This document shows positions 1-64,000 of a DNA stretch of 64,000 bases, in pieces. This DNA comes from Ulva prolifera (Eukaryota; Chlorophyta; Ulvophyceae; Ulvales; Ulvaceae), in the NCBI GenBank assembly GCA_023078555.1, contig CM041199.1, positions 2,049,101 through 2,113,100 of the forward strand, read 5' to 3'. A model generated the notes under the pieces. It was not told the DNA's origin, made no database searches, and was given only the letters and a program-made list of their open reading frames with translations. Each line of letters starts with the position of its first letter. Position 1 is the first letter of the stretch. A program made the translations under genes and the position numbers.

Positions 1-1
1 G

Positions 2-2530
2 ACGCTGCTGTGGCGGGACGCGTTCAACTACTCCGGCGTGCGCGTCCCGCTCGCCGCGCTAGATGCCGGCGGAGCGGCGGCTGCACCGCCGGCGGCGGCG
101 GCACCGCCACCGCCGCCTCAGGCGGACGCAGACATGGCGGCGCTGGAGGATGACATGGAGGGGGAGGACGTCGACGATGCGGCAGAGGTGCCCGCAGAGG
201 CGGAGGCTGCAGCAGACGCTGCGACGGGGGCCGCGGCGGGCGGCTGCGCGTACGAGGCGCACTGGAACCTGCGGGAGTTTCTGCCGGAGGCGGTGCACAA
301 GTACTTTGACGACGTGGTGGAGCGCTTTGTGGCGCGGCCATGGCGCGCGGTACAGGCAGATGCCGAAGCTGCCCCGGTGCGGCCCCGACTCTCGCAAGGG
401 CTGACTCAGCGAAGGGCAGCCCTGTCTGCGGGTGCCCAGCGCAGATTGAACCTGGCGCGCTGTTTCGGGCCTCGTGACGCCTTTGGTGCAGCTCGAGGTC
501 GTGCAGTGGCCGCCACTTGCTCAGGGCGGCGCAACCCTGTGTGTGTCGCAGCGGCCGCCGTCTGCCTCACCTGTCGCGCATGCTCGGCCGCATCACGTGT
601 GACGCCGAGACCAAGCTACGGTATATTACCCCAGCCGGCACTGGCGAGGGCCCCTCGCTGCCTTGTGGGACGTGTTACGCTCTGTCCCATGCAAGAACTG
701 TCGCTGCTTCTGATCGCTCAATGGATTTGCGGCCACGCACCTAGATCAGCCACGGACTACACACCGCTCTCTCTGCTGTCTGTCGTCTCCGTGTCCATCC
801 TGTCCGTTGGGAAGCAGGCTTGAATCGCGGTGCAAGAGCTGGATGATTTGCCAAAGTGAATGATGACGCCTGATGCGGCCTCTCGTGAAGAATCGCAGCA
901 GCAATGTTTTTTGTTCAATTTATGTACGCACCTATCGCATTTTTAGCTTCCTCGTGGCAAGGTTCACTGGAGTCACGCATCCCTCAGTCGCATAAGTTCA
1001 GCCACACGTTACAACAGGTGCCTCGGGCTGTCGCGCCGGTGACTCGAGACCCTGCAACCCCTGCGAGCGCGCGTGCCGCAACAACCGGACTGCTGGGCGT
1101 GCCGCATGCGGCGCATAAGTTACACCAGCTGGGACTACCGTATCGTAGAGCATCCAGACACATATCGTATGTAGCAGCATTGAATGTAAACATCCACCTC
1201 AAAATCACAGGTCCCACGCATCATGATGCAGGGTGGCGCGACACAGGCACTCGTCGGCGTGCGCACCGTCGATGCATGCACCCTCGAGTACCTGCGCGAG
1301 TGGCTACCGGCGCGCCTGCTGGAGCGCCTCTTCCAGATGACGCAGGCCATTGCGCGCCACATCCTCCCCGGTGCCGCCGCCGCCGCAGCGCGCTTCCCGC
1401 ATCCCCCCGGCTCGCACCTCCTGCCTGGCGCCCTCGGCACGCCGGCGCTTGCGTTTGTCCGCACCGTGTGCGCCGTCCTCGCCCTCGACTCCACCGTCGC
1501 CGACGAGGTCCGCCACAAGCTCAATCGCTTTTTCTTTGTCTGCCACACCGCCCGCTCGAGTGTGTGTATGTTCGGTGTTGCATAACTGAGACTTCGCATC
1601 GGTACATCAGGTTGCGTTGCCTCGTAGTATGCGTCGGTGCTCTTCAAGGAATCAGCTGATCATCTTGTACATCGGTCGTTGCAGAGTTGGTTGCTTGTTT
1701 GGTCATGACGATGGGACTTTTCAGTGCCCCCCCCCCCCCCCCCCCCCATCTCAGCTGTGGTATCATGCATGTTTATCTGCAGGCTGGCCCGGCCACGCAA
1801 GAGTGTGTGATTGGTGCTACAGTGCTGGATGCCTTGTTATGTCCCAAACTCGGGAGCGGTCACTTCGCCTGCATCAATACTGTTATGTCATTACGCGTGC
1901 ATAATGCATTCACAAACACGCACCCACACAGTCCCGGCCGTGGGCATCACCGCGCTCATCTGGCTGGACGGAGCCATGCGCAATCGTACTCATGCGTGCA
2001 TATGGTCTGTCGTGCATGCGGCCGATGAGGAGGCATGCGGTGACGTTTATCGCAAACCGTGGTTGCAGGTGGTTTCGATGCGGAAGCAGCTCCTCGCGCT
2101 GCTGCATGTCCGCGAGTTTGCAACTGAGGCCGCCTTCGTTGACCCCTGCCGGCCGCTCGTCCTCCCAGCCGTACCCTGCACCGTGTGCTTTGCCGTCGCC
2201 CCCCTCGATGTCACCCGTAGCCACTGCGATGCCGGCTGGCGCTGCGGCGCCTGCAGCGCACCGCGCCCGGCGGCGGACATCGAGGCGAGGCTGCATGAAC
2301 GGCTCCGCGCAGCCGTGGCCGGCGGCACGTTGTGCGACCTGCGCTGCCGGAGGTGCCGCGCGCTCTCACGAGGGGGTGCGGAGCGGCAGTGTCCAGACTG
2401 TGGCGGGGAGCTGGAGTTTGCCGGCGACAGCGGGGACGTGCGGATGTGCGCAACGGTTGTGGGGAGTATAGCGCGGCACCACGAGATGCCGGGGCTGCTG
2501 GAGGCGGCGGAGTGGGTCGCAAACGGGTGA
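2..2530 (+). CDS. POLE: DNA polymerase epsilon catalytic subunit, C-terminal exons (left-arm copy, partial)
   Basis: These are the last three exons of a second POLE copy: 2-349 (open at the window edge), 1,211-1,507 and 2,069-2,530, all phase 0, with donors GTACAG and GTCCGC and acceptors ending CACAG and TGCAG. The product matches the C-terminal half of Pol2/POLE: an acidic, Ala-rich stretch, the [10 protein letters not shown] segment, the PPGSHLLPG and ALAFV segments, then two zinc modules. CysA has C-x2-C pairs at PCTVC and RCGAC; CysB has pairs at RCRRC and QCPDC. All eight cysteines are present. This region binds the Dpb2-type B subunit. It is identical in amino acids to the right-arm gene except for silent changes (two seen in the first exon). 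Whether the catalytic half also exists on this side cannot be told; it would lie left of the window. Confidence 0.93.
1727..1747 (+). repeat. C21 homopolymer in the last POLE intron, left arm
   Basis: Twenty-one consecutive C residues lie in the final intron of the left POLE copy. The right arm has a G run of exactly the same length at 48,662-48,682. Confidence 0.95.
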
Positions 2531-4862
2531 CCGGCCCCACGGCCGGAGCCTGGGCCGCACCATTCATTGCTGTCCGTGTGTGTAGTCGCTGCCGCAGGTT
2601 TGTTGTGATAATCTGCGGCGCGAAGCTTCTTTTTCAACATCCGTGTGATAAAGGCTATGTAATCATGCATGCATTCATACGAGCTGTTTTCTCCAGAAGG
2701 GCGATGTGGTATGTGTCGAGTTGGGGTGGTGTGTTCATCTGTTGCAATTGGGAGCAGCGGCCATCGTCACGACAGTCTGTGAGCTTCAGACAGCCCACAC
2801 ATTCGGAAGCATCGTCACAAAACCCCGCCAGCGGGGAAATACCCCTTGGCTCGTCTGAACAGCCTGCTGCAATGGCCGACAGAAAGCCATTGTAACAGTG
2901 TGTCGCTTATAAGCTAATTAGATGACCCTCATGTCTTCTAATGTGCCATAAACATGATCAAAGTGGCTTACTGTTGATGTTAGAATGCTTTCGCGCCCTT
3001 GAGATGGCATACAGGGTGAAGAAATGTGCAACCATGTCATACATGTAGAAAGATATTGGCTTTGCTTCAATCTGTGAATTACATCCCTAGCACACTAGTT
3101 TCTCCACCTTCACAAGAGTTAGACATGCAAGTCGGGGGCCTCGACTCGAGGCACCTGAAGTCGTACGTTGCTCTCGCCTGAAAGCTGCTCCGACAGCTCT
3201 CTAGAGATCCAGTGTAATGAATCCAAATTTGACCGGCAATGCGTTCGCGTGTTTATGTTGACGGACTTCAGCCCAACAGCGGACAGATGTATGATTCTTC
3301 AAGAACGCACACTACATACGTGACCACGCTTCACCCTTGCCGACCAGTGGCTTGTGTCTACTGACTCCTTCGTCGCTTCTGCGATGTTCCAATGAAACAA
3401 TCTCGGCCTTTCCGTGTGGATGTAGCTTCTGACGGGCGTACTTATGGTGTTTTTGTCTTCATGCAGCTCGAGGGCAAGGTAGGCAAGAGTCTGCACACAC
3501 AGAATGGCAGTGTCAATCTCCGATCCATGCATGTATCAAAACAAGACCGGCCACAATCAGATGCTCTGCATTGTCACGCCAGCAGAGATTCAAATTGTTC
3601 ATTCGACATAGTAGGTCTAGTCCAGCGAATTGCATGTTGAGCCGCACTGGCACGCCAGCATAGAGATGTGAAGGTCACACGTGCACGTGCAACATGTTGC
3701 ATGATGCTTTGTTTGCGCTACATGGCTTACAACAATCGTGCGGAGACGTCGACGTGTCATGCATACCTGAGCAAGACCAACCTGTGAGCAAAGTCCTGTT
3801 GGAATACAACATATCTGAATTGGGGGACACCCGGTCCTTGAATTCAGAAGCAGCCGCTCGAAGCACACCCCGCCTTTCTTCTCTCACACCACCGCTGTGC
3901 ATCTGCGCTGTACACTTCAACACCTGTGGGTGTGTGTGGTCGTGTGTGTGGCTGTCCGGCTGTGGCCGGCGCGGGTGCTGATGTTGCGTGGGTGTGTTGG
4001 TGTGCACATATTGCGTGTGGCTTGTTGCATGGTGTACGATTCCCCTGGTTGTGGCTCTCGGTGCTACCTGCCTTGCTTACTTTGTCCTGGTAAGACATCA
4101 ACACCTTGAGTACGTGTACCGCTCATACTCCGTTATACTGATGCCAAAGAACTCTTTATACCGTGCCCAGAGCTGCCGACGACGCCACACAGTGGCTGGC
4201 CCGTTTCCCGTCCTTGCCCACTGGCCCGCAGCCAACCACGGCACAGAGAAGCATGACCATGACTACAATCTCATGCGATAGGCTGGATTGAATCCAAGAC
4301 TGCCACCCGCTCGGGTGTGCTGTGCAAGTGCCGCTGATGTACCGATCTGTGTGCCATGGCCGCTGATGTACCGATCTGCAGCACAGGCACACACCATGGT
4401 TGCAACACCGTGTGCTTCATCATGATGTGGCTTGTTGCGTGGTGCGGGGTTCCCCTGGTTGCTGCTCCCGGTGCTACCTGCCTTGCTGGCTTTGTCCTTG
4501 AAACACACCAACACCATACACTCAACATGCAGCTGAGGCTGCGGGTGAATCGGCATAGTCCTAGTTGTGTGCAGAAAGCTTGGGGCTCTAAACATGGAAG
4601 CAAGAATTGATAGGCGGTACATGATTCTGGACTCCTATAGATATCACCCGAACTGCTTGGCATCAGTGCTTGTTGATCCGACTGAAGGGCAGCACCTGCA
4701 CTCTTTGTCAGCCGCGCAATTTGCACAACAGATGCTCCTGCAACCATGTAATCGGTGCATGCCAGCTGGTGTGTGCAAGTGTGTTCTGCTGCGTTCTGCT
4801 TCAAACAGTTGCAGCGCATCCATTGCAACAAGCCACACTGTGCAGAAGTCACGCTGGCGAGC
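2531..4862. other. POLE 3' flank, no recognisable gene, with local repeats
   Basis: No convincing coding region is seen; open frames here are below 100 codons on average and match nothing I know. Two features stand out. A segment of about 90 bp at 4,018-4,107 recurs as a diverged direct copy at 4,429-4,518 (shared core CCTGGTTG..GGTGCTACCTGCCTTG). A 19-bp unit starting CCGCTGATG occurs at 4,331-4,349 and again at 4,360-4,378. The same sequence lies in the right arm at 45,547-47,878 with a handful of substitutions. Confidence 0.7.
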
Positions 4863-4970
4863 GGGCGCCCATATTATTCTTACACGTACCGTGTGCCCTA
4901 GCCACCCTAGCTAGCTTGGACAGTCCACGGAAGTCAGCCGCACGAGCAGTAAAGCAGCAGCAGAAACACT
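4863..4970 (+). repeat. Left terminal inverted repeat of the MULE-like element
   Basis: It aligns to the reverse complement of 7,090-7,205. Differences are a few substitutions and, at the outer tip, about 10 extra bases at the right end in this arm only. Confidence 0.85.
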
Positions 4971-4994
4971 ATCATTACTTGATCTATCAAAAGG

Positions 4995-5726
4995 ATGGCC
5001 AGGAATGCCTTCGTGGCCAAAATGCGTGCATATACTATGGCGCTTCCGATGACATCCCCGATGACGGACCTGTCCATTGCGGTAGACGTTCGAGACTTGA
5101 AACTGGAACCTCAACAATGTGATGAGTCTATATCTTTTGATAGCATACGCTGGACTCTTGATTCACGCAAGGATACTGTTGCTGCGTGTCTTCGTTGTGA
5201 GGATGTCAACAACGTCCTTGAAAATGTCAAGCGCTCTGAGGATCAGCGGGGCAACTGCAGGCTATGTAAGCATAATCAGAAACCTGGCAGGACTACTACG
5301 TTGAATCACACCTATCTTTGCAATTTCGGGGCCAGCCGATGTACAGCTGCCAAAGAAAGGCAGGATGCTGGGCTGGTTGGGGCTTCTGCTGCTAAAATGG
5401 CTGCAAAGGCAGATCAAACAGCTGCTGCCAATGGACCTTCTCGTGTAGGCAGGAATGCAAGGGGTACTGGAGTGACCTGCTATGGTTGCAAGTACAAGAT
5501 GCACTGCCGCGTGTTCCTCAACCATCCCAATGACTTGTACATTGTGTTGCACAATCATGGGAAGCACAGCAGTGATCCCACACAGGAGGGATGTCCGCAC
5601 CAGACTATAAAGGTCAGTGAAGACACCAGAGCGTTCTGCACTGGCAAAATCATAGAAGGGGTACCAAATTCCTCGATCCTGAAGCGTATATGCCTCTGGA
5701 CTCATTCAGATGCTGTCCGCTTTTGA
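4995..5726 (+). CDS. Zinc-finger protein of the MULE-like element (N-terminal part of a transposase-like protein)
   Basis: This is a 243-codon frame inside the terminal repeats. Residues 162-191 hold a WRKY-GCM1/FAR1-like zinc finger: C162, C165 and C171, then H186-x-H188 and H191 in the segment YIVLHNHGKH. A second possible zinc site is formed by C65-x2-C68 and C88-x2-C91. In Mutator-type transposases such a finger binds the terminal repeats and is followed by a DDE domain; here the frame stops soon after the finger and no DDE core is seen. The right-arm copy (44,683-45,414) is the same length with a few changes, including C109 to S and S131 to Y. The start chosen is the first ATG of the frame; upstream it runs into the terminal repeat. 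Family assignment is inference from the cysteine/histidine pattern. Confidence 0.65.
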   Translation: MARNAFVAKMRAYTMALPMTSPMTDLSIAVDVRDLKLEPQQCDESISFDSIRWTLDSRKDTVAACLRCEDVNNVLENVKRSEDQRGNCRLCKHNQKPGRTTTLNHTYLCNFGASRCTAAKERQDAGLVGASAAKMAAKADQTAAANGPSRVGRNARGTGVTCYGCKYKMHCRVFLNHPNDLYIVLHNHGKHSSDPTQEGCPHQTIKVSEDTRAFCTGKIIEGVPNSSILKRICLWTHSDAVRF

Positions 5727-6628
5727 CAAGACGTGTAGATTTTTGCGCATCTACGCAGAGAACTTGCAGCGGCTTGCAAAGCTTAGCGGGATACCTCCCT
5801 CAGAGCCAGAAAGTTTGATGTCGCAATTGCTGCAGACATCTTCCAAGAAAGATGCTGCAATTGACAATATATACCTTGGGAACTTGCGCAGGCAGTCGTT
5901 GGCTGCTCAAGGGTGTTAGCAGAAGAACGGACACCTTCCAAAATCGAGCAGGCCAGGAATGGTTCAGGAATGGCCAACAAATTCCAGCGCGTTTGTGAAA
6001 GATTCAACAATCCTGATTGCCCTGACGATGACCACAGGAAGATTTTTGGGAGCATAGATGTGTTGCTCAATCAGCTGCTCCGAAACACTTACAGCCCTAG
6101 CTTGATAGCCAGGGGCAAGGCTTCTGCACGAGCAGGCCACATTGTGCAGAGCTATGTTCCACAGGTGAAGAGGCATAAAACCGCTTTGCCAAGGGGACAC
6201 GAGAAGTCGATTAAGCGTATCAGACCAGTTGATGCATTGACTACAGCAAAGACAGACAAGAGTGTTCAAGAAGCAGGTCCCTGCACCAGATTTGAGAGGA
6301 CCAGCCAGAAAGTGAGAGCAGAAGCAAGAAATTCAGTGACCGCTCATCACAGTTCGAGAAAAAGCTCTCGGGACAGGAGAATGCAGCTGTTGTGGAGGAA
6401 CAGTGTGTATTGAACAAAAGCATTGCCCAGCCAGGTGATGTTCACGTTAGTGATGACAAAATGATGGAAGAGGCTGAATGTGACTCACTCTCGCTTGCTA
6501 ATACAGGAGAGCCATTGAGTGGTGCAAGGCCAGCACTCCAGCCCATTGTGCACAATGATTGTGCAACACCCGATGAGCGACATATTGACATGGACGATAT
6601 GATGTTCTTGTTAACAAACGGCAGATAG
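5710..6628 (+). other. Further open frames of the MULE-like element (broken or spliced 3' part)
   Basis: Three overlapping frames follow the zinc-finger frame: 5,710-5,919 (69 aa), 5,913-6,413 (166 aa, basic, with a Lys/Arg-rich middle) and 6,392-6,628 (78 aa, acidic). Each overlaps the next by a few bases in a different phase, which suggests one protein interrupted by frameshifts or by introns I could not place. No domain was recognised. All three are conserved at the same lengths in the right arm (43,781-44,699). A GTCAGT donor-like site at 5,612 could splice part of this. They are recorded as probable remains of the element's coding region. Confidence 0.45.
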
Positions 6629-7089
6629 ATGCATTATTTTGATACTGTGGCAGAAACATATTGATTGACACCGCTGCAGCGGTCTGCTGGTGTAAGAGTC
6701 AAGTTGGTTCCATTCGCATGTTCATGCTGAGCCCAAGTTCAACGTATATCTGGCATGACCAGTTCCAGCATCCGCCTTAGCCAGTAAAGCGCCACTGATC
6801 GCATTCTTCACGCACGTCGACTGATCAACTTGATACCAGATTGCGTTGGTGTTGTGGTAGCACGAAAGCCAACCTCGTACCAACCGCAACCAAGAAGGTT
6901 CAGATGTACAACGAAGCCTAAAGATAACAATTAAACCAGTAAGGTGCATATTTGCGACTTCTAGGCGAAGTACGGCGCATCTAAGAGCAACAAGCCGATC
7001 CGAAGCCTGCCACACTCATGGCAGCACCGATCGGTTGTGGTTTCCGGTCGTCAAGGCCGATACAGTTCGCGATGTGAAGCATAGAGGTT

Positions 7090-7205
7090 GTTTGTGTGTC
7101 TGCTGCTGCTTTACTGCTCGTGCGGCTGACTTCCGTGGACTGTCCAAGCTGGCGAGGGTGGCGAGGGCACCCCGTGCGTGTAAGAATAATACGGGGCCCC
7201 GCGGG
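7090..7205 (-). repeat. Right terminal inverted repeat of the MULE-like element
   Basis: It is the reverse complement of 4,863-4,970. About 10 bp at its outer end (GGGCCCCGC region, 7,194-7,204) are missing from the right-arm copy, accounting for the shift of the arm alignment from a coordinate sum of 50,409 to 50,419. Confidence 0.85.
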
Positions 7206-7215
7206 GGCGAGCGGG

Positions 7216-7773
7216 GCCCACAGCTACCAGCGGCGAGATCACACATAGGCGCTCGATGCGGCTGAAACTACGCAGAAGCAATATTGAGATATGTAGTGGT
7301 GTTTGTACCAGGTTTGAGACTGTGCGCTGCAAGATGGCACATGCGAGTTTCAGACCGAAGTTCGCAAGCTGGCAGGCTAGTGGTTTGGGTGCGATCGGCT
7401 GGCAGGCTGCTGGGCCCTGTTAGCGCAAAACCCAACTGCACATGGGGGGCAGGGAATACCATGCGGCAAAGTACCATCCGGCCGAAAGTACAATGTTCAC
7501 GAGGATATATGCTTAGAGCCTCACAGCAACCTGAAACGTATTCTGTGTATTGCATGCGTACAGTTCGGTATCAAACTTCGGCTCCTGGCTGTGTGCTCAC
7601 ACGCCAGTACGGGGTAACTTGCTGGGCATGCTGCGAATCGCCAGATATTGCCGACGACACTGCCGGAAAGGACTGCTGCAGACGCCGGCGTCTCAGCTCG
7701 AATCTCAGGCGAGACAAAGCAGTAGCGCGGGGCTCGATGAACGCCCAGTGGTACGACATGCCAGCTCCTTTGA
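7216..7773. other. Region between the MULE-like element and the coiled-coil gene
   Basis: There is a 223-codon frame on the plus strand (7,284-7,955), also present in the right arm, but it overlaps the coiled-coil gene in another phase, is rich in Cys/Arg/Ser and matches nothing known. It is more likely chance or 5' untranslated sequence than a gene. Confidence 0.5.
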
Positions 7774-8694
7774 ATGCCTTGCCAAAACATTATTGCACAG
7801 GAGCATGTGCATATGACGAGACAGACGCAGCTGCGTTTGCAGGCACTCGCATCGCGGGTGGCCAGTCAACAAAAAAATGCAGGCGAAAAGGAGGTGCGGA
7901 AGTCTCGACGAGTCCGCATAGGAGCAGGAAGCAGCAGTCGTGTCGATATCGCTGAGGTGTATCGGGAGAAGGACGAATTGACGAAGCTGTTGCTGAGATC
8001 AAATCAGGATCGCTTCGAAGAGGTGCGGAGGGCAGAACAGGAGTTGCGGAAGATAGAACAGGAGAAATATGAGCAGTTGTTGAAGATACAGCAGGAGAGG
8101 GAGGAGGAGAAGCGAGCAGCAGTGTTGCTCAAGGCAGAACAGGAGTTGCGGAAGACACAACAGCACAGGTATGAGCAGTTGTTGAAGATACAAGAGGAGT
8201 TGCGGAAGATAGAACAGGAGAGGGAGGAGGAGAAGCGAGCAAAGGAGACGGCAATGGCAGAGAAGGAGCATCACAGGTTGCGGGAAGGGCATCTTGTGGA
8301 GAATTTACAACGTCTCGAAGCCATCGTTGCTTATCATGAAGGACTGCTGACAAGCCGCGAGCTTATGGAATGTGTTGAGCAAAGCATCAGAGCACTTCTT
8401 CCAGCGGCGAAAAGGCAGAATACTGCACGGTATGATTTGTGGCAGGTGCACTTACCCAGTGAATTGCGAGATAAAGTAGGTCAGTGTGTGCCTGAAGGCA
8501 TGAAACTGGGCCAATGTGCCAGTTTGTTGTATGAAAAATTGAGTGTTCGTGTTCACGCTCCTGTCAGAACGAGTTTGAACAAGTTTATAGTTCCGTACAC
8601 CGCCGGATTGCCCGAGTGGGGGGCTTGCATTTTGCGAGCTCTTGCCAAAGACCGCTTCGGATCCGCTGTCGAGGTTGCTGAAAGTCTGGAATGA
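7774..8694 (+). CDS. Coiled-coil protein of unknown function, left arm
   Basis: This single-exon frame encodes 306 aa. Residues about 60-190 are a charged Glu/Lys/Arg/Gln-rich coiled coil built of repeated units such as EQLLKIQ and EELRKIEQE. A C-terminal globular part of about 115 residues (190-306) begins near HEGLLTSRELMECVEQ and ends in SAVEVAESLE. The N-terminal 55 residues are basic. No signal peptide, membrane segment or known domain was recognised. The right-arm copy (41,749-42,645) is 298 aa. Relative to it this copy has 12 extra residues (124-135, one coiled-coil unit) and lacks four (VSLT after M161). Both indels are multiples of three, so the frame survived in both copies, which argues that it is translated. 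Another ATG in the same frame lies at residue 14. Confidence 0.6.
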   Translation: MPCQNIIAQEHVHMTRQTQLRLQALASRVASQQKNAGEKEVRKSRRVRIGAGSSSRVDIAEVYREKDELTKLLLRSNQDRFEEVRRAEQELRKIEQEKYEQLLKIQQEREEEKRAAVLLKAEQELRKTQQHRYEQLLKIQEELRKIEQEREEEKRAKETAMAEKEHHRLREGHLVENLQRLEAIVAYHEGLLTSRELMECVEQSIRALLPAAKRQNTARYDLWQVHLPSELRDKVGQCVPEGMKLGQCASLLYEKLSVRVHAPVRTSLNKFIVPYTAGLPEWGACILRALAKDRFGSAVEVAESLE

Positions 8695-9640
8695 AGGCGG
8701 GAAGCGGCCATGTCAATGTTGCTTCCCATGTCAATGCACAAGCAGAGAAGTCCCCAAGTGGGCTGCACCATGGATGTGGGTTGTGCAGCACTGTTATCCG
8801 CAACGGATGATTGGTCTGTAAGTTCAAATGAGTGTGAGCTGCTTGGCTCGATGGTCGACTGTCCGTGATTGCATTGTATTCCTGCACTGCCAACAACAAC
8901 TCCCAGTTCAAACCATGTCGCGACTTGGTTGGACAGGACGTTTGCCGGCACAGCTACATACGCGAGATGCACCTGTGGTATACGTCATGCATATGTTGCG
9001 TAGCTACCTCGCGCAGTGCAAAGCAGCGTGTCGCCTGACCGTGCCTTGCGGGTCGCACCCGGGCCTTTCTTCACTGTAACGATGCAAAACAAAAGAATGA
9101 GCTGCGACAGATCGCTGTGGTGGTGACAGGGGCAGACGAACAGCGGCTCGCTGCACAAGAAACAAACCAGCGCTGCTAGCAAGAAAGCGCAGGCAACGTT
9201 ATGAGCACAGAACACACAAGTAGCTAGCAGCCTGCACAGTGCTGGGCTGATTTGCTGTACAGGCACGCTGTATTCTTATTGCTACAAGAGTTGACGGCTG
9301 TCAACCGCTCAGATAGGATCGCGCCCGCCGCCCAGGCGATCACTGACATCGGTTGCACCAGCCGAGAATGGGGTTCATGGACCCGCGGTTGCAAGTACAG
9401 CAGGAAGCACGGCTTCGTCGTCACTGGAGGTTTCGGGGTCTGGAAAGTATTACAAAAGAGTGAACGGGAGAAAACAAACACTGAAACCGAATCTCATCCG
9501 AATCGGGTCTGGAAAGGAAGCAGCGGCAGCGGCGTGGACGCCTGGGGCGCTGGACGTCCGGTCATGATGTTGTGTAGTAGTTGGTGGTGATTTTGTGGCT
9601 GTGTAGCAACACGCAAGCAAACGCGCTGCCGCGGCCACAG
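8695..9640. other. Non-coding stretch of the arm, with an arm-specific 69-bp difference
   Basis: No gene is recognised. The 12-bp sequence GGGTCTGGAAAG occurs at 9,436-9,447 and again at 9,505-9,516. The right arm has only one copy and lacks the sequence in between, so the left arm gained an insertion or the right arm lost one by recombination between the short direct repeats. Confidence 0.6.
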
Positions 9641-10600
9641 CCTACGAGAGGGTGTGGTACATGCACAGCACGGTAAAGGCAGGCGTTGCCTCGGTGCCTT
9701 GGTACATGTCCCGGCTCTGGCCGGGACTGCCTCAGCAACGGCCAGCCCTGCCCGCGGGCGCCCAGCGCAGCCCGAAGCCGGGGCGCCGTGACCACCACGC
9801 ATGAAGCGGCGCGCAGCGAATGTGGTGCCACACAAGGTCATGCCATGGGCGCCGCTTGCACGTGCACAGGGTCGAGCCCTCCTATGCCTGGCGCGCAGTG
9901 AACGCGGTCGACCTGACGTCAGCCTCTCCGCCCTCGAGGGCGATCGCCATGCCGGCCCTTGCAATAATGCGCATAGCGTGGGCCGCCCTCGCCCTCGGCT
10001 GCGAAATTATCGATGAGGTGTGCGTTGCAACCTCAGTGCCTTTCACACCAGTCGCTCGAGAGTGTGTGGTTAACCGTTGGTATTGCCGTGCCGGGTGTCC
10101 CAGTGGTCAGTGCATGGGATCTGCTGTCATCATGCATATGCAACACGTTCACGAACATGTGCCTGTGTAGCCCCGGCTGAAGCCGCAGCCGGAGCACAAG
10201 CCCGCTCATCTGGCTGGGCGCAGCCATGCATACTCATATTCGCGTGTGCATATTATAATTATATGCCATGCATGTGGCCGTAGAGGAGGGATGCAGTGTA
10301 ACAAATTAGGTGTGTGTTGTGAGCTCTGCATAGCTCTCGCTGCGCAGTTGCAATGCGTGCTTTGCCTAGCTTAGACCTAGCTTTTTGACGGAATTCATGA
10401 CATGCAGTGACGTGCACACCGATGCGGCTGCAGGTGGCATTGATGCAGAGACAGATCCTCGCACTGCGAGCTTGGTGCCGAGGCCGCCTTCGTCGAGCCC
10501 TGCCGACCGCTCGCCCCCTGCGCCACACGCTTTGATGTCTCCCCCTGCACGTCGCTCGGGGCCACTATGATGCTGCAGCTATGGCTGGCTGGTTTCGGCT
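9640..10600 (+). pseudogene. Decayed second copy of the POLE 3' end, left arm
   Basis: Nucleotide similarity to the last POLE exons and introns is clear but patchy. The stretch 9,670-9,770 resembles 345-465 (CCCAGCGCAG and flanks). The stretch 9,985-10,080 resembles the exon at 1,440-1,570 (CGCCCTCGCCCTCG, CGCTCGAG). The stretch 10,200-10,310 resembles 1,950-2,045 (CCGCTCATCTGGCTGG), and 10,425-10,560 resembles the start of the last exon at 2,060-2,230 (GAGGCCGCCTTCGT). The order matches the gene, the frame is broken and the zinc-module cysteines are lost, so it is a pseudogene in the same orientation as the left POLE copy. It is far more diverged than the two arms are from each other, hence older. 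The site 10,331-10,332 (TA) is where the transposon sits in the other arm. Confidence 0.8.
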
Positions 10601-11640
10601 GAGGTCTTGCACCGCCGGGAGGGCATGACGACGTCAGCCTGCTCTGCAGGAACAGGTCCAGCACGGCTATTCTGGGGAGCGAGGAAGCGCTTGTCAAGAG
10701 CGTCCCCTGGCCGGTCCAGCGGATGGGGCCCATCGGCATCATGCTCACGCGCAGCTTGATGAGTGGCATGGCGGAACAGCAGCCGAACCCGTACGACGAA
10801 GACAGACTCAATGCTGCCATCAGCCGCGTCCGATCTGCCATTCAGGGCAGTAGCAAAGGGTACCTGCTCGGCACCTTCTCGTACAGGGCTGAGCCTGTCA
10901 AACCCTCGAGGGAGAGAGCTCTGCCAACATATCAGGAGTAAAAATTGCACCAGGTCAAGCTGGTGTCTTCCTGGAAGGCTCTTCCACCTCACATGGGTGT
11001 GCCGACCATTGTTGGGTCATCGGGTTTGATCACATAGAACAATTCCGAATATTCAGACCTAATTTCGGGGTGGCGGTCCTGGGGATGTGTGGCATTCCAG
11101 TGAAGTCCAGTGAAGTCCAGTGATAAGACCGCTCTACCACTGGACTGCCACAGGATGCTGCAAAGCGACCCAACCCCGGTACAGGCACATGCATCGCAAT
11201 AATCTGTCAGTTGCTGCGGCCTCTTCCAGATGACCGGCTCGAGCTCCCCAGCGCCCTCGTGGCTGCTGCGTGCCCGATAGAGGATGCTGCCGGCTGCTGC
11301 GTAGATGTCATTGAGTGGCGAGACTGGTTGCTGCGTAGATGTCATTGAGTGGCGAGACAAGAGTGTTGCGCAGCACAGGCACAACGGATTCCGCCGTAGC
11401 TGCCATGGACTGCTGTCTGATGCCATGCATGCTGTGTCATGCACGTGCGTGAACACATCGTCACCGTTCAGTAGAGGCGTACAGGACACGGGATGGCAAG
11501 GGGCTTCAGTCACTGACCGGGACAGTCTAGGAATGTCACGTCTGAAGCTCTGCACCCGTCAGGGATTGAACAGAAGACCGCGGGTTTGGCAGGTGCTTCA
11601 CAACAGGATTGAAGCACAGGCAGCTGCTCCACAGAGACGC
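10601..11640. other. Innermost part of the left arm, no recognised gene
   Basis: An open stretch on the plus strand (about 10,640-10,940) includes the peptide DEDRLNAAISRVRSAIQG and is conserved in the right copy (minus strand, 27,516-28,013), but I do not recognise it. The CAGTGAAGTC unit is repeated at 11,097-11,122. The stretch TGCTGCGTAGATGTCATTGA with its following bases is present twice in tandem in this arm (about 11,297-11,360) and once in the right arm (about 27,318-27,350). Confidence 0.55.
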
Positions 11641-12997
11641 CTGTTGTCTTGACACCACGTCCCGGGCACAGCTCGGAGCTGTGCTGAGACCGTTGGGGGT
11701 CACCGGGTACAGCTGGTGCATAATATCCGAATTCATGTGCATGTTTTTTGCCTTTGGGAAAGGTCCACATGTGGCTTTTGTTCTTTTCAGCTGTCTGTTT
11801 AATGACTTCTATTTTGTAAACTATGATCGCCCACGGTTTGTAGCATTGGGGAGTCCCAATGGGGATGTGTCTGCTTCCGAGCTGAGCTTGTCAATGGTCG
11901 ATGGTCGATCCGGGCTGAGAACACATCAATTTACTGTTCAGTACATCGAGATGACAGGCAACCATGCAGTGTTGAACCAATGAACAGTGAAGGATAGGCA
12001 TTGCTCTGAGATGTAAGCATGCAAGGAAAAGCAGAGGTGACGTTGCGGAGCAGATGTGAAAGGGAGTTGATGAACATGGTGCAAGACATTCAAGCTTTCA
12101 AGATAAGTAAGATTTGAGTACAAGCCAAGAAGGACCAGGTCAAACAATTGATTGTATCAGATCGAGCAAGACTGGCGTTCTCATAGGTATCGTAGGGCAT
12201 CGTAATGGCACTTAAGACTGCGACAACTAGTATGATGACAGTTAGTTCAGCTCACTCCCCATGACCAAAACTCATAAGCATATGGTGACTAGGCCACTGA
12301 CATGCCTGGCTGCCTTGGAACCGTTCTGGTTCAGAGCGTCTGTGAGATGATGATCAAACCACAGACTGCACTGATGATTTCCATTCACAGTTCCTGTGTT
12401 AGTGACACCCGACCAACACTGTTGGCGACGTATCTGTGCGTTACATGATCCGCAGTGTGCCCCGCATGCCCACGAAATGCGCAGGGCTATGTTGTATTCA
12501 TGTGGGACTCAATGAAGTGCAGCGTTCGGCTGATGAAAAGCAGTTAGTCTACATTAGGAAACACCCTGACATTCAAATCTAGGCTCGCCCAGCACAACAC
12601 TCCGCAAAAACTCTCTTATATCACATCAAGCCAACGTATGCGCACTATACATGCCAACGCCTTCCACACCTGTGACACACACGTTATCGTATGATGATGA
12701 GAGAGGACTATGTCACTTCCCTCTACCGGGCTGGTGACAGGGCCACATGATTTGCCCCACAGTCAACAGCATGATCCGTCAGTGTAAGCATGACTATGCT
12801 GTACAGCGACACGCTGCATCGAACTGAGTATGCCTCATGCCAATGCCTCTCAGTCCGAGGCAACCAAGCTAATGCTGTGTTTGCATGACCGCCTCATATC
12901 CACACAGGACATTGGAGACGTTGGCGATGGAGGGTATGGTCCTCCTCCATCCGCATGCATGGACCCTCTCTGTTGCACTCTGTAGGCAATCGTGCGT
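11641..12997. other. Loop flank and 3' region of the FtsH gene
   Basis: No coding region is recognised. It includes the FtsH 3' untranslated region (right part). A near-perfect palindrome, GCACAGCTCGGAGCTGTGC, lies about 25 bp inside the arm/loop junction at roughly 11,667-11,685. Confidence 0.6.
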
Positions 12998-17161
<4,164 letters not shown>

Positions 17162-20123
17162 CTATACACGGACTTCGATTGAACGGCTGTGCTGTGCACG
17201 CGATTTATGAGGGATCGTATACGAGGCACAGGATTGTGGAGGAAGAGGCATTCGTCAACTCAAACCCGCTGTAGCAAACAGCGCTGCAGGCATCCGTCCA
17301 GTGGTGCGTGGGCGGGTCAAGGCAGCGGGCACCGGTCAGGTGCACGTGCGGCGACCAACGATAGTCTATGCTTATAAAGTTTGCGACCATGGCAGCAGCT
17401 CATTTTCAGGGCCATAGATGCAGACGGGGTACTGTGATGCATCAACTCGCGGGCAGACCGGAACACAACCGGCCGACAGACCCCAGGCTGAAGAACTTTC
17501 GGCTTCGCAAGCATTGAAGCATGTCGACGGGATTTGTAAGGCAGAATCGATTCCCATCCAGTCGTATGACGTCAAGGCATGACTATCCTTGATACAGAGA
17601 CACCTACTGGACACTAGTCGTCGCCACGTAAACAATAATGCCGTTGCTTTGAAACTGTCCACAGCACTGGACACGATACGTTCAGTCTTGTCGTAGCATG
17701 ACCATTGCGTGATGAGGATGCGATACCTGCTTCTGTGCTTGAGGTGCGCATGACGCGCGGTCACTGGTCAAGCCACGGACGGTCGTCTTCTTGACGGGTG
17801 CCTTGAAAGAAAGCATGATGTTAAGCTGTATCACAAATCTGTTCTCGTCAACTCAGATGGTGTGCAGGAATGAACAGGGTACAACAGGATACGATAACCT
17901 CCGAAATTGATGTGATCGTCAACGCACAGCCCGATCTCGTACATCATCCACCGCGTGCTCCTTATGAGCTTGTAGCTCTACAAGTTTCATGAAGTTGGCG
18001 CGTGCTGTTACCAGTATCGAGGGCCTCATGACATCGGTCTGTGCGAGCCACAACCAATGCCGGCATAACGCGGCCATCGTACAGCCACGGAAAGCCGTAC
18101 GGAACGTTGCGGCCTCGCGAGACTGCACGCTTTCGACACATGCTGTGCAATCATAAGACGACAGAGCACAGAAGGTCGCTGCCGAGAAGGCTTCTCTACC
18201 TCAAGCTCACAGGCTCAAGAAATGGCCTTTTCTGGTGGCACGCAATTGACCGTGAACGAGCCTGTCGGCACACCAGATTTCGCCTAGAAGGCAAGCACAC
18301 ACACTGCTGCAACGAAAGAAAGGCACCTGCGGATGACATGAAACACCTGCACAGTATCGGCAGGGCTATGCGATGCCAGCATATTTGGCATCGGCGCAGT
18401 GCGCTGCCTGTCTGGTGTGTGAAGCGGATCGTTGGTTGCACGTATCTTGACCGCATGACTGCGATGCCCTTGCATCTGGAACGGGCAGACAGAAATAGAA
18501 TCAACAATCCACGAAGATCCAGAAGCATGACGTTGTCTCCATACACACCACGTCGACCGTGTGCAGGTATGGCATCACCATGCGCGTGTGTTTGCAACTT
18601 ACGTACCATATCTCCGACACACTGCTGGACAGAAACATGGAAGCACGCTGAAAGGCCTGTTCCGACCACTCCTTCATGTCATCCGAAGACCGATTCAGTA
18701 GACTTGCTGTCAATGGCCTTCCTGGCTTGCCACCTGCATCATGGAGTGCACCCCAGAAGAGGAGCTACAGCTACCCCAGCCCTGTGGCACACATATCTAC
18801 AAACGGGACTACTTGACTGCCCGACTGTGCCCTCGTCACACTCCTTCAAAATATGTGGCCCCCATTGTCTGAAGGTGTAGATGTCCGGTAAGCTTATGGC
18901 CAATCACCCAGGTTCATCCACCGGGTTCACTCGACTTTGCTTTACACGTGACGACAAGCAATCCTATACAGCCCAATGCACCTGCAAATCCTCACCTCCG
19001 CTGCAATCCGGTGGCCACAAAAGGAGGCTCGTCTTGCATGGCACCCAACTGGCATGCTCTCACACACCCACCGAATCTCCCACCTCGCCCACAAACGCCA
19101 CGCAGAAGCGCACACCACTGCAGCCCGAGAGGCCTGGCGGCCAGTGAAGCACAGCCTGCCTCATCTTAACCCCCACGATCGACATCCAGCATCCGGGTCC
19201 AGCATACCTTATCAAAGCAAAGGGTTCAACAACCGAGCCCAGCATTTCAATATACAACAGTACATGTTGCGGCCCATACTCGGGGCCTCTGTCACGGCTT
19301 GCAACTGGCATTTTGTTTTCTGGAGCCTTGGCACTTCGTCCGAGCCTTACGCATGGCGATGAGACGTGGAGGCTATCGGTCTAAATGGGGGCCCTACGAT
19401 GTGGCCCGTGACACTAGCTAGTGCTGGTATACCTTTTTCTATAGTAACGCCAGCTACTCTGCGATCAAACCTCGGCGGCAGCCACACACCCAGCGGCACA
19501 GCTGGCTTGCCCAAGCCCACCCACAGCCTTCTGCTTTGGTTTGATGAGCGGGTGGACGGGCTGTAAAGTAATGTTAAGTGGCACAAGCTTCACATTACTT
19601 TTTACAGGTCGTAGATCATTACCTCGGATCCAGGCACATCAGCACAGGTTGCAAACTATTCTTCCGTTGCTGCAAATTCTGTCTTCTGGTTACTGACAGC
19701 GCTGCCAAACCAAGTGGACCGGCGACATGCCCATAGCAATGATTTTCTGGGTGCCTCACAATGGCCCAACAGGTGTCATCGTTGATCGAAAGCACATATG
19801 TACTATGACTCGAATGAAGAATAGTGCAAGCTACCGTGATGTACGGTCGCATGCGTGTTGTCTGCACCGCCATGCATGGCTACCGGAGTGACGAGACTTT
19901 CAACTTGACGAAATCGCTTTGAATTTTCGGCAAGCTAGCTGCCGGAATACTTTTACAGGATCGACTTTGTTGGGCAGATACCTGCATTTGGCAATACAGT
20001 CTGTATAATTGTGACAATATATCAGTTGGCGTACGTGGTTGGTTTCGGTAGCGCGTGTATCAGCCATCGAGCAGTCCTGCACATCAGGATCGCAAACATA
20101 TTCTTTATCGAAAGGAATTCATA
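17162..20123. other. FtsH 5' region and intergenic DNA up to RPA2, with possible minus-strand exons
   Basis: Besides the probable FtsH first exon (17,317-17,514) and promoter, no gene is certain. A possible exon on the minus strand runs from about 18,740 to 18,607. It has a TGCAG acceptor, an open frame containing DDMKEWSEQAFQRASMFL and a strong donor GTACGTAAGT. Another exon-like block at 18,475-18,346 is flanked by TTCCAG and GTGTTT. Their phases do not join directly, so they are not called as a gene. A plus-strand 279-codon frame (18,041-18,880), rich in Arg/His/Cys, covers the same bases and looks spurious. An imperfect hairpin of about 12-bp arms (GTAAAGTAATGT..) lies at 19,563-19,606. 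Confidence 0.45.
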
Positions 20124-22002
20124 ATGAATAGTTTCGGGGCGACGCAATTCGCCGGCGCGGGCTTCATGGACAGGTGCGTCCCTGCTTGATCGCATGTAGA
20201 CTCCGAGCACGCCGTGCCGACGAAAGCATGGATCGTCACTCGTGCGTCTGATTGCAGGCACGCAGAGGCTGGGCAGGAAAAGGTAGGGAGACTCGCTCGT
20301 CAATGCCGTCCCATCGTGCTGTGCATGCGACCAGGTGCAGCGACTCGTACATAAGCTATCTGCTGCATTGAAAACGCGCGCGTGCTGATTGCAGGGACCG
20401 GATTCCAATGGGGCTGACACGATGCGATCCCTGACAATAAGCCAGCTCGCCAAGGTGCGTGCTACACTGGCTGTGTGAACTCATTGCATGCAGCCCGTCC
20501 CCACATGGACTAACTCTACCCACAACATTGCTTTGCAGGCACAGCAGCAGGCACAAGGAGGCGCAGATTTGATCTGTGATGGTCGAAACATCACTCAGGT
20601 GGGCTGCTTGTATCAGTCCAGTCGCGTGTCTGTTTATGTAGCGAGGCTTCCTCTCATGCAGCTCTGCTGCTGGTGCAGGTCACCATTGTCGGGCTGCTCA
20701 CAGCGAAAAGTCAAGCTGAAGCTTTCAATCTTATGACTGTGTACGACGGCACTGGCACGATTGAAGTGAAGGAGTTCAAGGACGGTGAAAGCGATGACAT
20801 CCAGGTATGTTGCCTGTACTGTAAGGCTGTGTATACAGCATGTGGATCAGCAACGGAGACGCTGAATTTTTCTCTACGTTGCCAGGCTGCTATAGCGAAT
20901 GTAGGTCCTGCTAGACTTGGCGCAGCTGGCCATGCATTCACCACTGATTGGGCCCGCCCTCACAGCACATTGTAATAGTCATTTTGTTGGTGACACATGT
21001 TTGCGAGTGCGTCTATCGTATCACCAGGTAGTGTATGGCAGCGCTGCGGCCCTCCAGGTGGTGCTTAGTGTGTGGCATTCTACATACTTCCAAAATACAC
21101 ACTGCTGCTTCAGGATCAACAAAACATGTTGGTAGAAAACATGTATGTGCGGGTGTATGGAAGCTTCAGGGGGGATCAAAGTGATGGCCAACCCAACAGT
21201 CTGGGACGGATAACTGCTTTTTCTGTACGCCCGGTCGAGGACCACAATGAGGTGAGCCCCTGCCCACTTACGCCGTGACATGGCACTCCGTCTCAATCGT
21301 GAATGGACGGCCTGTGCAACACCGGGTCGCCCTGGCAATAGAACGGCTCCGGTTAATCTGCTGCTTTCTGGGGCTTTCTGGAGCTACGACATCTTGGCAG
21401 AGAGTATTAGCGTGTCCGAGTGTTAGCAAGGCCAGCAAGGCCATGCCAGCAAGGCCGCGCCTGACCTGTACATGCTCGATACGCTGAAAGTGGGGGTGCC
21501 AGGGCACCTTAGTGTCTAAGTGCACCACGGCTCGGTTCTGTACAACTGTTTGTACTGCATAAGGCATGAAGCATGCGAGATGTAGTCAGGCACTTGCTGT
21601 GTCTACGTACTTAAGGCCGGCTTGCCCATGCAGGTCGTGCATCACCAATTGGACATAATCTTCCAGCACCTATATCTGACGCAATCACAAAATATTCCCG
21701 GGGCTGGCAACATGGCTGGTGGCCAAGCAGGTTTTGGTGGCATGTCGATGCCAGGCGGCCCCATGGCGATGGGTGCCCCAATGGGCGGAAATGTATTGCA
21801 ACCGCAAGGTGGTGTTGCCATTAGCGCCAGTGAACTGGTGCGCTCGTTTTTGAAAGAGCAGCGCGTGCCTGTGGCTATTCCTGCTATTGTGCAAGGCTTG
21901 GCTGGGCAGCTTGGACCTGAGGCGGTGAAGGCAGCGATTGGAGAGCTTGAGGGGAACGGGCATGTGTATAATGCGGAAGGGGATTCGTATGCAGCATGCT
22001 GA
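20124..22002 (+). CDS. RPA2: Replication protein A 32-kDa subunit (RPA2)
   Basis: This is the middle subunit of the heterotrimeric single-strand DNA binding complex used in nuclear replication, repair and recombination. Exons: 20,124-20,173; 20,258-20,282; 20,395-20,454; 20,539-20,598; 20,679-20,804; 21,114-21,251; 21,634-22,002. Phases match throughout and give 275 residues, normal for RPA2. The short N-terminal segment is Gly/Ser/Phe-rich (starts MNSFGATQF), as usual for this phosphorylated tail. The OB fold covers roughly residues 45-165, with VTIVGLL, YDGTGTIEVKEF, NMYVRVYGSFRG and ITAFSVRPVEDHNE. A Gly/Met/Pro-rich linker follows, then the C-terminal winged helix (ELVRSFL ... AAIGELEGNGHVYNAEGDSY). 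The ATG at 20,124 is the first in frame, in a 50-nt first exon with a GTGCGT donor. Confidence 0.95.
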
Positions 22003-22831
22003 GGTTAGTGAATGCATCAGGTATGGCAGAAGCAGCGAGACGTGAGCTCTTGCGGTGATCATTATTCGAGTTTATGCCACTCAGACCAGAGATGATGTAT
22101 GGCTGTGTGTCCCACCTGCTCAAACTGCATGATGGAGCGGTCCGGGCTTGTTTACAGAGGCGTGTGAAGCTGGTTGCACCCTGAGAACGATTGTGGTTAG
22201 GGTAACAAATACAGCATGACAACGGCTGTGCAAACCAAATGTGGACACGGGTGCGGCAGTAGAGCAGTACGGCAGTTGAACAGTACGGCTAAGCACAGAT
22301 GTGGAGAGTACCGGTCACGCTGGGTTGCGGTCCTTTTGCTGGCTCTGTGGTGGCAGCACTGGTTTGAGAACCTGTTTACTAGCAAGTCTGTAACAATTGT
22401 TTCAGCCAAGATGTCAAAGGGCCACCTGGCGTGGCCGTGCTGTGTTTATAGGAGTCTCGACTGTTGACATTCACTGAATGATGGCTTGCTAAGCACTGCG
22501 TGCGTAGGACTCGAGGAACTGCAGATGCGTGTACAGACACACCCTGACATGGCCGTGGCATTGATCTGAGCGTGTGATGCTCGCCTGATGTGTTTTCCCG
22601 CATTTCCGGAGACAAACAGGTGTCCTGCAGTCACGCTTTGTCTCGTAATCTCGGACTCGACGGTGCCTGGCCACGAACCTGCTTCGGCTTTATTGAGCAT
22701 CGTTCACGCCAAACAAACATGCCGATGCAAGTCACCCGAAATCAGGGCATGGCCATTACATGCGTAATAGCTTCACTTCGCGGGCTGGACGTCTACCAGC
22801 AGTCTCTGGTGCAGTCGTTGGCTGTTGAAAG
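22003..22831. other. Intergenic region between RPA2 and the UBX gene
   Basis: It should hold the RPA2 3' region and the UBX-gene promoter. A short tandem repeat, AGTACGGCAGTTGAACAGTACGGC, occurs near 22,266-22,290. No gene is seen. Confidence 0.6.
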
Positions 22832-25555
22832 ATGGAGGCAGACCACAGCGAGCTGATAGCGCAATTCGTGTCGATAACTGATGGTTCGGCGGCGGATGCA
22901 GAGCATCTGCTGGAGGCGTCTGGATGGGATCTGGGCCAGGCCATGCAGTTGTACTTCGACACCAAAACGCACGAGCCCCCGGTTGCACCCCCAGCTCAAG
23001 TAAACGAAGTGCCAGATTTTCCACAAGTGGCTCCAGTCGCGGCTGCGAATGATTGGGCGAGTCAAGCGCCTGCCCAGCCCGCGCTAGATGAATTCGGTGT
23101 CCGAGTTCCAGACTCGGTTCGTACTGAGCGCTTGGTTGCGGGATCGATGCAACCTCGCGTCCGCATAGCTGGCAGGTCAGGTGGTCAAATGCTGCATCTG
23201 CCTTTCTCTGATCCACTAGAGAATTCTAGTTCTCGCGTGGGGCCAGGGCTCGACAGCGTTTACCCGCCTCCAACAGCGATCATGAGCGAATTGACGCTAG
23301 AAGAGTGCGCGTCTATTGAATCTCTAATGTTGCAGTGTGCATCATCTGCTGTTCATTGTGTCTGGCATGCGTCGTATCGTCTTTGTGTAGTTGTCGCAAT
23401 CGTCAGTTCGTGTTTGCAGATTGAAGCACCAGGCAGAGACCGATAACAAATGGCTGCTATTCAATGTCCAAGATCTGACGGTTTTCGCAAGTCTGCAGCT
23501 GAATGCAGACTTGTGGAGCGATGACCTAGTACAGGAGGTGGTCAAACGCTCCTTCGTCTTTGCGCAAAGAATCCTGCCTGACCAGGAAGCGAGTGAGTTG
23601 AAGGTGCAGACTCTCTTCACCGTTTCCAGCAGTCCTTATATCATATCCATACTCACGCCTGCAGAAGGAGAGGTGGCATTGCAGACCCACACATGAATGC
23701 CGCTAGCTACCTGCTCATCACATCACCAGCACCAGACGACTTCTCTACACCACAGAAATGCGGAACCGGTAATGGCTGTGCAGCCTCACCCGCTTGCCCC
23801 TTCGCACTGTCTAACACAGTCATGCTCACGTGTGAACCAGGCTCGATGGCAGCCAGTGCAGACAGTTGGTACCAGTCCATCCTCGTGTCGCGCACCAGGC
23901 GCATACACCGCCCTGGTCTCATTTTTGCGGAGGGCATTCCATGCAGCGTCTGGTACTGGGACCAAAACAATTCTTGTGCACTCATAGTTGCTGCTGCCGC
24001 CTTGGCTCTCACATTGAGTGAATGCTCTCTTCTGACCAAACCAGTTGGTTGGTAGTGCAAATGGGTACCTGGTCAAGTCTCACATCACATGGCGTTTCTG
24101 TGCTACAGGATGCGTATGACCTCCATGTACTTCCTGCAATCATCATTGTAGATCCAAACACAGGGCAGAAGATGCATGAGCGCACCGGAAATGTGACGGT
24201 GGAGCGTTTCCTGGAGGAGATCAGCCCATTCCTCGACATGGAGCCTTCTGACCCAAATGCAGGTGCGGTCACAAGTAGCCCCAAAACCTCAGATCGTGAG
24301 ACAGCTCACATGACTGCTAGGATCATATATTTCTGTGTAGCACCTGGGAGCCACACGCATGCTGCTGCACCAGGAACAGCCGCCACTTCATGTGCACAGA
24401 CAAACTGTGCCTGGGTAGCATCATCATAATACTGTTCACAAATGCACGAACACGAGTGCACTGCTTGCTGTGACGCTAGACCCTGACGGCGTCTGCCCTG
24501 TTGCGTGCAGGTTCTCTTGTGACCGCAGCGGTCAAGCAGCAGGCATTCCAGAGCCGCAACGCGCCTCCGGCCGTCGTCGGCTCCGCCGGCATCGTCGGCG
24601 TGTCCGCCGAGGACGAGACGCTGCACGAGGCCATCGCGGCATCCCTCGCCGGCGGGGGGACGGCCGCCACCGTCGGGCCCTCTGACGCGGCCGTCGCGGC
24701 GGCAGCCGCGCCGATGGCCGTCGACGATGCGGGTGATGACGACGCTGCGATCGCTGCTGCGATCGCCGCGAGCCTCGCGGGACACACAGACCGCGTCGCG
24801 CCGGGTGGTGCGGCACCGTCCGGCGCAGACGGCAGCAGCGGCGCCGCCGCTATGGACGAGGACGTGGTGGACGTGGAGGAACTCGGCGGAAAGGCTGCGG
24901 CTGCAGGTGTGCCCCTTGCCCGTGAACCAGTTGAAGTCATCGCATGGGCTTCAGTCTGAAGGGTCGGGTGTCAATGCACATGCATGGGGGAGTAGCACGG
25001 CCGCATGCGCTGCAGTGGTTCTGGCCAGGCGATGCGTTGTGCAATGTGATCGCGGCGGCCGGAGCATGCAATCACCGCGCATTGCATGTCCGGTACCCAT
25101 ACCGTCTCTATCCACAGCACCACAGGTCATGGTCATGCCGGACACCCCATCATGCTGATTCTTCCCTTCGTGGTGCCTTCTGGTCTCCACCCCGTAGGAC
25201 AGCAGGCATCATGAGGCGCTGGACATCCGCCGTGTGGTGTGCAGTGGCGCTCAGCGGCCCGGAGCGCAAGGCCGCGGCAGCACAGCGGTTGCCCCCAGAG
25301 CCACCACAGGCCGGGGCGGCGCGTGTGGCCCTGCAGCTGCCGTCCGGCCGTGCGATCCGCCGCTTCTCGCCGGAGGACACGGTGTCTGCGGTGTTTGACT
25401 ACGCGCTGACTCGGCTCGGTGATGACGAGGCGGCGAATGAGTTTGACCTGGTGGCTAGCGCGGCGGGGGCAGAGGGGCTTGCGGCACGGCGGGGGGACAC
25501 AGTCGCTACCGCGGGGCTGAACGGCATGATGTTGCGGCTGCAATGGCAGGAGTGA
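22832..25555 (+). CDS. UBA/UAS/UBX-domain protein (UBXN7/PUX-type adaptor of Cdc48/p97)
   Basis: The protein recruits the AAA ATPase Cdc48/p97 to ubiquitylated substrates. Exons: 22,832-23,304; 23,420-23,603; 24,109-24,262; 24,511-24,906; 25,245-25,555, with matching phases and 505 residues. Domains: N-terminal UBA-like (residues 5-45, LIAQFVSITDGSAADAEHLL), a linker, a UAS thioredoxin-like domain (about 145-270, with NKWLLFNVQD and LPAIIIVDPNTGQKM), two UIM-like helices (EDETLHEAIAASL near 304 and DAAIAAAIAASLAG further on), and a C-terminal UBX domain (about 428-505, VALQLPSGRAIRRFSPEDT). The first exon end at GTGCGC is chosen because it keeps the frame and aligns with UBXN7. The fourth exon is strongly Ala/Gly-rich and more GC-rich than the rest. 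Confidence 0.93.
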
Positions 25556-27040
25556 CCTTGCTGGTGTGCGGTTATAGACCGCCTGAGTGTGTGTGGTGCA
25601 GATCCGGCGTCACGCGGCCGCAGCGTCGATTGCAGCAGCTTGGTATCGGCACTACGCTTTTGTTTTGGCCATGTTGTGCTTTGTCGCAGTTTGGTGCGGA
25701 CGACTCAAGCTGAACGCTGAGCGAGCCTGAATGGAGGCAGCTGTGTCCGTCCCATGCACAAATGTGTGTCTGTCTGCTGTCTGATGGCCCGAAACGTGCT
25801 GCGCCTCACAGTCAATGCGAGGCCGCAATTTACATTCTTCTGACTGTAGGTGTAGGTGTACCTGTATACCATCCATGGTTTACTCAGTAGCAGGCTGAGC
25901 GCATCGCTCTTGGCAGTCTTTTTGTCCTTGTACCATGTAATCAGGTGGTTTCTGTGTGGCCGAGTCTGGATCCTTACCAGGTGTCTGTCCCCCAGTGCAG
26001 GCTCTGTCGTGAGGTTTGGCATTACTGAATGGCTTTCTGACCGTCGGGCGCTTTAGACCAACACTGCTTGGCCTGCCATTGCCTCGTCGACCATGCGTGT
26101 GCACATCGCGCAGTGTATGGGCTTTGGGGGAGGCGGGCGCTGCAGTGCACCACCTCCGCCAAGCTCACATATTCACACCGCTTGCAGGCACAGTCTATTG
26201 ATGTCGTCCAGCTTCTCTTCTAGCAGCTCGGTTTAAGATGCGATACAGGTTTGGCTCGACCACGGCAGTAGCACACGATGTAACCCGTGCAGAGTTCTAA
26301 AATCCATGACAGCAAAGTCTATCCAGAAATACAGGCGGCATGGCTAGTTTTGTTGCATGACTGCATAAGATGCTGCTTGTCACATGCTACATCACCTCTC
26401 AGGGCACATGAGCCTCTTGAACGACCAGCACCAGACGGTATGCCGAGAGTGATCGGACAGAAAAATGATTTCCCTGGCAGGTGGTCATCACTGGGCCGTT
26501 GCTTTTGATGAATTACTTGTTCATCGCATGTGCCATGTATCCTAGTGCTGCCACCCACATTGGAGACTGGCAGGTCCCGAACCAGGGAGAGGGTGACACG
26601 ATGTCAAGACGGCCCTCTCCCTACAATGGCAGCACCCAGACTGCTTTAGAATTCAGACCCAAACGCTGCTGTTCGAAATGTCTTGGTCCAGTACCGTGCC
26701 ATCAGGAGAGTCAACGGGTGCCGAAGATCTATGCTTCCACTTTCCCACACTGTGAGTCATAAACATCAGTCGGATCCAAGGTTGTCTCCAGATAAAAGCT
26801 TTTAAAAAGGCTCTGTCTGGAGTCTGTCTGCAAGAGAACTTCTGAGGTCACGCGATCGGCTCCCTGCTGTGACACAATTGGTCTGTAGAGCACTCTACCT
26901 CTGCACAAGCTCACGCCCACCCAGGAAAACTTTAAGCACGTGCAAGATACAAGGGCATAACCACAACCTTCAGACGTGCACTATGCAGCATACACAGTTG
27001 TAAAGTAAATGTGGTACCAGCTCTTGCCTTTGAAAGCTCA
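25556..27040. other. Loop region between the UBX gene and the right arm
   Basis: No gene is recognised; open frames are short on both strands. The right arm begins at 27,041. Confidence 0.6.
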
Positions 27041-28288
27041 GCGTCTCTGTGGAGCAGCCTGTGCTTCAATCCTGTTGTGAAGCACCTGCCAAACCCGCGG
27101 TCTTCCATTCAATCCCTTACGGGTGCAGAGCTTCAGACTTGACATTCCTAGGCTGTCCCAGTCAATGACTGAAGCTGCTTGCCATGTCGTGTCCTGTACG
27201 CCTCTACTGAACGGTGACGATGTGTTCACGCACGTGCATCACACAGCATGCATGGCATCAGACAGCAGTCCAGCTACAGCGGGGTCCATTGTGCCTGTGC
27301 TGCGCAACACTCTTGTCTCGCCACTCAATGACATCTACGCAGCAACCGGCAGCATCCTCTATCGGGCACGCAGCAGCCACGAGGGCGCTGGGGAGCTCGA
27401 GCCGGTCATCTGGAAGAGGCCGCAGCAACTGACAGACTATCGCGATGCATGTGCCTGTACCGGTGTTGGGTCGCTTTGCAGCATCCTGTGGCAGTCCAGT
27501 GGTAGAGCGGTCTTGTCACTGGACTTCACTGGACTTCACTGGACTGCCACACATCCCCAGGACCGCCACCCCGAAATTAGGTCTGAATATTCGGAATTGT
27601 TCTATGTGATCAAACCCGATGACCCAACAATGGTCGGCACACACATGTGAGGTGGAAGAGCCTTCCAGGAAGACACCAGCTTGACCTGGTGCAATTTTTA
27701 CTCCTGATATGTTGGCAGAGGGTTTGACAGGCTCACCCGTGTACGAGAAGGTGCCGAGCAGGTACCCTTTGCTACTGCCCTGAATGGCAGATCGGACGCG
27801 GCTGATGGCAGCATTGAGTCTATCTTCGTCGTACGGGTTCGGCTGCTTTGCCGCCATGCCACTCATCGAGCTGCGCGTGAGCATGATGCCGATGGGCCCC
27901 ATCCGCTGGACCGGCCAGGGGACGCTCTTGACAAGCGCTTCCTCGCTCCCCAGAATAGCCGTGCTGGACCTGTTCCTGCAGGCTGACGCCGTCATGCCCT
28001 CCCGGCGGTGCAAGACCTCAGCCGAAACCAGCCAGCCATAGCTGCAGCATCATAGTGGCCCCGAGCGACGTGCAGGGGGAGACATCAAAGCGTGTGGCGC
28101 AGGGGGCGAGCGGTCGGCAGGGCTCGACGAAGGCGGCCTCGGCACCAAGCTCGCAGCGCGAGGATCTGTCTCTGCATCAATGCCACCTGCAGCCATCCCG
28201 ATGTGCATGTCACTGCATGTCACGAATTCCGCCCAAAACTAGGTCTAAGCTAGGCAAGGCACGCATTGCAACTGCGCAGCGAGAGCTA
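27041..28288 (-). repeat. Inner piece of the right arm
   Basis: It is the reverse complement of 11,640-10,331. It carries the end of the decayed POLE copy (about 28,040-28,240) and the unidentified inner segment. Several small indels separate it from the left arm. It ends at TA 28,287-28,288, where the transposon begins. Confidence 0.93.
28040..28288 (-). pseudogene. Decayed POLE 3' end, right arm, distal fragment
   Basis: This is the counterpart of 10,331-10,590: it resembles the start of the last POLE exon (GGCGGCCTC.. and CGGTCGGCAGGG in reverse). It was cut from the proximal fragment (39,802-40,560) by the transposon insertion. Confidence 0.75.
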
Positions 28289-28299
28289 CACATAGGCTA

Positions 28300-29242
28300 C
28301 AGCAAGATAGGAGCACCCGGGTGCTCCAGGAAACAGGGTGCGCATGAAGTGGGTGCGCATAGCCATGTGAAACCGAAAACCGCTCGAATTCCGATCTAAA
28401 GGCCTTTATAGTATTTATTGAGGTGCATACCGTCCTAAGACGTGCCGAGAATGAAGATTGGCGGCATATACGACCCGCGGCAGTACTGCATAGAGCTTGC
28501 CTGCGCACCTTGAGGGGTGCGCACAGGTACAGGTGCGCACGGTGCACGTGCGCGTTGTTGTGAACAATGTTATACTGGAAGGGAACGACGTTGCTTTATA
28601 TCCGATATGTGAGTGGATGAATAGACGGGCTTTGTCCAGTAATTTTGGCCTGTAACAGCAACGGTGCCGCTTGCAGCCTCGCTGCTTGCGCACCCAGGTG
28701 GGTGCGCAAGCATCACAGGTGCGTCACCTGTGTGCGTGTAGCTGGCACTGGTGTCGTGTAACCCGGGTCACCGAATGTGATGAGCCGCGGTATTGCTCGC
28801 TGCTCTTCCGTGCGGGATTTCTATGGGCATCATGGTTATTGCTGATGTTGTTCATGTGTCGGAGGTTGTCAAGTGCACGTGCGCACGACATCATTGGTCT
28901 GTTGCCCGAAGTATGCTGTGACAGTTGTTTGAATGCGATTCTCCTTTCGGTTATTCGTTCCTTGGCGATCTGGCATGTGTAAAATGATTCGCGATCCCCG
29001 TCAATGTGTGTATCTTGCCGTGTAGCAAGTGTCGCTGGGGGATTCACCTGCATTCATGACCGGCTAGTACCTGTCACGCATGCTGTTGTGGGTACGAGTT
29101 GCGTTTGGGGGGTATGGTGAATCGAACATTAATACATTGCATGGCAATCTAGTCTTCTGTTGCGTCGTACTGTGCTGCTTGTCGAAGCCGGGCACGTGTA
29201 TATCCTGTGACCAATTTATGAGCGCTTGCTCTAGTCGTTGCT
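28300..29242. repeat. Left subterminal repeat region of the transposon
   Basis: It holds an 18-bp perfect palindrome (GGAGCACCCGGGTGCTCC, 28,310-28,327), several GGTGCGC-type motifs at 28,335-28,365 and 28,500-28,555, and a 30-bp palindrome at 28,683-28,712 (14-bp arms TGCTTGCGCACCCA, 2-nt loop). In CACTA elements such motifs bind the accessory TnpA-type protein. The rest up to 29,242 looks like promoter/5' untranslated sequence of the transposase gene. Confidence 0.8.
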
Positions 29243-32200
29243 ATGGCAAAGCGGAAACGACCCGCACTTGTAAAATTGGCTCATGGATGGACGTTCTGTA
29301 GCGCCTGTAACAAATCCTTTCGTAGAGCTGACAATCTTCGCAGGCACTGTACGTCGAATAGGCACGCCGTCAAATGGGTAGAAGCGTCGTCTCCGAAGAC
29401 AGCAGGTCCATATCCATTACCTAATGTCATTACTCCCTCAGCGTGCTTTCGTGCTCTAACTGGTGCAGTCCCTTTGGACCGCCCGTCGGACAGGTCCCAA
29501 TCCTCCAATCAGGTAGAGGATGCCGGATGTCTTCATGCTGACAGTCCGCAACATATTCTCTTGCCCGTCAACCCAAGTCAAGAAGATTATCAGGACCCCC
29601 CAGGGGATGGTCCCACGCTTCCTGAACTGACCGCTGCTGATCGAAAAGCTTGTGAAGTTCATGAATCTGAGAGAGTGGAGCCCCTGTCATGGGAGGTCGA
29701 AGACACTGAGCCTTTTGACGATGCACCTGAGTCTGAGCAGGTTGCTGGTGAGGTCGAGGACATGCCAGATTCAGACATGGTATCCTCCACGGTGTGCCAC
29801 TACGCCTGTCATATTGGTACTCAAGATGCTAAACATGGGTAGCTATGGTGGCAGGTTACACTCCGGGAGGTTAGCGTGTTGTGGATAGTTGTAGTAATGT
29901 CTCGTTGTGCAGGACATTGACGATCTCCTACGCTATTGGGAACATGAAGGGCGGGTACGAGGTGGCGATGAGATGGATGCAATTATGCAAGCGGCAGAGT
30001 CAGCAGGGTGGTTCCACGAAGGACATTTTAGTATGGATGTCTTCCAGCTCAGTCTACAAGAGCGCATGGACGCTCAGAAGGCTGATCAGATCAGCACTGA
30101 TCGCCGCACCCCACAGAAGGGTACGGTGCGGTGGTATCAGGCCAACGCGGACGAAAAGATCGCCAGGGGTAGTGTAGTGTCTGTCAGGGAGGCTGCTTTC
30201 TGCCTGGCTTCAATCAAGCTTGGTGGCGGCATGACCGTGCAGAGTTTTGACACGATCTGCCGGCTGCTCGCCAGCGGTGGTCTACTTTCACCCGAAGAAA
30301 ATATAATGCCACGGTATGTGTCTTTCAGGTCTGTCAATTGGCCGTGTCCTGCTGCAAGCGCTGCTTTGTTTGCTAGGCGTGATTTGCTTCATGAGATTGC
30401 CTCATTGGTGTGAGCATGACAAAGGTGTGAATGCTACCGTTACAAACATGGAACACCCCGTGTAGGTCTCAACACATCATACACGGTCTTCTCTGTATCC
30501 AAAAGCCAGACGACTATGCCTGGGAGATGTGTGACAATGGGCAATGCCCAACTGTATACGGGGAGCACACCACGATGGCCCAGCGTATCAAAAATGCAGG
30601 AGAGCGTTGCAAAAGATGCGGCTCCCCACGGTACCGGAAACGCAAGGCTCTCATCCAACCCGTCCGCAAGTATGGCATCCCTCATGTGTTGATGTGGGCC
30701 TTGTGAGTGTGGGAGTGGCGAGAGCGAATGGTTGCGTTCCATGTGACGTCCTTGTGGCTGCAGTGCCTACATTTTGAAGCTTGCTGACGTGGTGCGACAT
30801 TTGTTTGGTGTCCCAATTTTTGCCAAATTTGCCGGGACACGGACGCAGGCATTCCTCGACTCTCCTTTGTACCAGCAGTTGGACGAAGGACATGGACATG
30901 CTCTGTCTGCTCTGTCGAATGATGGGTCCGCCCCCAGTACTACCAACACCTGTGCAACAGACTCCTCAACTCCACCAAATGTGCCTGCATCGTCATCAGG
31001 CATTGTACATGCCCCAGTCGCCACTTCACCTAGTGCCCCAGCTAAATCCTCCGAGCCTACCCCCGGCTCCACGCCGCCTATGTCTCCCATGGAAGACGAA
31101 GTCGCAGAGACGGTGGATCCCGATCCCAGTGATGAACACATGACCGGGAATGGAGACTCCATGACCCTGACATTCGGGTTATTTATTGATGGAGTGCAGC
31201 TGCACCAACATGCTCGAGCCACCACGACTGTTGTTGGTATCAAGTGCATTGACCTTCCAGCGTTTCTTGCCAATACAGATATTGCGTGTTATCCTCTCGC
31301 TTTCATAGATGGGCCTAAAGAGCCCACTAACCTGTCCGAATTCATGGCAATTGTTCTTCGACAGTTCAAGGAGCACGAACCTGTAGGACAAGCAAACGAC
31401 AAAGGTGAGTATCCTCGGTGTATGTGTTGGTCTCAATGCACATGGAATTGCTCGCAACCTGGTTTGCCATGTGTATGCTGGATGTAGGCGAAACTGTTGT
31501 GCGTGGGGCCCCAATACGTGTTTGGGACAGTCACCGCAAGAAGTATCGCCTGGTGTTTCCCGTGCTGGTGTTTGCATTTGCGGACACACCGGCAAGGCGG
31601 AGTTGGGCCCTCACAATCGGCCACACTGGATTCAGAGGGTGTGACAAGTGCAGTATCAAAGGGTTCCGCAGGTTACCCGACGGGACGACACTCGGGTGGA
31701 CTGCATTTTGTGGATATTACAGGGAGTGTCATGCAGCGGTACTCGAGGAAGGCGCAAAGGTGCGCATTTTCGTGTCTATTTAAATATGCTGTCCGGATAT
31801 TATTTTGCGGTTTAGGTGTTGGTCACCCGCAGGTGCTTTGGGGTGAGGTTGCCGCACCAAGATTTCATTACCTATGTTATGTTGCATGTACAACTGGCAA
31901 GCCGCGTATACACACCAGCATATGATCTGAGGAAAAATACCGTATGCAGGTTTGGTCAGATATCACAATCCAACTTGGCTCAAACGGACAGCCAGACCTG
32001 GCTGCTGTGGCGCGCATCCGTATCACGGACGAGAAGCACCGTGCCAGAAGTGCTGAGGCAGACGCAATCAGCGTTGAGTGGGAGCAACAAGTCCCGCTCC
32101 CCGAAGAGGCGCGCAACGGAGGCGCACTTACTGCAGACCCAAACACTACAGCTCAAAGGCGTTTGACTCAAAGTATGCTCTGGACCTCGTTCATGAATCA

Positions 32201-34245
32201 CCATGCCTTCATTGGCATCTCTGTAATGGTGACTCGGTTTATGTGCAAAGCCATTATATGAAACCGTGTATCGATTACTGTGATCGAGGGGGAGGTGGTG
32301 TACAGCATGCTTACGCACCTGGGAGACTCGATACACGGGCGCCAATACAGAGCACAGGACACTTGGGTGCCGTGGGACCAATCCATTCCAGGCAAGTGGC
32401 CTGCGTTCGTACAAGTGAGAATTCCGCCTTCTGTATTGTGATATGTCCTCCCGATCCACTCCAATTGCGTGCTCTTGTCTCAAATGCCTATCTGCATGGT
32501 GTGCAGTTACCAATTTACATTTGTGGAGCCAATGTCCCACTCGATCTTGTATGCCCTGGTACGTACGTTCTTGGAGTTGATATGCCACGTGAAGAATGGT
32601 TTGATTGTGGACGGAAAACTCTTCTCTTTGGCCGTCGAGCTACAGGTTCGGATGGATATCTTTGCTGACAGGATACAGTATCCAAGTGCCTACCACCGGC
32701 GTCCCCCAAGACTGCGAGGGTGACGCTGCTACCATTCTGAGACTTGATTTACGTGTACTGCCTCTGCCGATGACATGGTTGTGCCGCATGTTGTGTACAG
32801 AATCTGGTGTGCAGAATTGTGCGTATTTCCAAGTGGCTCTTCGAGGAGCTCAACACTTTCGTGGAGATTACTGGGGCCGCATGCTTCTACGTTGCCAGGG
32901 ATGAAGTGCACCCAGGCATCTTGAAGATGTGGAGTCACCTCCGGAAGTACACGCTGTACTTCCTGCATTACCGCCCGGGCCAGCACACTTTGGAGCAGAT
33001 CCGAGCTGCGCAACGGGAGCTCTTCCAGTTCGGCGAGTACGCAGAAAAGCACTTGCAGTGCAAGATGCTGACTCTGTCTTGTGCACAGGTGTTTCGCCCA
33101 CATACCTGAGCATGTCATGAGCACCCTCCCAGGTGCCTTCCTCCGGGAAGATTGGGGCGAGCGCATGATCAGGCTCACTAAAGGTAGGATCACTGGACAC
33201 GCCACGCAGCAATCGGCACGGGCATCAGCGCAAGTGTGTTTGACAGAGATGGGGCTCCGTGTAAATCAGCAAGAGCACCCAGGTATTGATGCTCCGCTCC
33301 TGAGAGTCATGCCTCCAACCAGCTCAAGGCCAATGGACCCAGGGGACGACTATGGGACCCTTTTGCATCGATTGACCCCAGCATACACTGGAGGAGACAA
33401 TGATGAGGTGTGATCTTGTCCAATGCCACTTCAGACTGCGTTGAACGGATGTTGCTGGACCCGTGCGGTCTACATGATACCTATATGACACTACACCTGA
33501 AACAGCTACACACTTGTGCTGTGTCATGAGCTGAAACACTGTGTTGTTGCAGGAAGTCCGGTTTGGGCGTGTTTTGCAGCAGATGGAGGAGAGGGCCGGC
33601 CGTGCACACCGGGTAAATGGCGACCTCGCTATTGCCGGCAAGCTTACCAAAGATCATATCACCGGGAGAAGAGTAGGGGCCGGACACCCCGTTACTTACC
33701 CTGATGGTATCCGGCCGGATGTCTTGGTGTCTGACACCGCGACAATTCAGTCAGGAGCGTATGTTATCCGCACTGAACTTGGGTCCGTGGCGTACAAACG
33801 AACTCATACAGACCAGTACGTCTACATCCCCTTCAGGTCAGGCCGGACACATAATGCATGTGTCATGTGTATAGAGCAACTTGTGCTAGTTAAGCGTGTC
33901 GGCATGGGCTGGCGAAATGACGAGGCCAGGATAGCTGTGGGGACTCTGTGGGATCATTTGTCTGTCCGACACGGTGCAGGATTGGAGTCCACTTTTAATG
34001 ACGATCCCAAACAGGGTGCCTGTGTCATCCCACGTGCCATGTTATTGACTCCGCAACGCAAGGAGAAGGGATATAAACATGCTGTTTTCATTAGGCAAAT
34101 CCAATGCCCTTGCGTGTATATTCCTGACAATAAAGGTGGAGATGTTTTTATGACGATCAGCAAGATGGGGTATCGTGGCAGGAAGGATCTTTTGTGGGGA
34201 AGTGATTGTGGGCAGCCCACAGAGGATGTTGAGATTGATCGATGA
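29243..34245 (+). CDS. CACTA/EnSpm-type transposase (Tnp2 family) with N-terminal C2H2 zinc finger
   Basis: Exons placed with matching phases: 29,243-29,779; 29,913-30,313; 30,466-30,669; 30,764-31,404; 31,488-31,759. Then come less certain pieces within 31,949-32,720, then 32,801-33,057, 33,089-33,407 and 33,553-34,245. The N terminus has a zinc finger (CSACNKSFRRADNLRRH). Tnp2 signatures follow: FGLFIDGVQLHQHA (the first catalytic Asp region), AFIDGPKEPTNLSEF, FAFADTPARR, a C-x2-C in GFRGCDKCSIKG, RTFLELICHVKN, then WSHLRKYTLYFLHYRPGQHT and EHVMSTLPGAFLREDWGERM. In 31,950-32,480 the best reading changes frame more than once, so the gene is either more finely spliced than I could resolve or mutated. 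Between 33,057 and 33,089 a 31-nt stretch starting GTGCAA and ending CACAG must be removed to keep frame. Confidence 0.82.
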
Positions 34246-35299
34246 GTGAGTGTTGTAATCAACATCCTGAAGGTAGTTGTGTCGGCAAGTGTCGAGTGTA
34301 CAAAAGGTTACAAGGCAGCACTGTATTGCAACACATGCTGAGAGTGCTATATTCATTGGTCTACTTCCGATGGTACCTGACAATCCTGCTGTGCTAAGCA
34401 CTTGCGCGCGATACACTGCAGTGTGACTGAGATTACAGTATGGAAGTCAAGGTAACTGTATGCGATGACACTGAAGTTGAGCTGCTGTCTAATTTCCTTA
34501 CATATGCACTACGTTTGGCTTAAGGTGCTGTGCTGAGAAACAACTAAAGAATGTCTCCATTGTTCTGTTGAGGTCACACGCAACCGTCCTGACACTGTGT
34601 CTACAAAGCAATTCATTTCTTTCAAAGCCCAGGCCTGCTGAGACCCACGTCCAGCAGATATGCTAGTCAACGTGTGATCAATGTGTGTTTGTGTTTATGG
34701 CCGTGCAGCAACCGGGCTGGTCTCTAGACAATCCTGGAGTTGTGAATCGTGCCAGCTTAAGCTGGCAATTGTCATTGACCGCTGTTGCTGGCAACCGTGT
34801 GGATGCCGTTGCAGCACATCTCTAGAGCTGCAGCTGGAGGTGCATGCAACAGAGCACCACCGGCATGTTTGTCAAGTAGTCATAGTAACTCTTTCGAATA
34901 TCTCTTCAGGCTCATGTTTACGTTGGTTTGAGTGTGGTGACATGTCCATCGCACCTCCGGCGCAGGCTGGTTGTCGTAAGCATGCACACACGACTCAGGT
35001 GGTAACAGGCACAACGGCCGCAAACAGGGCGGAAATCCGGCCATCACATACGATTCATATTATTATTATTCACCTTTTTACGTCATCAGATTTCCGCCCT
35101 ACGTGCGGCACATACGTATTGGCGTCACAAGCGGACGTCGATCAGCTCTAGCCATGTGGCTACGAGGGCACGACGGACCGCGACCAGCGTCCGTCGAGAC
35201 TTTGGACTGAGCAACGTTGATTGCTGACGCCTCAAGAAGCACGGGCACAGTACATGCGGTGTGCACGATTGCTGCTAAGCTCTGCCGCATGCGTTCAAA
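34246..35299. other. Spacer between the two transposon genes
   Basis: It should contain the end of the transposase transcript and the promoter of the second gene. No coding sequence is recognised. Confidence 0.6.
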
Positions 35300-38054
35300 A
35301 TGTCAGCCAATTTGACCCCCATGAAGGTCCGCCTACTGAAGGCACTCGCTCTTGTGATCGACGGCAAGCAGTATCGAATGTCCATGTTGAGGAGTGAAGA
35401 TCAGCCTATCGATGATTTCCTAGCAGAACTTCGTGTGGAATTCGTACGTAAGCTCGATACACATAGCCATCGTTTGTACAACTCCGTAGAGGGAAGCCTA
35501 GACGTCGAAGACACCCGTTCCGAGCGAATTTTTGATATCATTGTGAAAATACCGTATCAAGGCGATCATGACTGGCCGCTACAGCGGGCGGAGACTACGG
35601 GCGTGATCGTAGTGAAGCCTCCACGCACGGGCATGGTGCAGACCCAGCATGCTCAGGTCGGTCGCAAGGCAACAAACCGGCGCTTACAACGGAAGGCTAT
35701 CGAGGTAAATGGACTATTGTTCGGCCGTGCAGGGCAGCAGCTTCGACGCCCCTCGTTGGCGGTGTTGTTAATCGCCGGTATGCTCCAGCCGGACACGCAA
35801 TCCACTGTCATCTCAACCTGCCAGCTATCGCGGTGCAGGCAGAGAAGGAGATGATAGCACATATGCTGATGTTGATGCCCAAGATATCCGACGCTGCGTT
35901 CCTGCACCTATTGACGCACCTCGATGTGTCTGTGGTGTCCGGGACACCGTCCTTCTCCCTCGGCGCCGTCATGAGTCAAAAAATCAGGACTATGCTGATC
36001 GATCCGGCTGTGAAGGGGTGGGTGGTTCCTGATGATATCGACGGCAGCAACGTACTACGCTCTTCTCACTAGTCGCATGCAAATCGACATACGCCATTAC
36101 CGTCGCGCTGAATAAAATCAATCACCGTACAGGACTTCGAGGGTCTCGAGCAACTCCGGAACGGGTGGAGTATCTTGGATGCTAAGGGCTCCGCCATTCG
36201 CATGGTGTATTCGTACGTCTACAGGCGATGTATCTTGGTAGATCGTCCAGAGGTCGCAGAAGAGGCAAGGATGGCCCTCGGTAATGTTTCAAAAACATAC
36301 AACACTGATAACAAGCGTAAAGCACAAGCGTCGGTGGACCTCTTGTACCTGTCATGGGCGCAAATGTTTGAGGAACACAAAGACGAAACAGGCGGCCTGG
36401 TCGGACTCATGATGTCAGAGGAGCACGGATTGTCCAAAGAAGAGGCTGAAGCAACGACAGCAGCTCTTGAGCACACTTTCAAAGTCCTCAAGCCGACGGA
36501 AGGACAGCCTGTTCTTGCGAAGGACTTCAGAAAAGCGATGCGGGACCAGATCAAATCCATGCTCGCATCCGAGCGGAATAAGAAGGAGCGAAAACAGCAT
36601 CTTATGCACTGCCTATTGATCGTAGCCCTTGATTCTGAAGGATTGCGGCGTCACACAACTGTGGCAACTAGTCGCCCCTGCTTTCTTGACTACATGCAAT
36701 GATGCAGGGAGTCAAGTGCACATACCATCAGTGGGCACTGCTGATGGGGTCTCCAGAGTCTAGGAGCACTATCAAACTGTCAAGGCTGCCGAGTGAGGAC
36801 TCAGCAGGAGAAGACAAACTATATGTAGACAGCGATGGCCACAGATCCCACATAGGCTGGGGCGACATGTGGGGCACAGCAGGCAGCCACCTGCCAGGAA
36901 CTCCATTGGGCTTCATGCACCGGGAGTATGATGTATATGAAGCAGCAGACCAGCTCGATGTCGCGTTGCTCTCTGACATGGCCTCCATTAACCTCGACAG
37001 GCTGTTTGCAGCCAGTGGAGGTAGCACAATCCCCAGTTGGCTGAGATTCCAGCAGGTGCACCGGTTATTGGTGTGGCGGGTGCCCTGTCTCAGCGATGGG
37101 CCGAGTGCAGCAGAAGAGCCACAGGGGTCAGAGTCACAAGGTTCTGATGAGGAAGCACCCGACGACGAGGCAGCAGCGATTGAGGCATCTGCAATAGATG
37201 ATACCGAGGTCTGGATGCCGAGAAGAGGTTACATCAACGTGGCCGGCGTCCTCATGCTGATGCGAATCGTCCCGTACGTGGTGCGTGGCCATGGCTATCT
37301 GTACCATTTGTACATGTGCCAAGGTTGAAAGCAAGGGTAGACTCACTGTGGTCTTGTTCCAGGAAGCGTTGTTCCAAAAGTATGACATGCCACCCCCAAC
37401 AAATTTGCTCAAGGTGTGTAACACGCTGGCTTCAATTGTACCAGAGAGACCAGGTGAAGCTGCGCAGCATGATGTTGACCACTGCCCTGACGATAATGAG
37501 AAGGATATTTTTGCGGAAGTTGCAGCGGAGATCGAAACAGGTGCAGCTGCCAGGGAAGCCAGGTCTACGAGGCGGGCAGCAGCGAAGGGCAGTGGCTTGC
37601 CGCGACAAACTGCTGATGTTGCTGGTCCGTCTACCGGCCCTTCAGCAAGGTCCAGTTCAAGAAGGAGTTCAAGGATTCCTCAGGGCCTTGCAGATTCACC
37701 CGCTGCAGCGGAGACTGATGAAGACTCTGCACGTGCCAGTACTGATGAAGACGAGCCAGAGGTGAGCTGTGACTGCATCCTTCTTGTCACTCAAAACGTC
37801 GTCCTGATCCTCGAGGTACTGAATGAGGCAGGCGCAGCATGGCAGTCACACTGACTCACTGCTACGACTTGTACATAGCGAATCGGTACAGGTATCCTGG
37901 AACTCCTCAGAGACTGACAGCAACCCTCCATCCTCAAGGCCCAAAGGGAGACGTCGCCAACCTGCGGTTACTCAATTGCCTTCCAAACGAAAAGCAAGAA
38001 GCAGCGGCAGACAACCGACCCAAGCAAAGAAGGCGCCCCGGAAGCCGCCCATGA
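35300..38054 (+). CDS. Second transposon gene, unknown protein (accessory-protein candidate)
   Basis: Exons placed with matching phases: 35,300-35,704; 35,839-36,051; 36,133-36,621; then one from 36,708 (end uncertain, before 37,360), one starting near 37,363 (LFQKYDMPPP) and ending near 37,758, and a last one from about 37,912. The last exon is open in two phases (stop at 38,054 or 38,062). The start MSANLTPMKVRLLKAL resembles the N-terminal segments seen in transposon accessory proteins, but I recognise no domain. The middle is rich in charged helices (WAQMFEEHKDETGG, EEHGLSKEEAEATT). Acidic Ser/Glu tracts follow, and a basic tail (KRKARSSGRQPTQAKKAPRK in one phase) would serve as a nuclear signal. 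By analogy with CACTA elements it may be the TnpA-like protein that binds the subterminal repeats; that is inference from position only. Confidence 0.6.
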
Positions 38055-38062
38055 GGCGGTAA

Positions 38063-39790
38063 CGCCTAGGTACGAGTCACCAGAGCCTGATAACCCCGTT
38101 CACATTCTTACCAAACTAGAATTGGGTTTGTACTGGTTATCCATGGTATGCGTTGATCAGAGGCTGTAGGTAGATAACGGCAATGTGCACTGAAAGTCAT
38201 CAGCATGTGCTGGCAAAGCAGTGTTGCATTTCAGCTTAAGCAGTAGCAGCGGAATCATGACGGGGCATGGGATGTGCAGGGCATGCTCAAGTGACACCAC
38301 GGACACCGTACGACACCAAGGTAGACCTGATGACCTCCTGCATGCCTCTGCCTTTGCTTTGTTTGAGGCGGTTTCATACCAGTAGAGGTTGCCACGTATG
38401 CATGAAGAGATGGTGTAGGCTTGCTTCTCTCCCTGGTGAGGGTGCAAGGACAGCGGATGTACAGTGTAAACCTGAATGGCAACCCGGATACCACCTGGAA
38501 CAATAGTGCATTGTGAAATAAAACAGCAGCTATTGATCTCGATCTCTTCGTGTTATATTGCGCACCTAATCGGCGCATGCCGCGCTTCTTGCGCACCAGG
38601 TAGGCGCACAGTCAGGCGCACCCCCCAGGTGCGCCGATTAAGTGAGGCGGCGCAAGCTAGGGGGTGCGCGCCACCAGGTGCGCGACGGAACCCCTGAAGA
38701 GCGCAGGATCGCTGCGAGGCTCGCGGAGAGGCGTACATACTCTCTGAACATATATAGTTTAATCCCCGGGAAGGGCCAAAGCGGCGGAGCCCTGGCGTGG
38801 CATGGAGCAAGCCGGATACGTTGAAACAACAGCTCAGGAGATACCATCACAGCCCAACTCCCACCGACATTAAAGGATCTGCAGTAACAGAGTCTAAGAC
38901 GTTATATGGACTGGTTGGCCGACGCGGAACCTGTAATGCTGACGCCTAGACTGATGAGGATGTCCACGAGCCTCGCCTGCTACTGAACACTGTATGTACG
39001 CGATTACGGAAGATAGCGACGCGCAAATCGCATCGTAATGCCAAGAAATTGTCAATTATCTCACTACTTCGGTTCCGCGTCACACCGTGCCCGGACGAGT
39101 GCAGGGCACTGGGCTCGGCGTAAGCCTCTGGTGCACATACAACTCGAATAAGTGTGCGAGCACGCACGCCAACATCGTAAGTCGCACGTAAGCATTTCAC
39201 ATTGGCTTATTAAAATGCTATGGAACGGTGACATTCCTTTTAAAGCACCGAAGCACCTCAATTTCGGTCAGTGACCCCCGGGGCAGCTCACCGACTTCAT
39301 AGCTGTACCACCCAACTCGGCGCACCGCAGCGCAAACCGCAAACAGGAACCACAGAAAAACATATGTTTAGCTTACACGAGCGCCGGCGCGCAAATTCAA
39401 GTTACTCTGAAGGACTTACGCCAACGATGCGCGACAGGGAGAGCAACCTATACAACGCACTTCCGCTCCGAGAACAACCCGGGCAGGTTGTGACGGAAGC
39501 CCAAACTTCCATTTAATAGCATATCAGCGATACCATGTCGTGGTGTTGGCTTGTAGGCATGCGGTATCACCTGTAGGGGCTCGACGACCCCAGTGACCTG
39601 CTTCGCGGAAACACCTGTGGGAATGCGAGTACCTCACCGATCGTGTTGGGAACAAGTTCACTGAGATCCCAAGACCACAGGCTATCTTCAGCAGTTAAGT
39701 TGAGGTGATTTAGAGGAGTTTGTGGTGATCTTGAGATTTCACCTTTCAGCGCGCACCCGGCACGCGCACCCAGGGTGCGCGCGCCACGCA
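38063..39790. repeat. Right subterminal region of the transposon
   Basis: It holds clustered GCGCACC/GGTGCGC motifs at 38,560-38,690 and 39,750-39,785. It includes an inverted pair (TAATCGGCGCA at about 38,567 and TGCGCCGATTA at about 38,631) and a 17-bp hairpin GCGCACCC-A-GGGTGCGC at 39,764-39,780. The stretch 38,850-39,740 shows no gene. The motif family is the same as at the left end, consistent with binding sites used by the element's own proteins. Confidence 0.75.
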
Positions 39791-39801
39791 TAGCCTATGT
39801 G

Positions 39802-40560
39802 TATGCACAGCTCACAACACACACCTAATTTGTTACATTGCATCCCTCCTCTACGGCCACATGCATGGCATATAATATGCACACGCGAATATGATCATGC
39901 ATGGCTGCGCCCAGCCAGATGAGCGGGCTCGTGCTCCGGCTGCGGCTTGAGCCGGGGCTACACAGGCACATGTTGGTGAACGTGTTGCATATGCATGATG
40001 ACAGCAGATCCCATGCACTGACCACTGGGACACCCGGCACGGCAATACCAACCACACACTCTCGAGCGACTGGTGTGAAAGGCACTGAGATTGCAACGCA
40101 CACCTCATCGATAATTTCGCAGCCGAGGGCGAGGGCGGCCCACGCTATGCGCGTGATTGCAAGGGCCGGCATGGCGAGGGCGGGGAGGCTGACCGCGTTC
40201 GAATTCACTGCGCGCCAGGCATAGGAGGGCTCGACCCTGTGCACGTGCAAGCGGCGCCCATGGCATGACCTCGTGTGGCACCACATTCGCTGCGCTACGT
40301 GGCATGCGCACCACATTCGCTGCGCGCCGCTTCACGCGTGGTGGTCACGGCGCCCCGGCTTCGGGCTGCGATGGGCGCCCGCGGGCAGGGCTGGCCGTTG
40401 CTGAGGCAGTCCCGGCCAGAGCCGGGACATGTACCAAGGCACCGAGGCAACGCCTGCCTATACCGTGCTGTGCAAGTGCCACACCGTCCCGTAGCTGTTG
40501 CCGGGAGCGCGTTTGCTTGCGTGTTGCTACACAGCCACAACATCACCACCAACGCAACTA
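39802..40560 (-). pseudogene. Decayed POLE 3' end, right arm, proximal fragment
   Basis: This is the counterpart of 9,640-10,331. It keeps the same order of POLE-derived blocks as the left arm (CTCATCTGGCTGG-like block at 39,910, the CCCAGCGCAG-like block near 40,370) with extra small indels. It ends at the transposon's right target duplication. Confidence 0.75.
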
Positions 40561-40965
40561 GTTGATGCATGAAGCTACTACTGGCAGCGTTGCGGCGATC
40601 ATTGTTACTGCACTGCGCCGGCACTGTGACGGCTTGTTCACGAGGAGATGTGCTAGAAACGTTATCATGAGCCTGCTGCCAGCAGGGTCTACACGGTCCG
40701 ACGCTCACACCTGCCCTGTTACTGCCCGGGCGGCGGGCGGGTACCGGTAGAGACAGCCTGTGAGTATGAGTATGACTCCCGGCGGCGCCGCAGCTGTACA
40801 TGTGAACAAGCTCGTCACCCATCGCATACCATGTAATACAACAACACGGAAACCCGAGCTACGTATACTGTCCTCTGTGTGAATGCCTGGATCATCTGAC
40901 GCCCGCGCCTCTGCTGTGCTCACTGCTGTTTGTCAGCCCGTCCAGGCCTCTTCGTACGGACGTCC
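40561..40965. other. About 0.4 kb present only in the right arm
   Basis: The left arm has about 25 bp of different sequence at the corresponding place (near 9,560-9,585). No terminal repeats or gene were found in it. It may be an insertion in the right arm or a deletion/replacement in the left. Confidence 0.65.
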
Positions 40966-41748
40966 AGCGCCCCAGGCGTCCACGCCGCTGCCGCTGCTTA
41001 CTTTCCAGACCCCGAAACCTCCTGTGACGACGAAGCCGTGCTTCCTGCTGTACTTGCAACCGCGGGTCCATGAACCCCATTCTCGGCTGGTGCCACCGAT
41101 GTCAGTGATCGCCTGGGCGGCGGGCGGGTGCGATCCTATCTGAGCGGTTGACAGCCGTCAACTCTTGTAGCAATAAGAATACAGCGTGCCTGTACAGCAA
41201 ATCAGCCCAGCACTGTGCAGGCTGCTAGCTACTTGTGTGTTCTGTGCTCATAACGTTGCCAGCGCTTTCTTGCTGGTTTGTTTCTTGTGCAGCGAGCCGC
41301 TGTTCGTCTGCCCCTGTCACCACCACAGCGATCTGTCGCAGCTCATTCTTTTGTTTTGCATCGTTACAGTGAAGAAAGGCCCGGGTGCGACCCGCAAGGC
41401 ACGGTCAGGCGACACGCTGCTTTGCACTGCGCGAGGTAGCTACGCAACACATGCATGACGTATATCACAGGTGCATCTCGCGTACGTAGCTGTGCCGGCG
41501 AACTTCCTGTCCAACCAAGTCGCGACATGGTTGGAACTGGGAGTTGTTGTTGGCAATGCAGGAATACAATGCAATCACGGACAGTCGACCATCGAGCCAA
41601 GCAGCTCACACTCATTTCATCTTACAGACCAATCATCCGTTGCGGATAACAGTGCTGCACAACCCACATCCATGGTGCAGCCCACTTGGGGACTTCTCTG
41701 CTTGTGCATTGACATGGGAAGCAACATTGACATGGCCGCTTCCCGCCT
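40966..41748. other. Non-coding stretch of the right arm
   Basis: It matches the left arm at 8,695-9,560 and lacks the 69-bp segment found there between short direct repeats. No gene is recognised. Confidence 0.6.
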
Positions 41749-42645
41749 TCATTCCAGACTTTCAGCAACCTCGACAGCGGATCCGAAGCGGTCTTTGGCA
41801 AGAGCTCGCAAAATGCAAGCCCCCCACTCGGGCAATCCGGCGGTGTACGGAACTATAAACTTGTTCAAACTCGTTCTGACAGGAGCGTGAACACGTACAC
41901 TCAATTTTTCATACAATTTACTGGCACAATGGCCCAATTTCATGCCTTCAGGCACACACTGACCTACTTTATCTCGCAATTCACCGGGTAAGTGCACCTG
42001 CCACAAATCATACCATGCAGTATTCTGCCTTTTCGCCGCTGGAAGAAGTGCTCTAATCCTTTGCTCAACACATTCCATAAGATCGCGGCTTGTCAGCAGT
42101 CCTTCATGATACGCAACGATGGCTTCGAGACGTTGTAAATTCTCCACAAGATGCCCTTCCCGCAACCTGTGATGCTCCTTCTCTGCTGTCAGTGACACCA
42201 TTGCCGTCTCCTTTGCTCGCTTCTCCTCCTCCCTCTCCTGCTGTATCTTCCGCAACTCCTCTTGTATCTTCAACAACTGCTCTGCCTTGAGCAACACTGC
42301 TGCTCGCTTCTCCTCCTCCCTCTCCTGCTGTATCTTCAACAACTGCTCATATTTCTCCTGTTCTATCTTCCGCAACTCCTGTTCTGCCCTCCGCACCTCT
42401 TCGAAGCGATCCTGATTTGATCTCAGCAACAGCTTCGTCAATTCGTCCTTCTCCCGATACACCTCAGCGATATCGACACGACTGCTGCTTCCTGCTCCTA
42501 TGCGGACTCGTCGAGACTTCCGCACCTCCTTTTCGCCTGCATTTTTTTGTTGACTGGCCACCCGCGATGCGAGTGCCTGCAAACGCAGCTGCGTCTGTCT
42601 CGTCATATGCACATGCTCCTGTGCAATACTGTTTTGGCAAGGCAT
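41749..42645 (-). CDS. Coiled-coil protein of unknown function, right arm
   Basis: This 298-residue frame is the counterpart of the left-arm gene at 7,774-8,694. It lacks one 12-residue coiled-coil unit (ELRKTQQHRYEQ in the left copy) and has four extra residues (VSLT). About ten substitutions are spread over the protein, for example EC-VEQS to VEQR and LPSEL to LPGEL. The frame is open from the first Met (MPCQN) to the same C terminus. No domain is recognised beyond the coiled coil. Both copies keep frame despite length change, which favours a real protein, but expression is not shown by the sequence. Confidence 0.6.
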   Translation of the reverse strand: MPCQNSIAQEHVHMTRQTQLRLQALASRVASQQKNAGEKEVRKSRRVRIGAGSSSRVDIAEVYREKDELTKLLLRSNQDRFEEVRRAEQELRKIEQEKYEQLLKIQQEREEEKRAAVLLKAEQLLKIQEELRKIQQEREEEKRAKETAMVSLTAEKEHHRLREGHLVENLQRLEAIVAYHEGLLTSRDLMECVEQRIRALLPAAKRQNTAWYDLWQVHLPGELRDKVGQCVPEGMKLGHCASKLYEKLSVRVHAPVRTSLNKFIVPYTAGLPEWGACILRALAKDRFGSAVEVAESLE

Positions 42646-43213
42646 TCAAAGGAGCTGGCATGTCGTACCACTGGGCGTTCATCGAGCCCTGCGCCACTGC
42701 TTTGTCTCGCCTGAGATTCGATCTGAGACGCCGGCGTCTGCAGCAGTCCTTTCCGGCAGTGTCGTCGGCAATATCTGGCGATTCGCAGCATGCCCAGCAA
42801 GTTACCCCGTACTGGCGTGTGAGCACACAGCCAGGAGCCGAAGTTTGATACCGAACTGTACGCATGCAATACACAGAATACGTTTCAGGTTGCTGTGAGG
42901 CTCTAAGCATATATCCTCGTGAACATTGTACTTTCGGCCGGATGGTACTTTGCCGCATGGTATTCCCTGCCCCCCATGTGCAGTTAGGTTTTGCGCTAAC
43001 AGGGCCCAGCAGCCTGCCAGCCGATCGCACCCAAAGCACTAGCCTGCCAGCTTGCGAACTTCGGCCTGAAACTCGCATGTGCCATCTTGCAGCGCACAGT
43101 CTCAAACCTGGTACAAACACCACTATATGTCTCAATATTGCTTCTGCGTAGTTTCAGCCGCATCGAGCGCCTATGTGTGATCTCGCCGCTGGTAGCTGTG
43201 GGCCCGGCTCGCC
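42646..43213. other. Region upstream of the right coiled-coil gene
   Basis: It matches 7,206-7,773 of the left arm. A 223-codon minus-strand frame (42,464-43,135) overlaps the coiled-coil gene in another phase and is probably not a gene. Confidence 0.5.
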
Positions 43214-43780
43214 CCCGTATTATTCTTACACGCACGGGGTGCCCTCGCCACCCTCGCCAGCTTGGACAGTCCACGGAAGTCAGCCGCACGAGCAGTAAAG
43301 CAGCAGCAGACACACAAACAACCTCTATGCTTCACATCGCGAACTGTATCGGCCTTGACGACCGGAAACCACAACCGATCGGTGCTGCCATGAGTGAGGC
43401 AGGCTTCGGATCGGCTTGTTGCTCTTAGATGCGCCGTACTTCGCCTAGAAGTCGCAAATATGCACCTTACTGGTGTAATTGTTATCTTTAAGCTTCGTTG
43501 TACATCTGAACCTACTTGGTTGCGGTTGGTACGAGGTTGGCTTTCGTGCTACCACAACACCAACGCAATCTGGTATCAAGTTGATCAGTCGACGTGCGTG
43601 AAGAATGCGATCAGTGGCGCTTTACTGGCTAAGGCGGATGCTGGAACTGGTCATGCCAGATATACGTTGAACTTGGGCTCAGCATGAACATGCGAATGGA
43701 ACCAACTTGACTCTTACACCAGCAGACCGCTGCAGCGGTGTCAATCAATATGTTTCTGCCACAGTATCAAAACAATGCAT

Positions 43781-44699
43781 CTATCTGCCGTTTGTTAACA
43801 AGAACATCATATCGTCCATGTCAATATGTCGCTTATCGGGTGTTGCACAATCATTGTGCACAATGGGCTGGAGTGCTGGCCTTGCACCACTCAATGGCTC
43901 TCCTGTATTAGCAAGCGAGAGTGAGTCACATTCAGCCTCTTCCATCATTTTGTCATCACTAACGTGAACATCACCTGGCTGGGCAATGCTTTTGTTCAAT
44001 ACACACTGTTCCTCCACAACAGCTGCATTCTCCTGTCCCGAGAGCTTTTTCTCGAACTGTGATGAGCGGTCACTGAATTTCTTGCTTCTGCTCTCACTTT
44101 CTGGCTGGTCCTCTCAAATCTGGCGCAGGGACCTGCTTCTTGAACACTCTTGTCTGTCTTTGCTGTAGTCAATGCATCAACTGGTCTGATACGCTTGCTC
44201 GACTTCTCGTGTCCCCTTGGCAAAGCGGTTTTATGCCTCTTCACCTGTGGAACATAGCTCTGCACAATGTGGCCTGCTCGTGCAGAAGCCTTGCCCCTGG
44301 CTATCAAGCTAGGGCTGTAAGTGTTTCGGAGCAGCTGATTGAGCAACACATCTATGCTCCCAAAAATCTTCCTGTGGTCATCGTCAGGGCAATCAGGATT
44401 GTTGAATCTTTCACAAACGCGCTGGAATTTGTTGGCCATTCCTGAACCATTCCTGGCCTGCTCGATTTTGGAAGGTGTCCGTTCTTCTGCTAACACCCTT
44501 GAGCAGCCAACGACTGCCTGCGCAAGTTCCCAAGGTATATATTGTCAATTGCAGCATCTGTCTTGGAAGATGTCTGCAGCAATTGCGACATCAAACTTTC
44601 TGGCTCTGAGGGAGGTATCCCGCTAAGCTTTGCAAGCCGCTGCAAGTTCTCTGCGTAGATGCGCAAAAATCTACACGTCTTGTCAAAAGCGGACAGCAT
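43781..44699 (-). other. Downstream open frames of the MULE-like element, right arm
   Basis: Frames at 44,490-44,699 (69 aa), 43,996-44,496 (166 aa) and 43,781-44,017 (78 aa) correspond one to one to those at 5,710-6,628. They differ by only a few residues (for example KSIKRIR to KSSKRIR). No domain is recognised. Confidence 0.45.
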
Positions 44700-45414
44700 C
44701 TGAATGAGTCCAGAGGCATATACGCTTCAGGATCGAGGAATTTGGTACCCCTTCTATGATTTTGCCAGTGCAGAACGCTCTGGTGTCTTCGCTGACCTTT
44801 ATAGTCTGGTGCGGACATCCCTCCTGTGTGGGATCACTGCTGTGCTTCCCATGATTGTGCAACACAATGTACAAGTCATTGGGATGGTTAAGGAACACGC
44901 GGCAGTGCATCTTGTACTTGCAACCATAGCAGGTCACTCCAGTACCCCTTGCATTCCTGCCTACACGAGAAGGTCCATTGGCAGCAGCTGTTTGATCTGC
45001 CTTTGCAGCCATTTTAGCAGCATAAGCCCCAACCAGCCCAGCATCCTGCCTTTCTTTGGCAGCTGTACATCGGCTGGCCCCGAAATTGCTAAGATAGGTG
45101 TGATTCAACGTAGTAGTCCTGCCAGGTTTCTGATTATGCTTACATAGCCTGCAGTTGCCCCGCTGATCCTCAGAGCGCTTGACATTTTCAAGGACGTTGT
45201 TGACATCCTCGCAACGAAGACACGCAGCAACAGTATCCTTGCGTGAATCAAGAGTCCAGCGTATGCTATCAAAAGATATAGACTCATCACATTGTTGAGG
45301 TTCCAGTTTCAAGTCTCGAACGTCTACCGCAATGGACAGGTCCGTCATCGGGGATGTCATCGGAAGCGCCATAGTATATGCACGCATTTTGGCCACGAAG
45401 GCATTCCTGGCCAT
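44683..45414 (-). CDS. Zinc-finger protein of the MULE-like element, right arm
   Basis: It encodes 243 residues with the same C162/C165/C171 and HNH pattern as the left copy, so the finger is intact. C109 is Ser here, so that residue is probably not a zinc ligand. It begins about 130 bp inside the terminal repeat and is transcribed inward. No catalytic domain is joined to it. Confidence 0.65.
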   Translation of the reverse strand: MARNAFVAKMRAYTMALPMTSPMTDLSIAVDVRDLKLEPQQCDESISFDSIRWTLDSRKDTVAACLRCEDVNNVLENVKRSEDQRGNCRLCKHNQKPGRTTTLNHTYLSNFGASRCTAAKERQDAGLVGAYAAKMAAKADQTAAANGPSRVGRNARGTGVTCYGCKYKMHCRVFLNHPNDLYIVLHNHGKHSSDPTQEGCPHQTIKVSEDTRAFCTGKIIEGVPNSSILKRICLWTHSDAVRF

Positions 45415-45546
45415 CCTTTTGATAGATCAAGTAATGATAGTGTTTCTGCTGCTGCTTTACTGCTCGTACGGCTGACTTCCGTGGACTGTCCAAGCTAGCT
45501 AGGGTGGCTAGGGCACACGGTACGTGTAAGAATAATATGGGCGCCC

Positions 45547-47878
45547 GCTCGCCAGCGTGACTTCTGCACAGTGTGGCTTGTTGCAATGGATGCGCTGCAA
45601 CTGTTTGAAGCAGAACGCAGCAGAACACACTTGCACACACCAGCTGGCATGCACCGATTACATGGTTGCAGGAGCATCTGTTGTGCAAATTGCGCGGCTG
45701 ACAAAGAGTGCAGGTGCTGCCCTTCAGTCGGATCAACAAGCACTGATGCCAAGCAGTTCGGGTGATATCTATAGGAGTCCAGAATCATGTACCGCCTATC
45801 AATTCTTGCTTCCATGTTTAGAGCCCCAAGCTTTCTGCACACAACTAGGACTATGCCGATTCACCCGCAGCCTCAGCTGCATGTTGAGTGTATGGTGTTG
45901 GTGTGTTTCAAGGACAAAGCCAGCAAGGCAGGTAGCACCGGGAGCAGCAACCAGGGGAACCCCGCACCACGCAACAAGCCACATCATGATGAAGCACACG
46001 GTGTTGCAACCATGGTGTGTGCCTGTGCTGCAGATCGGTACATCAGCGGCCATGGCACACAGATCGGTACATCAGCGGCACTTGCACAGCACACCCGAGC
46101 GGGTGGCAGTCTTGGATTCAATCCAGCCTATCGCATGAGATTGTAGTCATGGTCATGCTTCTTTGTGCCGTGGTTGGCTGCGGGCCAGTGGGCAAGGACG
46201 GGAAACGGGCCAGCCACTGTGTGGCGTCGTCGGCAGCTCTGGGCACGGTATAAAGAGTTCTTTGGCATCAGTATAACGGAGTATGAGCGGTACACGTACT
46301 CAAGGTGTTGATGTCTTACCAGGACAAAGTAAGCAAGGCAGGTAGCACCGAGAGCAACAACCAGGGGAATCGTACACCATGCAACAAGCCACACGCAATA
46401 TGTGCACACCAACACACCCACGCAACATCAGCACCCGCGCCGGCCACAGCCGGACAGCCACACACACGACCACACACACCCACAGGTGTTGAAGTGTACA
46501 GCGCAGATGCACAGCGGTGGTGTGAGAGAAGAAAGGCGGGGTGTGCTTCGAGCGGCTGCTTCTGAATTCAAGGACCGGGTGTCCCCCAATTCAGATATGT
46601 TGTATTCCAACAGGACTTTGCTCACAGGTTGGTCTTGCTCAGGTATGCATGACACGTCGACGTCTCCGCACGATTGTTGTAAGCCATGTAGCGCAAACAA
46701 AGCATCATGCAACATGTTGCACGTGCACGTGTGACCTTCACATCTCTATGCTGGCGTGCCAGTGCGGCTCAACATGCAATTCGCTGGACTAGACCTACTA
46801 TGTCGAATGAACAATTTGAATCTCTGCTGGCGTGACAATGCAGAGCATCTGATTGTGGCCGGTCTTGTTTTGATACATGCATGGATCGGAGATTGACACT
46901 GCCATTCTGTGTGTGCAGACTCTTGCCTACCTTGCCCTCGAGCTGCATGAAGACAAAAACACCATAAGTACGCCCGCCAGAAGCTACATCCACACGGAAA
47001 GGGCGAGATTGTTTCATTGGAACATCGCAGAAGCGACGAAGGAGTCAGTAGACACAAGCCACTGGTCGGCAAGGGTGAAGCGTGGTCACGTATGTAGTGT
47101 GCGTTCTTGAAGAATCATACATCTGTCCGCTGTTGGGCTGAAGTCCGTCAACATAAACACGCGAACGCATTGCCGGTCAAATTTGGATTCATTACACTGG
47201 ATCTCTAGAGAGCTGTCGGAGCAGCTTTCAGGCGAGAGCAACGTACGACTTCAGGTGCCTCGAGTCGAGGCCCCCGACTTGCATGTCTAACTCTTGTGAA
47301 GGTGGAGAAACTAGTGTGCTAGGGATGTAATTCACAGATTGAAGCAAAGCCAATATCTTTCTACATGTATGACATGGTTGCACATTTCTTCACCCTGTAT
47401 GCCATCTCAAGGGCGCGAAAGCATTCTAACATCAACAGTAAGCCACTTTGATCATGTTTATGGCACATTAGAAGACATGAGGGTCATCTAATTAGCTTAT
47501 AAGCGACACACTGTTACAATGGCTTTCTGTCGGCCATTGCAGCAGGCTGTTCAGACGAGCCAAGGGGTATTTCCCCGCTGGCGGGGTTTTGTGACGATGC
47601 TTCCGAATGTGTGGGCTGTCTGAAGCTCACAGACTGTCGTGACGATGGCCGCTGCTCCCAATTGCAACAGATGAACACACCACCCCAACTCGACACATAC
47701 CACATCGCCCTTCTGGAGAAAACAGCTCGTATGAATGCATGCATGATTACATAGCCTTTATCACACGGATGTTGAAAAAGAAGCTTCGCGCCGCAGATTA
47801 TCACAACAAACCTGCGGCAGCGACTACACACACGGACAGCAATGAATGGTGCGGCCCAGGCTCCGGCCGTGGGGCCGG
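45547..47878. other. POLE 3' flank, right arm, no recognised gene
   Basis: It matches 2,531-4,862 with scattered substitutions, including the diverged 90-bp direct repeats and the 19-bp repeat pair. It should contain the POLE 3' untranslated region just below 47,879. Confidence 0.65.
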
Positions 47879-50800
47879 TCACCCGTTTGCGACCCACTCC
47901 GCCGCCTCCAGCAGCCCCGGCATCTCGTGGTGCCGCGCTATACTCCCCACAACCGTTGCGCACATCCGCACGTCCCCGCTGTCGCCGGCAAACTCCAGCT
48001 CCCCGCCACAGTCTGGACACTGCCGCTCCGCACCCCCTCGTGAGAGCGCGCGGCACCTCCGGCAGCGCAGGTCGCACAACGTGCCGCCGGCCACGGCTGC
48101 GCGGAGCCGTTCATGCAGCCTCGCCTCGATGTCCGCCGCCGGGCGCGGTGCGCTGCAGGCGCCGCAGCGCCAGCCGGCATCGCAGTGGCTACGGGTGACA
48201 TCGAGGGGGGCGACGGCAAAGCACACGGTGCAGGGTACGGCTGGGAGGACGAGCGGCCGGCAGGGGTCAACGAAGGCGGCCTCAGTTGCAAACTCGCGGA
48301 CATGCAGCAGCGCGAGGAGCTGCTTCCGCATCGAAACCACCTGCAACCACGGTTTGCGATAAACGTCACCGCATGCCTCCTCATCGGCCGCATGCACGAC
48401 AGACCATATGCACGCATGAGTACGATTGCGCATGGCTCCGTCCAGCCAGATGAGCGCGGTGATGCCCACGGCCGGGACTGTGTGGGTGCGTGTTTGTGAA
48501 TGCATTATGCACGCGTAATGACATAACAGTATTGATGCAGGCGAAGTGACCGCTCCCGAGTTTGGGACATAACAAGGCATCCAGCACTGTAGCACCAATC
48601 ACACACTCTTGCGTGGCCGGGCCAGCCTGCAGATAAACATGCATGATACCACAGCTGAGATGGGGGGGGGGGGGGGGGGGGGCACTGAAAAGTCCCATCG
48701 TCATGACCAAACAAGCAACCAACTCTGCAACGACCGATGTACAAGATGATCAGCTGATTCCTTGAAGAGCACCGACGCATACTACGAGGCAACGCAACCT
48801 GATGTACCGATGCGAAGTCTCAGTTATGCAACACCGAACATACACACACTCGAGCGGGCGGTGTGGCAGACAAAGAAAAAGCGATTGAGCTTGTGGCGGA
48901 CCTCGTCGGCGACGGTGGAGTCGAGGGCGAGGACGGCGCACACGGTGCGGACAAACGCAAGCGCCGGCGTGCCGAGGGCGCCAGGCAGGAGGTGCGAGCC
49001 GGGGGGATGCGGGAAGCGCGCTGCGGCGGCGGCGGCACCGGGGAGGATGTGGCGCGCAATGGCCTGCGTCATCTGGAAGAGGCGCTCCAGCAGGCGCGCC
49101 GGTAGCCACTCGCGCAGGTACTCGAGGGTGCATGCATCGACGGTGCGCACGCCGACGAGTGCCTGTGTCGCGCCACCCTGCATCATGATGCGTGGGACCT
49201 GTGATTTTGAGGTGGATGTTTACATTCAATGCTGCTACATACGATATGTGTCTGGATGCTCTACGATACGGTAGTCCCAGCTGGTGTAACTTATGCGCCG
49301 CATGCGGCACGCCCAGCAGTCCGGTTGTTGCGGCACGCGCGCTCGCAGGGGTTGCAGGGTCTCGAGTCACCGGCGCGACAGCCCGAGGCACCTGTTGTAA
49401 CGTGTGGCTGAACTTATGCGACTGAGGGATGCGTGACTCCAGTGAACCTTGCCACGAGGAAGCTAAAAATGCGATAGGTGCGTACATAAATTGAACAAAA
49501 AACATTGCTGCTGCGATTCTTCACGAGAGGCCGCATCAGGCGTCATCATTCACTTTGGCAAATCATCCAGCTCTTGCACCGCGATTCAAGCCTGCTTCCC
49601 AACGGACAGGATGGACACGGAGACGACAGACAGCAGAGAGAGCGGTGTGTAGTCCGTGGCTGATCTAGGTGCGTGGCCGCAAATCCATTGAGCGATCAGA
49701 AGCAGCGACAGTTCTTGCATGGGACAGAGCGTAACACGTCCCACAAGGCAGCGAGGGGCCCTCGCCAGTGCCGGCTGGGGTAATATACCGTAGCTTGGTC
49801 TCGGCGTCACACGTGATGCGGCCGAGCATGCGCGACAGGTGAGGCAGACGGCGGCCGCTGCGACACACACAGGGTTGCGCCGCCCTGAGCAAGTGGCGGC
49901 CACTGCACGACCTCGAGCTGCACCAAAGGCGTCACGAGGCCCGAAACAGCGCGCCAGGTTCAATCTGCGCTGGGCACCCGCAGACAGGGCTGCCCTTCGC
50001 TGAGTCAGCCCTTGCGAGAGTCGGGGCCGCACCGGGGCAGCTTCGGCATCTGCCTGTACCGCGCGCCATGGCCGCGCCACGAAGCGCTCCACCACGTCGT
50101 CAAAGTACTTGTGCACCGCCTCCGGCAGAAACTCCCGCAGGTTCCAGTGCGCCTCGTACGCGCAGCCGCCCGCCGCGGCCCCCGTCGCAGCGTCTGCTGC
50201 AGCCTCCGCCTCTGCGGGCACCTCTGCCGCATCGTCGACGTCCTCCCCCTCCATGTCATCCTCCAGCGCCGCCATGTCTGCGTCCGCCTGAGGCGGCGGT
50301 GGCGGTGCCGCCGCCGCCGGCGGTGCAGCCGCCGCTCCGCCGGCATCTAGCGCGGCGAGCGGGACGCGCACGCCGGAGTAGTTGAATGCGTCCCGCCACA
50401 GCAGCGTCGCCCACACGCGCGATGGCTGCAGCGAGACCCACGCGAAGAGGGGCCGCGCGGCGAGAGTGTCCGTGAGGAAACGCACGTACGCGGCGGCCGC
50501 CGGGAGCGTGTGCTTGCGAGTCGCGACGATGATGGATGCCGGCGACGCCGCAACGATGGTCGCGTCGAGCGCGCGCAGCTCCGCCAGCAGCTGCAGGAAC
50601 GTCTTGGCGACGGCCGTCTCGACGGTCGTCTGGAGCAGCGGGGAGTGCAGCGCGGACGCCGGGTCGAGCAGCCATGCGTGTAGCCTCCGCAGCAGGCCAT
50701 CCGCGACGCTGACACTCCTGCAGGCGAGTGTGTGTGGGCGCTTCGCATCCGCCTCGGTGACGCGTTTGTTTTGGACGCTGGCTGGGCCATGTGCCTCCGG

Positions 50801-53800
50801 AAGCAAGCGCGAATGCCAACGCCCCGTGCTGTGTGAATACACACTGTGCAGGCATACACGATGCTTGACCTGTGCTGTCTAGGCATCTCTAGACGTGGAC
50901 TCGCTTGATACCCCAGGATGTGCTGGAGCCAATGCATGGGGCGGTGGCCGCACCTGTTCGCCGCGTCATTCGCCCACGGCGCCAGCATGGACCGCAGCAC
51001 GGCGAGTGTGCGGCCGGCGCGGGAGCTGCTCGCGTCGGAGCCCTCCGCCTCCGCTAGCTCTGCGCTCTGAAGCACCGCGCACAGCAGCAGGAACTGGGGC
51101 TGCAGCTCCACACACACGCAGCGGTGGGCCCCCCTGCACGCAGCCACCGCCTCAGCTCTTGAAACGAAACACCATCTCTCTGAGCATGCTCAGCAGGACC
51201 ATGAAGACACACAAGGCACCACTTCTGGCTGAGCATGCATGTGTGTTTTTTGGTTCAAGGGTCACCCGAGCTGTGTAGCGGCTGGTGAGGCATGATGCAC
51301 GCCCCAGGGTACATGATACATAGACACGGCTCCAGACGGAGTGCAGAAGAGGCATTGCGAGCATGGTCAGGGGACTTGAGACGCACTGGTTGTTGATGCT
51401 GATTGGGTCGGGCCCCGGGAGGTCCGCCTCATCAGCGCGCTGCTGAGCTGGCACGACGTCCGGCAGCGCCGGGTCTTCAGCCCATAGCAGGTGGCCGGCG
51501 TCACGCAGGGCGCGCGCAAACGCGATGTCTGTCGCAGCGGTGTGCGCGCGCTCTCCGAGGTTACACAGCGGCACGCCCGTATACCGCGCCAGCGCGGCGC
51601 GTGCGCCGAGCCACGCCGGCGCCAGCGCAGCGCGCAGCAGCGCTGCGCGCGGTGCGGCGTGCTGCCAGTCGGCGCCGGCCGCAAACGCGGCCGCTGCCGC
51701 AGCCGGCGGCGCGGCCGTGGCGGAGCACGGCAGCGCGCGCAGCGCGGCGATTCCACTGCGCAGCTGCGTGGCGGCGGCGGCGGTGGCGGCCTCGACGATT
51801 GCAAGCATCGGGCCACGGGTGCCGGCACGCAGAGCGGCCACGTCCGACGCGAGGCGGCTCCTTGCTTCCGCCTCGTCCCGCACGTACGCCACCTGCGCCA
51901 GCGCGCTCCTGGCTGAATCACCCCACCACAAACACCTCCGCTCGCACAGGCCTCAATTCGAAGCTTCTCACCTTGTACTGTGCTCACAGCGCGCAGCATC
52001 GTTGCCTCACCGCATGCACACGGTGCCCTATGAAGGAGAGACTTCAAGTGCATTGGGCAAATTGTTTGTCTCCCGAACATCACCACTCGCATGCCACTTG
52101 TGCGACTACGACAGCGCAGACACCACAAATCAAACGGCAGTGAATGCACCTCACCGGATTTAGTCTCTATATGACGGACACCGCTCAGCAGTGGGCACAC
52201 CTCCACCCGGAATCCCGTCGTGTCCCCCAGTGGCGGCCGCTCTGCCAGCGCGGCTGCCTCCGCCGCCACCTCCTCCCACAAGTCCTCCGCCGCCGACGAA
52301 AACAGCTCCCGCGGCGCGACCGAGTCCCGCAGCGCCACCACCACCACTACCTTCTTCGCCTGCGGCAGCAGCAGCGCCCACACGCCCCGCCCCGGCGCGC
52401 GCCCCGTCGCCGACCGCTCCGGCACCATCTCCACAAGCACGATCACACGCACGAGGCCGAGGAGTGCGTCGCCTTCGGCCGAGGCGGAGCCGGAGAGGTA
52501 GCCGCGCGCGGCGGCGCCGTGGCGGCTGAAGTGGGAGAGAGACCACACCCGTGGGGGAGTGGCGACGTGGCGGTCTGTGACGCGTGCTGTGCATGAGAGG
52601 TGTGCGAGCGCGGTCAGCGCAGCAGGCACGCGGGACTCATAGCAGCCGCGGATCTGCGGCGCCGCGAGCGTGTGTGCGATTGTCTGCACGGCACCCCATA
52701 CAGCTCAATGAGCGCACGCATGTCGACGTTGTGTTGAGGGTGTGGTTGGACACCATGGCGCGCCAGTGAGCAGTCGGGGCATCGGGCTTCATGAGACGGC
52801 GGGAACGAACCCAAGTCGACATGCATGCTCCGGCATCGTGTGCCTGGGGGGTATGTGAACACCACATTTGGGCGGAGGGAGGGATGTTAAAAGCGGATGC
52901 CCATGGCACCCACACACATCGGCCGCAGGGTCAACGCATCAAGAGTGTGCGGCAGCACCTTGGACTGCTCGAGGAGCTCCTCTTCCGGCAGCTCCAGCTC
53001 GAGCAGCGCCGCGGGCTGTGAGCCGTCCGGCAGCGTGCGGTCGACGCGGCGCGCGCCGGCCAGCAGCTGCACCGCGCTCGCGGCCACGTCGACGTAAATC
53101 TTACGTGGCACCTCGACTGCCATCTTGTGCATCGCGGTGTCGATCAACGCCCACACGTCAAGCTGCCCCGGCTTTGCGCCTGGCTCCACCTGTAGCCACA
53201 CAACCCAGCCTCAGCACATGCATGCCCGTGTTGTGGTGACAGACGGCCGGGAGAGATTTGTATCTGCTGACAGAAATTTCCACCAAATCAGATAACCAGA
53301 GTAGAGCCTAGCGCGCCAACATAGCCATGACCACTACCCTCATACCGTCTGGCGTGGCCTGGGCTTGAAAGCTGGACCTTGCGACACCCGCAGCTTGAGG
53401 GTGTTCCGTTACCCATATGGAGCAGTGCACGCAAGCCGACTACTCGAGGCGCACGCTCCACATTCAGAGCACACCTGGATGATGTTCCACGTCGCATGCA
53501 TGATCGCCTCCACCTGTTTCTGCACGCCGCCGCCGAGGCCGCCCAGAACCGCGGGCACGTCGCCCCCGCCCCCGCCGCGCGCTTTCAGTGCCGCGCGGTG
53601 CGTGCGCCACGCCGCCTTGCGCGCCTTCACCCAGGCGCGGTAGTCGCTCCGCATCGACGGCCCCGCGCGCTTCGCGCCCGCCGCATTCCCAGGGACCGTG
53701 CCCCGGTTATCCGGCACGTTTTCAGCATCGGCGCCCTCGTCGTCGACCTCCACGACATCGTCTTCGTCGCCCGCTTCTTCCTCAAGGTCCACGTCATCCT

Positions 53801-56137
53801 CTAGGGCATCGGGGTCGGCATCCGCGTCGCCGTCAGCGGCCCCGACGGCGCGCGCCCGCTGTGGGCCTGCCCCCGCGTCGTCATCATCACTGTCAACCTG
53901 CAACCCACCCCCGCCCTCGCTTTCGGCGACACATACAGCCATGCTGGCAATGGCTGGCACAGCCAGGCTACCCCCACACCACCGCCTGCGGGCCACTATC
54001 ATACAATGGCCCGAGTTGCTGTAAATTCTTTTACCATCCTAGTACGACGGGAACAATCTGTACTCTGCGATTGCGAGCTTGCGAAGGAGGTGGGTGGCGC
54101 GTCACTCCCTACCGGCAATGACTTGCAGGGGTCCCGAATGGCCGGCGCCTACCGAGCAGCACAGCACACAAAGGCAGCATAGCACTGGGGCGGCGCACGA
54201 TGGTGCGGAGCTGGATCTGGCGCTGCTTCTTCCGCGCCACAGCACGGCCATGCCCGGCGGCCGCGGCAGGCTGCGCCACTCCGAGGTCCTCCATGTCTCC
54301 GTCGCTGCCGCCGCCGCCGTCGCTGCCACAGCCGCCGCCGCGCTTCGGCGCCTTGGCGGCGAACATGCTGCTGATGCGGCGCTGCTTGCGGGCGTCGGTG
54401 GCGGCGGAGAGGCGCTTGAGCAGCCAGTCGGGGTGCGGCACACGGGGCACGGGGTTGCCCACAGCCTGCGCCACCACGCCACAAGTCAGTGGTTTAGAGC
54501 ACAGAGGTACACGAGTGGACACAAACAGCACATCCTATGTGCGTCCTCCTTGACACCCCAGTACGTTTTTGCGATGCATGTGCCCCAGGAGCGAATTTAG
54601 GCGCAGATATGGAGAATTGGGGGTTGGTGAACATGCGCTTTCAGCCCAGATACACACCACATTTTGCGTGGCCGCAGCGTGCGTGGGGTTTCACGCGCAC
54701 GCCGGCCACTGCACGCCGCCACTCCAATACAGACCTCAAAGCATCACAATACATCTGAGGAGCCCGAGCGGCGGGACGGAGCTGCGGTGGCGCACCTGGT
54801 AGGCGGCGGGGATGGTCACGATCTTCTGGATGGCGCTCGAGATGCGCTCCCAGTAGTAGCCCCAGTCAATGAACTCCCGCACATCGGGGGCGGTGTGGAC
54901 GTCGCCGGCGGGGGTGTCGCCTGTCCAGCGGCGCAGGAAGGCGCGAGCTACGGCGGGGTCCGCCGAGAAGATGATGACCGGGATCGCGCGCTCGCTCGTC
55001 GGGGCGTCCAGCGGCTTCCTGCACCGCCAAGTGCTTGTTTGTCAGCACTGCGGTTGGATGGAAGCCGCTGTGGGGCTGGCGTGGCTGCAGAGCTTGATGC
55101 GGGGCTGTTATGGGACCGGCGTGACGCGAGGGCTGCGAATACGTACCTGCCGGCACAACGCGGCAGGTGGCGGAGCGACGCGAGATGTCGCATGAGGCAA
55201 GGCGATCGCGTTGCATAGATGCGGACGCCGTCGGCAGGCTCTGACATTGACGCACATCACTTTCGGTATGCCACCGTCGACGGAAACATGTGCACTGCTA
55301 GAGTGATGCGGGGTGCACACGGTCTAGATGCGCGGGATGTTGTATGTCAGCACTTACGGTCTAGATGTGGAGTGGACTGCTCAAGCACAGGAACAACCGA
55401 GACTGAAACTCAAAATACACAAAGTCAGTGACGATGGCCACGAGCGGGGGGCGGGGGGCAGGCGCACTGGGCGATGACGTAGTTGCAGACGAGGCCCTTG
55501 TCCTTGAGGCGCTCGTCACCGAGGAAGGCGGCGAGGCGGCGCGCCGTCGTGATGGCGCTGCTCTTGCGCTCCCCGTAGTCGTCGACGCTCTTGCTCATCA
55601 CGCAGCTCTCCGACAGGTACTCGATCAGCTCGCTGTCCTGCACCACGCCCGGCGCTATGACGTTTGCTTCAGCAAACATGCCTGTGGACCACATCCGGGG
55701 AGGCTTGGCGGAGATCAGTGGCCATCGCGCACAAATGGTATCGACGCCACCGCACACACAGATTCAGAGCCGTGGACGGGAGTAGAGTAGATGGACACGC
55801 AGATGGGGCTGTCTGATGGCTCTGCTGCTGTGTCGGCTGTGACCCGCCCAATTCCACACACATCGACCGTCCGTGCATCTACACTACACTTTCACAAGAT
55901 CAGACAATGCCACCACGCTATCAGCTACATCTACACGGCACAAGCTTGATGCTCTACACATTTCAAGTACAGCAAGATGCCTGGGTGGTGAGCCATGTAC
56001 TGCAGGCGAGTTGACACAGGCACAGATACCAACGCACACAGCACCTCGTTGACGAGAAACACAGTTGATACCCACGGTGCACCCAATACAAAAAGAAGAA
56101 CACAGGGCGCACGGCCACCGGCAGCCGACGCGCCCCG

Positions 56138-56177
<40 letters not shown>

Positions 56178-59100
56178 CACCTTGAGGTCGAGGCCGCGGG
56201 TGTCCAGGAGGTCGAGCCAGCGGTTCGCGACGGACGCGACGGCGTCGTAGCAGCCCTGCAGCCCGGCGCCCTGCAGGAAGTGGTCAAACACCTCGGCCTG
56301 GAAGGCCTTGATGAGCTTGAGCTCGCCGCGGCGCTTGATCTCGAAGCCCTTGAGCTCCGCGAGGGAGCCGTCGAAGTTGAAGACCGCGTAGCGCTTCTTG
56401 ATCAGCTTGCCCTCCTCCTTCGACGCCGGTAGCACCATCGCCTGCACGCCGGTGGCGGGTCGTCAGGCTCGATCACATAGAACAATTCCGATTACTCAGG
56501 TCTAGTTTCGGGATGAGAGCCCCAACAATGCTGCATGGCGGCCGAACACTGCTGCTCGCAGCAGAGCCGCTTGCCACCGATTCTTCCTGACGCCCGCCAG
56601 GCAGGCGATTCTCACACATTGGTAAGGGGAGCGCATCGCACACCGGTCCACATGCATGTACAGTGCCTGCTCGACGGAGTCAAGCCGGAACAGGGTGGTG
56701 AGGCGCGCTGCTTTGGCATCTCGTTGTGGCCGACGGAGCCCGACGCACAGCTGCACCAGCCTGGCACCGTCAGCGCAGCACGCAATTGGGCACAGCGTAC
56801 TGGGGGAAGGGAACAACACAGGATACCCATAGAAAAAGCAGTAACCATAGAAAAGATCGGGCACAGCGTAGTGAATGAAAACCCCTCATAGTGTCGGGAG
56901 GGGAGGCTACACGTTGCACAAGAAACCGTAAAATGACCGTAGAACACAAAATATCCATGCAAAGAAAGAAATAACCATCGTGTTGGGAGGGGGCGCTACA
57001 ATCTGCACATGAAAGCCATAGAATAACCATATAAAACAAACGCTTGAGCAAAAAAGGGACCGTAGTGTCGGGAGGGGAGGCATACAAGGTACGGGCCGTC
57101 GACCTCAAATTCGATGCTCATCTGGCTCGACACGGTGTACCCCTGCGAGCCGTCCGGCAGCGTCTCGAGGGAGTGGTACTGCGGGTTCGCGTTGTGCTCG
57201 GCGCACATCACGTTCAGCATCAGGCCCGGGTAGTTGACCTTGTGCTTCTTGGAGCCATCGGCGGCGGTGAAGGTGAACTCCTCTGGGAAGCTGCCGGGCA
57301 GGCAGCACCAGATACCGTCGGTGTCGAGCTCTAGCGGCCTGCGGCAACCCGCTGCGTCGTAAGCACAGCGAGACGACGGAATTGCAGAGAAGTGGCTGCG
57401 TGAGCACACAGTGAGGCCTTGAGGTTGAGAATCGTGGTCGGGCTCTGACTAACACATTACAAGAGGCGCTTCCACTGGAGAGCGACCGCCGCCTCAGCCC
57501 GACGTCGGGCCACAGCATCGGCAGAGAGCACGTGGCGGGTGACTCAAACCCAGGTACCCAGGACCGCACTGCTGCACCGTTCCCGCACAGACTGATCAGC
57601 ATGAGCACATCGATTGTGTTCGCGTGGGTCCCAGCACAAGGGGCCTTTGGCAGCTCCGGAACGGGGGGGGGGGGGGGGGGGGGGGGGGGGTGTATGCGAA
57701 CCGGGCGACATTCACCGGTACCTCTGTACAGAACGATGCGCATCAGTGGATGCACACATCCGCAGGCACGGCAGCGCACCGGCCGATGCCCTGGACGAGG
57801 TCGCAGGCGCGCTTGATGATCTGCGCGCCGGTGTACGTCGTCACGCCCGCCATCTCCATGCTGTACCAGCGCGCGCCCTTGCGCATCACGTACCCGTAGA
57901 ACGAGTTCAGGATGCACTTGTGCGCCAGCTGCAGCGAGTCGTACAGGACGCCCATGTCCTGCGCCTCGATCACCGCCGCCTTGTCACCCTGCACGCCACC
58001 GCCGCCCTCGCCGCATCCGCCGCTGCCCCTACCTTACGCACGAGCCCGGCCAGATCTGAGCGGGTCCGTCAGGCCAGCATGCATCCCCGGTTGTCAGCCG
58101 CTGCAGTGGCAGCAGTGTTCCGGGTTGTCGGGCAGGGTTTGAGCGCATGCATGTGTCGTTCACAGGCTGAACTTCGCACCTCCGCGTCGGCGTCGGCAAG
58201 CTTGCGCTTCCACTTCTTGACGAGGCCCTTGTACTCGTAGCGGCGGTCGCGGAAGGCGCGCACGGTGTCAACGTAGAAGCTGTTCTCGCGCTGGCACACG
58301 CCCGCCGTGCGCACCGCCGTCTCAGGCTTCGCGCTCACGCGCTTGTACACGCGCTGCGCGTAGCGCTTGATGCGCGCCTCGAGCAGCTCGGCCCGGCGGT
58401 CCGCCTTGAGGTCGCGCCCGAGCACCGGCGGCGCGCCCTCCTCCTCTGCCGGGAACTTCTCCAGCTGCATGGTGACAGTCATGCATGAGGCTCATGCATG
58501 GTAGTGCAGCTGGGGCTGCGCAGTGTATCGCCATGGTGTTGTGCGCCCATAGCGCACCGCAGCCACCCGGGGTGTGATCGCCACATGCATCATGCTGTGA
58601 TCCCCCTCTGCGACAGAGGCCCCGACACTCAATCAGCATCCCTCAGCAGCCAGCGCCCCCGAGAGCTACGGCAGTCCTGCAGATTGCGCATGTGCAGGCG
58701 GCGGTTGAGGTCCACACAAACACCACATGGCGCCACAGCCACATCAACCCCACCAACACATTTGGTTGATCAAGCAACCAACGGCAGCGACGCGGTGGCA
58801 CCCCGGAAGGCACGGCCGGGCGACATGCTGCGATGTGCTGCGCACCTCGAGCTGGGCGCGCAGCATGGCGTACTCGCTCTGGCTGACCATGTACGTCTCC
58901 CCGCGCCACAGCCACTCCAGCGGGCGCAGGCACTGCTTGCCGGGGTGGTTGTAGTCGCAGGCGGCGCAGTCGGCGTCCGTGACGACGGCGGACGGCTGCA
59001 GGCGGTTGGTCAGGATGATGTTGGGGTACATCGCGGCCACGTCGAGATGGTAGATGCACGGCACCTCCTCCCTGCACCACTCCAGTCACTGTTCAGGATA

Positions 59101-62100
59101 CGAACGTCACGAGGCAGCGCCACCGCGTGGCAGACATTCGAAGCAGACTGCGACTCAAATGCAGCCGGAGTTGGCAATGTCGGAGTTGTCCATGTCCAAC
59201 AGGATGCAGCACAATAAATTCAGATTTACAATGCTCTACCCCGCCCAGTAGCATGTATGCATGATTACATAGCTGATGATGTAGCCATCTCCAACGTATG
59301 CACACTACAAACACCATATTTTGCTGCCGTTGAGGGTGTGGGTTTGCCGTTGAGGGTGTGGCGTCGGGGCTCATGCATCAGGTGGCGCACTGAGGCTGTG
59401 TCTGCATTGAGTATGGCAGCGCGCTTGCGAAGCAAGTATGTCGGCAGCGCCTGCTGTGCCACTTGCGAGGACGACAATGCACAAGTCGGTGGGACGATAA
59501 GCGCACTCTGGGCAGCTCAGGCCTCGGTCAGCAGGTGTGGCGGGCCGACCTTAGGTATGTGAGCATGGGCTCACGTACAAACGCGCTCCATGGCAAAAGA
59601 CCAAGGTAGACATCAGAGCATCACACTGCAAAACGAAACAGCCGTGTGCGACCACCTCGTTCAGCACAGGAGGAGGCCCTGTGAGTCGCGTGCGGTTGCC
59701 TGAGGGCGGTTTCCAGCCGGTGCACCCCGTCGGCATGTGGCCCCGATCATTCTGAGCTGTCAATGTCCTCTTCAGGGTACGGCTCAGTACAACTACATCT
59801 ACTTCACATGCACTCGGTGACATGATGCACCCAACACACTGGCAACGAGTGGGGAGAGCGTGAGGGCGTGCCGCTGGGGGGTGTCACGGAGGGCGGCGAG
59901 CTGCGCGGCGATCTCCTGCTTCACTTCCTCGTAGTCGCCGAGCGCGCCCACGTCCGCCTGACACTCCACCTCGAGCCCGTACCGCAGATCCTTGTCCAGC
60001 CTGCATGCACCAGGCTGCTCACATCACTCATCGCCGGCGACGGCCTGGGCCGGCCGCGCTGTGTGCTGCACCACGCATTGCACAGCGCAGCGAAAGCGCT
60101 CATCGATGCACGCGCATGTGCATGCGGATGTGTGCGTTATAGGGCTGCACGGGGAACGTCCAGCAGGCCTGCCAGGGTCGCGCCCGGCGCTGCACCGCCG
60201 TGGGACAGCGGTGCCTTCACCGTTGGCTGCTTCACATCGACGTGTGGAACGCAGCACACCACCATCCCCGGCACATCACAAACTTCGTCTTATTCCAACG
60301 CCACAGGCCCCAGGACAACTGTCCTGGTGCGAACTGGACGCACACCGCGTTCAACCGCGACAGCCTAACATAGCGGAACATCTGGGCGCATGTAGATTCA
60401 AGTGACTATTCATCGAGGTCCCTTTGCTGTATTTGTCTGCACCTGTCAACTGTTCTATGATAACTGTCACTCGAGATCATGCAGGCGCACCGGTCGATGA
60501 GGGCCTGGTAGGCGGCAGGCTGGAGGTTGAAGGAACACGGGATGTCGGCGCGGAAGACCCCCGACTCGATCGCCTCGACCTTGCCGCCGATGTACGTCTC
60601 CGTGGACAGCAGGCGGCCTTTGTAGAAGCGCTCCGAGGCGTCCGTGTGCTTGTTCGGGCACACCACGTTGCCACGGTACGCCTCCACCTGTACGCACACC
60701 GCCGTATGCAATCAGCTATGCATGCATGCATGCACCCGCGCCGCGTGTTGCGGCGGACGAAGCTCACGTGACTTGTTCGGCTGGGACACCAGATCGCTCG
60801 CATGTGCAGTGCACCTAATGCAGGTGCCGGTGCGGTGAGCCGGTGCATGGCACGCCGCAGCTGTTGCGACTTGAAGGCGCCGCGAGGGTGCATGCGTGCG
60901 CCCCCCGCCATGTCTGCGTGGCTCTGTATGCACGCCTCCAGCGCAGACCGCTGCGTGATGTGATCGTGCATGCATGCGTGCGCACAAACACACAAACGCA
61001 TCCGTGCGCGATGCCCCCCGATCGACATGCACCATGCAAGCTCCGACACGCTGGGGACGCGCGCCGGCGTGGGCCACCCGCAGAGCTCGCCCGCGAAACA
61101 CAGCCACGCAGCGCAGCAGGTAGCACGCCGGACGAGCACCACGGGCCGCATGCCCCAGCCCACCGCACAGGCACCCATGGCCCGCGAGCAATCAGGATGA
61201 TAGACTACGCGCCACACTGCGCGCGGTCCGATGCTCTCCGGCTTGACAGGCCAGCTCCGCAGCATGCGCAGCAGCACGCAGCCCGCGCAGGTGGGCGCGG
61301 GGGCGCACGGGTGGCTACAGGGGGCGCACCATGAGGAGGTGCTCACAGAGCGTGCCGGAGCCCTTGCGGAGGACGTCGTCCGGGGGCAGCGGGATGATCG
61401 TCGCGAGCGAGAAGATGAAGGGGTGGATGTAGGTCATGTAGAGGTAGTACGTGGCGACGGCGTCGGAGACGGAGTAGGAGGCCATCGCCTGCGGCTGCGT
61501 CTGGGCGAGGGGCACCATGTCCTCCGGGTCGACCTCCACCGGGTCGTACCCCAGCTTCGCCTTTGTCACCGCCTGCACGGCCGCCCCTCACATGCATACG
61601 GACCCTCGCAGGGCCTCTGTGAATGTACAGGACAGTCGGCCTGGACTCGTGTGGCCAGCTCGGTATCGGACATCGACACCTCTCGACGCACCAGGCGCAG
61701 ACTCCGCACGCTCGCACCAATCCGTGGCAGAGCAGCTACCTCCAGCTCAAAGGTGTTGTACGCCGGATCGAAGAATGGGAAGCGCCAGCAAATAATCTAG
61801 CTATTTGGCCTAGGCCAAGGAAGCATCCTCAACAGACGCATACAGCCAGCATCTGTGCGCATGTTGGTTGCACCGTCTTTACATATGCGCCATGTGGAGA
61901 CGTTGCAGCCAGCCCTCCGACCAGTCGTTACATACATCGCGATGTCGCATGAAATGACCCAATTGATGGCGCTGGAGAAATATGATCTGGACACAGGACG
62001 GGATATCGTCTGCGGGCATTGCTCGCCCGCACGCCGCAGAGGCGAGCACACCTTGAGGCCGCGGCTGCCCTGCGGCAGGTAGGAGTCGCGGTTGACCCAG

Positions 62101-63715
62101 CAGAGGCAGTCCATGTGGACGGCGTTCTTCGACACGAACTCCCCCGAGTGCGCGGCGCGGAAGCCGAGGGAGTCGAATACGCTGAGACCGTGGTGGCGGG
62201 CGCGCGCCTCGATGAACGGCCAGTCAAAGTTGTCGCCGTTGTACGTCACGTAGATGCCCGGCCGCACCTGCACGCCAGTCGTGGTGAGCGCAAGCGCGCC
62301 AGGAGATGGACGGCGGGCGGTGGAGGGACCGGTGCGAAGCGGCTTGTCCGGGGAGCGGCCTGAAGGGGCTGTGCTGAGGGACGGTGCTGAAGGGCTGCTG
62401 CGCAGGTTCTCGCCGCACAGGGGGAAACCTCCTAGGGCACATTGCCCGGGACATGCTGGTCTGGCGGCATGCGTGTGCGTACTTGCATGCATTGGCGCAG
62501 ATCGGGGCCAGGAGACTGGTCTTTGGCTGTCATGCTCTGGCGGTCTGCTGCGCATTTGCCCGGGCCGCTGTGCCGTGGCTACCAGTGCACCCGCGCAGGC
62601 AGGGCCCGTCAGCAGCACTGGTCCGCTGCCACTTCGGAATGTGACGGTGCGTCACGAATGCACCGGTTGCATGAGCACGGGCCCTCGTATGGCACGCCGC
62701 CCGGAACGGCTGGCTGGAGCGCTGTATGCACGACCGACGTCGGCCATGCCGGGCCGATGCTCCCCTGCAGCCGGGCTTGCCCGCCGGGCTTGTCCGGTAT
62801 GTGACGTGGGGTGGTACATGCGACAGCACAGCGGCACACCGTGTTCATGTGCGTGAACCAGCGCTGCAGCGTCGCCTTCTCGTCGGCCTCGTTGAAGATC
62901 TCGAAGGGCCCCTGGAACTCGGGCTTCGGGGTGTACTCGAAGCCCTCGATGTCGGCCCCGACGACCTCCCTGTTCACGATCAGGTAGCCCTGCTTGTCCA
63001 GCATGTACGAGATCATGAAGACCTGCATGTGCACCGCGCTGCCGTCCTGCTTCAATACACTTCTGGACGGCAAGCTGTCTACATTCGATCGCTCGGCGGC
63101 GGCGACCTTTCTTTGACAGACAGGGACGGGTGACAGCTGTGCAGATTGCTGCAGCTGCTGCTCTGTGGATTCCTGAGCCGCAGCGACGTCGCCCATTTGC
63201 CCGTGGAAGATGCTGGCGTTACAGCCCGCCCACTGTCACACTGCCCGCCGCATGACATGACAAGAATGAGCAGCGCCTGAAGCACCAGGTCATGATTGTA
63301 AGATAGGAAGCGACTCTCGAGGCATTGCTGTGCATGCCGCTCTGCCGCTGCTGATTTGCATGACGATGGGGGTTAGGGGCTGCGAGCTTGGTCTGAAGAC
63401 ACAACGAGCACACCCTCTCCTGCTCTCTTGTTGGAGCACAGCATCCGGTCTTGTCCGAAAGTAGCGCACCTGATCGTGCTCAGAGTTGGGGAAATGCAGC
63501 GGCAGCTTTGTGGTCTCGATATCGAACGCGCAGACTCGTGGCTCTCCTCGAAAGATGAGGTCGGTCCGAGGCGTCAGAGTGACGACGCCCTCATGGGCAG
63601 ATGCGGCGAACCAGTGACCAGAACGCAGGCCCGCGTCGATAGCGTAGCGGACGTGAAAGGGCACATCATACTCTCTGATATCTTCGACAGCGGCCATTGC
63701 ATCCTGCATCGATGC
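47879..63715 (-). CDS. POLE: DNA polymerase epsilon catalytic subunit (5' end outside the resolved exons)
   Basis: Leading-strand replicative polymerase. Exons, minus strand: 63,715-63,470; 63,022-62,840; 62,267-62,052; 61,572-61,330; 60,687-60,491; 60,000-59,847; 59,067-58,846; 58,464-58,180; 57,988-57,780; 57,338-57,086; 56,441-56,181; 55,637-55,468; 55,018-54,796; 54,465-54,199; 53,897-53,475; 53,189-52,914; 52,683-52,182; 51,912-51,387; 51,133-50,954; 50,717-50,060; 49,198-48,902; 48,340-47,879. They join to 2,150 codons with all phases consistent; the 59,847/59,067 junction is least sure. Present: Exo[10 protein letters not shown], Exo[12 protein letters not shown], Exo[14 protein letters not shown], Pol motif [18 protein letters not shown], motif [17 protein letters not shown], motif C ELDTDGIW, the cluster cysteines CAAC..C and VCQREN, an acidic insert (53,880-53,700), and both zinc modules. 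About 200-250 N-terminal residues are missing. The last three exons lie in the right arm. Confidence 0.95.
48662..48682 (+). repeat. G21 homopolymer in the last POLE intron, right arm
   Basis: It has exactly the same length as the C21 run at 1,727-1,747 in the left arm. Confidence 0.95.
56138..56176 (+). repeat. C39 homopolymer touching a POLE splice donor
   Basis: On the coding (minus) strand this is a 39-base G run that begins four bases after the donor GT of the exon ending at 56,181 (intron starts GTGC followed by the G run). Confidence 0.93.
56457..56515. repeat. Dispersed repeat shared with the inner arm
   Basis: The core ATCACATAGAACAATTCCGA and its flanks match 11,014-11,072 (and its right-arm copy near 27,570-27,630) at roughly 80% over about 58 bp. 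It lies in a POLE intron. Confidence 0.75.
56892..57080. repeat. Imperfect tandem minisatellite in a POLE intron
   Basis: Three units beginning TGT(C/T)GGGAGGGG start near 56,893, 56,981 and 57,066, a period of 85-88 bp. Between them lie A-rich segments with repeated ACCATAGAA/ACCATATAA-like stretches. Confidence 0.7.
57663..57690 (+). repeat. G28 homopolymer in a POLE intron
   Basis: Twenty-eight G residues on the plus strand (C run on the coding strand) lie in the intron between the exons at 57,988-57,780 and 57,338-57,086. Confidence 0.93.
58481..58499. repeat. Perfect hairpin beside a POLE splice acceptor
   Basis: ATGCATGA-GGC-TCATGCAT has 8-bp arms and a 3-nt loop and lies about 15 bases upstream (minus strand) of the acceptor for the exon starting at 58,464. 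It has the same core as the hairpin at 13,764. Confidence 0.8.
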
Positions 63716-64000
63716 CTGTGCATTTAGATCGTCATGACAAGGCAAGCGGACACACTGCGTCGCCCGTAATGAGGGAGAGCCACAATACCACGGACGCCCG
63801 TCACATCTCGCATGCACGAGGGGGACTAACTGCGAACTCTAAATGTGCAGTTGTCGTGGTGTGGCACGGTGCTGTTCAGTTCGAGGGCACACGGTAGTGC
63901 AGGTCCTTGGTGCAAATCACGCAGCCCATCTCACAAGCAAGCACACGGCCCATGAGGATCCAAATTGCTGGGTCGATGGAGAGCTCTCCGCACAAGGAAT
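63716..64000. other. POLE intron or 5' sequence at the window end
   Basis: The acceptor of the first resolved POLE exon is at 63,716-63,717 (TGCACAG on the minus strand). I found no convincing match to the N-terminal part of POLE in the remaining bases, so further exons are expected beyond the window. Confidence 0.5.

Follow-up and report, generated by a model that had tools for sequence, protein, structure and literature searches.

Plant CACTA elements typically have ends that begin with CACTA and generate 3-bp target duplications, and Spm encodes the proteins TnpA and TnpD. The CMCT (CACTA/EnSpm-Mirage-Chapaev-Transib) clade, as outlined in PMC12730594, a study concerned with a TET/JBP gene, has 5'-CA..TG-3' termini, target duplications of 2 to 5 bp, the catalytic residues D/D/E, and C(2)C and H(3-4)H motifs between the second D and the E. 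In the animal TRC elements described in PMC1636069, motif I reads [ILV]x[ILVF]x[ILVF]xxDGxxx[FY]...WP, and a 2-bp direct repeat was present in 7 of 14 copies of SmTRC1. A literature search on CACTA elements of green algae gave none among the matches listed. Zisupton and Kyakuja have been reported from Chlamydomonas genomes in PMC8226300, and the word CACTA is absent from the portion of that text considered here.

We analyzed a 64,000-nt stretch of an Ulva prolifera contig (referred to here as the window) that contains a transposon with two multi-exon genes. The transposon is a new family of an already known kind. Its CAC...GTG ends, subterminal repeats (mainly at the left end), multi-exon transposase, second protein, and nonautonomous derivatives resemble those of plant CACTA/En-Spm elements (PMC4158355). 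It differs from them in that the ends begin with CACAT, the duplication is 2 bp, the second gene is separate, there is no Transposase_21 match, and the transposase model has 10 exons instead of the one to six reported for plant CACTA transposases (PMC4158355). With SmTRC1 and other animal TRC elements (PMC1636069), it shares two conserved D residues, a C-x2-C in the third motif block, a 2-bp direct repeat, and possibly the first half of motif I. In contrast, the terminal inverted repeats of animal TRC elements start with CCC, their transposases show Transposase_21 similarity, and the D-D spacing is 80 residues (104 in this element, whose host is a green alga; PMC1636069). The Kyakuja-Dileera-Zisupton group differs in duplication length (8 bp, as reported for Zisupton, versus 2 bp here).

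Results

The transposon spans positions 28289 to 39801 of the window (11.5 kb), and its inverted ends (11 bp) match perfectly (Table 1). The initial annotation had described these terminal inverted repeats, the flanking TA on both sides, and, within an inverted duplication, an uninterrupted counterpart in the opposite arm that contains a single TA; all were present. The termini, CACATAGG...CCTATGTG, have the form 5'-CA..TG-3'. In the 88.9-Mb genome, CACATAGGCTA occurs 37 times, compared with 20 times for the reversed control. Judging by the sequence that follows, 19 of these occurrences are ends of this transposon family (11 left and 8 right), and the remaining 18 are close to the level of the control.

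Table 1. Features of the transposon, its flanks, and the empty site (window positions)
Feature	Position	Strand	Basis or remark
Left copy of the 2-bp target duplication (TA)	28287..28288	.	sequence
Left terminal inverted repeat, CACATAGGCTA	28289..28299	+	
Left subterminal repeats, GGTGCGCA / TGCGCACC cores, both orientations	28336..28890	.	
Gene 1, putative DDE transposase, 10-exon model	29243..34245	+	exons conserved in relatives
Gene 1, exons 1-5	29243-29779 (exon 1 end uncertain), 29913-30313, 30466-30669, 30764-31404, 31488-31759	+	
Gene 1, exons 6-10	31950-32172, 32306-32414, 32507-32719, 32815-33407, 33553-34245	+	
Gene 1, putative N-terminal C2H2-type zinc finger, below Pfam cut-off	29294..29365	+	zf-met
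Putative first catalytic D region (LTFGLFIDG ... GPKEPTN), D at 31188-31190	31167..31404	+	
Putative second catalytic D (FADTPARRSW, D at 31583-31585) and C(2)C (GCDKC)	31577..31651	+	
Putative H(4)H (VHRCFAH) and catalytic E (REDWGER; E at 33147 or 33159)	33081..33164	+	out of frame in the window copy
Private one-base frameshift, gene 1 exon 9	33073..33074	+	absent in two near-identical copies and 5/5 spanning relatives
Gene 2, multi-exon, product without assignment	35327..37491	+	conserved blocks
Gene 2, conserved blocks	35327-35632, 35827-36054, 36118-36405, 36858-37085, 37191-37286, 37342-37491	+	
Right subterminal GCGCACCC repeats, short stretch only	39749..39785	.	
Right terminal inverted repeat, TAGCCTATGTG	39791..39801	-	
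Right copy of the 2-bp target duplication (TA)	39802..39803	.	
Empty site in the other arm, single TA without extra bases	10331..10332	.	

A second copy, on contig C9 at C9:2448432, differs from the window copy in 4 alignment columns of 11,513. The genome also contains a third copy, which is a mosaic, and a 4.0-kb nonautonomous subfamily. Six copies retain both ends. All of these begin with CACAT and are flanked by a 2-bp duplication (i.e., TA, AA, TA, AT, AT, and AC), with none showing a 3-bp duplication. The initial annotation had named copies without a target duplication as evidence against its reading; none of the six lacked one, and the three copies missing one end had no duplication. The 2-bp length thus agreed with the annotation, while specificity for TA did not. 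A second empty site was found for the copy at C3:4347173, whose joined flanks matched across the junction at all 40 scored places (321 candidates) with 94 to 99% identity, 35 of them without net length change. These 40 uninterrupted counterparts confirm the length of the duplication. A sibling family with copies on C3 and C8 yielded no pair of ends flanked by a duplication. The left side of the C3 copy of that family looks like retrotransposon sequence.

Exons conserved in relatives supported both annotated multi-exon genes. Gene 1 reads as a DDE transposase with the CMCT layout (i.e., D, D, C(2)C, H(4)H, and E). Its exon model was built on conservation in relatives rather than on RNA and, when applied to the C9 copy, yields 1290 aa with no stop. 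The motifs were assigned by eye from the family pattern and then checked against two papers. Among the relatives covering these motifs, both D residues and the C(2)C were present in 6/6, and the H(4)H and the E in 5/5. The two D residues are 104 residues apart. Of motif I, the core is present and the second half (F/Y ... WP) is absent; among 2000 shuffled proteins, 116 also contained this core. The values of pN (0.25 to 0.28) were below those of pS (0.78 to 0.84, saturated). The match to zf-met (E, 0.00087; 20.0 bits versus a cut-off of 21.2) suggests a zinc finger near the N terminus, and a similar finger occurs in one relative (L056).

No Pfam transposase model matched gene 1 at an E value of ≤10. 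Pfam scans of single exons of the element gave zinc-finger and chance matches only, and the transposase core, used as a sequence query against the PDB, returned nothing at an E value of ≤10. Genome-wide, Transposase_21 produced no match over its cut-off and one weak match (18.9 versus 28.6 bits); 14 control genomes also had none over the cut-off and so gave no positive control. At the protein level, the 88.9-Mb genome gave at least 150 scored matches to transposase exons. RbcS exons on large contigs, which are most similar to chloroplast small chains (several of the PDB entries are from Chlamydomonas), and an AAA-type exon read as chloroplast FtsH indicate a green-algal host. A 1677-aa "open frame" in one weak relative was rejected because it runs into N.

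Gene 2 had no match in Pfam. In 48 of 57 related loci, it lies downstream of the transposase and in the same orientation, and opposite-strand pairs were not observed (0). The other 9 transposase loci are without gene 2, and 13 of 61 gene 2 matches are without a transposase partner. An internal stop, attributable to introns or decay, was present in 29 of the 61 matches.

The dense subterminal motifs noted in the initial annotation were evident at the left end, where GTGCGCA gave 11 two-strand matches at 8 distinct places within 600 bp (expected mean under a first-order Markov model, 0.39; 0 of 2000 simulations reached 11). Within the right 400 bp, there was no GTGCGCA, and only GTGCGCG-type copies were detected in the last ~60 bp. 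The pattern is therefore one-sided, with a short variant stretch at the right end.

Exon 9 of gene 1 carries a private frameshift in the window copy. The resulting model protein stops after 964 aa, upstream of the catalytic E, whereas the reading frame of the C9 copy is open. On this basis, we rejected the window copy as a working autonomous element, and the earlier impression of a complete, possibly active transposon was not borne out. Since gene 1 is frameshifted, this copy could move only with transposase supplied in trans (e.g., from the near-identical C9 copy).

Discussion

The element is very probably a CMCT-group transposon of the cut-and-paste type (class II) that works in a CACTA/EnSpm-like manner. 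Its CA..TG termini, 2-bp duplication, and D/D/E residues with C(2)C and H(4)H agree with the description of that clade, an assignment made by motif and not by structure. Both ends and the two multi-exon genes uphold the original designation as a CACTA-like transposon. In the mechanism that we propose, the gene 1 transposase would excise the element at the CAC...GTG termini and join it to a target cleaved with a stagger of 2 bases, such that the 2 bp of the target would be duplicated, whatever their sequence. By analogy with TnpA of Spm, the gene 2 product probably binds the subterminal GGTGCGCA repeats; it would act as a TnpA-like partner at the one-sided left array. The window copy would have entered one arm when the inverted duplication already existed.

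The canonical plant CACTA type was rejected because of the CACAT ends, the 2-bp duplication, and the lack of a Transposase_21 match. The annotated departure from the plant norm is real, but such features have already been described within the wider group (PMC1636069, PMC12730594). There is an appreciable, though lesser, chance that the element falls outside CACTA/EnSpm, in another CMCT lineage (Lanisha, ESTA, Plavaka, or Mirage) or in an undescribed green-algal one, as its termini and duplication, which are unlike those of plant CACTA elements, and the absence of a Pfam transposase match for gene 1 might suggest. The CAC...GTG ends, however, are consistent with EnSpm, and two of the named lineages fit poorly as characterized in PMC12730594: ESTA has TA duplications (TA in only 2/6 copies here), and Plavaka ends, TGT..ACA or CATCA..TGATG, are absent from this element. 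This alternative overlaps with the CACTA-like reading, which claims only CMCT membership and CACTA-like working. A more specific version, which we consider less likely than not, is a green-algal CMCT lineage apart from all named ones that has expanded in this genome (at least 150 transposase-exon matches). In such a lineage, the transposase would be paired with a second protein that evolves fast, and recombination would exchange the left subterminal control region among members. The TA on both sides of the window copy and the C2:6283177 copy could point to a Tc1/mariner-type element, but four of the six copies with both ends have other dinucleotides; TA-specific insertion was rejected for this reason, and a Tc1/mariner identity is almost certainly wrong.

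The window copy is a recent insertion, and the inverted duplication provides a reference point for its age. The empty site supports the annotated order of events (i.e., duplication and then insertion), but the relative age needs care: at the outer end, the arms differ by 2 of 2995 bases, compared with 25 of 974 adjoining the insertion, and conversion between them is therefore possible. Cut-and-paste elements are known to excise, sometimes exactly, and the element could then predate the duplication and have been lost from the other arm. We regard this order as very improbable, given that a single TA without a footprint marks the empty site and that the window and C9 copies differ in only 4 columns over 11.5 kb, yet 25 of 974 bases differ between the arms next to the insertion. 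It is likewise improbable, if somewhat less so, that the window copy is autonomous and active, with the frameshift being an assembly error or being spliced out. Both ends are intact, the copy is very young, its gene 2 differs from that of the C9 copy by one base (synonymous in the frame used), and a consensus error can cause a one-base length difference. Nevertheless, the frame is uninterrupted in the two near-identical copies and in all five relatives spanning the point, and three relatives have no intron there.

Taken singly, the insertion in the window is ordinary. The family to which it belongs preserves a clear natural trace of recent green-algal transposition, comprising near-identical sisters at two loci and two insertions whose uninterrupted sites persist in the same genome. 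The role of the paired gene 2 is open to experimental test. A large transposase family in this genome escapes the Pfam Transposase_21 model, with no match over the cut-off against at least 150 protein matches; accordingly, the DNA-transposon content of such genomes may be undercounted.

Structure of the element and its copies

Alignment of the arms of the inverted duplication (1-11640 with 27041-50408) showed that the element splits the second arm, and the other arm contains the same sequence without the element and without a footprint. The inverted ends, the flanking TA, and the empty site with one TA, all proposed in the initial annotation, were confirmed by sequence. That reading was mostly right, except for TA specificity, a working transposase, and the significance given to departures from plant CACTA elements. 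The dense subterminal motifs that it described were present in the left 600 bp (11 two-strand GTGCGCA matches at 8 places) but not in the right 400 bp, which had no GTGCGCA and only GTGCGCG-type repeats within the last ~60 bp; the two ends are therefore unequal. Further GTGCGCA matches occurred at 3472 (one) and at 10271 and 10302 (two).

Table. Features of the window (bare coordinates) and family copies elsewhere in the genome
Feature	Position	Details	Target duplication
Element (window copy)	28289-39801	11,513 bp; perfect 11-bp inverted ends	TA
Empty site	10331-10332	single TA	
Gene 1 (transposase)	29243-34245 (+)	C2H2-like finger (below cut-off); by residue number, D 523; D 627; C(2)C 646-649; H(4)H 957-962; E 978 or 982	
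Gene 2	35327-37491 (+)		
Paired ORFs	4983-5726 / 44683-45426	one in each arm	
Paired ORFs	7774-8694 / 41749-42645	one in each arm	
Gene overlapping an arm	49589-62651 (-)	3' part duplicated at ~1-820	
C9 copy	C9:2448432-2459943		AA
Family copy	C2:6283177		TA
Family copy	C3:3603769		AT
Family copy	C3:4347173		AT
Family copy	C10:924325		AC
Third copy	C4:6453371	final 15 bp missing	

The window corresponds to C4:2049101-2113100. RbcS exons on multi-megabase contigs, whose best structural matches are chloroplast small chains, make a green-algal host most likely. The genome (88.9 Mb; 44 contigs) contained 37 occurrences of CACATAGGCTA, compared with 20 of its reversed control, and 19 of the 37 were assigned to this transposon family from the adjoining downstream sequence; further copies with these ends were thus found. 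The C9 copy matches the element along its full length, with four differing alignment columns. With the third copy as arbiter, one is an intron substitution private to C9; another is a substitution private to the window copy, and the remaining two are a single window-private change that creates a frameshift in gene 1. The third copy (L039/L040) is a mosaic, with 71 of its 90 differing columns inside the first ~960 bp and ~99.8% similarity to the element beyond, and it lacks the right end. In place of the 2-bp duplication, it is surrounded by a 17-bp direct repeat drawn from the flanks (4 bp to its left and 20 bp to its right), as if the insertion had been aberrant or repaired.

The family also includes a nonautonomous 4.0-kb subfamily, with four copies 96 to 98% alike along 4 kb (one without the last 3 bp) and other members interrupted or truncated. 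It shares the left 466 to 588 bp (~85 to 90%) and the right 1.27 kb (~95 to 99%) with the 11.5-kb element, and its core is unrelated. Both the mosaic copy and the inequality of the two ends suggest that left ends have passed between family members. At C10:924325-948588 (L045-L047), nested sequence has enlarged a 4-kb nonautonomous copy to 24 kb, and part of that sequence lies between LTR-like 856-bp direct repeats (99.4% alike); another contig stretch (L051) holds a similar 857-bp unit.

Target duplication

Among nine copies examined, all six with both ends had a 2-bp duplication (chance, ~1e-7 from base composition at 57% GC) and none had a 3-bp duplication; the three lacking part of an end had no target duplication. 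Five of the six duplications consisted of A/T only. The C3:4347173 copy is inserted in repeated sequence, apparently a Copia-type retrotransposon as judged by eye from the frame. As an independent check, its flanks, joined with one AT, matched all 40 scored places (of 321 candidates) at 94 to 99% identity. Of these matches, 39 covered bases 1 to 198 and one covered 3 to 198; net length was unchanged in 35, and 5 differed by 1 to 7 bases over the match as a whole. The six duplications and these joined flanks show a stagger of 2 bp with no fixed target sequence. The proposed 2-bp TA duplication therefore stands in its length but not in its TA specificity.

Age of the insertion and the inverted duplication

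The insertion is younger than the inverted duplication, as first proposed, because the other arm preserves an exact empty site and almost no mutations separate the copy from its C9 sister. Differences between the arms, counted inwards from the outer end, were 2/2995, 11/2992, and 45/3394. The region adjoining the insertion (9450-10332) aligned poorly (105/850 differences, one arm carrying extra bases; blastn identity for pieces, 91.6 to 95.2%), and 25/974 differences were found across the insertion on its other side. This uneven divergence could reflect gene conversion between the arms or stepwise arm growth, and the duplication therefore has no single age.

The gene at 49589-62651 is probably DNA polymerase epsilon, with exon matches to DUF1744 and to a B-family DNA polymerase exonuclease domain, and its 3' end lies inside the duplicated arm. 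Neither left-arm ORF matched Pfam at E ≤ 0.1; by eye, the pair beginning at 4983 looks like a putative zinc-binding transposon protein.

Coding capacity and classification

Both predicted multi-exon genes were upheld, with gene 1 exons conserved in three relatives and gene 2 blocks in two. Gene 1 exons, located by this conservation and joined at GT-AG sites, gave a 1,290-aa model without a stop on the C9 copy (the fragment used stops a few residues short). On the window copy, a one-base frameshift at ~33073, 25 to 29 residues ahead of the catalytic glutamate, leads to a stop after 964 aa. The frameshift was not present in the two near-identical copies or in any of five relatives spanning the point. 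The transposase of the window copy is broken, and the suggestion that the element may still be active does not hold for this copy as an autonomous element.

All six relatives covering the D, D, and C(2)C residues kept them, and all five that reach H(4)H and E kept those. The aligned gene 1 exons were 60 to 62% identical in protein to three relatives, and the transposase has experienced purifying selection, given pN of 0.25 to 0.28 against a saturated pS of 0.78 to 0.84. No Pfam transposase model matched gene 1. A genome search with Transposase_21, expected for plant CACTA/EnSpm, gave nothing over the cut-off and one weak match (18.9 bits), with 14 control genomes equally blank and hence no positive control. 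Gene 1 fits only the first half of motif I in PMC1636069, on animal CACTA-related elements, and that half also occurred in 116 of 2,000 shuffled sequences; this limited fit counts against the motif-based assignment of the transposase.

A search with the first-D exon (150 scored of 213 candidates) yielded 57 matches at 55 to 100% identity (the three full copies among them) and a further 93 at 35 to 43%. The latter form a second, numerous clade over this exon; one member, L055, spans the first D alone and keeps it, and a C2H2-like finger also lies upstream in the one distant-clade example read.

The gene 2 exon search gave 61 matches. Pairing was scored at the nearer loci (57), with the 93 distant ones omitted: 48 each had a gene 2 match to themselves on the same strand, no more than 15 kb downstream (at 4.2 to 6.2 kb in 40 cases), 9 had none, 5 same-strand pairs were upstream, and no pair was on opposite strands. 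Thirteen of the 61 matches lacked a transposase partner, and 29 had a stop within the matched stretch (introns or decay). Outside the three full copies, 56 of 58 matches were 28 to 45% identical, a faster divergence than that of the first-D exon (55 to 75% at the nearer loci). Gene 2 exons matched nothing in Pfam beyond chance; by analogy with TnpA of Spm, the product is a putative DNA-binding partner.

The departures from plant CACTA elements lie within what has been published for the wider group (CMCT). The element represents a new family within a known kind of transposon.
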